Below, one piece after another: positions 1-41,534 of a stretch of 41,534 bases of DNA. Position numbers and translations under genes: made by a program. Position 1 is the first letter of the stretch; every line of letters starts with the position of its first letter. The stretch covers positions 1-41,534 of IMG/VR virus record IMGVR_UViG_3300005537_000038; one strand, written 5' to 3'. A model generated the notes under the pieces. The model did not search any database, was not told the origin of the DNA, and saw only the letters and a list, made by a program, of their open reading frames with translations. This DNA comes from a virus.

Positions 1-2
1 TG

Positions 3-497
3 AAGCGCAAACTTTCCGAATACTGGAACGACTGTGCAAAGGCCGCATCCGGCGACATCCTCATGCTCGCCAATGATGACTTGGTTTTCCATACACCGGG
101 ATGGGCCGAAAAGATCGAAGCGGAATTTGCAAAATCAGCAGACAAGATCATCGTGGCTCACGCCGACAACGGGCAACCGAACGCCTCAACTTTCTGTACG
201 CATCCGTTTGTCAGTCGCAAATGGGTAGAGACTCTGGGCTATCTAACGAATCCTTCTTTTCAGGGCGACTACACTGACACCTGGATTTGGGACGTGGGGC
301 GAAGGATTGACCGGCTTCGCTATCTGCCCGATGTCAAGATCGAGCACCTGCACTACACCTACCGCAAGTCAGAACTCGATGATACCTACAAGCAGAGGCT
401 GGCTATGGAAAACAACAGCTACTATGCTAAGTTGTTCGACACAATGGCGCCGGAACGAGAGCGGGATGCGGAGAAACTTCGGGCGGTGATGGTCTAG
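3..497 (+). CDS. Glycosyltransferase-like protein, 5' truncated by window edge
   Basis: The reading frame is open from base 3, so the start lies outside the window. The visible part carries a family 2 (GT-A fold) signature: a stretch reading GDILMLANDDLVFHTPGW, in which the ANDD acidic pair sits where GT-A enzymes hold the metal and nucleotide-sugar. A later GDYTDTWIWDVGRR segment resembles the acceptor-side acidic region. It would transfer a sugar from a nucleotide donor in the cytoplasm; donor and acceptor cannot be told. An internal ATG at 63 would remove the first half of the acidic-motif strand, so I do not take it as the start. The TAG stop shares one base with the GTG start of the next gene, pointing to translational coupling. 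It is the first of three transferase-like genes in this cassette. Confidence 0.7.
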   Translation, partial: KRKLSEYWNDCAKAASGDILMLANDDLVFHTPGWAEKIEAEFAKSADKIIVAHADNGQPNASTFCTHPFVSRKWVETLGYLTNPSFQGDYTDTWIWDVGRRIDRLRYLPDVKIEHLHYTYRKSELDDTYKQRLAMENNSYYAKLFDTMAPERERDAEKLRAVMV

Positions 498-1006
498 TGG
501 CCGCTTTCAAAAACAACGCTGGCATCCGATTCGGAAGGCTGATAGCAATCCGTCCCAGCGGCCATTGTGGTGCGAACATCGAATGGGAATGCCGCTGCGA
601 TTGCGGAAACACGGTAAGAGTCAGCAATAACAACCTGAAAAAAGGAACGAAGAGTTGCGGTTGCCTCTGGAAAGAAACCATTATCGCAGCAAACACGACC
701 CACGGACAGGCACACAAGACCGGGGCTTATCGTTCTTGGGATGGAATGATGAACCGTTGTACGTCGATCAAATATCACGGCTATCACCGTTACGGCGGTC
801 GCGGCATCACGGTCTGCGAACGCTGGATGAAGTTTGAGAACTTCTTTGAAGACATGGGCCCGCGCCCGCTTGGAAAAACTTTAGACCGATTCCCGAATCC
901 GTCCGGCAATTACGAGCCTTCAAACTGCCGCTGGGCGACACCAAAAGAACAAGCGAATAATCGCAGACCGAGGGGAAAAAGATGCGGCGTGCAGTTGTCA
1001 GCGTAG
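497..1006 (+). CDS. HNH-like / zinc-finger phage protein (possible homing endonuclease)
   Basis: A 169-residue protein starting with GTG that overlaps the preceding stop by one base. Residues 31-37 (ECRCDCG) and 53-56 (SCGC) form a Cys cluster likely to bind zinc. The rest follows a pattern widespread in phages: Tyr-x2-Trp near 78-81, a YGGRGITVCERW block at 99-110, DMGPRP at 119-124, then TLDR, GNYEP and NCRWAT near 128-148. I recognise this as an HNH/AP2-related DNA-binding family often annotated as HNH endonuclease, although the classical catalytic His is not obvious, so activity is uncertain. It sits between two glycosyltransferase-like genes and overlaps the next by 25 bases, as expected for a homing-type gene that inserted into a modification cassette. 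A purely DNA-binding role is the alternative. Confidence 0.6.
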   Translation: MAAFKNNAGIRFGRLIAIRPSGHCGANIEWECRCDCGNTVRVSNNNLKKGTKSCGCLWKETIIAANTTHGQAHKTGAYRSWDGMMNRCTSIKYHGYHRYGGRGITVCERWMKFENFFEDMGPRPLGKTLDRFPNPSGNYEPSNCRWATPKEQANNRRPRGKRCGVQLSA

Positions 1007-1689
1007 GAACAGGGCGCTACTTGGAAGGGCTGAAGCGTCTGGAAAAAACAGTAAAACAATTCGACCCTCAATCACTATTCTACGGCTGGACGGAATTGCC
1101 ACCTGATTGGCCTACTCACGCCGAAAAGCCTTATGCGTTTAAGGCCGAAGCTCTGAAAGTCGCGTCGAGCGAAGCAGAATTATTGTTGTGGTGCGATGCA
1201 GCCGTGGTGGTCGTGCGATCAATGGACTTTTTGTGGGAAAGAATCGAGAATGAAGGTTACTGGATACCTTTGAACGGTTGGCGCAATGCAGAATGGACAG
1301 CCGACAGTGCGTATGAGGATTTGTTTCCCGGCGTACCGTACGAAGAGGCACGAGAAATAAATAGCCGTTTTCCGCAGGTCGTAGCGACGGCCTTTGGCGT
1401 GAACACAAAGCATCCAATCGGCGCTGAATTCCTGAGCGAATACATTCGCCTCGCCAAGACGAAAGCCTTCTGCGGGCCGTGGTCGAACACGAACAACCCG
1501 AAACACTGGCCGCTAGACCCGAGCATGATGGGGCCGTGCGGCCCCCCTGACGTGCTCGGCCACAGACATGACCAGACCGCAGCGTCTCTGATTGCCTACC
1601 GTCTTGGAATGAAACTCGAACAGTGCCCAGGATTCTTTGGCTACAATCCTCCGGCTGAATCGGTTGTGCTCTGTGCGGTGGGCGCATGA
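982..1689 (+). CDS. Putative glycosyltransferase-like protein
   Basis: A 235-residue protein whose ATG at 982 is preceded by a GAGGGG ribosome site inside the end of the previous gene. The order of features fits nucleotide-sugar transferases of the GT-A type: an N-terminal strand with VVSVGTGRYLEGLKRL, a YAFKAEAL helix near 51-58, a buried strand ending LLLWCDAAVVV at 67-77 where the Asp could serve the DxD role, and a C-terminal GHRHDQTAASLIAYRLGM segment similar to the terminal His/Asp helix of small galactosyltransferase-like proteins. No signal peptide or membrane segment is seen, so it acts in the cytoplasm. Similarity is at motif level only; the substrate is unknown. It ends in an ATGA overlap with the next small gene. 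Confidence 0.5.
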   Translation: MRRAVVSVGTGRYLEGLKRLEKTVKQFDPQSLFYGWTELPPDWPTHAEKPYAFKAEALKVASSEAELLLWCDAAVVVVRSMDFLWERIENEGYWIPLNGWRNAEWTADSAYEDLFPGVPYEEAREINSRFPQVVATAFGVNTKHPIGAEFLSEYIRLAKTKAFCGPWSNTNNPKHWPLDPSMMGPCGPPDVLGHRHDQTAASLIAYRLGMKLEQCPGFFGYNPPAESVVLCAVGA

Positions 1690-1883
1690 GCATCTTTCGA
1701 TGTCCAAAGGAGATTGTGATCCTGCATACGCAGATATTTCTTCGCTGCGAACTCCATCGCTGGCATCGTTCCGAATGCAAATTCGTGCGTCGCTTCGACG
1801 GCAATACGCTAGAGTTTTATTTGAAAACTCCGCCGCGCGATTCAATCGTCGGAATTAGCGACCCGAAAGATTCGATCCTATGA
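1686..1883 (+). CDS. Small hypothetical protein in the transferase cassette
   Basis: A 65-residue basic protein of unknown function (begins MSIFRCPKEIVILHTQ). Both its start and its stop sit in ATGA overlaps with the flanking transferase genes, which is the best evidence that it is translated. It is rich in Arg, His and Phe and has no membrane segment or recognisable motif. A partner or regulator of the neighbouring transferases is possible but is guesswork. Confidence 0.5.
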   Translation: MSIFRCPKEIVILHTQIFLRCELHRWHRSECKFVRRFDGNTLEFYLKTPPRDSIVGISDPKDSIL

Positions 1884-2467
1884 ACCGCCTCGCCGAGTTT
1901 CCAGAAATCTGTCTGAAGCACTACACTTCTAGATTCTTGTGTCCGTGGAATCCCTACACGCACGACTATCTCGGCACGTACATGGAAGTTCTCGCGAATC
2001 GCGAGATCAAAAAGATTGTGGAATTCGGGCTTGGGCCTGCGGGACTATTCCATCCGAAGCAAGTTGCCGGCTGCGGGCTGCATATGTGGGCTGAGACTTT
2101 TCCCGAAGCTGAAATCTATGGGTTGGACTACGACCCGAATACGCTCGTTAATCACGGCAAGATTCAATCGTTCCTGTGCGACCAAACAAGCGATTTCCAA
2201 GTTGACCGCTGCGCCCATCTAATCGACGGCGAGATTGATTTCATGGTGGACGACGCTTCGCATAAAGGGCCGGATCAACTCCGAACGATCCTGGCATTTC
2301 TTCCGTTCCTGTCTGCCGATGGCGTGTATGTCGTCGAAGATGTTCTGCTCCAAGAGAATCTAACGCCGATGTTAAACGAGCGCGGAATCAAACATCGCGT
2401 GGTCGAGCTCCGCACGAATGTTTTGCCAGATGACCGACTCGTGATTATCGAAAAGGGGGAGCAATGA
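1880..2467 (+). CDS. Class I SAM-dependent methyltransferase
   Basis: A 195-residue Rossmann-type methyltransferase. Motif I is VEFGLG at 47-52, followed by the acidic end of strand 2 in GLDYDP (81-86), which would hold the SAM ribose. The DDASH box at 124-128 and the YVVED strand at 150-154 match the group that includes cephalosporin hydroxylase-like and sugar methyltransferases (their usual form is DDGSH and xxED). Such enzymes methylate small molecules or sugars in the cytoplasm. Placement among glycosyltransferase-like genes suggests O-methylation of a glycan made by this cassette, which is inference. The start lies in an ATGA overlap with the preceding small gene, and the stop overlaps the next start in the same way. 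Confidence 0.7.
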   Translation: MNRLAEFPEICLKHYTSRFLCPWNPYTHDYLGTYMEVLANREIKKIVEFGLGPAGLFHPKQVAGCGLHMWAETFPEAEIYGLDYDPNTLVNHGKIQSFLCDQTSDFQVDRCAHLIDGEIDFMVDDASHKGPDQLRTILAFLPFLSADGVYVVEDVLLQENLTPMLNERGIKHRVVELRTNVLPDDRLVIIEKGEQ

Positions 2468-2724
2468 AAAGAATATGCGATGCAACCGTTTTGATATTGG
2501 ACGATTTAGAGGACGCAAATCACGAAATCACGGACTTTGAAACTTTGCAGATTCCAGAAGGACGTGTCCCAGTTAGTCTAGATTTCAACATTTCTGCGCC
2601 GCTCGGATGGGCGACCCTTTACAGAGATGGCAACCGATTGAGGGCGAAAATGGAAATCGTTTCCGATATATCGCTCTGTCACTCAAAGAATACTGACAAT
2701 CGAATCGAGCCAGTTGATCTATGA
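2464..2724 (+). CDS. Small hypothetical protein
   Basis: An 86-residue acidic protein with an N-terminal strand (TVLILDDLEDANHEITDFE) and a second half that looks like mixed beta structure. I do not recognise a family. It starts in an ATGA overlap with the upstream methyltransferase and ends in another with the downstream FkbM-type enzyme, with a GGGGGAGC ribosome site before the ATG, so translation is credible. It may be a conserved small phage protein placed in an operon of convenience rather than an enzyme. Confidence 0.55.
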   Translation: MKRICDATVLILDDLEDANHEITDFETLQIPEGRVPVSLDFNISAPLGWATLYRDGNRLRAKMEIVSDISLCHSKNTDNRIEPVDL

Positions 2725-3362
2725 AACTCGTAAAACCAGGCGGAGAGCACACGATTGATCTGGACTTGCTGCCGGCGGTGCCGACCGTTTTGGATGTTGG
2801 CTGTCGCGGCTTTGCTTTCGATTACGACATTCTAAAATTCAGACCGCAGGCGAAGATCATCGCGCTTGAGCCAGACCCCGAAATTAAGAAGCCGGACGAT
2901 CTTGACATTCTGTTCTACAACGCTGCGCTGACCTGCATGGAATCACCGACATTGACACTTCAGACCGGCGGCGACGGCGAAGGCTCCTACATCGTCACGG
3001 GGCCGGGATTCCCCGGCTACGACTGGCCGATTCACGATCATTCCAAAATCGCGCAGGTCACGAACATTTCCGTCAAAGAATTTTTCAAGGTCTACACGAA
3101 GTTCGATCTGGTGAAACTCGACTGCGAAGGCTCTGAATTCGGAATCCTCGAAAACTGGCCGGGGCCAATCGCCACGCAAATCTCGGTTGAATTCCACGAC
3201 TATGCGAACCGCGCGCGCTGGAACACGGCATACTTTGTGAAGCTGTTTGCAGGGCCGCTGAAAGATTATCGCTCGGTTGTGTTCGGAGACACACCCATCG
3301 GCCCGACGAAGGCCCTAGGACATTGGGATTCGCTTCTGGTGCTCAACGAGGCCATTCGATGA
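2721..3362 (+). CDS. FkbM-family SAM-dependent methyltransferase
   Basis: A 213-residue enzyme with the standard FkbM layout. Motif I is VLDVGCRG at 23-30, strand 2 ends ALEPDP at 48-53, and the family hallmark VKLDCEGSE is at 131-139 (the usual form is K-I/L-D-V-E-G-x-E), followed by ISVEFHDY near 154-162. FkbM enzymes O-methylate hydroxyls of polyketides and sugars. Beside glycosyltransferases this family usually caps or decorates glycans, so methylation of a phage or host surface sugar is the natural reading. Length is normal for a single-domain member. The start is the ATG in the ATGA overlap with the small gene before it, and the stop overlaps the next ATG likewise. Confidence 0.8.
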   Translation: MKLVKPGGEHTIDLDLLPAVPTVLDVGCRGFAFDYDILKFRPQAKIIALEPDPEIKKPDDLDILFYNAALTCMESPTLTLQTGGDGEGSYIVTGPGFPGYDWPIHDHSKIAQVTNISVKEFFKVYTKFDLVKLDCEGSEFGILENWPGPIATQISVEFHDYANRARWNTAYFVKLFAGPLKDYRSVVFGDTPIGPTKALGHWDSLLVLNEAIR

Positions 3363-3553
3363 AGACCGAAACAAGAGAGCATGGCGATTATCTCCTTCGC
3401 ATTCGGGAAGGAAGATGGACGACGCGCTATACCCTTGCTGGAAAAAAGCAACTCCTCGACTTCTGTATTTTCCCAGACGGTGCTCGCACAGATGTTGAAC
3501 CTAAAAAACAGCGCGATCCTCGATTGATTCCTACGGAGTGGCGTAAAGGATGA
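3359..3553 (+). CDS. Small hypothetical protein
   Basis: A 64-residue, highly charged protein (MKTETREHGDYLLRIREGRW onward). I chose the ATG at 3359 because it forms an ATGA overlap with the FkbM gene; an earlier in-frame start at 3323 lies inside that gene and has no support. The pattern of short beta strands with Tyr, Arg and Gly resembles small phage proteins of unknown role. The stop overlaps the start of the next glycosyltransferase by four bases. No function can be given. Confidence 0.5.
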   Translation: MKTETREHGDYLLRIREGRWTTRYTLAGKKQLLDFCIFPDGARTDVEPKKQRDPRLIPTEWRKG

Positions 3554-4188
3554 AGTGGCAAATCCTCATCCTCACGCAGCCCTCGCGCCGCGAATTCCTG
3601 CGCCAACTCACTGAACTACTCGAACCGCAGATTAAATCCCTCGGCCTGCGCCGCTGCGAATCGGTAGAAGTCATCACGACAGAATTCGATCCGAAGTACG
3701 ACCTCGGCACCAATCGGCAGAAGCTCAAAGAGCAATCCGACGCTGAGTACATCAGTTTCATTGACGATGACGACCTTGTGGCGCCGGACTACATCGCATC
3801 GATTCTGCCGCTACTGGACGGCGTAGACCAGGTAGGATTCAACTTCGCGTGCCACATCGACCATGCCCCTGCTCTGATTGCTGAACACTCTCTCAAACAT
3901 ACAGGCTGGTATGTCGAGCCCGGAACCCCATCAAAGCCAGTGAAACTCTGTCGCGACATTTCGCATATGACCCCGATGCGCCGGGAACTGTCTCTTGCAA
4001 AGCCGATGTCTGGGGGATTCGGGGAGGACAGGCGCTGGGCAGATGCGATGCGTGGGCTGGTAAAGACCGAACACTACGTTGACAAAGTGCTCTATTATTA
4101 TTTATCCCGGACGCGGAAGAACGACGCCAAAGATGCGAACGATCCCTGGCGAATTGAATTCCTTGAAAAGTTACAGGCGAAAGTGTAA
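3550..4188 (+). CDS. Family 2 glycosyltransferase
   Basis: A 212-residue GT-A type glycosyltransferase. The N-terminal strand MKWQILILTQPSR is followed by the metal-binding block ISFIDDDDLVAPDY at about 68-81, the most typical DxD signature of GT2 enzymes in this window. Near the C-terminus MSGGFGEDRRWADAM supplies the acidic ED(xx)W segment that commonly acts as catalytic base region. It would transfer a sugar from UDP- or GDP-sugar in the cytoplasm. It is the last gene of the cassette; its TAA stop doubles as part of the -10 box of the promoter for the next operon, so transcription of the cassette and of the packaging genes is separately controlled. Acceptor unknown. Confidence 0.75.
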   Translation: MKWQILILTQPSRREFLRQLTELLEPQIKSLGLRRCESVEVITTEFDPKYDLGTNRQKLKEQSDAEYISFIDDDDLVAPDYIASILPLLDGVDQVGFNFACHIDHAPALIAEHSLKHTGWYVEPGTPSKPVKLCRDISHMTPMRRELSLAKPMSGGFGEDRRWADAMRGLVKTEHYVDKVLYYYLSRTRKNDAKDANDPWRIEFLEKLQAKV

Positions 4189-4191
4189 GAT
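4163..4191 (+). promoter_or_regulatory. Sigma70-type promoter for helicase-methylase / terminase operon
   Basis: TTGAAA at 4163-4168, a 17-bp spacer, and TAAGAT at 4186-4191 preceded by GTG. This is the best-scoring -35/-10 pair I see in the left half. The -10 overlaps the stop codon of the upstream glycosyltransferase. Transcription would start near 4197-4199, about 55 bases before the helicase-methylase ATG. Confidence 0.6.
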
Positions 4192-4193
4192 GC

Positions 4194-4247
4194 GGGACGT
4201 CGCGCATCAACGCGACGCCCCTTGCACGTAGAGCCTCAGGAGGGCTC
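4194..4247 (+). promoter_or_regulatory. Two 5'-leader hairpins, the second enclosing the ribosome site
   Basis: Hairpin 1 (4194-4221): GTCGCG and CGCGAC pair around the loop CATCAA; the arms extend to 11 positions with one A/C mismatch. It has no T-tract, so it is not a standard terminator; at the very 5' end of the transcript it could protect the mRNA. Hairpin 2 (4231-4247): GAGCC and GGCTC enclose TCAGGAG, so the AGGAGG ribosome site at 4238-4243 lies in the loop and the second stem arm, 9 bases before the ATG at 4253. It could be a translational operator. Confidence 0.45.
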
Positions 4248-4252
4248 AAGCG

Positions 4253-6466
4253 ATGCCGAACGAAATTCTATCACCCTACGATTCTTTCCTTGCATCCAAA
4301 GTTTCAAAAGCAAAGCCGTGCGGATTTGAAGTCGAAGCATCTACCCTCAATCCAAAACTATTCCCGTTCCAAAGAGACATCGTTCGATGGGCGCTCCGCA
4401 AAGGTCGCGCTGCGCTGTTCTGTGATTGCGGACTCGGCAAGACCATCATGCAACTGGAATGGGCGCGGAACATCGATGGGCGTGTTTTGATTCTGGCACC
4501 TCTCGCCGTAGCCCAACAGACCGTGCGTGAGGGTCGCAAATTCGGGATTGAGTGCGCCTATGCTCGGGCCTCTACGTTTGATCGCATTACAGTCACCAAT
4601 TACGAAATGCTAGACCGATTCGACCCCGAAGATTACGAAGGCATTGTGCTCGACGAATCCAGCATTCTGAAATCCTTCGAGGGTGAAACCCGAAACGAAA
4701 TCATCAACACATTTTCAAAGACTCCCTATCGGCTCGCTTGCACAGCTACTCCGGCGCCGAACGATTACATGGAACTCGGAAACCACGCGGAATTTCTCGG
4801 AGTGCTCTCGCGCACCGAAATGCTTTCGACTTACTTCGTTCACGATGGCGGCGAGACTTCCAAGTGGAGATTGAAACGCCACGCGACAAAGGACTTCTGG
4901 AAGTGGGTTTGCTCATGGGCTGTAATGATGCGTAAGCCATCGGATCTAGGTTATTCCGATGAGGGTTTCATGCTCCCAGACTTGAGATTCCACGATTTGA
5001 CAGTCGAAGCTGGAAAGCCTCTGCCTGGGCATTTGTTTGCGATGCCGGCCGCAACGCTAGAAGAACGGCGTGGAGCACGGCGCGAATCGATAGAAGAACG
5101 TGCTGCAGAAGTCGCACGCATCGTCGCCACGAAACCAAATGAGCCGTGGATTATCTGGTGCAACCTGAACAGCGAAAGCTCAATGGCTGCGAAGATTGCA
5201 GACGGTACGGAAATCTCCGGCTCAGATTCTCGCGAGGAAAAAGAGAAACGGATGCTCGGCTTTTCAAATGGCGACATTCGAGTGCTCGTTACCAAGCCTT
5301 CCATCTGTGGATTTGGGATGAACTGGCAGCATTGCTCGAATGTAATTTTCTTCGGATTATCTGACTCTTATGAGCAGTTCTACCAAGCCGTCAGACGGTC
5401 TTGGAGATTCGGGCAGAAGAATCCAGTGGACTGCTACATCGTGACTTCCATGAACGAAGGGGCCGTGACCGAAAACATAAAGCGGAAAGAAAAGGACGCT
5501 CAGAACATGGCGAAGCAAATGGTTTCCAATATGCACGAGATCAATGAATCCGAGATCAAAGGCGACGTGAAAGTCAAAAAGCAAGCCCATAAACTCACAG
5601 AGGCAAAGGGGAAAGCATGGCGCATGATCCTCGGGGATTGTGTGGAAGCGACTCGACAGATCAAAACGGATTCTATCCACTACTCGATATTTTCTCCACC
5701 TTTTGCAAGCCTCTATACATACTCGGCTTCCGAAAGAGACATGGGGAATTGTCGAACGCATTCTGAATTCTTCGAGCACTTCCGTTTTCTGACCGGAGAA
5801 CTGTTGCGAGTGACGATGCCGGGTCGTCTACTGAGTTTTCATTGCATGAATCTCCCAACCAGCAAACAGCGAGATGGCGTCATTGGGATCTCCGATTTCA
5901 GGGGAGAACTGATTCGCATTTTTCAGGACGCTGGATTTATCTATCACTCGGAAGTCTGTATCTGGAAAGACCCCGTTACGGCGATGCAGCGCACAAAAGC
6001 ATTAGGGCTTCTTCATAAGCAAATAAAAAAAGATTCCTGCATGAGCCGTCAAGGGATACCGGACTATCTCGTAACCATGCGAAAACGGGGAGACAATCCA
6101 GAGCGCGTCACGCACACCAACGAGAGTTTTCCTGTTTCGGTCTGGCAGAAATACGCTTCTCCGGTCTGGATGGACATTGACGCAGGAGACACGCTGCAAC
6201 GAGAATCGGCCCGCGAGCAAGAGGACGAACGTCACATTTGCCCCCTACAACTTGGAGTCATTCGTCGGGCATTGGAGTTGTGGTCTAACCCCGGCGACTT
6301 AGTTCTCTCTCCGTTTGCTGGAATTGGGAGTGAGGGATACATCGCCTTGCAAATGCAGCGCAGATTCTTAGGCATCGAACTCAAGAAAAGCTATTTCGAG
6401 CAGGCTGTGGCAAACTGCAAATCTGCGGAGAGTGCGTCATGCGGGCTGTTCGAGAACGAATCCTAG
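4253..6466 (+). CDS. SF2 helicase fused to a DNA (N4-C/N6-A) methyltransferase
   Basis: A 737-residue two-domain enzyme. Residues about 35-415 are an SF2 DEAD/SNF2-like helicase: a Q-type FPFQRDIV near 37-44, Walker A CGLGKT at 59-64, the DExx box DESS at 134-137, motif III TATPAPND at 164-171 and motif VI QAVRRSWRFGQ at 378-388. Residues about 455-737 are a beta-order DNA methyltransferase: the catalytic SPPF motif at 481-484 comes before the SAM-binding SPFAGIGSEGY at 686-696, the order seen in N4-cytosine and N6-adenine enzymes. Similar fusions are known in phages; they probably translocate on and modify phage DNA before packaging, perhaps against host restriction. The AGGAGG ribosome site and the promoter upstream fix the start. 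No specificity (target recognition) domain is evident between the two halves. Confidence 0.85.
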   Translation: MPNEILSPYDSFLASKVSKAKPCGFEVEASTLNPKLFPFQRDIVRWALRKGRAALFCDCGLGKTIMQLEWARNIDGRVLILAPLAVAQQTVREGRKFGIECAYARASTFDRITVTNYEMLDRFDPEDYEGIVLDESSILKSFEGETRNEIINTFSKTPYRLACTATPAPNDYMELGNHAEFLGVLSRTEMLSTYFVHDGGETSKWRLKRHATKDFWKWVCSWAVMMRKPSDLGYSDEGFMLPDLRFHDLTVEAGKPLPGHLFAMPAATLEERRGARRESIEERAAEVARIVATKPNEPWIIWCNLNSESSMAAKIADGTEISGSDSREEKEKRMLGFSNGDIRVLVTKPSICGFGMNWQHCSNVIFFGLSDSYEQFYQAVRRSWRFGQKNPVDCYIVTSMNEGAVTENIKRKEKDAQNMAKQMVSNMHEINESEIKGDVKVKKQAHKLTEAKGKAWRMILGDCVEATRQIKTDSIHYSIFSPPFASLYTYSASERDMGNCRTHSEFFEHFRFLTGELLRVTMPGRLLSFHCMNLPTSKQRDGVIGISDFRGELIRIFQDAGFIYHSEVCIWKDPVTAMQRTKALGLLHKQIKKDSCMSRQGIPDYLVTMRKRGDNPERVTHTNESFPVSVWQKYASPVWMDIDAGDTLQRESAREQEDERHICPLQLGVIRRALELWSNPGDLVLSPFAGIGSEGYIALQMQRRFLGIELKKSYFEQAVANCKSAESASCGLFENES

Positions 6467-6615
6467 CAGAGTTATCCGAGCTTCAGGCAATGCCCGAAGG
6501 CTACCGGGACGCGAACGGCGGGGAGAAAATGCGTCGGCTTGGAATATCCGATTGGATGATGGAGGATGTCATCGTGCTACAATCCCTCAGAACAGGGATT
6601 GAGATCAGGGAATGA
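6439..6615 (+). CDS. Small hypothetical protein between methylase and terminase genes
   Basis: A 58-residue protein (begins MRAVRERILAELSELQAMPE, ends SLRTGIEIRE). Its ATG at 6439 lies 28 bases inside the helicase-methylase gene and its TGA abuts the ATG at 6616 of the small-terminase-like gene. It is predicted helical, with a SDWMMEDVIVLQSLR segment that could be a helix-turn-helix-like element, but I cannot assign a family. The position immediately before the terminase genes is where many phages keep a small DNA-binding packaging factor. Tight overlaps on both sides support it as a real gene. Confidence 0.5.
   Translation: MRAVRERILAELSELQAMPEGYRDANGGEKMRRLGISDWMMEDVIVLQSLRTGIEIRE
6575..6600 (+). 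promoter_or_regulatory. Extended -10 element with overlapping inverted repeat before terminase genes
   Basis: TGC followed by TACAAT at 6575-6583 makes an extended -10 with five of six consensus bases. AATCCCT (6581-6587) and AGGGATT (6594-6600) form a perfect 7-bp inverted repeat around CAGAAC that overlaps the -10 and the expected start of transcription. No good -35 lies 16-18 bases upstream. It could be an internal promoter with an operator, or a leader hairpin. It sits inside the coding end of the 58-residue ORF. Confidence 0.35.
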
Positions 6616-8438
6616 ATGAACCCAAAAGGCCACGTCGAAAGCCTCACCGCTCCAAGATTCAAGCCGGGAGAAAGCGGAAATCCGGGCGGGAAACCAAAGA
6701 AGCGGCCAATCACGGACGAATACTTCGCGCTCGCAAACATAGAAATTCCGAAACCGATCTGCAAACTCCTGAAGATCAAATACATTCCGGGCCGGACATT
6801 CTCGCAAGCGAACGCGCTGCAACGGTTCATGGACATGCTGCGGAAGGACGGCTCGGGCCACAGGTCAGCGAAAGAAGTCCGGGAAGCGATGGAAGGAAAG
6901 GCTCCGCAGAGGGTGGAGATCAGCGGCCCGGATCAGACAGTGATAACCCTGAGAATCCTGAACGACCGGAAGCCCCCGAAATCCAACGGATAGAATATAC
7001 CGTCCACAATCTGAATCCTTTTCCAAAGCAGCAACTCTTCATTGACTCCGACAAGAAAAGAAAAATGCTTCGCGCCGGAAGACGTGGCGGAAAGACTTCC
7101 GGCTCATCCATCCTCGCAGTCGAAGGTTTGGTTGATAAGGGAAACCGCGTGCTCTATGCCGTTCCCACTCAAGATCAAGTCGCACGCTTCTGGCATGAGA
7201 TCGTTCAATCCCTCGCAGAGCTAATCGAGTTTGGCATCCTCAAGAAATACGAATCAGACAAGATCATCGAATTCCCCGGCACGGAAAAACGAATCAAGGC
7301 AAAGACGGCATGGAACGCCGATTCACTCCGCGGTGACTACGGCGACTTAATCATCCTCGACGAATTCCAGTTGATGAACGAAGACGCGCTGGATGTCGTG
7401 GTCTACCCGATGCTCGCGGACAATAACGGGGATCTGGTGCTGATCTACACTCCACCGCGTTTGTATTCACGCTCGACATCGAAGGCGACAGACAAGAGGC
7501 ACGCCGCGAAGCTCTACAAAGAAAAGCAGAACGATCCCCGCTGGCTGTGCATGACTTGGACATCTTACGATAACCCGCACATTTCCAGAGAAGGACTGGC
7601 CGAAATATCGGTGGACATGACAGACCTCGGCCGGCGGCTTGAGATCATGGCTGAAGATGTGGAAGAAGTACCAGGAGCCCTATGGACGCCGGCGATGATT
7701 GAAGCGACTCGCGTGAACGACATTCCACCGGAAGCCTTGCCGCTGACCCGCGTCGTGGTGGGCGTTGACCCGTCGGGAAGTTCAACGAACGAGGCTGGCA
7801 TAGTCTGTGCTGCGCTCGGCAAAGACGGCCACGGATATATTCTGGCAGACAGATCACTCTTGGCGCCGACTCCACGCTCTTGGGCGCAAGAGGCTGTTTG
7901 GCTCTACCACGAAAAGAAAGCAGACAGACTTCTCGGAGAAAGAAACTACGGCGGCGACATGATCCGGCAACTGATTCGTGAAGTGGATGGCAACGTTGCC
8001 TACAAAGACGTGACGGCCACACGGAGCAAACTTGTGCGCGCCGATCCTATCGCAGCTCTCTATGAAATTCCCCGCTCGGCGGTGCACCATGTTGGAGTCT
8101 TTGAAAAGCTCGAAGAAGAAATGTGCAGCTATGTTCCGGGCATAACTCCTGTTTCGCCAAACCGGATGGATGCGCTCGTCTGGGCGCTCACGGAATTATT
8201 CCCGCTCAATGTCAGACTCACTCTTGCAGAACAGCAGAATGAGGAGCAAGATGCCCAAGTGAAAGTCGCGCAGTCACAACTTATCAAGCCAGCGACGAAC
8301 GAGAAGACGGGTATGTGCCCTGAGTGCGGATCGAAGGCAATCAACAAACGTGGGCCGCTGTGGGTCTGTGCCCAGTGCCAACATCACTGGGGCAACGCTC
8401 CGGTGCCAGCAGCGACAGGCGGGAGAACTGGCGTATGA
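6612..8438 (+). CDS. terL: Terminase large subunit with C-terminal zinc ribbon (start uncertain)
   Basis: Packaging ATPase-nuclease. In numbering from 6612, the conserved part begins near residue 127 (base 6990): LNPFPKQQLFI is the adenine-binding region, Walker A GRRGGKT is at 156-162, Walker B DLIILDEF at 245-252. The RNase H-type nuclease starts with VVVGVDPSGSS near 380 and ends with SPNRMDALVWAL near 515-526. After that comes a CPECG ... CAQC zinc ribbon near 569-590, not part of standard large terminases. The frame is open back to the ATG at 6612, but residues 1-126 overlap the small-terminase-like gene in another frame and look like unselected Arg/Pro/Ser-rich sequence. No ATG, GTG or TTG lies between the end of that gene and the ATG at 7065, which would remove the adenine-binding motif. 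A rare start near 6990-7011 or frameshifting from the small gene is therefore possible. Confidence 0.85.
   Translation: MNEPKRPRRKPHRSKIQAGRKRKSGRETKEAANHGRILRARKHRNSETDLQTPEDQIHSGPDILASERAATVHGHAAEGRLGPQVSERSPGSDGRKGSAEGGDQRPGSDSDNPENPERPEAPEIQRIEYTVHNLNPFPKQQLFIDSDKKRKMLRAGRRGGKTSGSSILAVEGLVDKGNRVLYAVPTQDQVARFWHEIVQSLAELIEFGILKKYESDKIIEFPGTEKRIKAKTAWNADSLRGDYGDLIILDEFQLMNEDALDVVVYPMLADNNGDLVLIYTPPRLYSRSTSKATDKRHAAKLYKEKQNDPRWLCMTWTSYDNPHISREGLAEISVDMTDLGRRLEIMAEDVEEVPGALWTPAMIEATRVNDIPPEALPLTRVVVGVDPSGSSTNEAGIVCAALGKDGHGYILADRSLLAPTPRSWAQEAVWLYHEKKADRLLGERNYGGDMIRQLIREVDGNVAYKDVTATRSKLVRADPIAALYEIPRSAVHHVGVFEKLEEEMCSYVPGITPVSPNRMDALVWALTELFPLNVRLTLAEQQNEEQDAQVKVAQSQLIKPATNEKTGMCPECGSKAINKRGPLWVCAQCQHHWGNAPVPAATGGRTGV
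6616..6993 (+). CDS. DUF5681-like protein, probable small terminase subunit
   Basis: A 125-residue protein whose N-terminal FKPGESGNPGGKPKKRPITD (residues about 15-34) is the hallmark of the DUF5681 domain found next to large terminases. The remaining helical part, with RSAKEVREAMEGKAPQRVEI, fits a small terminase-like DNA recognition and oligomerisation region. It would bind the packaging site and hand DNA to the large subunit. The ATG at 6616 directly follows a TGA at 6613-6615. Another ATG at 6612, in a different frame, opens the long frame that ends as the large terminase, so the two coding regions overlap for the full length of this gene; the codon pattern and known motif make this frame the true one here. 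Confidence 0.65.
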   Translation: MNPKGHVESLTAPRFKPGESGNPGGKPKKRPITDEYFALANIEIPKPICKLLKIKYIPGRTFSQANALQRFMDMLRKDGSGHRSAKEVREAMEGKAPQRVEISGPDQTVITLRILNDRKPPKSNG

Positions 8439-8638
8439 AGTGGCTAACAAACCTTTTCGATCAGTGGTTTATGAGCGTGCCCGATCCGATCAGTGTGAAT
8501 TCTGCCTGCCCTGCTTGCGGGAATCGTGGCTGTCAAATCCTGTTTGATCCGGCGGCGAATAAGGTCGTCCGCACCTGCAACACCTGCCATTGCGTAGTAA
8601 CGCAACCCCCTATCGCTCCTCACTTGTTCGGAAAGTAA
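8435..8638 (+). CDS. Small zinc-ribbon protein
   Basis: A 67-residue protein beginning MKWLTNLFDQWFMSVPDP. It has two CxxC-type pairs, CPACG and CNTCHC, separated by about 20 residues, the standard zinc-ribbon spacing. The ATG at 8435 forms an ATGA overlap with the terminase stop; an upstream in-frame start at 8324 lies within the terminase gene and is rejected. The ribbon resembles the one at the C-terminus of the terminase just upstream, so the two may share a partner or derive from one another. A structural or DNA-binding role in packaging is possible; nothing more can be said. Confidence 0.6.
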   Translation: MKWLTNLFDQWFMSVPDPISVNSACPACGNRGCQILFDPAANKVVRTCNTCHCVVTQPPIAPHLFGK

Positions 8639-8644
8639 CTTCCG

Positions 8645-8660
8645 TGCGATATTCTCCGCG
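8645..8660 (+). promoter_or_regulatory. Extended -10-like element directly before portal GTG
   Basis: TGC (8645-8647) then GATATT (8648-8653), with TTGTTC 18 bases upstream as a possible -35. The portal GTG begins at 8660, six bases after the hexamer, and no Shine-Dalgarno sequence is visible. If it is used, the mRNA would start at or beside the GTG and be leaderless. Confidence 0.3.
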
Positions 8661-10948
8661 TGGCTAACCAGCTTACGAAGTTCTTCCGCAACCCGATTCA
8701 ATCCCTGTCGAATCTGGTAACTCGTCCTGTCTCGCGCAGCGATGATCTAAACGCATACTTCGGGCCAGGTGTGGAAGTTGCGCCGATTGCGCCGAAGGGC
8801 ACAGAGCCTCGCGGCTGGCAATACTGGCCTTTTCAGAATCAGACGTACACGCCAAGACCGGATGCGATCTACACCGCGCAGCAGCTCAGGACTTTTGCAA
8901 CGTACTTCGTCGCCAGAATTTGTATCGAAAATTGTAAGGACGTTCTGACTCAAATGCCGCGACAGATCCGCGCCGTCAAGAAACCCGGCGAGACAAACAA
9001 AGAGAGAGAGAAGCGATCACTCGGCGATCCGACGCTGAAGATGCTGAACGACTTTTTCGACTGCCCCGATGGTGAACATGATTGGGAGCGCTGGCTCAGG
9101 GAATGGCTCGAAGGCGTCTATGTCGGAGATTGGGCGTCAATCAACATCCGACGCAAGAGAAATGGCTCGATCTATCAAGCCCGCGTCGTGGATGGCGCTT
9201 TCATCAACCGGCAGATAGACGAGTTTGGCTATACACCCCAGCCGCCGCTGACTGCTTATCAAATGCTGTGGAGTGGTACGCCGTCAACTGTCGGTGGAAT
9301 TCCGTACACGGATATGACGACCGACCAGTTGCTCTACTGGCCGCGCAACATCGTCCCTCGAAACACCGTCGCAAGCTATCTCTACGGCTTCAGCCCGACC
9401 GAGCAAGGCGCGGAGGAAATCCAGCTTGGGCAGAACCGACTGAATATGTGGGTGCTCTGGTACACCGCTGGAGTCATGCCGGATGCGATCCATGTCGTAC
9501 CCCCTTCGATCACACCGGACAAGTTGAAAGAAGCTCAGAAGGCTTTGAACTCAGAAATGAGCGGGCAGCTTTACAAACGCTCGGGCGCCATCAGACTTTT
9601 GCAGGGATTCGTAGACAGAGAACAGCCTGGCGGCTCTTCGGGCGATCAATTCATCTTCCCGAAAGAGAAGATGCTGGCAGACCCGTTCGATGAGATGCAC
9701 CTTCGCAAGATGGCCTTTCTCTACGGCTGTTCGATTCAAAGACTGATGAAGCAAATGAACCGGGCGTCCGCACAATCGAGTCAAGAATCTGCCGAAGAAG
9801 AAGGAACTCAGCCAGTAGCCGCCTCTGTTCGCGCGATGGTGAATTGCCTCATCGCGAAGTATTTCAAGATTGGGCCAAATCAATATGAACTGACTTTCGA
9901 TACTCCGGTCGAACTCGATCCGGTGAAGAGGGCAGCAGCATCGAAGAGCGATGTGGACTCAGGAATCATCAGCCGCGATGAGGACAGAATCTCTCGCGGG
10001 CTTGACCCAGTAGGCGGCGACGCTGCGAAGCTGATGATCACCACAGCTATGGGAACCGTGCCCGTCAGCCTCGATGAACAGATGCAGCTCGCCCAGCAAA
10101 AGCAGGACATGGTTACGCAGTCGAAGCAACAGCAGGGAAACGAGGGCACGCAAAAGATTGAGAAGCGCCGTGTGCCGCGGATTGATCCTGGCCTCGCGAC
10201 CCCAGACACGCACCAAGCAAAAGCACGGCTAGAAAACGAGCTGAAGAAGATATTCAAACGGCAAAGCGAGAAGGCCGTCGAAGTTGCCAGCCGTATTCTG
10301 AAGATGCGGAAGGACGACGACCCGGAAAAGAAGGCCGATCAGATTAACGACGCCATCAAAGACCAATGGAACAGCCTGCCTCTATTGGCGCGCGAAGCGT
10401 TGGAGCAAGCCTCGCTTGCAGGAATCTCAGACGGAATACTTCAGCTAGAGATCATGGATGGGAAGTTCATTTCCTCGGTCAACGAGATCGCGCGAGACTA
10501 CGCAACGATGCGGGCCGCTGAAATGGTGGGCATGAAGTACAACGCGGCCGGTGAACTCGTTCCGAATCCAAATGCAAAATGGGTTATTTCGGATACGACC
10601 AGAGACAGATTGCGGCAACTCGTGACGAATGCCTTCGAGGAAAAGACTCCGATGTCTCGCCTCATCGAGGACATCCGAACGTCTGACGCCTTCAGCGATG
10701 CGCGTGCGAAGATGATTGCGAACACCGAAGTCTCGACAGCTCAAGTGCGAAGCAACTACAAAGTGTGGGAAGATGCCGGAGTCGCGAAAGTCAAATGGTT
10801 AGCTCTGGGCCCGGAGCCGTGCCCGATCTGCATAGAGAATAATGGACAAGTCAGAAAGATCGGCGAGAACTTCCCATCCGGTGAGAAGGCACCGCTGGCA
10901 CATCCCAACTGCGAGTGCATCCTGACGGCGATAGGATTTAACCAATGA
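8660..10948 (+). CDS. Portal protein fused to MuF-type minor head domain
   Basis: A 762-residue fusion. Residues about 1-460 look like an HK97/SPP1-type portal: an N-terminal clip and stem region with RKRNGSIYQARVVDGAFI, then LRKMAFLYGCSIQRLMKQMNR in the crown-side helix; the portal dodecamer is the DNA entry and exit channel. Residues about 675-762 are a MuF (F-like minor head protein) domain: SDARAKMIANTEVSTAQ, a CPIC pair at 721-724 and the terminal HPNCEC at 748-753. These motifs are usually on a separate protein that is packaged with the head and may be injected. The start is a GTG at 8660 with no clear ribosome site. The gene ends in an ATGA overlap with the next. A fusion of portal and MuF is known but uncommon. 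Confidence 0.8.
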   Translation: MANQLTKFFRNPIQSLSNLVTRPVSRSDDLNAYFGPGVEVAPIAPKGTEPRGWQYWPFQNQTYTPRPDAIYTAQQLRTFATYFVARICIENCKDVLTQMPRQIRAVKKPGETNKEREKRSLGDPTLKMLNDFFDCPDGEHDWERWLREWLEGVYVGDWASINIRRKRNGSIYQARVVDGAFINRQIDEFGYTPQPPLTAYQMLWSGTPSTVGGIPYTDMTTDQLLYWPRNIVPRNTVASYLYGFSPTEQGAEEIQLGQNRLNMWVLWYTAGVMPDAIHVVPPSITPDKLKEAQKALNSEMSGQLYKRSGAIRLLQGFVDREQPGGSSGDQFIFPKEKMLADPFDEMHLRKMAFLYGCSIQRLMKQMNRASAQSSQESAEEEGTQPVAASVRAMVNCLIAKYFKIGPNQYELTFDTPVELDPVKRAAASKSDVDSGIISRDEDRISRGLDPVGGDAAKLMITTAMGTVPVSLDEQMQLAQQKQDMVTQSKQQQGNEGTQKIEKRRVPRIDPGLATPDTHQAKARLENELKKIFKRQSEKAVEVASRILKMRKDDDPEKKADQINDAIKDQWNSLPLLAREALEQASLAGISDGILQLEIMDGKFISSVNEIARDYATMRAAEMVGMKYNAAGELVPNPNAKWVISDTTRDRLRQLVTNAFEEKTPMSRLIEDIRTSDAFSDARAKMIANTEVSTAQVRSNYKVWEDAGVAKVKWLALGPEPCPICIENNGQVRKIGENFPSGEKAPLAHPNCECILTAIGFNQ

Positions 10949-12813
10949 TCGGAGTATGGCAAAACAAGGGCAGCGTTATCACAGGCGTTGACATGCCTGA
11001 ACAGCCATCGGTTATTTTCGAGGGCAACGCGCAGATACTTTCTGGCAATGTATTCAAGATGTGGTACACGACCGGAACGCCGAACAACCCGGCGCAAGTC
11101 GCGCTGAATTACGCTGAATCAACCGATGGCCTGGCATGGACAAAATACAGCGGCAATCCGATTTTAGCTCCCGCCTGGGGATCGAGAGTTTATAAGCACG
11201 GCTCGACATATTTCTTATTTACGACGCCCGGTGAGGTATTTTCGTCCAACGGAATCAGCGTTTACACATCCAGCGACGGACTTACGTGGACACTGGCAAA
11301 AGCAAACGCGATAACAACGAGCGCGGATCTTTGGGAGAACAAATTCGTCTGCCAGCTCAACGTTTGCGCGGTGGTGAGCGGCATCTGGTACGGCTACTAC
11401 ACAGGAGTAAACAACCCCGATAATCAAAATTTCTACGGTGGGCTGGCTACATCAACCGACGGAATCAACTGGACGAAAGACCCCGGCAATCCGGTCGCGT
11501 CGTTCGATTCCGGCGCACTCTTGGACGGCTCAACCTACAACGGCTCCGGTAACTGGACGTTTGCCTTTGCGAATGGAAAATACTACGCATGGTCACAAAC
11601 CACGCTGTTCGCCGGAAACAATGTGGGACAGCCAACCGATATTATGCGATGGTCTGCTCCTACTCCAAGTGGCCCGTGGACGGCTCTCGGTGTCGCTACA
11701 TTGCCTCGTACGGTCGCCAGTGAAGGTGTGGGAAAACCGACAGGGCAAACCGCCGATCCCTGCATCCTAGAAGTTGCTGGCAAGACTTATATGTTTTATA
11801 CAGCCAACGGTGCTGGGTCTACGTTTGATTACGCAATCAATCTAGCTATTGCGGATATGACCATCGCTGCCCTCACGCTGACTTATGAGGGCGTGCAGAA
11901 TGTTCCGTCACCCGGTGGACTATCCCTGACCCTTAATCCTCTTGGCTCTGACAATTTCCAGCGAGCCGACGCCAATCCAATCGGCGGGAACTGGACACAG
12001 GCTTATGACGGTAGCGGTTGGAGTGCGGGTCAACTTGCAGGCCACCTATACGAATGCGCCACTGCAGGAGATCGAGCCGACTCTTATTGGAATGCAGCAT
12101 CATTCCCCGATGACCAGTGGGCAACTATTAAATTAGGCTCAATCACAAATTCCTCAAGTTACGTCGCTGTTGATTTGCGCGTGGCGGGAGCCGATGCGGG
12201 TACCTTCTATGACTTTGCATGGGGTGGTGCGGCGACTGGCGGCCCCGGAACTTATTTCATGCAGAGATACTTCGCAGGTGCGCTAAAAACCATCGCAGGC
12301 GGAACCATGACCGTCAACGATGACGACGAACTGACCGCTGTTGTTATCGGAAGCAACATTCTTATCTACCAGAACGAAGCACTCATATTTATTTTTAACG
12401 ATACCGATATTCCGAGCGGCGGTTCAGCCGGACTCTTGGCGCTTGGCGGATCAACTGCCAATGCCGCTACTATCTCGGCTTGGAAGGGCGGGAGCGTTCA
12501 AGCTGCGCCGCCAATCGCATCGGGATTCTCGATTTCTGGTAGTGCAGGAATAGCGGGAGCAACCGTTTCCTACAGCGGCCCATCATCGGGCTCAGTTGTC
12601 GCCGACGGATCGGGAAACTATTCGATCACAGGTCTAGCGAATGGCTTCTATATCATCACACCGTCTTTGGCCGGGCAGTCTTTCACTCCGGGCAGATCAT
12701 CTGTGCTCATCAATGGGGCGAACATATCAGGCGTGAACTTCCGGGCAGTGAAGGGCGACCATCTATTCCTCTCGACATTCGGAGCGGTCATTGCAGCTCT
12801 CGGCGGGAAGTAG
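10945..12813 (+). CDS. Beta-propeller (GH43/GH32-like) - lectin - Ig-like protein in the head module
   Basis: A 622-residue protein unlike a head morphogenesis gene. Residues about 15-320 contain repeated blades with the pattern (Y/M)xxSTDGxxWTK(x)xGNP, characteristic of five-bladed propellers of the GH43/GH32/GH130 glycosidase folds; YAESTDGLAWTKYSGNPIL, YTSSDGLTWTLAK and ATSTDGINWTKDPGNPV are the clearest. Residues about 335-520 resemble a concanavalin/laminin-G-like sandwich (NFQRADANPIGGNWTQAYDG start). Residues about 525-600 look like a carboxypeptidase-regulatory or SdrD-like beta sandwich (GIAGATVSYSGPSSGSVV ... GNYSITGL). It has no signal peptide. Catalytic carboxylates cannot be assigned with certainty. 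It may be a head decoration protein that binds or cuts glycans. The start overlaps the portal stop (ATGA). Confidence 0.6.
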   Translation: MIGVWQNKGSVITGVDMPEQPSVIFEGNAQILSGNVFKMWYTTGTPNNPAQVALNYAESTDGLAWTKYSGNPILAPAWGSRVYKHGSTYFLFTTPGEVFSSNGISVYTSSDGLTWTLAKANAITTSADLWENKFVCQLNVCAVVSGIWYGYYTGVNNPDNQNFYGGLATSTDGINWTKDPGNPVASFDSGALLDGSTYNGSGNWTFAFANGKYYAWSQTTLFAGNNVGQPTDIMRWSAPTPSGPWTALGVATLPRTVASEGVGKPTGQTADPCILEVAGKTYMFYTANGAGSTFDYAINLAIADMTIAALTLTYEGVQNVPSPGGLSLTLNPLGSDNFQRADANPIGGNWTQAYDGSGWSAGQLAGHLYECATAGDRADSYWNAASFPDDQWATIKLGSITNSSSYVAVDLRVAGADAGTFYDFAWGGAATGGPGTYFMQRYFAGALKTIAGGTMTVNDDDELTAVVIGSNILIYQNEALIFIFNDTDIPSGGSAGLLALGGSTANAATISAWKGGSVQAAPPIASGFSISGSAGIAGATVSYSGPSSGSVVADGSGNYSITGLANGFYIITPSLAGQSFTPGRSSVLINGANISGVNFRAVKGDHLFLSTFGAVIAALGGK

Positions 12814-12814
12814 A

Positions 12815-13105
12815 ATGTCACGTCTGGAAAGACTCGTCTCTGCGATTGAAAAGGCAGAGGATTCTATTGCTCGCACACAGACCAGGCTCCGCAGGCTTCG
12901 CCACGAAGCGAGAATGGAAATAAAGACACGCGCCGGTACGAATACTCTTTCAGCGCGCCAGGCTCAAGTCGCGGACATGGTGCGGGAACATTCAAACAAA
13001 GAAATCGCTGCCGCTCTTTCGATCACAATCCGCACCGTAAAATTTCACGTCTCAAATCTGCTTCAGAAGTTTGAAGTTCACTCGCGCAACGAATTGCCGT
13101 TTTGA
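12815..13105 (+). CDS. LuxR/GerE-type helix-turn-helix protein
   Basis: A 96-residue protein. The first 35 residues are a basic helix, likely coiled coil (RLERLVSAIEKAEDSIARTQ). Residues about 45-94 are a LuxR/GerE DNA-binding domain: LSARQAQVADMVREHSNKEI is the first two helices and TIRTVKFHVSNLLQKFEV the recognition and dimer helices, with the conserved Lys-Glu-Ile-Ala and Thr-Val-Lys-x-His positions. There is no receiver or ligand domain, so it would act as a stand-alone regulator. The ATG at 12815 is two bases after the previous stop; an earlier in-frame start at 12791 lies inside that gene. A transcription factor between head structural genes is unusual; late-gene control is a reasonable guess. 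Confidence 0.75.
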   Translation: MSRLERLVSAIEKAEDSIARTQTRLRRLRHEARMEIKTRAGTNTLSARQAQVADMVREHSNKEIAAALSITIRTVKFHVSNLLQKFEVHSRNELPF

Positions 13106-13135
13106 GCACATTCACCCCATCGGACTAGGGCGCTC

Positions 13136-13152
13136 TGTTACCCTCATTCTCG
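13136..13152 (+). promoter_or_regulatory. Extended -10-like element before prohead protease GTG
   Basis: TGT (13136-13138) and TACCCT (13139-13144) form a weak extended -10, seven bases before the GTG at 13152. No convincing -35 is present and no Shine-Dalgarno precedes the GTG, the same arrangement as at the portal gene. Leaderless translation is possible. Confidence 0.25.
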
Positions 13153-14606
13153 TGGAACCGCTTCTAAAATACTTTCCGCTTCTAAAAGTGGACGAGTCCG
13201 CGCACATGGTCTGGGGACTCGTCACATCTGAAGCGCCCGACAGCGACAAAGAAATCTGCGATTATGCTTTCGCCAAGGCCGCAATCCAGAAATGGTCTGA
13301 CGAGACTCTCGCAAAGACGACAGCCGCTGGCCAAGACCCTTCACTTGGAAACATGCGCGTCATGCACCAGCTCCAGATCGGCGGCAAGGCAATCAAGATC
13401 GAATACAAAGACGCAGAAAAACAGGTCTGGGTCGGTTCGGAACCTGCAAACGATGAAGTGTGGCATCTGCTCAAAGGCGGCTTTCTAACTGCTCATTCCA
13501 TCGGTGGGTCGTACGCCTGGCGAAAGCCGGAAGGCGAATATGAACGCTACGGCCCGACGATCAATGAGATCAGCTATGTTGACCGGGGAGCCAATCCTGA
13601 AGCAAGTTTTTCGTATGTGAAAGCTGACGGCACAACCGAACTCCGCAAGTTCGCGAAGCCCGGCCCGGAAGAAGAAAAGATTCTGCGGAAGATGAAAGAA
13701 TCGCAGATGACGAATCTATCCGATGAGGACATTGCGCGAATCGCAAGGTCTCTTGCTGAATCTCTCTCGAAGGGCGTGAAGTATTTGGTGCCAGATGGAA
13801 AGCATTTGCCTTACACCGACGAATCCGGCAAGCCTTCTCATTCGCACATGGGCGCAGCCTGGGCCGCTCTGCACGGCGGCTATCGTGGGAACAAATACGA
13901 AGGCCCTGGCAAAGAAGAAGCGATTGCACACCTGAAAGAAATCTACCGTCAAGAGGGCATGGAACCGCCGTCCTCGAAGGCGATTCTCGCGGAACTGGAA
14001 AAACTCAATCTTCTCGATGATTCAGAATTAGACACAGGCTTAACAAAAATATCCGCAGTTGTAGCCGAACTTATGGGAAAACTATCCGCAGCAAAGGAGC
14101 AAAGCCCGATGAAGCTAACCGCTGAACAGATTAAGAAATGCGCCGACGCCTTGGGCGTCACGGTCGAGGAATTCGAGAAGACCGACATTGTGGAAAAGGC
14201 CAAGCACGGCATCGCTGCGCTGCACTCCCATCTGGAAACAGCGAAGGCACACCACGACGGGATGATGAAAGCCCACGAGTCAATGGCGTCGATGCACGAA
14301 AAGCATTCTGCACACCTCGACAAGTGCATGAAGGCTTGCAAGGCCGTGATGGGCGACGACGAGAAGGAAGCGGATAAGGCGATTAAGTCTTTGCTCGCAG
14401 ACCTCACGAAAGTTGAAACGACCGACGACAGCAAAGCCGGAATCAGCGCCGAAGAGATGCAGAAGCGCGTCGATGAGGCCGTGAAGAAGGCCATCGGGGA
14501 ATTGCCGGAAACGCAGAAATTGCGGATCGTGCCGCGAGACAGCGGCGAACTCGTCAAGAGGGCAGAAGCCCGCGATGCAGTAGTCGCAGCGACATCGCCT
14601 TACTAA
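13152..14606 (+). CDS. Prohead protease with C-terminal scaffold-like region
   Basis: A 484-residue protein (from the GTG at 13152) of the XkdF-like prohead protease type. It begins MEPLLKYFPLLKVDESAHMV and continues with GLVTSEAPDSDKEICDY, LGNMRVMHQ, and FLTAHSIGGSYAWRKPEG then PTINEISYVDRGANPEA, all standard in this family; the His in MRVMHQ and the Ser in AHSIGGS are the likely catalytic residues. The middle holds a HLPYTDESGKPSHSHMGAAW element. The C-terminal third is a His/Met/Lys-rich helix (near TAKAHHDGMMKAHESMASMH) typical of a scaffold that shapes the capsid and is then digested. A longer frame opens at 13071 inside the HTH gene, but the conserved start at MEPLLKYF argues for 13152. 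Confidence 0.8.
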   Translation: MEPLLKYFPLLKVDESAHMVWGLVTSEAPDSDKEICDYAFAKAAIQKWSDETLAKTTAAGQDPSLGNMRVMHQLQIGGKAIKIEYKDAEKQVWVGSEPANDEVWHLLKGGFLTAHSIGGSYAWRKPEGEYERYGPTINEISYVDRGANPEASFSYVKADGTTELRKFAKPGPEEEKILRKMKESQMTNLSDEDIARIARSLAESLSKGVKYLVPDGKHLPYTDESGKPSHSHMGAAWAALHGGYRGNKYEGPGKEEAIAHLKEIYRQEGMEPPSSKAILAELEKLNLLDDSELDTGLTKISAVVAELMGKLSAAKEQSPMKLTAEQIKKCADALGVTVEEFEKTDIVEKAKHGIAALHSHLETAKAHHDGMMKAHESMASMHEKHSAHLDKCMKACKAVMGDDEKEADKAIKSLLADLTKVETTDDSKAGISAEEMQKRVDEAVKKAIGELPETQKLRIVPRDSGELVKRAEARDAVVAATSPY

Positions 14607-14656
14607 CTTTTCAAGTTTCGAGTTGCTGATAATTCAGGTTCTTGGAGGATGGGAAA

Positions 14657-16582
14657 ATGAATCGACGCTCTTACAGCGGAATGGAACGCGGCACGATGGG
14701 CACCTACGCCGGGCCGATTGCCGATCAGTACGTCGCAGACCAGCAAGCCGTCATGCGGAACAACGTCATCAAAGGCTGGCGCGACGAACGGAAAGAACAG
14801 CTCCGCAAGTATGCCCAGGGTGTCAGCGACCTCAAACGACTTCGCGACGGCATCAACGAATGGATTCAGTACAAGGCTCCGATGCGTGGCGAGCGCGTCG
14901 GCAGCGAAGCGGAATTCAACGCAGCGATGGCGAAGTACACCGTTGAATTTGACAACCGCTCGGCCATCGTGAACGACATGATGAAGGGCTTGGTCGAGGA
15001 CTACCGGCAGCGAATGATGAAGGCCGGACTCACGACTTCCACCGGATACAATTTTTACGATTTGCGCGGCCCCGCATATTTAATTTACCCCGTCAACACC
15101 CCGATGCGGAACCAACTCGCGCGCTGGGGAAAGGTCAATGCAGGTTACGGCACCGCGGCCAACTGGAAATATACCTACCTCTCGCCCGGCACTTCTTACG
15201 CAGGCGCACTCGAAGGCGAGCGCGTTGCGACCGCTTCCCCGAACGAGAACAATGCCGTTGCGACTTACGCGGAACTGGGCGTTGAGCGATCGGTGACTTT
15301 CACCGCAGAATTTGCAGGTGAAGGGTACACCGATAACGTCGCAGACGAGCATCTTCGCGGCGCGCACGAACTCTGGCTGCAGGAGGAATCAATCATCTGG
15401 GGTGGCAATCCTGGCACCGGCTCCGGCTTGAATGGGTTTGCTCTTGGCACCGCCAACACTCCCTCGACTTCTGTGGCGGCTTCAGTGCCGGCTGGCTACA
15501 CCTCAGACGGTGGAGCGGGATTTGCAGATTCAACTTTCGTCTCGGTCTACGTTGTCGAGTTGACCATGCTGGGCGACCCGAACAATGCTCAGTATGGTTA
15601 TCAGGCAGCGCCGACAGTGGCAAACGGTCTTGTCGCCAGCTACACGCGAACCAACGCCGACTCGACGACCAACACGATCAAGGGCGGCATGGGCGCGATC
15701 AGCGCGGCCTCGAACGTATCGGAAGCTCTGACAGCCACGCCTTTCGTTCTAGCGAAGGTAGTCCCGAAGAAGGGCGCTTTCGCATGGGCTTGGTACGTGG
15801 ATGTCACCGACGCCACGACACCGGCGAAGGCCAATGCTTATCTGACGGCGATCACGACCACGCCTTACATCTACCTCGGCAATGCGACACCTGGCGCGCA
15901 GACCGCGGCTTTCACCGGGGCGACCACCGACAATTCTTACGAAGTCCTGGACTTCGCCGGAATCCTCGCTTGGGCCGTGAACAACGGCACCGTCATCAAC
16001 ATGAGCGATCTGACCGCGACTTCGCCGGTAACAAAGGCGACCAATACCGGCTTGCTGAATCCCGGCATGGCCAGCGGACAGAATTCCGTTCCGGCTGTGG
16101 CCGAAATCGAATACGACCTCGAACAACAGTGGAACGTCTTGCAATCTGTCGCAGACGAAATCTGGTGTTCGGCAGATGTGAAGCGGAATATCCAAGCGGC
16201 TCTGTTCACGAACACTTCTGGAGTCCCTGCTTATCGGTTTGAAGTGTCTCGCGACTCTCAGGGAAACATCCTGGGCGGCTTCACGGTCAGCGGATACAAG
16301 TCTCTGTACTCGATGAAGGACACCGGCTCGGAAGAAATTCCGATCAGGATTCACCCGATGCTGCCGGTGGGCACGATGGTCTATCGCCGGAACACAAACC
16401 CATATCCATCTTCGCGGATTCCTGGCGTAGCTGGCATGTTCGTCCAAAGAGATTATTACGGCATTGAGTGGCCGATCACGACCCGCGCTTGGACTTTCGG
16501 GACTTACGTCCATGAGGTCTACGGCGACTACATCCCGGCGTTCTTGACAGTGCGGACTGGCATCACCGGAGTCGCAACTTAA
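14657..16582 (+). CDS. Major capsid protein (HK97-fold, large with insertion)
   Basis: A 641-residue protein directly after the protease, the normal place for the major capsid. GGAGG at 14644-14648 lies eight bases before the ATG, fixing the start; the in-frame TTG at 14642 is rejected. The N-terminal roughly 120 residues are charged and helical (delta-domain-like). Later segments fit the HK97 fold: AELGVERSVTFTAEFAGEGY, LWLQEESIIWGGNPGTGSGLNGF, WNVLQSVADEIWCSADVKRNI and the C-terminal MVYRRNTNPYPSSRIPGVAG and WPITTRAWTFGTYVHEVYGD. It is about twice the usual length, with a roughly 200-residue insertion near 290-460 rich in Ala, Thr and Gly that is probably an Ig-like surface domain. Followed by a strong terminator. 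Confidence 0.85.
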   Translation: MNRRSYSGMERGTMGTYAGPIADQYVADQQAVMRNNVIKGWRDERKEQLRKYAQGVSDLKRLRDGINEWIQYKAPMRGERVGSEAEFNAAMAKYTVEFDNRSAIVNDMMKGLVEDYRQRMMKAGLTTSTGYNFYDLRGPAYLIYPVNTPMRNQLARWGKVNAGYGTAANWKYTYLSPGTSYAGALEGERVATASPNENNAVATYAELGVERSVTFTAEFAGEGYTDNVADEHLRGAHELWLQEESIIWGGNPGTGSGLNGFALGTANTPSTSVAASVPAGYTSDGGAGFADSTFVSVYVVELTMLGDPNNAQYGYQAAPTVANGLVASYTRTNADSTTNTIKGGMGAISAASNVSEALTATPFVLAKVVPKKGAFAWAWYVDVTDATTPAKANAYLTAITTTPYIYLGNATPGAQTAAFTGATTDNSYEVLDFAGILAWAVNNGTVINMSDLTATSPVTKATNTGLLNPGMASGQNSVPAVAEIEYDLEQQWNVLQSVADEIWCSADVKRNIQAALFTNTSGVPAYRFEVSRDSQGNILGGFTVSGYKSLYSMKDTGSEEIPIRIHPMLPVGTMVYRRNTNPYPSSRIPGVAGMFVQRDYYGIEWPITTRAWTFGTYVHEVYGDYIPAFLTVRTGITGVAT

Positions 16583-16608
16583 AGTTTGTTCCCCCAGACA
16601 AATGAAAG

Positions 16609-16643
16609 GAGCCGCTCGCAATCGGGGCGGCTCTTTTTGTTTT
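16609..16643 (+). terminator. Rho-independent terminator after the major capsid gene
   Basis: GAGCCGC (16609-16615) and GCGGCTC (16627-16633) form a perfect 7-bp stem around an 11-base loop; A/T pairs extend the base, and TTTTTGTTTT follows at 16634-16643. This is the clearest intrinsic terminator in the window and probably tapers capsid transcription before the connector genes. Confidence 0.85.
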
Positions 16644-16653
16644 AGCGGTTTCG

Positions 16654-16662
16654 TGGTATTGT
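16654..16662 (+). promoter_or_regulatory. Extended -10-like element just after the terminator
   Basis: TGG (16654-16656) then TATTGT (16657-16662), 11 bases after the T-tract. No good -35 is found. It could restart transcription for the connector and tail genes after the terminator. A G-rich hairpin at 16698-16727, followed by an A7 run, lies in the leader right before the TTG of the next gene. Confidence 0.3.
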
Positions 16663-16735
16663 TTCCGCGAATTAAGATCGGGAACGAGGGGAAGGCGGGG
16701 CGGGCTCGGCTGGCGCAGGGCTCGCCCTAAAAAAA

Positions 16736-17632
16736 TTGACTCCCACGCCAAACGCGATTGACCTTTCAACTCTCCTCGCTGTAAAGCAGTGGGCTAATGC
16801 TGGCATCGTGCTGAACAGTTCCGCAGACATTCCCGCCTCGTCGCCATACGTCATCAACCCGAACGCTCAATACGATCTTGCAGTTTCTTACGCGAACGGA
16901 AAAGCTCTGGCTTCAGTCGCCACAGCTCCCTCAGCGGGGCAATACGTATTTTTAGATGGAGAGTATTACTTCGCAGCCGCAGATGCAGGGCAAGCAATTC
17001 TTTTGAACTATGTGAATCCCACGACGGACGATCAACAGATCCAAGATTGCATCACGGCATTTTCAGACTACGTTCTTTATCTGACAAGCCGAGGCCCGCA
17101 GAACGGAAGCTTCCCAACCGAATCGCCTTTTGTCCAACCCGTCCAATACGATGAAGTCTACGACGGCAGCGGCACACCAAGACAGCAAGTGAACAACTGG
17201 CCGGTCACCGCAGTCGCGTCTGTGAACATCAATGGCCTTGCAGTACCGCAATCAACGAATGTGAATACGCCTGGATGGGTCGTGGACGGAGACGGCAAAT
17301 TCATTTCTCTGCGCGGGGGCATGAATCAGACAGTCGCGACATTTCAGAACTATCGTTCGCAAGGCGTAGGCTCTTCGTTCATGTACGGCGGTGGATTCTC
17401 GCCGGGAATCCAGAATGTAGAAATCGTTTACACAGCAGGCTTCAACGGCGTCCCGCCAGACCTCGAGATGGCAACGCGCAAAACCGTAGCTCTCAATTAT
17501 GTAAGACGCGGCTGGATCGGGCAGAAGTCAAGAGCGCTCGCTCAGGGGGCCGGGACAGTAACTTACGGGACTTGGGAAATGGACGACGACTGTAAGACAA
17601 TAATCTACAAGTACCGGAGAATGACGGGATGA
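16736..17632 (+). CDS. Head-tail connector (gp6-like adaptor)
   Basis: A 298-residue protein that follows the capsid gene. The start TPTPNAIDLSTLLAVKQWAN, the middle TTDDQQIQDCITAFSDYVLYL and the end VPPDLEMATRKTVALNYVRRG follow the pattern of gp6-like head-tail connector proteins that dock under the portal: a helical N- and C-terminal part, with the segment about 90-220 replaced by a beta-rich insertion that includes WPVTAVASVNINGLAVPQ. TTG at 16736 is the only start codon available before the conserved part because TAA stops the frame at 16673. The leader holds a hairpin and an A7 run but no clear ribosome site. Its stop overlaps the next ATG (ATGA). Confidence 0.65.
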   Translation: MTPTPNAIDLSTLLAVKQWANAGIVLNSSADIPASSPYVINPNAQYDLAVSYANGKALASVATAPSAGQYVFLDGEYYFAAADAGQAILLNYVNPTTDDQQIQDCITAFSDYVLYLTSRGPQNGSFPTESPFVQPVQYDEVYDGSGTPRQQVNNWPVTAVASVNINGLAVPQSTNVNTPGWVVDGDGKFISLRGGMNQTVATFQNYRSQGVGSSFMYGGGFSPGIQNVEIVYTAGFNGVPPDLEMATRKTVALNYVRRGWIGQKSRALAQGAGTVTYGTWEMDDDCKTIIYKYRRMTG

Positions 17633-17763
17633 AAATCGTAGTCTGCGATAGAGATTCGGTTTTTACCTTTGAAGCTGAAGACGCTGACAAGGAAATCGTA
17701 TTCATCGGTGACGCTGCAATCGTAGTAGGGCCAGAAGATGACTTGGAAGAGGTGGAATCGTGA
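17629..17763 (+). CDS. Small acidic protein
   Basis: A 44-residue protein (MKIVVCDRDSVFTFEAEDAD onward, ending LEEVES) with strong acidic bias. The ATG at 17629 forms an ATGA overlap with the connector stop and the stop overlaps the next GTG start. It contains no recognisable motif. Tight packing on both sides is the main evidence for translation. Similar short acidic ORFs are frequent among phage connector genes. Confidence 0.45.
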   Translation: MKIVVCDRDSVFTFEAEDADKEIVFIGDAAIVVGPEDDLEEVES

Positions 17764-17915
17764 AGTGTTTTCAATGTGTCGTCCAGCTTGCGGGGAAAGA
17801 ATCGGTGAGCACGCGCATCAAGGATTCAGTCACATGGTTTAAGGGGACAGCCCTTTGCGCCCAGCACGCAATGGAAGCAGCGGTAAAAGAATCAAAGCCA
17901 CTCAGAAAGGCATAG
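17760..17915 (+). CDS. Small Cys-containing protein (possible zinc finger)
   Basis: A 51-residue protein starting with GTG at 17760 in a GTGA overlap with the preceding gene. It begins MKCFQC and later has ALCAQH, that is CxxC ... CxxH, a possible single zinc-binding site about 26 residues apart. The pattern resembles the small CxxC/CxxH proteins found in tail regions of other phages, but I cannot name a family. No membrane segment. Confidence 0.45.
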   Translation: MKCFQCVVQLAGKESVSTRIKDSVTWFKGTALCAQHAMEAAVKESKPLRKA

Positions 17916-17917
17916 TC

Positions 17918-18016
17918 ATGTTTTATTGCAGACGCGGGCACATCGCACGGTGCCCGAAATCAGTATTGTGCGCTTGTGGTTCTATGTGGATCAACTTTCT
18001 GCGATGTTTCTTCTAA
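17918..18016 (+). CDS. Very small Cys-rich ORF
   Basis: A possible 32-residue protein (MFYCRRGHIARCPKSVLCAC onward). It starts three bases after the previous stop, has an AAGG ribosome site at suitable spacing and overlaps the start of the following gene by 13 bases. Five cysteines and a His suggest metal binding. Because of its length and the overlap, chance cannot be excluded. Confidence 0.35.
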   Translation: MFYCRRGHIARCPKSVLCACGSMWINFLRCFF

Positions 18017-18651
18017 AACTAAACCTCGAAACAATCACCGACTCGATGCGAGCCAAAGGCCCGCGCATCATTGAACGTCTAACCTTGCAGATGACGCGCT
18101 CGATGATCGAAGTGCAATCCCACATCATCAACGAAACTTTGGAACAGTTCTTTGCTGACGGCGGCAAGGGAATCGCCGCATCAATCCGTGCACATCCCGT
18201 GAAACCTGCAAAGTTCGATGGATCGAAGATCACCGCCGAAGTGGAAGCGGGTGGCCCGCAGACGACGAAAGAAACTCTTGGCGGGCCGAATGCTGGGAAG
18301 GCGGTGGATTATGCAGCGGTTCAAGAAGAAGGCGTGGCACACTCTTGGGAGATCAATCCCGTTTTGTATGGCATCGCCTATTCGACGCTGCCGGAAGTGA
18401 GTCGTCGGGCTCGAAAAGGAGCGGGGGCTTTAGGTGGAGACGCCTCGATGTCATTAGAAGATAGACGTGCTTTGGGCGGCGGTTTGCCTCTGGCTCTAGC
18501 CTTTGAAGTCGGCGGCGAGACTGTTATCGTGCGACGAGTTATCCATCCACCTTTGCGCCCGCGGCCCTTCATGCTTGCTGGACTCACGGACATGGAGCCG
18601 AAGATCATCAACGACCTCAAAGCTGCGATCACCTCTGCGATTGCCGAATGA
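18004..18651 (+). CDS. Minor tail / neck protein (HK97 gp10-like)
   Basis: A 215-residue protein. The start MFLLKLNLETITDSMRAKGP followed by an amphipathic helix (MTRSMIEVQSHIINETLEQF) and VDYAAVQEEGVAHSWEINPV, then HPPLRPRPFMLAGLTDMEPK near the C-terminus, match the HK97 gp10-like tail-completion family, where RPFM..AL..M is the usual end. These proteins sit at the head-tail joint. I choose ATG at 18004 over a longer TTG frame from 17926 because conservation begins here. The C-terminal AIAE and the 13-bp DNA repeat coding it recur at the end of the following gene and once more downstream. Confidence 0.65.
   Translation: MFLLKLNLETITDSMRAKGPRIIERLTLQMTRSMIEVQSHIINETLEQFFADGGKGIAASIRAHPVKPAKFDGSKITAEVEAGGPQTTKETLGGPNAGKAVDYAAVQEEGVAHSWEINPVLYGIAYSTLPEVSRRARKGAGALGGDASMSLEDRRALGGGLPLALAFEVGGETVIVRRVIHPPLRPRPFMLAGLTDMEPKIINDLKAAITSAIAE
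18637..18649 (+). repeat. 13-bp direct repeat, copy 1
   Basis: GCGATTGCCGAAT, coding AIAE at the end of the gp10-like gene. Identical copies lie at 19020-19032 and 19156-19168. Copies 1 and 2 bracket the YkgJ gene; copies 2 and 3 bracket the tRNA-like element. Confidence 0.75.
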
Positions 18652-19034
18652 AGTTACTTCCCAATCCTCTGCCAATCTTGAAAGAAAATCATCCCCAGAA
18701 CGTGCTCTGCTCTATTTGCCCAAAACCGGGAGATTGCTGCAAAGACTTTCGCTTGTATCAAAAAGGAGAGATCAAAACTTTCTGGAAGGATGAAGGGATC
18801 TGGCCAGTTTTCGATTTCCTCAGAGATATGCGTCTGCCATTTAATCCGAAAACAATCGACACAGAAAATATCAATGAAGAAGGAAAAGCATACATTTCAT
18901 GGTTATTCGATTGCCCGAAGCTGTTGCCCGACGGTCGCTGCGGAATCTATGATGATCGTCCGGTTCTGTGCAGGCGCTTCATCGCCGGAACCGACACTCT
19001 TTGCGTCTTTGGAAAGATGGCGATTGCCGAATGA
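18648..19034 (+). CDS. YkgJ/UPF0153-type cysteine cluster protein
   Basis: A 128-residue protein with the signature of the YkgJ cysteine-cluster family: NVLCSICPKPGDCCKDF near 19-35, then WLFDCPKLLPDGRCGIYDDR and RPVLCRRF near 84-110. These eight cysteines are thought to bind a metal or an Fe-S centre; the cellular role is poorly known. Finding this housekeeping-type gene between tail-joint genes is odd. It starts in an ATGA overlap with the tail protein, and the 13-bp sequence GCGATTGCCGAAT is present at the end of the previous gene, at its own end and again at 19156, so the gene may have entered as a cassette between repeats. Confidence 0.75.
   Translation: MKLLPNPLPILKENHPQNVLCSICPKPGDCCKDFRLYQKGEIKTFWKDEGIWPVFDFLRDMRLPFNPKTIDTENINEEGKAYISWLFDCPKLLPDGRCGIYDDRPVLCRRFIAGTDTLCVFGKMAIAE
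19020..19032 (+). repeat. 13-bp direct repeat, copy 2
   Basis: Identical GCGATTGCCGAAT at the end of the YkgJ gene, again coding AIAE before a TGA stop. Similarity continues for a few bases (GAA then AGT), as in copy 1. Confidence 0.75.
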
Positions 19035-19038
19035 AAGT

Positions 19039-19141
19039 ACCGGCGGCGGGAGTTGAACCCGCTACTTCTGTCCTCTTTCATCCTGTTCGCCGTGCACGGC
19101 TACAAAGGATTCTTCGCCATTGTGATGGCGCGATCACCGGG
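19039..19141 (-). tRNA. Degenerate tRNA or tRNA-like element
   Basis: On the minus strand, GCGGG TTCAACT CCCGC at 19046-19062 is a textbook T-arm with a canonical T-loop. The next seven bases (CGCCGGT) can pair at six positions with CCCGGTG at 19135-19141, giving an acceptor stem with one mismatch. A 4-bp D-like stem (CGCC/GGCG) and a 5-bp anticodon-like stem (ATCCT/AGGAT) are present, but the D-loop lacks GG and the anticodon loop is 21 bases, holding the 12-bp palindrome GCCGTGCACGGC (19089-19100). No anticodon can be assigned, and at about 104 bases it is too long for a normal tRNA. It may be a decayed tRNA, a tRNA-like regulator or an attachment-site relic. The region 19035-19228 has no other gene. 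Confidence 0.35.
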
Positions 19142-19155
19142 CGTATAGAATAACA

Positions 19156-19168
19156 GCGATTGCCGAAT
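19156..19168 (+). repeat. 13-bp direct repeat, copy 3
   Basis: Identical GCGATTGCCGAAT in non-coding DNA, followed by AA so that the same frame would read AIAE then a TAA stop. It is a likely duplicated remnant of a gene end. Confidence 0.7.
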
Positions 19169-19211
19169 AAGACACACTCTCTCTAAAACTTCCCTGCGTT
19201 CCAAATTCCAT

Positions 19212-19229
19212 CGGTATATTTTTACCGAG
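19212..19229 (+). promoter_or_regulatory. Palindrome with -10-like TATATT before tail completion GTG
   Basis: CGGTA (19212-19216) and TACCG (19223-19227) form a 5-bp inverted repeat around TATTTT; within it TATATT (19215-19220) is a good -10 hexamer. The GTG start at 19229 comes eight bases later with no Shine-Dalgarno. No clear -35. It may be a promoter for a leaderless mRNA with an operator over the -10. Confidence 0.3.
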
Positions 19230-19699
19230 TGAATGTCCCGCGAAAACAAATTGCGACTGCCCTACTCAGTCTCCTTCAGGGAGCGAACGCGAATATCTCG
19301 CTCGGCTCTGCAAAGTTTCAGCAGGGAGCTATCACGCGAAAGCCGCTCGTATTTGCAAGCACTCCTCCTGCTAGTCAGCCTGCCATGTATGTTGTTCACG
19401 CAGAAGAAGAGGGTTCGCAGAACTTTGCCTTTGGGGCAACGAAGTGGGCGATGTGGTTTGTCCTCGTCATTTATTTCAAGCCGGATGCTTCGAGCGCGGG
19501 AATTCCAGACGACATCGCGGACGCGATTCTCGATGGCATCGAAGAGACTCTTTCCGCAGGCCCACAGGCCGAGCGGCAGACTTTAGGCGGCATCGTGACG
19601 AACTGCTACATACAAGGCCGGGTCACGATAGGCACTACAGCCGCAGACACGCAGCAGATGTTCATGCTGGTTCCGGTGAAAGTGGACACAGGGATTTAG
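19229..19699 (+). CDS. Tail completion / terminator protein
   Basis: A 156-residue protein starting with GTG at 19229. The beginning MNVPRKQIATALLSLLQGAN and the order of an alpha helix, a beta core (PAMYVVHAEEE, WAMWFVLVIYFKP) and an amphipathic helix (DDIADAILDGIEETLS) fit the tail terminator or completion family that caps the tail tube at the head end. The C-terminal TQQMFMLVPVKVDTGI is a strand common in this group. Its position just before the tail tube gene supports the call. There is no Shine-Dalgarno; a palindromic -10-like element sits right upstream. Confidence 0.6.
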   Translation: MNVPRKQIATALLSLLQGANANISLGSAKFQQGAITRKPLVFASTPPASQPAMYVVHAEEEGSQNFAFGATKWAMWFVLVIYFKPDASSAGIPDDIADAILDGIEETLSAGPQAERQTLGGIVTNCYIQGRVTIGTTAADTQQMFMLVPVKVDTGI

Positions 19700-19710
19700 G
19701 AGGCTAGACA

Positions 19711-20478
19711 ATGCGAATAGAATTCGGCGCAGGCAATTTGTTCTTCAATCCTCTCGGCGGCAACATCCCCACGAACGACACGCCGATTCAGGTCGCCACT
19801 CTGCAGGACGTGAACATCGAGATCGCGGCGACGATCAAAGACTTGCGCGGGCAATACCAGTTCCCCGACGACACCGCGATTTCAGATCGCAAAATCACCT
19901 GGAAATCCGGCTCTGGAAGGTTCGACATCCAAGCCTATAACAACCTGTATTTCGGTGAGACTGCGATCACCACCGGCGGCACTCCGATGGAAGTCAGCGA
20001 AGCGCACACTGTCGGGGCCTCGCCCTATCAAGTCACGGTCACCGAATCGGCAGAATTCGTAACCGACCTCGGCGTCTTCTTCGCAGCGACCGGCCAGCGC
20101 TTGACGCGCATCCCTTCTGGGACGCCTTCGACCGGGCAATATACGGTGAGCGCAGGCGTCTACACCTTTGCAGCAGCCGACACAACTCTGGCCGTGACGA
20201 TCAGCTATACGTACACGCTCGTCACCGGGTCGCTCTTGACGGTGAACAATCACACGCAGGGCTTCGGGCCGTTCCTCGAATTGTTCCTGTCGAATCCGTA
20301 TCAGCCGAATGCCTCTCAGGGCGGCGTCGGAACGATCCCGAACTACGTCCACTTGTACGCTTGCAAGGTCAGCAAGTTGGGATTGCCCTACAAGCGCGCG
20401 GACTACCTCATCAGCGACATCGAGGGCGAGGCATACGCGAACTCTGCCGGGAAGGTAATTGACTTCTACGAGGACTAG
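19711..20478 (+). CDS. Major tail tube protein
   Basis: A 255-residue beta-rich protein, preceded by an AGGAGG ribosome site ten bases before the ATG, which signals high expression. It follows the pattern of siphovirus tube proteins: VATLQDVNIEIAATIKDLRG near the N-terminus (as in 'K...D...SFS..VKELYG' types), a repeated IPSGTPSTGQYTVSAGVYTF / DTTLAVTISYTY unit that resembles a phage Ig-like add-on, and a C-terminal HLYACKVSKLGLPYKRADYL ending with EGEAYANSAGKVIDF. Tube subunits stack as hexamers around the tape measure. The location between the tail completion gene and the frameshifted chaperones is exactly as expected. Confidence 0.75.
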   Translation: MRIEFGAGNLFFNPLGGNIPTNDTPIQVATLQDVNIEIAATIKDLRGQYQFPDDTAISDRKITWKSGSGRFDIQAYNNLYFGETAITTGGTPMEVSEAHTVGASPYQVTVTESAEFVTDLGVFFAATGQRLTRIPSGTPSTGQYTVSAGVYTFAAADTTLAVTISYTYTLVTGSLLTVNNHTQGFGPFLELFLSNPYQPNASQGGVGTIPNYVHLYACKVSKLGLPYKRADYLISDIEGEAYANSAGKVIDFYED

Positions 20479-20514
20479 GGTTATTTTATTTTCGCTTGTT
20501 CATGGTTTCTCCGC

Positions 20515-20544
20515 GAGGGGCGGCGTCTCTCGGCACCGCCTCTC
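20515..20544 (+). terminator. Possible hairpin terminator after tail tube gene
   Basis: GAGGGGCGG (20515-20523) and CCGCCTCTC (20536-20544) form a 9-bp stem with one G-T pair and a 12-base loop. No T-tract follows, so it may act as an mRNA stabiliser or a partial terminator that sets tube-to-chaperone ratios. The gap 20479-20621 holds nothing else convincing. Confidence 0.4.
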
Positions 20545-20621
20545 AAAACTCTGCAACACCGCTCGCCAGTAGGACGGCTTAACAAGAGCCGAAAAATCCA
20601 AAAAATCGTGAGGTGTGTTTG

Positions 20622-20933
20622 ATGTTGGAAATTCGAGAAATCGAAGTAAACGGCTACAGGCTCAAAGTTCAGGAAATGAACTGGGAGACAGCCGAGAAGT
20701 ATGTCGAGGGCGGAAAGGCGCTCGCGAATAATTCCGATGCGACGATCAAAGATTGGAACGAGCGAACGATTTCCGTAGTCTTGGAGAATTTGAAAGCGGC
20801 GGGCAACGAAGAATGGACTGCCGAGCGATTCAAAAAAGAATTTGGAATGAAGGGAACCAGAAAGATCCTTGAATCTATTCTGGACGCTTCAGGACTGTTG
20901 CCGGTCGAACCGGGGGGAGCGAAGGCGGCCTGA
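20622..20933 (+). CDS. Tail assembly chaperone, short form (gpG-like)
   Basis: A 103-residue, acidic helical protein located between tube and tape-measure genes, the standard place for tail assembly chaperones that coat the tape measure. GAGG at 20610-20613 lies eight bases before the ATG, which I prefer to the GTG at 20613. The last ten codons contain the slippery heptamer GGGGGGA at 20912-20918, so part of the ribosomes move into the -1 frame and make a long form. Sequence similarity of chaperones is low, so the call rests on position, size and the frameshift. Confidence 0.75.
   Translation: MLEIREIEVNGYRLKVQEMNWETAEKYVEGGKALANNSDATIKDWNERTISVVLENLKAAGNEEWTAERFKKEFGMKGTRKILESILDASGLLPVEPGGAKAA
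20912..20918 (+). promoter_or_regulatory. Programmed -1 ribosomal frameshift site GGGGGGA
   Basis: In the zero frame the heptamer reads G GGG GGA, the X XXY YYZ type used by many phage tail chaperones. A -1 slip leaves both tRNAs paired and moves translation from the stop at 20931 to a frame open until 21247. Confidence 0.75.
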
Positions 20934-21247
20934 CTTTAGCCGAACTTCGGGGTCGCCTAATAACTGTGACCGGCTGGACATTCGCGGAGCTTTATGAGCA
21001 ACCGTTTCGATTGTGCGTTTCTCTTTGCGAATACTGGGAGGATCATCCTCCTCTGCATGAACTCGCAGCGGCATATCTCGGTGTAAAACCGAAGAGGCGC
21101 GCATCAGTGGTTGATGCTCTGGAAATAGGCAAAGCGATGAAAGACCTTGCGCCGGGAACCAAAGGCAGATCGAAGTCGAAAGATTTAGCGCCTTTGCATA
21201 TTCAAGCGATGATCGACGCGGCGAAGAAAGGCAAAAAGAGTGGCTGA
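20918..21247 (+). CDS. Tail assembly chaperone, frameshifted extension (gpT-like)
   Basis: The -1 frame after GGGGGGA continues with SEGGLTLAELRGRLITVTGW and then about 90 more residues, giving a long product of about 208 residues when joined to the first 99 of the short form. The extension has the helical CVSLCEYWEDHPPLHELAAA segment and a basic Lys/Gly-rich tail. The extension binds tube protein while the common part holds the tape measure, by analogy with lambda gpGT. An independent GTG at 20966 exists, but it has no ribosome site and conserved-looking sequence lies upstream of it, so I take it as part of the fusion. Confidence 0.7.
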   Translation, partial: SEGGLTLAELRGRLITVTGWTFAELYEQPFRLCVSLCEYWEDHPPLHELAAAYLGVKPKRRASVVDALEIGKAMKDLAPGTKGRSKSKDLAPLHIQAMIDAAKKGKKSG

Positions 21248-23834
21248 CGAGAACGTCCTAAAAGTTGGCGCAGAATTTGATGTCGCTCCGCTGATTGCTG
21301 GAACGCAACAGGCCGGTGCGGCATTTGACAGCCTCGGGGCCAAGCTGAAACAGGTCGCTGCCGAAGCTGAAGCGTCGGGACAAACCGTAGTCGCGCAAGC
21401 AGCGCGATTTATGGCTTCTGGACTAACCGTCAAAGAAACTGCCAGCGCGCTTCAAAACTTCGGGATCAGTGCGAAGGAAGCATCGGCCGCAGCCGAAACA
21501 GCAGCCGTGGCAATCGGTGAGATGGGAGATGCCGCAGCGGCCACAGCTCCAAAGCTGGAAACAGCCGCAATCGCTACGACTGGCCTCGATCGGCAGGTAG
21601 CAAACATCACCGGACGCGCCGCAGGCGCCACTTTGGGAATGGGATTTCTTGGCGGTGCCATCGGGCGCCTCGCTGCAAGCGTTCCCGGTCTTGGCCTAGC
21701 ATTCGAGCTCGCATTGCCTGTCGCACTTCTAGCTGCGTTCATTCCCAAGATTGAAGAACTCATACACAAAGAAGAACAAGTGGCCGACGCAGAGCACGCA
21801 GTCGCAGAGGCTGCACAGAAACAGAACGATGAAATTATGAAGCTCAACGAGGAATATACCAAGCTGACAGTCGGGCCACTGGCAGCCTACGAACAAGAAT
21901 TGAGCAACATTCCCTTGCTGAGTCTCAATCTGACGAACGAAACCAAGACGTTGACTAAGGCGCTCGAAGAGGAATCTTCATGGTGGACTATCGTCCGCGC
22001 AAAGATGGAAGACTTCTTTGCGGCAAGTTCCAACGCCAAGATTACCGCCTATTCGTCGGACGATGCCGAAAAAGCGATCACCGCCATCAATGTAAAAGTC
22101 CTGCAAAACAAAGACGTGTCTGCCGCGATCAACGGAATCGAGCAGGAAATAACCAAAGCCGCGCAAGCGCAGAATGCGGAAATGCAGGAAGGGCGCTATC
22201 TTGACGCCCAACGCACCGAACTAGCAATGCGGTCACTGGAAGCTGAAAAAGAGTATCTGATCGCCCAAAAAGAAATCATCGCAGACCAGACTAAGAACAA
22301 AGCCGCTGACATCGCCAAAGAAGAACTGGATAACACGCTCAAGAGAATCCAGGCCGAGGAACGGGTACAGGAAAGCATCGCCAAAACAGCCGCAATCAAT
22401 CAAGAGGAATTGACCGGACAGAAACTTATTGCCGCTGAAGGAATGCCGCAGTTCTCAGTTGATCAAGTTGAAGCGCGTAGGGTAGCGATCAACGCAGCCC
22501 TCGAACAGGAACTCACGGACAAGGTTAATGCGGCCTATGCCTCGCTGAAAATCCAGAACGATGAACTAGACCAAGAAGCAGAGTTGTACAAGAAACAGCC
22601 GGAGAAATACGAGGAAGTTGTTCGCAAGCAGCGAGAGATCGCCGCCGCGAATTCAGCGGAAGTCGTGAACATCTACAAAACCCAAGATGAAAAGATCGCG
22701 GAGAACAACCGCGAAGCTGCGACAAAAAGACGAGACATTCTGGACAAGGAAATCGGAGACGAAATAGAAGCGGCAAAGCGCATGGCCGAATTGCAGGTAA
22801 CAGAGGCCAGAAACGCCCAAGAACAGATAACCGCCGACGAAAAGCATCAGGCCGAAGTCCGCACAGCGCAGGAAAAAGCATCCCTGTCTGGGTTGAGCGC
22901 AGGCCCGATCACGGAAGCACTTAAAGACATTTTCAACGATGAACAACTGAAAAACTACAACGCTGAATTAGAACGAATGCGAGAAGAATTTGGCGCGGTG
23001 CTGATTACGGTTGCTCCATTGAAGGCCATTCTAGCCAGCGGCGGGATTCTCACCCCGGAACAAATCGAAACGATGCGCGCTGGCGAAGAAGTTATGAAAC
23101 AGATACAGGCGACAATGGGACAAATACAGATCAAGCAAATCGAACTCAAGTCCACGATGCTGTCCTCTTGGCAGGAAATCGAACGCGCCATGCAGAACGC
23201 CATGCAGAGAGGCGCGGACACGTTCAATCAGCAATTTATCAAGATGATCTATACCGGCCAATCGTTCGCCAGGACGATGATCAACGTATGGAACAGCATG
23301 GCTGAGAATTTCATAAACGCCGTCTTGAAGATGGTCGAGCAGTGGATTGCCGCAGAGATTCTGAAACTGGCAGCGACACAGACCGCAAATCAGACCGCCA
23401 CGGCTTCATCTTTGGCGGAAAATGCGATTCAGAGACTCGATAGCGCAAAAACTGCAGCAGCGAAGGCGATGGCGAGCGTCGGATTCCCTCTTGATTTGGT
23501 TGTCGGGCCTCTGGTGTTTGCCGCGGCCCTCGCATTCAAAGAGGGCGGACTCGTTCCCGGTTCGGCCAGCACAGCGATGCCGATCATCGCGCACGGTCAA
23601 GAAATGGTTTTGCCTGCTCCGATTTCAACGGCTCTTCAGGGAGCGATTCCAGCGATTAACACATTCAATGCTTCCGTTCCAAGCGGAGGATTGAGCGCGG
23701 GCGGGAATAGGATAATTAACAATCGCGTCGCCATTCACATCAATCATCAGGGCTCCAACATGTCGCACGAGGATATGGTGAAAGCTGTGAAGATGGGCAT
23801 CCGCAAAGGCCAGATCGGAGCGGCGCGCTTCTAA
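21240..23834 (+). CDS. Tape measure protein
   Basis: An 864-residue protein, the longest of the assembly block between chaperones and tail tip, which sets tail length. It starts with GTG at 21240, eight bases before the end of the chaperone frame. Most of it is long helix and coiled coil rich in Ala, Glu, Gln and Lys. A hydrophobic segment near 135-165 (GFLGGAIGRLAASVPGLGLA) is the membrane-active part common in tape measures. The C-terminal region with SFARTMINVWNSMAENFINA and AFKEGGLVPGSASTAMPIIA HGQ motif is typical of the end of lambda-H type proteins. By the usual 1.5 angstrom per residue rule the tail would be about 130 nm, an estimate. Confidence 0.85.
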   Translation: MADENVLKVGAEFDVAPLIAGTQQAGAAFDSLGAKLKQVAAEAEASGQTVVAQAARFMASGLTVKETASALQNFGISAKEASAAAETAAVAIGEMGDAAAATAPKLETAAIATTGLDRQVANITGRAAGATLGMGFLGGAIGRLAASVPGLGLAFELALPVALLAAFIPKIEELIHKEEQVADAEHAVAEAAQKQNDEIMKLNEEYTKLTVGPLAAYEQELSNIPLLSLNLTNETKTLTKALEEESSWWTIVRAKMEDFFAASSNAKITAYSSDDAEKAITAINVKVLQNKDVSAAINGIEQEITKAAQAQNAEMQEGRYLDAQRTELAMRSLEAEKEYLIAQKEIIADQTKNKAADIAKEELDNTLKRIQAEERVQESIAKTAAINQEELTGQKLIAAEGMPQFSVDQVEARRVAINAALEQELTDKVNAAYASLKIQNDELDQEAELYKKQPEKYEEVVRKQREIAAANSAEVVNIYKTQDEKIAENNREAATKRRDILDKEIGDEIEAAKRMAELQVTEARNAQEQITADEKHQAEVRTAQEKASLSGLSAGPITEALKDIFNDEQLKNYNAELERMREEFGAVLITVAPLKAILASGGILTPEQIETMRAGEEVMKQIQATMGQIQIKQIELKSTMLSSWQEIERAMQNAMQRGADTFNQQFIKMIYTGQSFARTMINVWNSMAENFINAVLKMVEQWIAAEILKLAATQTANQTATASSLAENAIQRLDSAKTAAAKAMASVGFPLDLVVGPLVFAAALAFKEGGLVPGSASTAMPIIAHGQEMVLPAPISTALQGAIPAINTFNASVPSGGLSAGGNRIINNRVAIHINHQGSNMSHEDMVKAVKMGIRKGQIGAARF

Positions 23835-24739
23835 TGTCCAATTCAATCTATCCGACAGTGAAAGGTCTGACTTGGACGGTCACGAAGACGCCGAAGTTTA
23901 ATTCCATCGTTCAGACTGCCGCAAACATGGCGGAAGTCAGAATCGCTCAGTCTCAGAACCCGATCTGGACGTGGCAACTTATCTACGAATATCTCTACGA
24001 TAATTACTACAGCCCGAACAATACACAGCCCTATTCTCCGCAGACTGACCTCAGAGAATTGATGGGCTTCTGGCTCGAACATCAAGGGCAGTACGACGAT
24101 TTCCTTTTTGACGATCCTTCAGACGACTGGATCGGGCCGCAGATTTGGAAAGCGCGATGGGATTTCAATCCAGCTCAAATCATCATAGATTCCGCCGGGC
24201 ACGCGCAAAAGTGGAGCGGTGGAATAACCGGATTGACGATTCCAACTTTCAATCACAGCGGAGGCAGCGTTTCGGACGGCACCGGCTCATGGGCAGATCA
24301 GGGAGTCTTCCCCGGCAACACGGCGCAATATCTGGACACGATCAACGATGGGATGCCGACGCCGACTTACTACTCACCCATTCAAAGGAACATGGGGAGC
24401 CTCTTCCAAGAGGACGTGACGGATCTGAATACCAGCATCAATCCTCTGCGAGTCTGGGCCGGAGGGACGCTTAAAACGCCATCGGTGGACTATACCGTAG
24501 CGGGGCCAGGGCTTTCGATTCCCGGTTATGCGTACTCTGGGCTCTATCTCGACTGGGGTGCATCGGCGCCAGCTTCTCCGGTCACGATAGCCTGTAACTT
24601 CTACTTCCGGGTCAGATTTGCCAGTGACAGCCAAGACTTCGAACAGTTTATGCAGCAGTTATGGACAATCGGCGGCGGTGGCGGGAAGAACGGCAGCGGC
24701 ACGCTAGAACTCATCACAGCGCGCCCAGCGACGGCGTAG
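23834..24739 (+). CDS. DUF2460-like distal tail protein
   Basis: A 301-residue protein with a TAATG overlap to the tape measure. The N-terminal half matches DUF2460 (TIGR02217) tail proteins: YPTVKGLTWTVTKTPKFNS, then FWLEHQGQYDDFLFDDPSDD at about 76-95, where F-x-x-H-x-G-x-x-x-x-F-x-F-x-D-P is the family block. The C-terminal FYFRVRFASDSQDFEQFMQQ is the other conserved part. The middle, about 130-225, is an inserted beta-rich stretch. It forms a ring at the tail end where the hub docks. The next three genes (DUF2163-like, NlpC/P60, tail tip) are the usual companions of DUF2460, which makes the call firm. Confidence 0.8.
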   Translation: MSNSIYPTVKGLTWTVTKTPKFNSIVQTAANMAEVRIAQSQNPIWTWQLIYEYLYDNYYSPNNTQPYSPQTDLRELMGFWLEHQGQYDDFLFDDPSDDWIGPQIWKARWDFNPAQIIIDSAGHAQKWSGGITGLTIPTFNHSGGSVSDGTGSWADQGVFPGNTAQYLDTINDGMPTPTYYSPIQRNMGSLFQEDVTDLNTSINPLRVWAGGTLKTPSVDYTVAGPGLSIPGYAYSGLYLDWGASAPASPVTIACNFYFRVRFASDSQDFEQFMQQLWTIGGGGGKNGSGTLELITARPATA

Positions 24740-24746
24740 GGCGCTT

Positions 24747-24863
24747 CTAGCGGTTCTGGTATCTATAGATGGCTATCTTCACAACGCAGGCCAGCAGCCC
24801 GGCTACTATTAGCGCTGCCACGATGTTGTGAGCGATGCCAGCAAGATTTAAGTCGAAGGGCAT
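24747..24863 (-). CDS. Tiny single-span membrane protein, antisense
   Basis: A 38-residue ORF on the minus strand in the only sizeable gap of the tail module: it starts MPFDLNLAGIAHN, then has one hydrophobic span (IVAALIVAGLLACVVKIAI) and a basic tail (YRYQNR). The order soluble head, span, positive tail is what small phage membrane proteins look like. No strong ribosome site is visible before the ATG. Direction is opposite to all neighbours within 10 kb. It could be a holin-like or superinfection factor; function unknown. Confidence 0.45.
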   Translation of the reverse strand: MPFDLNLAGIAHNIVAALIVAGLLACVVKIAIYRYQNR

Positions 24864-24917
24864 GGTCAGAGAGTGCGCTCTTGCGGAATGGCTGTCAAGC
24901 GAACGGAAGGCGAACGA

Positions 24918-24933
24918 CGTTCCACGTGGAACA
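24918..24933 (+). promoter_or_regulatory. parS-like palindrome
   Basis: CGTTCCACGTGGAACA at 24918-24933 contains a perfect 14-bp palindrome (24919-24932). It matches the bacterial ParB-binding consensus TGTTNCACGTGNAACA at all fixed positions but the first. It lies in the non-coding gap between the distal tail and hub genes, 14 bases before the hub ATG. The gap 24740-24946 holds only this site and the antisense membrane ORF. Confidence 0.55.
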
Positions 24934-24946
24934 TCTAAAGTAAAAC

Positions 24947-26098
24947 ATGAGACAAGTCCTCAGCGGAAGCGGAGTTGATACCACGGCGACGGTCGCGGCC
25001 TATCTTGCGGCCGGAAATAAGTTCAAGCTGGCCGATATTTACCTGATTGGCGACTACGACGACCCGCAGGCCGTACGGCTGACGAATTGGGAAGCTCCGC
25101 TTGACTACCCCATTTGGGGCAAATTCCTGCCCGCAGTGGTCACCCGCGGCGACATCGAATCGAAGATCGGCCTCGAAGTATCAGACCTCGAGATCAACTG
25201 GACTCCGGTGCTTTCAATCCCTACCCAGAGCATCGCGACGGCAAACCCCTACCAGCTTGCTCAAATCGGATTCTTTGACAACAAGCTCGTCAGATGTTGG
25301 ACGGTGTTCATGCCGACGCCCGGGGATGCAAATACTTATGGGGCTTGCGCGATGTTCGGGGGGCGGATCGGGCAGACAGAAGTTAAGCGAGGGAATATCA
25401 AGTTCACCGTAAACAGTTTCCTCGATGTTGTGAACGAAATGGTGCCGACGCAGGTTATCGAACTGAACAACGCAACGGCAGGATATGCCGGAGCCACACC
25501 GCCGCCAGGAGTGGCGTCAGTCCCTCAATTCGATGTGATAGCAGGCAGTACGCCAAGCGTCATCATCGGGGATGAGACTGGCCCGAACGCTCATCACATC
25601 TATGGCGAGAACGCGATGCGCGGATGGTTTCTGGTATTTAACGGCGGCGGCTCTTCGACTCTCTCTCGCCAACTGGCACGGATTGTCTCAAACATCAAAG
25701 TGACCTTTGGAAGTTTTCACTACAACCAGATCACACTATATGAGCCTCTGCCGTGGGCGCCGACTCCGGGGGATGACACTTTTTACGTGAGTGCCTCTTC
25801 TCCGGTGAATGCCGGTGCCGTGCAGACTGCGACACTCAACGCGGCAGGTTCAGGCTATACCGCTGGTGACCTCTTGACTGTCACCGGAGGCGGCGGTTCG
25901 GATATGACGATTCAGGTGATTACGATTGGCGGCGGGGGAGCCGTGGCCACGTATTCAATCGTTGACCCCGGCACAGGTTACCAAGCAACAACAGGGGCCG
26001 CGACGTCGGGCGGCAGCGGGGCAGGGGCGACGTTTGATCTTGTGGTCTATCCCACGACCGGATTCCCCTACGTTCCGGCTCCGAACACGGCGCTCTGA
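24947..26098 (+). CDS. DUF2163-like baseplate hub protein
   Basis: A 383-residue protein in the slot of the BR0599/DUF2163 family, between the DUF2460 tail protein and the NlpC/P60 hydrolase. The N-terminal part with FKLADIYLIGDYDDPQAVRL and ALRLTNWEAPLDY-like strands, then IESKIGLEVSDLEINWTPVL and VKRGNIKFTVNSFLDVVNEM fits this hub component. The C-terminal about 100 residues differ: a Gly-rich, two-unit repeat with SGYTAGDLLTVTGGGGSDMT and DPGTGYQATTGAATSGGSGA that resembles exposed binding loops of phage adhesins. No signal peptide. ATG at 24947 has no clear ribosome site. Ends in a TGATG overlap with the hydrolase gene. Confidence 0.7.
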   Translation: MRQVLSGSGVDTTATVAAYLAAGNKFKLADIYLIGDYDDPQAVRLTNWEAPLDYPIWGKFLPAVVTRGDIESKIGLEVSDLEINWTPVLSIPTQSIATANPYQLAQIGFFDNKLVRCWTVFMPTPGDANTYGACAMFGGRIGQTEVKRGNIKFTVNSFLDVVNEMVPTQVIELNNATAGYAGATPPPGVASVPQFDVIAGSTPSVIIGDETGPNAHHIYGENAMRGWFLVFNGGGSSTLSRQLARIVSNIKVTFGSFHYNQITLYEPLPWAPTPGDDTFYVSASSPVNAGAVQTATLNAAGSGYTAGDLLTVTGGGGSDMTIQVITIGGGGAVATYSIVDPGTGYQATTGAATSGGSGAGATFDLVVYPTTGFPYVPAPNTAL

Positions 26099-26553
26099 TG
26101 GATCACCGCGCGCAGATAGTCTCTGAGGCTAGAAGCTGGATCGGAACTCCGTACGTCATCCGGGCTCGCGTGAAGGGCGCGGGATGTGATTGTGGATCGC
26201 TTTTGATGTCAATCGGTGTGAACGCAGGGATGATTGACGACTTTGAACTTGAAACCTATTCGATAGATTGCTGGCAGCATTGGAGCGATGAGAAATATCT
26301 TAGGGCCGTCATGCGGAATACGGAGAAGGTGCTCGAGGGCGTGGCGTACAAAACGACAGTCATCCGGCCAGGCTGCTTGATTCTGACAAGGACTCCAAGC
26401 GCGAAATTCTTCAATCACGGAGCCATCGTCACCGATTGGCCGAAGATCGTCCATGCGGTGACACCTCAAGTCGAAGAAGTGGATGCGACGAAACACTGGC
26501 TCTGGGCCTATCGGCCTATTGCGGCCTTTGATTTTAACCGGGTGAACCAATGA
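26098..26553 (+). CDS. NlpC/P60 family cell-wall hydrolase (tail-associated)
   Basis: A 151-residue cysteine peptidase of the type found beside tail-tip genes (phage cell wall peptidase, lambda K-like). The N-terminal SEARSWIGTPYVIRARVKGA is the family start, the catalytic Cys is in CDCGSLL (probably Cys32), and the His is in FNHGAIV (His107), followed by KIVHAV. It would open peptidoglycan during DNA entry from the tail tip. Length is normal. It starts in a TGATG overlap with the hub gene and ends in an ATGA overlap with the tail-tip gene. Confidence 0.8.
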   Translation: MDHRAQIVSEARSWIGTPYVIRARVKGAGCDCGSLLMSIGVNAGMIDDFELETYSIDCWQHWSDEKYLRAVMRNTEKVLEGVAYKTTVIRPGCLILTRTPSAKFFNHGAIVTDWPKIVHAVTPQVEEVDATKHWLWAYRPIAAFDFNRVNQ

Positions 26554-29500
26554 TCGGCGGAAAGTCTAATGCCTGGCAGAGAGCCTACCTCGCTGGAATT
26601 CAGGCGCAGACTTCTGTTTATGGAGCGACGATTCCGGTCTACTACGGACGCATGCGCGGCTCTCCGCTGCTGATCTGGCAGAACGGGCTTCGCAAAGGTG
26701 CAGGACTTTCGCAGAAGAAGGGCAAGAAAAAAGGCTCGCCGAACTTCGTCGAGAACGTAGATTTCCTTTTGGGCCATAACCCGATAGCAGGAGCACTTCA
26801 ATTCTGGTACAACAACGCCAAACTAACACTCGATTTCAAAAGCCAGCGCTCGTTGATGTCTTTGCATTCCCCACCCAACGCAACAGGTTATGTCACCGTC
26901 ACAGACCCGAACTTTTATTTCGTTGTGGGCGTCACCGCGGAAGTCGATCTCTCTGGAACCTTCAACGATTACGGCGGGCCTGGATCGGTGCCTTACAGCG
27001 GGACTTATGATACGCCTCTCTGGAATGTGAACTATGCTGGCCCAGATCCGACTTCACAAAATGGGTATCGGGAATACCCAGCCACTTATCAGTGGTTCCC
27101 CTATTCAGGGCCTACGGTAGTTTTTCCTGCTTCCGTCCCTTATCTTTCCGGCTGGACTGGTTACGTCACGGTTTATTACGCAGCCCTGGCACCGAATACT
27201 TTTCATCTTGCGTACAAAGGAAAAGACGGTTCAGACGTTCCGATCACAGCTCTGAGACTTGCTTTTGAATCTCAACTCGGTGGTGGAACTGAATTCGCAA
27301 ATTACCCAACCCAGCGAATCATCTATCCCGAATACGCAGGGATGGAATCCTCAGACTTTGATATGGGTTCAAGCGGTGTAGCTGCAGCTACCTTGCCAGA
27401 AATCATGGGAATGTTCCCGGTCTGGCCGACAGGTGACTGCGATTATTCCGACATGATCGAAGACGTTTTCAAGAGCGGGCCCGCGCAGGCTGGCACAGGA
27501 GCGGCGGTAGGATACGGTGACATTCATCATGGTTTGGGATGTCTTGATTTCCCCGGACTCATCCAAAAGAAAGTTTTGGCCGGAAGCGTAAATCCTTGGT
27601 TCAGCAAGATCACCTATGATCTAAAAAACACCGCAGGGAATTATCTGTTTGTGATGGTGTCGCAAAGCACAGTCGGAGTCGGCGCGCTCGGAATCACTGA
27701 CACGGCCGGCAACTCTTGGACGCCGCTGATACCTGGCTCACCCCATGAATGGCAAGTCTGGTATTGCGTTTCCAACGGCGGCGGTGGTTCGGCCATTGAT
27801 GCAAGTCTGAACGAATTAAGCTTCTCGAACTACGACCGCTTTATGAACATCGAGATTTTCGAAGTCGGTGGACTCGATACGATTGATGCGACAAGCGTGA
27901 AGCAAGGGACTGGTGGAGTCTATTCGGATTCGATCACGACTACGAACAAAGTCGGGCAACCCGCGATCATCTTTTCGTTCGTGCTCCTGCCCGGAAACGG
28001 AACAGGCTCGCTCACTGACCCACCATTTCACTGGGAAATTGTCTCGCAGATATTTCCGAACAAAGCAATTTCGACCGGCTTCAACGCTTTGAGTCAGTAC
28101 AACACGAAATTCCCGAATACATATTCGATTACTTATCCGAGTTTCGGTGCTGGCGATTGGACTGGCATCCTCGTCGCGATGAAGAATTCTCAACCGAACA
28201 CTTTCACATCGCCACTTGGAAACATCCTCGACGACACGACCATGCAACAGATGCGGACTCAGAACCGGGCGTATGGTCTCTATGGCTCTTTGTTCATGGA
28301 CTCGCAGAAAAAGGCTTCGGACTGGCTAAAGGAATTCTATCGGGCAGGAAATGCCGCCCCGGTGTGGTCTGGATTCTCGCTGAAGTCAATTCCTTATGCC
28401 GAACAGAGTTTTGCCGGAAATGGAGCCGTCTATATTTCTCCGACAGCATCGGGGCCGGTGGCGAACATCACCGAATCAGACTTCATTGCAGAGGGCGGCG
28501 ATCCCCCGGTGACGATCACTCGGAAGGCACAAGTCGATTCTCCGAACCTTCAGCAAATTCAATATCCGAATCGAGAGGCCGACTATAACAATACAGTAGC
28601 TTCAGAGCCGGACAACGGTTCGATGTCTCTCTATGGGACTCGGAAGGATTCGCCGGAAGTCTTTGCCTCGATCACTGAAACCGTCGTAGCCAGAGCCATC
28701 TTGGGAATCAAGATTCGCGAGACGAACATCATCCGCAATTCGTACTCTTTCAAGTTACAAGGCAAGTGGGCGCTTCTTGAGGCGATGGATCTGATAACAA
28801 TCCCGATCCAGTCCACCATGCCCGCAACGAATCTGAATCAGCCCTTCGCAGGAACGATTCCGATTCGGCTCACCAGTGTCAAAGTGAATTCAAATTATGA
28901 AGTGGAATGTGAAGCGGAACCTTTCATCTATGGCCTTCGTTCTCCGCAGACGTTGACCGTCACAACCCCGAACGGGAATCAGCCGCAATTTGGTGCCGAT
29001 CCCGGCAGTGTGAATACCCCAATCATCTTCCAAGCACCGCCGAAACTTTCAGGAACGAATAACCTGAATGATCTCTGGTTTGTGATCTCCGGGGCTTCTG
29101 CCGCTTACGGCGGGTGTGTGGCTTACATTTCAACCGATGGAGGTTCAAGCTACAACCAACTCGGGCCCAACGGTGGAATCATTCAGGGCAACGCGACGAC
29201 AGGAGTGACTGTGGGCGATTGGCCGGCACACGCCGACCCGGACATGGCCGATAATCTGACGGTCGATCTCACGGAATCTTTGGGAGAACTGGCTTCATAC
29301 TCCGTCGATGATGAAAACAATTTTGTGTACCCATGCTATGTCGAAGGCGGTGCGTCTGGAATTCCTTACGAATTGATGGCCTATGCCGTTGCAGACCTTT
29401 TGTCTCCGTATAACTACGAACTGATGGCGACAGGCACAGGAAACGAATTAAGAAGGGCAGTTTGGGGGATGCCGACCGTCGGGGCCGGAGTCGATCATCC

Positions 29501-29747
29501 TAACGGCTCAAGATTTGCTTTCCTCGATCCGAACAATCCGAATGCGGCAGGCATTTTGCGAATCCCGATTGATCCTACTTGGATCGGCAAAACTCTTTAT
29601 TTCAAATTCACGGCTTTCAATCAAACAGGCGCAGGAGTGCAGTCACTCTCCGATGCGACGGCTTACACCTACACACCGACAGATACGCCGGGATGCGTCA
29701 ATTCAGCCGGAGCCACACCGGGAGTCTTTTTGGTGAATGAGACATGA
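26550..29747 (+). CDS. Large tail-tip / central fibre protein (gpJ-like)
   Basis: A 1065-residue protein. The N-terminal QRAYLAGIQAQTSVYGATIP and VYYGRMRGSPLLIWQNGLRK are the standard opening of phage tail-tip proteins that follow an NlpC/P60 gene. The part about 660-790 with TITRKAQVDSPNLQQIQYPN, SMSLYGTRKDSPEVFASITE and FKLQGKWALLEAMDLITIPI is the conserved tail-tip core. Between about 345 and 545 an unrelated beta-sandwich-like insert (DYDLKNTAGNYLFVMVS-type strands, AGNSWTPLIPG) interrupts it; that and the C-terminal third, which has FnIII-like and beta-rich parts, probably contact the cell surface. It joins the tube to the fibres and is the best receptor-recognition candidate. Start and stop overlap the neighbours (ATGA). 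Confidence 0.8.
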   Translation: MIGGKSNAWQRAYLAGIQAQTSVYGATIPVYYGRMRGSPLLIWQNGLRKGAGLSQKKGKKKGSPNFVENVDFLLGHNPIAGALQFWYNNAKLTLDFKSQRSLMSLHSPPNATGYVTVTDPNFYFVVGVTAEVDLSGTFNDYGGPGSVPYSGTYDTPLWNVNYAGPDPTSQNGYREYPATYQWFPYSGPTVVFPASVPYLSGWTGYVTVYYAALAPNTFHLAYKGKDGSDVPITALRLAFESQLGGGTEFANYPTQRIIYPEYAGMESSDFDMGSSGVAAATLPEIMGMFPVWPTGDCDYSDMIEDVFKSGPAQAGTGAAVGYGDIHHGLGCLDFPGLIQKKVLAGSVNPWFSKITYDLKNTAGNYLFVMVSQSTVGVGALGITDTAGNSWTPLIPGSPHEWQVWYCVSNGGGGSAIDASLNELSFSNYDRFMNIEIFEVGGLDTIDATSVKQGTGGVYSDSITTTNKVGQPAIIFSFVLLPGNGTGSLTDPPFHWEIVSQIFPNKAISTGFNALSQYNTKFPNTYSITYPSFGAGDWTGILVAMKNSQPNTFTSPLGNILDDTTMQQMRTQNRAYGLYGSLFMDSQKKASDWLKEFYRAGNAAPVWSGFSLKSIPYAEQSFAGNGAVYISPTASGPVANITESDFIAEGGDPPVTITRKAQVDSPNLQQIQYPNREADYNNTVASEPDNGSMSLYGTRKDSPEVFASITETVVARAILGIKIRETNIIRNSYSFKLQGKWALLEAMDLITIPIQSTMPATNLNQPFAGTIPIRLTSVKVNSNYEVECEAEPFIYGLRSPQTLTVTTPNGNQPQFGADPGSVNTPIIFQAPPKLSGTNNLNDLWFVISGASAAYGGCVAYISTDGGSSYNQLGPNGGIIQGNATTGVTVGDWPAHADPDMADNLTVDLTESLGELASYSVDDENNFVYPCYVEGGASGIPYELMAYAVADLLSPYNYELMATGTGNELRRAVWGMPTVGAGVDHPNGSRFAFLDPNNPNAAGILRIPIDPTWIGKTLYFKFTAFNQTGAGVQSLSDATAYTYTPTDTPGCVNSAGATPGVFLVNET

Positions 29748-30580
29748 GCGCGCCGACTCCGACAAATATAGACTTCAGCGATTCGACTCCACCGGCGCCG
29801 CCAGGTCGCATCAACGTCGAATGGCTGGCAAGCTCGCCCGTTCCGATCACCGTCAATTTGAATGGCGTTGATACAGTTCTGCAATTCCGCAAACTCTCTG
29901 CCAGCGTTCCGAATCCAGGTTCGCCTGGTGGTGGGACTTTGGCTGTCTTTGAGATTCCGATCACCGCTACTTATGCAGGCAATTTCACGGTTGCTCACGG
30001 TCTGACCTCGACGCCTTCTTTCGTGATTGTGCAGATGGAATCTGGAGGCAACATCTGGCTTCAGACTCCGGGCTTTGATGGAACGAACTTATATCTCACA
30101 GCTTCCGATGCTGGAGTCTCAGGAACGGCAGTTTGTTTTATGGCTCTGCCCGATGCAGTGATTCCGATCTCGCCCATCTATACCGGAGATTTTTCCCTTC
30201 CTCACGGCCTCGGAGCGACACCAGCCTTAGCTCTTGTGCAAATGACTTCTGGCGGGTCTATTTGGTTTCAAACGGTGCCTTACGACGCAACAGATGTAAA
30301 CCTTGTAGCTTCCGATGTTGGCGTCTCAGGAATTGTTTATGTCTGGCTGCACATGCCGACGATCACTGTCGTCACTTCAGCACAAATTCCTTTGGCACCA
30401 AGCGCGCCTGGAAACTTCACCGTAGCCCACGGGCTCGGCAAAACCCCGACTCTGGTTATAATCCGAATGTCATCTGGTGGTTCGATCTGGCTCCAGGAAC
30501 CGCCTTATGATGCAAGCGATCTCTATTTAGTAGCTTCCGATGCAGGAGTAACAGGAGAGGCTGAAGTATGGACAAGCTAA
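29744..30580 (+). CDS. Tail fibre protein with three tandem repeats
   Basis: A 278-residue protein after the tail tip. Residues about 78-132, 147-202 and 222-276 are three copies of a roughly 55-residue unit whose pattern is GNFTVAHGLxxTP, VxMxSGGxIWxQ, PxDxxxxxLxASDxGV. In copy 2 the first block is GDFSLPHGLGATP. Proteins of this sort usually trimerise into a fibre shaft or form a receptor-binding tip; the HGL-Gly-Gly-Ile-Trp pattern resembles discoidin-like or lectin repeats. The first 70 residues (PTPTNIDFSDSTPPAPPGRI) are Pro-rich and probably dock to the tail tip. No signal peptide. The ATG overlaps the tail-tip stop, and the end overlaps the next gene by 13 bases. Confidence 0.65.
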   Translation: MSAPTPTNIDFSDSTPPAPPGRINVEWLASSPVPITVNLNGVDTVLQFRKLSASVPNPGSPGGGTLAVFEIPITATYAGNFTVAHGLTSTPSFVIVQMESGGNIWLQTPGFDGTNLYLTASDAGVSGTAVCFMALPDAVIPISPIYTGDFSLPHGLGATPALALVQMTSGGSIWFQTVPYDATDVNLVASDVGVSGIVYVWLHMPTITVVTSAQIPLAPSAPGNFTVAHGLGKTPTLVIIRMSSGGSIWLQEPPYDASDLYLVASDAGVTGEAEVWTS

Positions 30581-31539
30581 AATATCTGCTATTGCTTTTG
30601 ATCTTTGCGATTCCAGCCCGGGCACAGACGCCACCGCTTTTCTCAGTCAATGCGAAATATCTCGGCTGGGCGGGAACCGGCGGCGGTACGGCCAACGCTC
30701 AGACGGTCACGTACTCCCCGGCGATCACGACACTGACGGCAGGGCAGGCGGTGTCATGGATTCCGTCTCACGCTAACACGACAGCCGCGACTTTGAACGT
30801 GAACAGCATCGGTGCGAAAGCCATCGTCAAAGCGAATGGCTCGGCCCTTGTAGCAAACGACCTTCTTACGAGCTCTGTTGCAACTGCGGTCTATGATGGG
30901 ACTTCTTTCGAACTTCTCGATCCGCAAAGCGGCAGTGGGGCAAGCGTCACTTGCGGACAATTACCCGCTCTGACGGGCGACACGACAACGAGCGCGGGAT
31001 CATGCGCGACAACGACGAGCAAATTGAATGGCACTTCTTTCGCAGGAACTTCGACGCATCTTGTGGCGTTTGGTGCTGCAAACATTCCGGTGGATTCTGG
31101 AATCGTGGACACCGCTGCGGGGCTTCTAGCGGCCTGTACCGGCTGCGCTCCGCTCGCATCTCCTGCTCTTACCGGCTCGCCGACGGCACCGACACAATCA
31201 GCGAACGATAATTCCACGAAGATCGCAACGACGGCCTATGCCGACCGGCACTCCACCACAATAGCCGCAGGAACTTCAGCACTCGGTACAGGTTCGATTT
31301 CTTCAGGTGCCTGTGCCTCGGTTGTCACAACGACGGCAACCGGCACTCTCACCACCGATCCGATTACAGCAACACCGAATGCGGACATTCACGGAGTCAC
31401 CGGATACGGAGCCACGACCGGACTTCTAACCGTGTATGCCTACCCGACCGCGGATAATGTGAACTTTTTAGTGTGCAACTGGACGGGAAGTTCGATTACT
31501 CCCGGCGCGGTCACTCTGAATTGGACGGTGGTTCGATGA
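30568..31539 (+). CDS. Tail-fibre-like protein with an N-terminal secretion signal
   Basis: A 323-residue protein. Residues 1-19 are a standard Sec signal peptide: Lys-rich start, LLLLLIFAIP core and ARA as cleavage site before Gln20. The body contains phage fibre patterns: SPALTGSPTAPTQSANDNST followed by KIATTAYADRHS is the tail-fibre repeat (xPALTGxPTAPT..N.STxIATTAYAD), and SYDGTSF-like strands resemble fibre shafts. The C-terminal about 90 residues are a beta domain with SGACASVVTTTATGTL. Fibres are assembled in the cytoplasm, so a signal peptide is unexpected and suggests either a secreted or surface adhesin or a recruited host-type gene. Ends in an ATGA overlap with the next. Confidence 0.65.
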   Translation: MDKLKYLLLLLIFAIPARAQTPPLFSVNAKYLGWAGTGGGTANAQTVTYSPAITTLTAGQAVSWIPSHANTTAATLNVNSIGAKAIVKANGSALVANDLLTSSVATAVYDGTSFELLDPQSGSGASVTCGQLPALTGDTTTSAGSCATTTSKLNGTSFAGTSTHLVAFGAANIPVDSGIVDTAAGLLAACTGCAPLASPALTGSPTAPTQSANDNSTKIATTAYADRHSTTIAAGTSALGTGSISSGACASVVTTTATGTLTTDPITATPNADIHGVTGYGATTGLLTVYAYPTADNVNFLVCNWTGSSITPGAVTLNWTVVR

Positions 31540-33173
31540 GGATTCGATATTTCCTTTTCCTGTTTTTAATTGGATTGTTCGTTAGTCCCGCGAAGGCAGC
31601 TTTCCCCTATTGGCCCGTCATCCAGGTCGGAAAACCTAGTTCGATCAACTCTGCTACGGCGACTTGCGTATTCCCTAAAAACGTGACGAGCGGAAATGGA
31701 ATAATTACTTCCGATACTTGGGAAACCAGCACAAGCACGCCGACATTCTCGGATACGCGATCATCTTCGTGGACTCAAAATCTAATCAACACTTCAAATA
31801 CGGCAAAGATCGCGGTGTATTCGACGACGCTCGGTTCGAGCGGTGCAGAGACTATCACTTGGTCTATAACTAGCGGTGCGTGGCAGAACGTGCATTGTTT
31901 TGAAGTTGATTTGACCGGCCTAACTCTCACCGTTGATGTCTCGGGTTCGGCAGCTTTCAGCGGTACTCCCGCCACCGTGACAACGCCCTCAGTAACAACG
32001 ACCCTGAATGGCGATCTCATCTATACAGCCATCGGAGGAAATAGTTCGGTGCAAAGTTTCATATTGCAGAGTCCTGGCGCAACGCTCTCAACTTTTGGCG
32101 GCGCGGATGGCGGAGCGCAAGGCATTGCTATAGGTGGAGTAAAAGGGGCCACAACCGAGACGTGGACAGCGGGAGGGCAAGCCACAGGTACGGTCGCAAT
32201 CGTGGCGTTCAAATCTGCCGCAGGAATAATTATGACGAGCCCGACGACACTACCCGACGGTGCATTGTCTACAGCGTATGATTACACCCTGCTCGCTCAG
32301 GGCGGCTCTGGAGCCTATACTTGGTCAATCACATCGGGTGCGCTGCAAACTGGCCTGTCGCTCAATACGTCTACCGGAGAAATCACCGGCACACCGACAA
32401 CCGGGCCGACCAATTCGATCACGTTCCACGTAACGGATGGAACGAATACCGCAGATTTAAACGCCACGCTTAAAGTCGCATCGAGCATGAACACAATCAC
32501 ATTCACGCAGGGTACGAGCGGCGGTACTGCGTCCGGTTTCGCGATGCCCGGAAATGTCACCGCTGGACACCTGCTTATCCTTCTAAACGGGCAAGCCGGG
32601 TCTGGAAACTATAGCGTTCCCGGATGTGTGGACACGGTAGGAACTCCGTTTAAGGTGGTCGCTATCGGAGGCGTAACCAATCGCTCAACTTCCGCGCAAG
32701 GGATCATGTCTATTTCAGCCGGGATCATTCCGTCTACGGCGGCGGATACCGTCTCGTGCGCGGGAGTGACTACGGGAACGCTTTACGCTGCCATCGAATG
32801 TGCGAATTGCGCCTCTTTCGGCGGCGACAACACTTTGCAGACTGGCTACCAATCGGCATCGTCTCCAATCGTATCAGGAACCTTTACGCCCTTAGTTGCA
32901 GGCGAAATTCTTGTAGCAGAAGCCAACTCATCGGGAACAGGGCCGACGTTTGCAGTCTCGGCTCCTCTGGTGACTTCCGGAGGTTCCAACAATAATCCGG
33001 CGGCGGGATACCAGATTCTCACGACCGGAACTTACACGCCGACATTCACGTTCACAAGTTCGTGCGCTGCCACGAATGCGTGCGGGATTTTGGAAGCCGC
33101 TTTTAGACCGACCGGAGGAACCGCGGCACCTGGTGGGATACCAAGTTACAAGATATTTTTCCCGTTACCGTAA
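31536..33173 (+). CDS. Secreted protein with He_PIG-like Ig domain
   Basis: A 545-residue protein. Residues 1-21 are a signal peptide (MRIRYFLFLFLIGLFVSPAK, cleaved after AKA). The next about 210 residues are a beta domain (VIQVGKPSSINSATATCVFP), and a second copy of similar type appears near 330-530 (MNTITFTQGTSGGTASGFAM). Between them, about 234-315, is a putative Ig domain of the He_PIG type: LPDGALSTAYDYTLLAQGGS, then SGALQTGLSLNTSTGEITGT, then ITFHVTDGT. He_PIG repeats occur mostly in secreted bacterial adhesins and enzymes. I chose ATG at 31536 (ATGA overlap) over an earlier start at 31473. Its role in phage is unknown; a surface-bound adhesin-like factor is possible. Confidence 0.6.
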   Translation: MRIRYFLFLFLIGLFVSPAKAAFPYWPVIQVGKPSSINSATATCVFPKNVTSGNGIITSDTWETSTSTPTFSDTRSSSWTQNLINTSNTAKIAVYSTTLGSSGAETITWSITSGAWQNVHCFEVDLTGLTLTVDVSGSAAFSGTPATVTTPSVTTTLNGDLIYTAIGGNSSVQSFILQSPGATLSTFGGADGGAQGIAIGGVKGATTETWTAGGQATGTVAIVAFKSAAGIIMTSPTTLPDGALSTAYDYTLLAQGGSGAYTWSITSGALQTGLSLNTSTGEITGTPTTGPTNSITFHVTDGTNTADLNATLKVASSMNTITFTQGTSGGTASGFAMPGNVTAGHLLILLNGQAGSGNYSVPGCVDTVGTPFKVVAIGGVTNRSTSAQGIMSISAGIIPSTAADTVSCAGVTTGTLYAAIECANCASFGGDNTLQTGYQSASSPIVSGTFTPLVAGEILVAEANSSGTGPTFAVSAPLVTSGGSNNNPAAGYQILTTGTYTPTFTFTSSCAATNACGILEAAFRPTGGTAAPGGIPSYKIFFPLP

Positions 33174-33246
33174 AAGACACCTTGCCAGAAAAATCAACAG
33201 GAAGTCTAAGTGTCTTCAGGTATGCTCCGCGCATAGGAGATTTGCT
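33174..33246 (+). promoter_or_regulatory. Short leader with inverted repeat and weak -10 before FnIII gene
   Basis: AAGACAC (33174-33180) and GTGTCTT (33218-33224) are complementary 7-mers about 37 bases apart. TATGCT at 33230-33235 resembles a -10 and is itself part of a 5-bp repeat TATGC/GCATA. An AGGAG ribosome site lies upstream of the ATG at 33247. No clear -35. Confidence 0.25.
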
Positions 33247-33621
33247 ATGAAAAGAATTCTGCCGTGGCTTCTTTTTGCTTTTCTGATTGTTTCGCTGATC
33301 TTCGGGCCGACGCTCAAAGGACTTCGAGCGCAGGCTGGACACAACATCACTCTGAATTGGACGGCACCGACGACCGGAGGCGCACCGACAAGCTATAACG
33401 TCAAGCGCGGCACGAGCGCGGGATCGGAAACCCAACTTGCGACAGTCGCAGCTCCGGCGACGACCTACGTGGACACGACCGGAGTGGGCGGGACGAAATA
33501 CTTCTATGTGGTGACGGCTGTGAATAGCGCCGGGGAATCTGGCCCATCGAACGAAGCGAATGCAACTTTTTTATTGCTGGCTCCGGGGGCTCCGGCGGCG
33601 CTGGCGGCTGTGGCAAACTAA
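33247..33621 (+). CDS. Secreted or membrane-anchored FnIII-domain protein
   Basis: A 124-residue protein. The N-terminal hydrophobic segment (MKRILPWLLFAFLIVSLIFG) may be a signal peptide with an AQA cleavage site near residue 30, or a membrane anchor. Residues about 33-110 form one fibronectin type III domain: HNITLNWTAPTTGGAPTSYN, then YFYVVTAVNSAGESGPSNEA, with the conserved Trp, Tyr and the VxAxNxxG end. The end LLLAPGAPAALAAVAN is low-complexity. Good AGGAG ribosome site and its own leader suggest separate control. FnIII modules in phages are usually on virion proteins; on a secreted protein it suggests surface binding. Confidence 0.7.
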   Translation: MKRILPWLLFAFLIVSLIFGPTLKGLRAQAGHNITLNWTAPTTGGAPTSYNVKRGTSAGSETQLATVAAPATTYVDTTGVGGTKYFYVVTAVNSAGESGPSNEANATFLLLAPGAPAALAAVAN

Positions 33622-33640
33622 AAACGCCTTAGGAGCGACA

Positions 33641-34087
33641 ATGGACGCTGACACAAGTCTACTAGCGACTCATCTTGGAAGCACGGTCGCGGTGATTGCC
33701 GGGATTCAGTGGCTAAAAAAACTGAAGTCGCTCACTTGGATTCAGGCGGGAACCAAAGTGATGAGCCGGTTTATTTCTCTCGTGGCGGCGTTCTTTGTCA
33801 CCGTCGGAATTCACTATACATGGGCGTCCAATCCCGACGGCACGCACACGCTCATTCTTGCAAACATCAATTTCATGGTAATGGCTGTCGCTGGCTTCCA
33901 CGTGCTTGAACAGTTTCTCTATCAGGAAACCGGATACCAGGCGCTTCAAGGAATCCAAGCACTTCAAGGTATACTGAACTTCCTACAGTCGGCCGCTCCT
34001 ATGGTTCCTGTCGCGCCGACCCCTGAGCCTGTCACCGCATCTTCATCCCCGGCTCCGAATAATCCACCAATTAAGGCGGCTCCTTGA
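33641..34087 (+). CDS. Membrane protein, putative holin
   Basis: A 148-residue protein with an AGGAG ribosome site five bases before the ATG; an earlier in-frame start at 33560 is rejected. Three hydrophobic segments lie at about 9-25, 43-61 (FISLVAAFFVTVGIHYTW) and 72-91 (LILANINFMVMAVAGFHVLE), and the C-terminal tail is Pro/Ala/Ser-rich. Three spans with a polar tail and position at the beginning of the lysis region fit a class I-type holin that permeabilises the inner membrane at the lysis time. No sequence family can be named with certainty. Confidence 0.6.
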   Translation: MDADTSLLATHLGSTVAVIAGIQWLKKLKSLTWIQAGTKVMSRFISLVAAFFVTVGIHYTWASNPDGTHTLILANINFMVMAVAGFHVLEQFLYQETGYQALQGIQALQGILNFLQSAAPMVPVAPTPEPVTASSSPAPNNPPIKAAP

Positions 34088-34407
34088 CCGGAGAACTGAT
34101 CTCGAAGCACCTCGCATTGTTTCTCGCAAAAGTCGCGCCGTTTGTCGGTGCGTTTGCGTTTATCGCTTCAGTCGAAGCTACGCCCACAGCAGAAAGTCCG
34201 TGGCTGACACTTTGGCGGATCGGACTCACCGCAGCTATCGGGATATTCGTCGGACTCGCGGGAGCGATCTATCATAATGTCACGAATCGGATCGGGAGTT
34301 TGGAGAAGCTCGCGAAAGACGACCTCGTTCCGCGCCGCGAACATGCAGTCGAACTGAAAGGAATCAAAGAGCAATTAGATCGAATCGAACATCAACGCCG
34401 CCGTTAG
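34084..34407 (+). CDS. Two-span membrane protein with coiled-coil tail (holin or spanin-like)
   Basis: A 107-residue protein starting with TTG at 34084 in a TTGA overlap with the putative holin. Two hydrophobic segments, about 12-30 and 42-64 (WRIGLTAAIGIFVGLAGAIY), are followed by a charged helix (LEKLAKDDLVPRREHAVELK to EQLDRIEHQ) likely to form a coiled coil. A membrane anchor with a cytoplasmic or periplasmic coiled coil is common among phage lysis accessory proteins (antiholin, inner-membrane spanin), and this is the most reasonable reading. The TTG start is unusual and implies low expression. Confidence 0.5.
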   Translation: MTGELISKHLALFLAKVAPFVGAFAFIASVEATPTAESPWLTLWRIGLTAAIGIFVGLAGAIYHNVTNRIGSLEKLAKDDLVPRREHAVELKGIKEQLDRIEHQRRR

Positions 34408-34420
34408 GAGTGAATATAAA

Positions 34421-34573
34421 ATGAACGCACCGTGGAAACTGATTTGTCTGGTACTCGCACTTGTACTTTTCTTCATCGCCGCAGTTTTCATTTCGATCAT
34501 CCCTGAACCGCATCGCGCTCGATTGATCGCGGCAGGTCTTTTCTTCTGGGTTCTCGCGCAAATCGTTTCCTGA
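34421..34573 (+). CDS. Small two-span membrane protein (holin-like)
   Basis: A 50-residue protein beginning MNAPWKLICLVLALVLFFIA. It has two spans (about 6-27 and 33-50) with a short turn (PEPHRAR) in between. TAGGAG at 34405-34410 lies 10 bases before the ATG. The stop overlaps the ATG of the L,D-transpeptidase-fold gene (TGATG), so the two are likely made together; a holin or pinholin serving that enzyme is a reasonable guess. Confidence 0.55.
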   Translation: MNAPWKLICLVLALVLFFIAAVFISIIPEPHRARLIAAGLFFWVLAQIVS

Positions 34574-34986
34574 TGGCGTGGCTCTACGAAATCGCCAATG
34601 GCCGAATGTCTCGCGGCGGGAACTTGCTCGCCAAAGGCTACAGCGGGAACGGCGACGGTCTGAATAATCCTTTGATGATTGCAGTCAAAGATCATGGGCC
34701 TCTGCCGGTGGGCTTCTACACCATCGGCGAACCGATTCCGCATGAACCGAAAGTAGGTGCCTATGCGCTGCCGCTGATTCCAGACGGGGCAAACGAAATG
34801 TTTGGCCGGTCTGGGTTCTTTATTCATGGAGACAATCAGAAGCTCGATAACTCGGCAAGCGACGGCTGCATCGTTCTCCCGTTATTCGCAAGGCAACGCA
34901 TCGGATTAGGGATTGCAACCGACAACACTTTGCAGGTAATCTCAGCCTTACCTGGCCCGTCACCGGAAGAATGGAGCATCACATGA
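34573..34986 (+). CDS. L,D-transpeptidase-fold (DUF2778-like) cell-wall enzyme
   Basis: A 137-residue protein with the DUF2778/YkuD-type catalytic pattern: GPLPVGFYTIGEPIPHEP near 42-59, GFFIHGDNQ at 81-89 with His85, and NSASDGCIVL at 93-102 with Cys99. These give the S-x-G-C and H-G motifs of enzymes that cut or exchange peptidoglycan cross-links; related Tlde1 effectors act as carboxypeptidases. In the lysis region and right after small membrane proteins, it is the probable endolysin, because no lysozyme, amidase or transglycosylase is seen nearby. No signal peptide, so it would rely on a holin to reach the wall. It ends in an ATGA overlap with the lipoprotein gene. Confidence 0.7.
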   Translation: MAWLYEIANGRMSRGGNLLAKGYSGNGDGLNNPLMIAVKDHGPLPVGFYTIGEPIPHEPKVGAYALPLIPDGANEMFGRSGFFIHGDNQKLDNSASDGCIVLPLFARQRIGLGIATDNTLQVISALPGPSPEEWSIT

Positions 34987-35411
34987 GAAGGATTTTAGCA
35001 GTCGCATTTCTCGCAATCGCGCTTGTCGGATGTAAAGACCCCTATGGTGCATCAGCAAAAGCAGCCGCAGACATCGGGACGGGAATCGCGGCGGGGATGT
35101 CCACCCTCTCCGGCCTTGAACAACAGGGGCTCATCACCCCGGCGGAAACTCTCAACGTCGCTGGCTATCTGGAATACGCCAACAAAGGCGACGAGGCTTT
35201 TATAACCTGCATCGACACGGCGCACACTTCGGGATCGAAGCCTGGAACCTTTACGGCGTGCGCTCAGGCGTTTAACACGACACTGAACAATCCGACGCAG
35301 CTCGCGCTGATTCATGTATCGAATGCGAAGGCTTCGCAGACGGTCACGGTTATCGTCAACGGCATTACAACGGCGGTGAGCTCAATCATCGCCGGACTCG
35401 GAGGCGCGTAA
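34983..35411 (+). CDS. Lipoprotein (possible o-spanin or surface factor)
   Basis: A 142-residue protein starting with MRRILAVAFLAIALVGCKDP, a lipoprotein signal with lipobox L-V-G-C (Cys17). The mature part has helix-prone Ala/Gly-rich sequence (ADIGTGIAAGMSTLSGLEQQ) and a hydrophobic end (VTVIVNGITTAVSSIIAGLG). After acylation it would sit in the outer leaflet of the inner membrane or be sorted to the outer membrane. An outer-membrane spanin partner for the upstream membrane proteins is possible, but its length and sequence do not prove it; superinfection exclusion is an alternative. The ATG at 34983 overlaps the previous stop (ATGA). Confidence 0.6.
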   Translation: MRRILAVAFLAIALVGCKDPYGASAKAAADIGTGIAAGMSTLSGLEQQGLITPAETLNVAGYLEYANKGDEAFITCIDTAHTSGSKPGTFTACAQAFNTTLNNPTQLALIHVSNAKASQTVTVIVNGITTAVSSIIAGLGGA

Positions 35412-35599
35412 TGGATCCTACCGCAGCGGTGAATCTCGGATTGATGGCATTGCAGGCGATTCTGAATCTAATCGGGCAACTCAAAGCCCAACACGGTCTG
35501 ACTGACGATCAAATTCTTGCACAGGCAAAGCAGGTCACGGCAGGAAACGACGAAGCTTATGCGAAGATGGTCGCGGCGTTGACCGCTCCGACTGCTTAA
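35411..35599 (+). CDS. Small helical protein of the lysis region
   Basis: A 62-residue protein, MDPTAAVNLGLMALQAILNL onward. It is predicted to be two or three helices, the first moderately hydrophobic. The start lies in a TAATG overlap with the lipoprotein gene. Similar short helical ORFs often end phage lysis operons. Unknown function. Confidence 0.5.
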   Translation: MDPTAAVNLGLMALQAILNLIGQLKAQHGLTDDQILAQAKQVTAGNDEAYAKMVAALTAPTA

Positions 35600-35600
35600 A

Positions 35601-35888
35601 ATGTGTTTCGCATGGATGAAACGAATCGAACGAAAACTTGATCGAATCCTATTCCTATTGGAGGAAGAAATGACAGATTTAACCGCTCTGACAGCACAGG
35701 TGGCAGAAAATACGACCGTGGAAGCTTCGGCAGTCACTTTGATTCAAGGGCTTGCCGCCGCGCTAGCAGCCGCAGGAACCGATCCAGTCGCTTTGGGAGC
35801 ACTACAGACGCAACTGAAGACTTCTTCGGATGCTCTGGCAGCAGCAGTCGCAGCCAACACGCCGGCTGCGCCCGCACCAGCAGCTTAA
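35601..35888 (+). CDS. Small Ala-rich coiled-coil protein
   Basis: A 95-residue protein from the ATG at 35601. The last 72 residues (MTDLTALTAQVAENTTVEAS onward, ending Ala/Pro-rich) could be made separately: GGAGG at 35660-35664 is five bases before an in-frame ATG at 35670, a better ribosome site than the first. The N-terminal extension (MKRIERKLDRILFLLEEE) looks like a genuine amphipathic helix. Proteins like this are common near phage lysis genes; role unknown. It is the last plus-strand gene before the minus-strand operon. Confidence 0.55.
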   Translation: MCFAWMKRIERKLDRILFLLEEEMTDLTALTAQVAENTTVEASAVTLIQGLAAALAAAGTDPVALGALQTQLKTSSDALAAAVAANTPAAPAPAA

Positions 35889-35966
35889 TCCCCGAAATAA
35901 CCGAGAACGAGGCCGAGCGCGTACATCGTGAAGTCAAGCAGAGATGATCCGCGAGAGCGCCTTCAT
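35885..35966 (-). pseudogene. Frameshifted tiny membrane protein
   Basis: On the minus strand an ATG at 35966 (overlapping the stop of the gene above) opens MKALSRIISA and stops at a TGA; the next frame continues with DFTMYALGLVLGYFGD to a TAA at 35885. Joined, the two make a typical small single-span membrane protein of about 26 residues. One missing base near 35935, or a +1 frameshift at the GCT TGA C site, would connect them. Confidence 0.3.
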
Positions 35967-36622
35967 ATTTCGTACCTCAGATCGTTGTATGTTGGATAAT
36001 CGCTGTCGTTCTCGTACTCATCGAAATAGGCCCACGGCTCGCAACCGTATGCGACAAAGCAATCGCACTTTGAACAGCGGTAGCCGTAATACTCCTCAAT
36101 CCAAGTATGTTCACAGTCGCTTTCTTGGCTGATACGCTCACGAACATCCTCGATTGGAACAGTGCGACCCTCTGCAACATCTTTGCGGCCTTGCGCGATG
36201 CCATCTAGGACTTCTTGCGGAAACACTGGAACCTCTCGGGATTCTCCTGCTTCGTGCCGCCCCTTCAAATAACCTTTTTCGTATTCCCGTTGCGACCAAG
36301 ACGGGGGACTTGCATTCGGTGAAGCGCCAGTGCTTACCGTGATCGCCGGGGCAGGGGAACCCGCGAGGGCCAGAATACTTTTGGCGGCAGCTTCCAAGCA
36401 TCTGCGAGCGTAATCATCGGCTGTATCAATGCCGCCAGTATAATTTGCAGCTGCGATAGATTCGCACTCTTGCGCCGCCTTCTCGTAGCACGCCTGCGCC
36501 GTGGAGGACTCAACTGACTGCAACAGGGCCGCTAAATCATCAAGAATATCGCTTCTCTCTGAAATCCAAATTCCATGCTTCCGTAGCCATTGCGCCGCTC
36601 GTTCTCTTGTGGAGTCAGTCAT
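35963..36622 (-). CDS. Hypothetical protein with C-terminal Cys cluster, minus strand
   Basis: A 219-residue protein on the minus strand. I place the start at 36622 (MTDSTRERAAQWLRKHGIWI), which overlaps the upstream gene by eight bases; a longer start at 36676 would overlap it by 62. An N-terminal helical region, an Ala/Pro-rich linker (SPAPAITVSTGASPNASPPS) and a repeated Arg/Gly/Glu stretch are followed by CEHTWIEEYYGYRCSKCDCF, a His/Cys set that could bind zinc. The C-terminal tail is rich in Tyr, Asp and Glu. I do not recognise a family. Opposite direction and the divergent promoter suggest early or prophage-type expression. Confidence 0.6.
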   Translation of the reverse strand: MTDSTRERAAQWLRKHGIWISERSDILDDLAALLQSVESSTAQACYEKAAQECESIAAANYTGGIDTADDYARRCLEAAAKSILALAGSPAPAITVSTGASPNASPPSWSQREYEKGYLKGRHEAGESREVPVFPQEVLDGIAQGRKDVAEGRTVPIEDVRERISQESDCEHTWIEEYYGYRCSKCDCFVAYGCEPWAYFDEYENDSDYPTYNDLRYEI

Positions 36623-36866
36623 CGGCGTTCTTCCGATCGCGTTCGCCCTTGCAGTATCCGCAGAGGACTTCGCCATCGTAGTAATGGCCTCGCGGAGTTG
36701 AGCGCAGGAAATTTGGGATCAGCTCGCGGCCACATTCCTTGCACGCTGGCGTCGTAACCAGGCGGCTCTTGCTGCCGTGCAGTGTTGGAAAAGGCTTCCG
36801 GTTGATCGGGTTCAGGATATGCGTCACCGGGAACTTGTAAGAGGATGAAACCGTTCGCTCGTTCAT
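36615..36866 (-). CDS. Small zinc-ribbon-like protein, minus strand
   Basis: An 83-residue protein that begins the minus operon. CKECG at about 42-46 and CGYCKGE at about 69-75 give two CxxC pairs, a zinc ribbon. The N-terminal part (NPINRKPFPTLHGSKSRLV) is basic. GAGGAG lies six bases upstream of the ATG and a promoter is visible at 36903-36931. It could be a small transcription modulator or nucleic-acid-binding protein. Its end overlaps the start of the 219-residue gene by eight bases. Confidence 0.65.
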   Translation of the reverse strand: MNERTVSSSYKFPVTHILNPINRKPFPTLHGSKSRLVTTPACKECGRELIPNFLRSTPRGHYYDGEVLCGYCKGERDRKNADD

Positions 36867-36902
36867 TTGCGTCTCCTCGCAATGAAAGGTAACAACACGG
36901 AA

Positions 36903-36931
36903 ATAATACCCCTGCTAAATATGGAAAGCAA
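36903..36931 (-). promoter_or_regulatory. Promoter for the minus-strand operon
   Basis: Reading the minus strand, TTGCTT (36926-36931), a 17-bp spacer and TATTAT (36903-36908). It points to the zinc-ribbon gene starting at 36866, about 30 bases from the predicted transcript start, with a ribosome site in between. A-T rich flanks support it. Confidence 0.6.
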
Positions 36932-36961
36932 GAGAAATCTTAAAATAAATGAAAATAGTTC

Positions 36962-36990
36962 TTGCAATGGATTTTGAGTGCGTGTACATT
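36962..36990 (+). promoter_or_regulatory. Promoter for the early plus-strand operon, probably leaderless
   Basis: TTGCAA (36962-36967), a 17-bp spacer and TACATT (36985-36990). The expected start base is at 36997, the A of an ATG, so the repressor-like gene would be translated from a leaderless mRNA, as with lambda cI from PRM. It is back-to-back with the minus-strand promoter. Confidence 0.6.
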
Positions 36991-36996
36991 GTCTGC

Positions 36997-37203
36997 ATGA
37001 CAGCCAAACAACAGGCAACACTCATGGAAAAGGTTCACGCCTTCCGGCTCGACCGCAACCTCACATGGAACGAATTAGGGCTTTTGTGCGGGCTTGCAGG
37101 CACAACGCTTCGAGCGTCGGTCAAGCGCAGGGCCATCAGCGAGCGCCTAGCGGCCCAAGTTATCAAGCACCTCGGATCTCAACTAAACGGAGCGAAGGGG
37201 TGA
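36997..37203 (+). CDS. HTH repressor-like protein (XRE/Cro-type)
   Basis: A 68-residue protein, MTAKQQATLMEKVHAFRLDR onward. Residues about 24-45 (LTWNELGLLCGLAGTTLRAS) have the spacing of a helix-turn-helix (ELGxxCGLxxTTL), followed by KRRAISERLAAQVIKHLGSQ as the C-terminal helix pair. I choose ATG at 36997 because the promoter places the transcript start there; an in-frame ATG at 36949 lies upstream of the -35 box. A small Cro- or CI-like regulator at a divergent promoter fits the lysis-lysogeny or early switch. Its own promoter and the minus-strand promoter are likely operators, though no symmetrical site is obvious. Confidence 0.65.
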   Translation: MTAKQQATLMEKVHAFRLDRNLTWNELGLLCGLAGTTLRASVKRRAISERLAAQVIKHLGSQLNGAKG

Positions 37204-37517
37204 AAACTTCCCGGATAGACTTCTATCCTAAGAAATTGTGCGTTTACGGTTATGCAGTCAAAGGGAAGATCATCTATATAGGATTCGGCGCGGCAGGGAG
37301 GCCGTTTACTATGGGCGGGACGCGCAACCGCAAGTGGTTTCGATTTGCCAAAAAACTTCGGCGCGTTGAGATCGTAATATTGGGATGGTTCTCGACCCGC
37401 GAAGCAGCAAGAGAAGGCGAGAGGAAAGCTATCCATCAATTCAAACCGAGATTTAACGTCATCCACAATACTTGGGATTGCTGCAAAGATTATCCAAAGG
37501 AGAAAGCGAATGCGTAA
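37200..37517 (+). CDS. GIY-YIG family endonuclease
   Basis: A 105-residue protein starting with GTG at 37200 in a GTGA overlap with the repressor-like gene. The domain is a GIY-YIG variant: VYGYAVKGKIIYIGFG at about 18-33 (YGY ... YIG in place of GIY ... YIG), an Arg in TMGGTRNRKW and the Glu/Ala helix STREAAREGERKAIHQFKPR, ending FNVIHN. Stand-alone small GIY-YIG enzymes occur in phages as homing or DNA-processing nucleases. Its function in this early operon is not known. Confidence 0.75.
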   Translation: MKTSRIDFYPKKLCVYGYAVKGKIIYIGFGAAGRPFTMGGTRNRKWFRFAKKLRRVEIVILGWFSTREAAREGERKAIHQFKPRFNVIHNTWDCCKDYPKEKANA

Positions 37518-37584
37518 AACTCTATACGTCTCGCTGATGTTTGCCATCAGCTTGGCGATTCTGATCGAGGTTTATTTCCGATGA
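37510..37584 (+). CDS. 24-residue membrane peptide
   Basis: MRKTLYVSLMFAISLAILIE and a short end (VYFR): basic start, a single span and a basic end. It overlaps the GIY-YIG gene by eight bases and the following ORF by four, which is the main reason to accept it. The length is minimal; it could be a toxin-like or membrane regulator peptide. Confidence 0.4.
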   Translation: MRKTLYVSLMFAISLAILIEVYFR

Positions 37585-37700
37585 CACTTCAAGAGGAAAT
37601 CGCTCGCATGAAGCGCAACGATGTCATTTTCTCAGTAGTATTCGGAATCGTTTTGGGCTTGGCAGTTTGTTTCTGCCTGGTTCTTGCGAGGTACTGGTGA
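37581..37700 (+). CDS. 39-residue single-span membrane protein
   Basis: MTLQEEIARMKRNDVIFSVV then a hydrophobic span (FGIVLGLAVCFCLVLARYW). Start and stop overlap the neighbours by four bases (ATGA and GTGA). A short cytoplasmic head with one span at the C-terminus is seen in small phage membrane proteins. Unknown role. Confidence 0.5.
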   Translation: MTLQEEIARMKRNDVIFSVVFGIVLGLAVCFCLVLARYW

Positions 37701-37879
37701 GCTTCCCTCTCCGTACCGCCGTGCTGTGCGCCGACTGCGAATGTGTTTCCGATGCGCGCGGAGCCTATTGTCCGGTTTGCGGATCAAGGGCTTTGGTTTG
37801 TCTTGAGAAACTCCTCAACAGGGAGATTCGCCCGGAGCCGATGAGCGTGCAGGAATTGGAGAAGATGGCTCGTGGCTAA
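37697..37879 (+). CDS. Small zinc-ribbon protein
   Basis: A 60-residue protein from GTG at 37697 (GTGA overlap). LCADCECVSDARGAYCPVCG holds two CxxC pairs 13 residues apart, a compact zinc ribbon, followed by SRALVCLEKLLNREIRPEPM and a short helix. An earlier in-frame start at 37667 would overlap the preceding gene. Such ribbons often bind nucleic acid or proteins in early phage regions. Confidence 0.6.
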   Translation: MSFPLRTAVLCADCECVSDARGAYCPVCGSRALVCLEKLLNREIRPEPMSVQELEKMARG

Positions 37880-38174
37880 GAGGCTCAGTCCGTACAAATG
37901 GCGCAAGAGAAAGAAAGAATGCTTCGAGCGAGATCAGTACAAATGCCAGGGGCCGGGGCCGCATTGGGGAGAACTTGACCCGCACCATATTATCCGAAGG
38001 AGTAAAGGCGGCACAGACGATCTGTCGAATCTGGTAACTCTCTGCCGCCGATGCCATGAATCAGCACATCCTGAAAAGCAGGTGAAGTGGACGCCGGGAA
38101 TCAATGAACTAAGAAGGCAAATTCAAAAGGAGAACACCAGTGAGCGCCAGCACACAGCAAGTCGAAATGATTGA
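37872..38174 (+). CDS. HNH endonuclease
   Basis: A 100-residue protein from GTG at 37872. The HNH core is DPHHIIRRSKGGTDDLSNLV followed by TLCRRCHESAH: His-His at the first H, Asn in DLSNLV, and the last His/Cys pair for metal. The N-terminal part is basic (MAKRLSPYKWRKRKKECFER). HNH enzymes like this make nicks or act as homing or packaging-associated nucleases. It lies in the early region beside recombination genes, so a role in DNA processing or gene mobility is more likely than packaging. It overlaps the upstream gene by eight bases and the next start by 35. Confidence 0.8.
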   Translation: MAKRLSPYKWRKRKKECFERDQYKCQGPGPHWGELDPHHIIRRSKGGTDDLSNLVTLCRRCHESAHPEKQVKWTPGINELRRQIQKENTSERQHTASRND

Positions 38175-38811
38175 AAGCGGACTCGTCAGCGTTAGACAGC
38201 GAGCCGAGCAAATCGTCGTAAAAACCCAGCAAGACTACATCGCGGTCTGCAATATAGTGGTCGAGGGCCGCGGATTCATCAAGCGATGGGAAGAAGTCTT
38301 TGCTCCCGGCATCCGGTCGGCCAAAGAGCATCTTGCCCTTCTAACGAATCAGAAAAACGAGAAAGTCGAGGGCGCGAAGCAAATCGTCGCCATCGCAGAA
38401 CAAAAGGCCGAAACCTGGAAACGAGCCGAACGCGAAGCAGCGCAGCGCGAGCAAGACGAGATCAACCGGAAAGCCAGAGAAGCGCAAGACGCTGAGAATA
38501 AACGCCGAGCCGACGAAGCGCGCGCGGCAAAGAAGAAGATCCCCGAACCTATAGCAGCTCCGGTGCAGACTGTGACCGTTGCCCCGAACGTCCCAAAGGT
38601 CGCAGGCATAAAAGCAAGAGTTAACTGGAAATTCAGGATCAACGATCTATCCTCAATCCCTCGCGGATTCATGCTGGCCGACACCGTAGCCATCGGCCAG
38701 ATGGTGCGCTCCACGGCCTCGGCAAACAAGGGCTGGACAGAATCACAGATCAAAGCGGCGGCGGAGAAAGAGTGCCCCGGGATAGAAGTTTTTTGCGAGG
38801 ATTCAATATGA
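38140..38811 (+). CDS. Coiled-coil protein of a recombination-linked phage family
   Basis: A 223-residue protein starting with GTG at 38140 with AAAGGAGA upstream. Residues about 1-140 are a long charged coiled coil (QKAETWKRAEREAAQREQDE). Residues about 155-223 hold ARVNWKFRINDLSSIPRGFM and VRSTASANKGWTESQ then PGIEVFCEDSI. I recognise this pairing of a coiled coil with a WKFRIxD..xIPRxFM.xD end as a group common just upstream of bet/recT/erf genes in phages, but I do not know its biochemistry. It may load the annealing protein or bind ssDNA. Ends in an ATGA overlap with the next ORF. Confidence 0.6.
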   Translation: MSASTQQVEMIESGLVSVRQRAEQIVVKTQQDYIAVCNIVVEGRGFIKRWEEVFAPGIRSAKEHLALLTNQKNEKVEGAKQIVAIAEQKAETWKRAEREAAQREQDEINRKAREAQDAENKRRADEARAAKKKIPEPIAAPVQTVTVAPNVPKVAGIKARVNWKFRINDLSSIPRGFMLADTVAIGQMVRSTASANKGWTESQIKAAAEKECPGIEVFCEDSI

Positions 38812-38957
38812 CACCGGAAGAAATTAGGGAGTTTGCGGTCGAAGAGGGAATGGCTGAATTGGAACGCGAGAAAGTTGCAGTATTAGCTGAATTGAGGGAC
38901 TACGTGTACGAGATATGGTTCACGCTACAGTCCATCGAAAGGAAATCCTGCCAATGA
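38808..38957 (+). CDS. Small acidic helical protein
   Basis: A 49-residue protein: MTPEEIREFAVEEGMAELER then KVAVLAELRDYVYEIWFTLQ. Strongly Glu-rich helix followed by a more hydrophobic helix. Starts and ends in ATGA overlaps. An in-frame upstream start at 38772 would overlap the coiled-coil gene by 40 bases and is not preferred. Unknown role. Confidence 0.5.
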   Translation: MTPEEIREFAVEEGMAELEREKVAVLAELRDYVYEIWFTLQSIERKSCQ

Positions 38958-39265
38958 GTGTAAAGATTGAAATGAAGTGCGACTACGCGGGTTACTGCTA
39001 CACACCGGAAATCGAACCGGAAACAGAACAGCAAGATGGCTGGTTCCAGATCACTAAGGACGAGGGAACTGAAAACCTGAGTAGCGTCACTATCGAACGC
39101 TTACGGAAAAATACCAAAGTTGACATGAGTGCAAAGCACGCGTGCCCGTCTCACGGCCCGAAAATGGCCTCGGACTTGATCAGTGCTCTAAAAATATTCA
39201 GCCCAAACGCGGTAGCCAAAGAGAAAGAATTGCGAGCGGAGGTGCCACTTGAAGACTCAATCTAA
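38954..39265 (+). CDS. Hypothetical protein before the annealing gene
   Basis: A 103-residue protein from the ATG at 38954 in an ATGA overlap. The first part (MSVKIEMKCDYAGYCYTPEI) has Cys and Tyr residues that might bind metal together with KHACPSHGPK near 60-68, giving a C...C...CxxH set. The C-terminal part is basic and helical. A short ssDNA- or metal-binding role is possible. It overlaps the annealing gene start by 17 bases. Confidence 0.5.
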   Translation: MSVKIEMKCDYAGYCYTPEIEPETEQQDGWFQITKDEGTENLSSVTIERLRKNTKVDMSAKHACPSHGPKMASDLISALKIFSPNAVAKEKELRAEVPLEDSI

Positions 39266-40349
39266 GCGCCGGCCGATTCAGAAGCTCGCTCGCCGAAAAC
39301 AGCGCCACATCGGGCGCAAACCGGACTCCATCGTCGTCAAAGCGCCTCAACAACTTCAACCGTGGATCGTCTCGCCGGATGAAGTAACGATCCTGAAGAA
39401 CGCGATCTGCAAGGGTGCCTCTGACGAAGAAATGAAGTATTGCCTCACCGTCGCGCGGAGATACCAGCTTGACCCTTTCCAGCAGCAAATCTGGTTTGTA
39501 CCTCGATGGGATTCAAAGGCGGTAGCGAGTGACGGAAAAGAAGGTGCGACAGTCTACGCTCCGACTGTTGGTATAAATGGCCTTTTGCACATCGCTGCGC
39601 GAGATCATGCGGATTTTGGTTCTTTCTCGGAGCCAGAGTTTGGCCCTATGGTCGAAATCGCCTGGTACGACTCCTACAACAAAAAGAGTGGAAAGATCAA
39701 AGCGCCGGAGTGGTGCCGGATCGAAGCGCGTAAAAAAGGCTGCTCTGAGCCTACCGTCGCGAAAGTCTGGTGGGAAGAAATCTATCCCGATGTCGGCCGG
39801 TCGCCGCTCGTTCGCCGTATGCCCCGATTGATGCTCGCTAAGTGTGCAAAGGCCCAAGCGACTCGAACGGCCTACCCGAAGACTGGCGGTTTACTGATTC
39901 ACGAAGAAACTCAGACGCGGGAGTTTCAGGACATCACGCCAGGACGCCGCGTAATTGAACACGTAGACGAAGCAGAGCAACGCTACCTCGAACGCGAGGC
40001 CGAAGCGCTGAAGAAGCTCACCGGGCCTCAGCGCGAAGTCGTCGAGCGGAAGATGGCAGAGGCTAAGAATGTCACGCCGACAGACATCAAACAAATGGAC
40101 AGAGATCAAGCCGACGCCCAGCGCAGCATCGGGGTAACGGTAAAGTCTGCCCCGATGACATATCGCCACGAAGAGCAGCGCGGACACTACGTCATAGACG
40201 GGCCGGGGCCGCTTAAACACGCCCACAAACAAGAACTCCTTCCGCATTGGCATGAACAAGAGCAGGCGATCATCGTCGGCGATGAAGGTCTCAACGAACT
40301 TCAAGCCTACTTCGAGCGGGAGAAAGTTCCGTTCGTTCGGGTGAAGTGA
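39249..40349 (+). CDS. bet: Bet/RecT-type ssDNA annealing recombinase
   Basis: A 366-residue protein starting with TTG at 39249, with GGAGG six bases upstream. It carries the phage recombination protein Bet signature: ILKNAICKGASDEEMKYCLT, then VARRYQLDPFQQQIWFVPRW near 70-90, GINGLLHIAARDHADFGSFS near 108-128 and RRMPRLMLAKCAKAQATRTA near 188-208. Bet proteins anneal complementary ssDNA and drive recombination and replication of phage ends. The C-terminal about 110 residues (LEREAEALKKLTGPQREVVE onward) are extra to the core and end with a YVIDGPGPLKHAHKQE segment of unknown use. No partner exonuclease is visible before the window ends. Confidence 0.85.
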   Translation: MKTQSKRRPIQKLARRKQRHIGRKPDSIVVKAPQQLQPWIVSPDEVTILKNAICKGASDEEMKYCLTVARRYQLDPFQQQIWFVPRWDSKAVASDGKEGATVYAPTVGINGLLHIAARDHADFGSFSEPEFGPMVEIAWYDSYNKKSGKIKAPEWCRIEARKKGCSEPTVAKVWWEEIYPDVGRSPLVRRMPRLMLAKCAKAQATRTAYPKTGGLLIHEETQTREFQDITPGRRVIEHVDEAEQRYLEREAEALKKLTGPQREVVERKMAEAKNVTPTDIKQMDRDQADAQRSIGVTVKSAPMTYRHEEQRGHYVIDGPGPLKHAHKQELLPHWHEQEQAIIVGDEGLNELQAYFEREKVPFVRVK

Positions 40350-40543
40350 TGACCACCAATAACGAATTGGCGCTAAAACTCACAGGCATAACCGAGGACG
40401 AATTCGTGGAAATCCTCGGAGATATACAGTACAAACTCCTATCCACAATGGAGCCGAATCAAAACGTGGCCGACGCCATGATTGCCGCTTTTCTTATGGG
40501 CGCGATTAAAGCCACGCAGTTTATCCAGATGCAGGTGCAATGA
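40349..40543 (+). CDS. Small hypothetical protein
   Basis: A 64-residue acidic helical protein (MTTNNELALKLTGITEDEFV onward). The TGATG at 40347 makes the ATG at 40349 a likely start; a GTG just before it at 40346 would add one residue. The C-terminal half (AMIAAFLMGAIKATQFIQMQ) is moderately hydrophobic. Unknown function. Confidence 0.55.
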   Translation: MTTNNELALKLTGITEDEFVEILGDIQYKLLSTMEPNQNVADAMIAAFLMGAIKATQFIQMQVQ

Positions 40544-40914
40544 TGGCGACGCTCTTGGACGAATTCAACGCGATGAAGATCAAAGTCGCCAAAGCCATGC
40601 AGACCGGCAATGAAGCGATCCTTCACGAGCCTGTTCACGTGGTCTATCACACCGAAGAAGCCAAACGGAAACGCACCAACCCGTCACGCTCAACGCGGAT
40701 AATTTTCAACTGCCGCACGCCGGAACAGTGGAAAGAAATGCACGCGGCCAAAGAACCCTATTTCGAGATCGCTGTCGATCCGCATGTCGCCGTTGACTGC
40801 ATCATTCGAGCGCTCAACGCGCAGAGCCGAGAAACAATCGCGGAATGGATTAAGCAGGGATTCGAGCCAGGACAACCACCGCCAAAAGCGGAGATACCGG
40901 AGTGGGCGAAATGA
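40540..40914 (+). CDS. Hypothetical protein
   Basis: A 124-residue protein with an ATGATG start overlapping the previous stop. It has a basic middle (EEAKRKRTNPSRSTRIIFNC) and a CRTPEQWKEMHAAKEPYFEI block. I do not recognise a family; the look (short, charged, no membrane part) fits an early phage protein. It ends in an ATGA overlap with the next gene. Confidence 0.5.
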   Translation: MMATLLDEFNAMKIKVAKAMQTGNEAILHEPVHVVYHTEEAKRKRTNPSRSTRIIFNCRTPEQWKEMHAAKEPYFEIAVDPHVAVDCIIRALNAQSRETIAEWIKQGFEPGQPPPKAEIPEWAK

Positions 40915-41375
40915 TCGGAAACATAGCAGACCGAATGCCAGAGGTAGTCGCTCTTGCCCGGTCAATTTCCGGGCGTCTAAAGCGATCACGAAAATGGAAT
41001 CCGCTGAGGTGCATAGACAACGGGGACTATGCAGACCGCAGTGCGGAAGTCTGGGAGAACGAGGTGTATAGCGTCACCGTGCGGCGTCACGCCTTTGGAT
41101 GGCCGCTCGGCATCGGCCCTTGGATTCAACTTGGAATTTCATCACATGACGGAGAGGCGAGGCACGATTGGCGCGATTTTCAAGCGATCAAGAACAATAT
41201 CTGCGGCGAAGAGTGGGAAGCGATTGAACTTTTTCCGGCTGAGTCACGCCTACTCGATCCGTCGAACTATTACATGCTTTGGTGTGCGCCAGCAATCCAG
41301 ATCGGAAAATACGAAGGGCGCGTGCTTGCCGACGAAAAAAATTGCATCGCGCCGCAAAGGGGGTTCCCGCGATGA
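40911..41375 (+). CDS. Conserved phage protein of unknown function
   Basis: A 154-residue protein. I use the ATG at 40911 (ATGA overlap); a GTG at 40902 would add three residues. The part about 67-125, WIQLGISSHDGEARHDWRDF then QAIKNNICGEEWEAIELFPA and SRLLDPSNYYMLWCAP, is a pattern I know from many early phage regions (Arg-His-Asp-Trp-Arg-Asp-x-Gln-x-Ile-Lys-Asn). Such proteins are small and unassigned. No catalytic motif can be named. Confidence 0.6.
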   Translation: MIGNIADRMPEVVALARSISGRLKRSRKWNPLRCIDNGDYADRSAEVWENEVYSVTVRRHAFGWPLGIGPWIQLGISSHDGEARHDWRDFQAIKNNICGEEWEAIELFPAESRLLDPSNYYMLWCAPAIQIGKYEGRVLADEKNCIAPQRGFPR

Positions 41376-41534
41376 TTGCAACCTACATGCACGGCCTAAG
41401 AGTCAGAGTCAAAGGGCACTGGCGATTTGTCGGCAAGCTGATTCGCTGCGGGGACAAGCGAGTCTTTTTCCGCAGGTTTGGCAAGAAAGAGATTATCCAC
41501 CGGAACAGCTACTCAATGGGCTTCGATGTCCGTG
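41372..41534 (+). CDS. Basic hypothetical protein, 3' truncated by window edge
   Basis: The ATG at 41372 overlaps the previous stop (ATGA) and the frame stays open to the end of the window: MIATYMHGLRVRVKGHWRFV, then strongly basic sequence including VFFRRFGKKEIIHR. Only about 54 residues can be read. Unknown function. Confidence 0.45.
   Translation, partial: MIATYMHGLRVRVKGHWRFVGKLIRCGDKRVFFRRFGKKEIIHRNSYSMGFDVR

Follow-up and report, generated by a model that had tools for sequence, protein, structure and literature searches.

The window analysed here is a DNA stretch of 41,534 nucleotides from a metagenomic virus, a soil-type phage (positions 1 to 41,534 of the IMG/VR record IMGVR_UViG_3300005537_000038). 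At 10945..12813, on the + strand, it contains a gene for a protein of 622 aa, here called P0001, which is made up of a propeller, a CBM66-like domain and an Ig-like domain. The ATG at 10945 shares the sequence ATGA with the stop codon of the portal gene, the translation start has a plausible Shine-Dalgarno sequence (AGGA), and the stop codon lies at 12813. P0001 has no signal peptide, and upstream extension of its ORF does not reach one either. The left neighbour (8660..10948, + strand) is a portal protein with a C-terminal Mu F-like domain (phrog_2662, E=2.5e-65). The right border of the slot is formed by an XkdF-like head maturation protease (13071..14606, + strand), whose true start is probably the GTG at 13152, judging by comparison with the sequence of L007. 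A putative major capsid protein (14642..16582, + strand), named so from its position, follows; it matches phrog_13692, to which no function is assigned. The original prediction had put the P0001 gene between portal and protease, and the portal/MuF and XkdF-like flanks bear this out with exact coordinates. The slot also holds a small stand-alone LuxR/GerE-type helix-turn-helix ORF (12815..13105, + strand), which sits in the head operon with the propeller gene before it and the protease after it.

A second, shorter contig carries an identical P0001 gene, which therefore did not arise as an isolated assembly error. A scan of the region 8400-14700 for sigma-70-like promoters found no internal one (other promoter types were outside the scan), and on this result a moron-type promoter of its own was rejected for P0001. 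Recent foreign insertion was likewise rejected by composition, as GC content is 0.53-0.54 at 10.9-12.8 kb and shows no step.

This place in the head block had been predicted to be an unusual one for such a gene, in agreement with the gene order of two relatives. The cultured phage Polewnik has no insert between portal and protease, and in L136 the portal is followed by the protease after a gap of 28 bp. Among 45 non-redundant portal-protease loci, the interval was empty in 31 and filled in 14. L136, L137 and L007 are the nearest relatives. The portals of L136 and of the sister phage L137 are 61–62% identical to that of the window, and in L137 (9321-11478) the slot contains a fibre that has a signal peptide and a K1-lyase_C-like end (a weak match, E=1.6e-4, below the cutoff) and a GDSL/SGNH esterase (E=5.6e-14). 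The slot of L007 contains a signal-peptide fibre together with a signal-peptide propeller protein. Two further slot proteins, L139:2674-3915 and L170:5068-7176, have no Pfam match; by eye, they resemble spikes with a parallel beta-helix of the pectate-lyase type. The numbers of empty and filled loci and the varied contents show that the portal-protease interval is an optional, recurrent cargo site, and that what it carries is often fibre-like or glycan-active.

Residues 1-312 of P0001 (10945..11880, + strand) form a five-bladed beta-propeller of the GH43/GH32/GH117/GH130 type. AlphaFold predicted this part with confidence, and Foldseek matched it to GH32 levanases, GH43, GH130 and GH159. Searched against the PDB, the family profile hit GH117 at E=1e-11, and also GH43, GH32 and GH130. 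The match to Pfam GH43 (E=3.8e-7, 30.2 bits) is slightly below the curated cutoff of 32.2. Against viral structures, Foldseek gave loose propeller or sialidase-like matches only. Blades with a repeated STDGxxWTK sequence had been proposed, and three motifs of the form [ST][ST]DG..W were found, at aa 59, 109 and 170, as against a mean of 0.004 and a maximum of 1 in the shuffled protein. Structure prediction with Foldseek, the check that had been suggested, thus yielded the propeller, and the profiles agree with it. P0001 therefore shares the five-bladed fold and the blade repeats with the hydrolases and phosphorylases of these families. It differs from them in that the canonical GH43 D/D/E set can be placed in no blade register, the Pfam cutoff is not reached, and the module is fused to phage fibre modules.

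The next domain, aa 329-520 (11929..12504, + strand), is a ConA-type beta-sandwich close to CBM66. Most of aa 313-526 was unresolved in the first AlphaFold model, but an alignment of 22 lectin rows gave a confident model of the lectin and Ig part (mean pLDDT 88.7). The best structural neighbour of the sandwich was the CBM66 of the Bacillus subtilis levanase SacC (target TM about 0.68, E=2.9e-7), and a profile of the lectin domain recovered the same protein by sequence (E=3.5e-6). Both the ConA-type sandwich and a sequence-level relation to CBM66 are therefore present, and in SacC, too, this domain adjoins a propeller. However, identity is about 19%, and the likeness is one of fold and profile. 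The third domain, aa 525-603 (12517..12753, + strand), is an Ig-like or carboxypeptidase-regulatory-like domain, with a Pfam match to CarboxypepD_reg (E=1.1e-3) and a confident model. The lectin-like and carboxypeptidase-regulatory-like parts of the original prediction were thus confirmed as well. No virion-anchoring, trimerisation or tail-attachment domain was recognised in P0001.

We then considered whether the propeller is an enzyme or a binder. In GH43, the innermost strands of blades n, n+2 and n+3 carry the catalytic base, modulator and acid, respectively, where they begin. We aligned 19 phage propellers and compared them by sequence columns and model strands. The canonical Asp/Asp/Glu triad fitted none of the five blade registers in these 19 sequences: conserved acids are lacking where strand A begins in blades II and IV, and blade I has no conserved Asp that could serve as the base. 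Alignments obtained with a profile of bacterial propellers were fragmentary and unusable as a control for catalytic residues. Near the strand starts, strong conservation of acids is confined to E26, E131 (blade III) and E260, kept in 17-18 of the 19 sequences, and to D271 (blade V), kept in 13. D271 is lost in the subgroup with two CBM66-like domains, and the protein is nonetheless kept there. Since no register gives the full triad and D271 is missing from this subgroup, a canonical GH43 mechanism is unlikely, and the proposal that P0001 is a sugar enzyme was not upheld in this form. The absence of the triad is not final as an argument, because GH117 and GH130 are members of the clan whose active sites differ from the GH43 set.

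P0001 might accordingly still be an active virion depolymerase or glycosidase which digests host capsule through a non-canonical or blade-shifted active site. Its fold is that of GH32, GH43, GH117 and GH130 enzymes, the levanase carries its CBM66 next to a propeller as P0001 does, the GDSL esterase and the K1-lyase_C-like fibre are slot partners in relatives, and the conserved glutamates and D271 leave room for such a site. However, base, modulator and acid can be placed together in no register of the 19 sequences, and for this reason a sugar-binding adhesin seems more likely than a depolymerase, which we regard as rather unlikely. Another way to read a GH43-like propeller is as an auxiliary metabolic gene, a hydrolase of plant or soil polysaccharides serving host nutrition, and a GH43-like annotation would indeed group P0001 with soil-virus CAZymes. 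This is very improbable: the protein has neither the canonical triad nor a leader, its start overlaps the portal stop, and its module recurs on tail fibres.

The relatives of P0001 point to tail fibres. About 20 related proteins were found in IMG/VR, and they are encoded within structural gene blocks, with terminase, portal, capsid or tail genes as neighbours; the closest is that of L007 (44%). In the best bacterial match (L039), the propeller forms the C-terminus of a tail fibre which an Anaerolinea prophage encodes directly after its tape-measure/distal-tail genes (neighbours named by reading their translations). In L005, it is the C-terminal domain of a spike-like protein of 1099 aa, whose N-terminal repeats look beta-helix-like by inspection. 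The propeller of L116 directly follows a homologue of the window's tail-fibre gene at 30568-31539, ahead of TerL and portal, and that of L010 lies beside a phrog_1640 tail protein. The module is thus present on tail fibres of other phages, whereas P0001 itself is free-standing and its gene lies outside the tail-tip region, between portal and protease. The CBM66-like lectin domain is doubled in L016, L104, L108, L110, L111 and L116. In addition, a lone CBM66-like domain of 209 aa is encoded at L103:8112-8741 as a free-standing protein, directly 3′ of a propeller gene. No PHROG family matches P0001. INPHARED (about 50,700 phage records), queried by tblastn with P0001 and with two distant propellers, gave no match, and in the literature on five-bladed propeller tailspikes and on signal peptides of phage fibres we found no direct precedent.

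Sec-type leaders were predicted on the propeller homologues of L007, L010, L011, L117 and L120. Overall, 7 of 24 slot ORFs but only 6 of 248 other ORFs carried one (Fisher p=2e-5, only indicative, because the predictor was a simple home-made rule and the loci are related). Such leaders fit export better than assembly in the cytoplasm. They would suit an exported non-virion protein that binds glycans and coats the infected cell or debris, blocking superinfection or the loss of progeny to debris, with P0001 as a leaderless derivative. However, P0001 has no leader, nor can one be reached by extending its ORF upstream. Moreover, leaders are also found on the phrog_1640 tail protein (L010:12794-16354) and on the window's tail-fibre-like genes at 30568, 31473 (from Met 31536) and 33076 (from Met 33247), and are therefore no sign of a non-virion protein. 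We consider export as a non-virion protein distinctly unlikely. These three tail-fibre-like genes (30568-31539, 31536-33173 and 33247-33621) close the tail module, and their Sec signal peptides are clear. Some slot and fibre proteins may leave the cell before they meet the virion, and the leaders are the least explained part of the system.

The original prediction had also suggested the glycan product of the window's left cassette as a possible ligand of P0001, and this was not supported. G005, G006 and G007, in none of which a propeller was found, retain the GT2 gene (3550-4188) at 52-57% identity, and G002, the closest propeller-bearing relative, lacks the FkbM gene (2721-3362); both absences are provisional, as the records may be fragments. 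A link between cassette and propeller was therefore rejected. The GT2-type glycosyltransferase, just 5′ of TerL, is conserved in at least four relatives and is apparently a core gene of the lineage. Also in this part of the window, 4253-6466 encodes a single 737-aa protein in which a helicase (SNF2/DEAD type) is fused to an N6/N4 DNA methyltransferase.

Its propeller relatives either adjoin fibre genes or form part of them, and we read P0001 as a tail-fibre-type adhesin. Our preferred explanation, which we hold to be somewhat probable, is that P0001 is an adhesin of tail-fibre or tailspike origin which binds glycans, has no or at most weak catalytic activity and is displayed on the virion. The domains, the lack of a placeable triad, the synteny, the variation of the slot and the fusion of this module with tail fibres in other phages were all observed; from them we infer incorporation into the virion, a capsid or tail site there, and a sugar ligand. 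P0001 would be translated together with the portal, within the late head operon. Sugar would be bound by two units, the glycosidase-type propeller and the CBM66-like sandwich, and the Ig-like domain may serve as a spacer or for attachment, as such domains do in many virion proteins. Displayed on the virion, P0001 would anchor particles to the host's capsular or extracellular polysaccharide. The slot that it fills is optional, and related phages keep other fibre-like or glycan-active genes there.

An Ig-like domain and a place in the head gene block are both found for P0001, and coating of the capsid, as had been suggested, is possible; the comparative evidence favours tail-fibre-type adhesins. 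A role in host adhesion has been proposed for the Ig-like decoration proteins Hoc of T4, pb10 of T5 and gp17 of N4, and tailspikes are a possible origin of decoration proteins (PMC7602432). P0001 shares with these three the Ig-like domain, the location in a virion gene block and the proposed adhesion to carbohydrate (PMC7602432), and can therefore be seen as a variation on a known theme. It differs from them in that its putative sugar-binding part is the propeller with the CBM66-like domain.

Our results show the portal-protease gap to be a variable cargo site, used for adhesins and glycan-active genes. The P0001 family consists of putative sugar-binding phage proteins with no PHROG and no match in the phage records searched, and it has an enzyme fold in which the usual catalytic set cannot be located. 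Annotation pipelines would tend to label P0001 as a GH43 auxiliary metabolic gene, and this label is probably wrong. A wider and quite doubtful possibility is that the lineage uses the interval to swap glycan-recognition proteins (fibres, esterase, propeller-CBM66), often Sec-exported, which exit the cell and then coat the host surface or join virions after lysis. If true, this would be an extracellular route for equipping virions.
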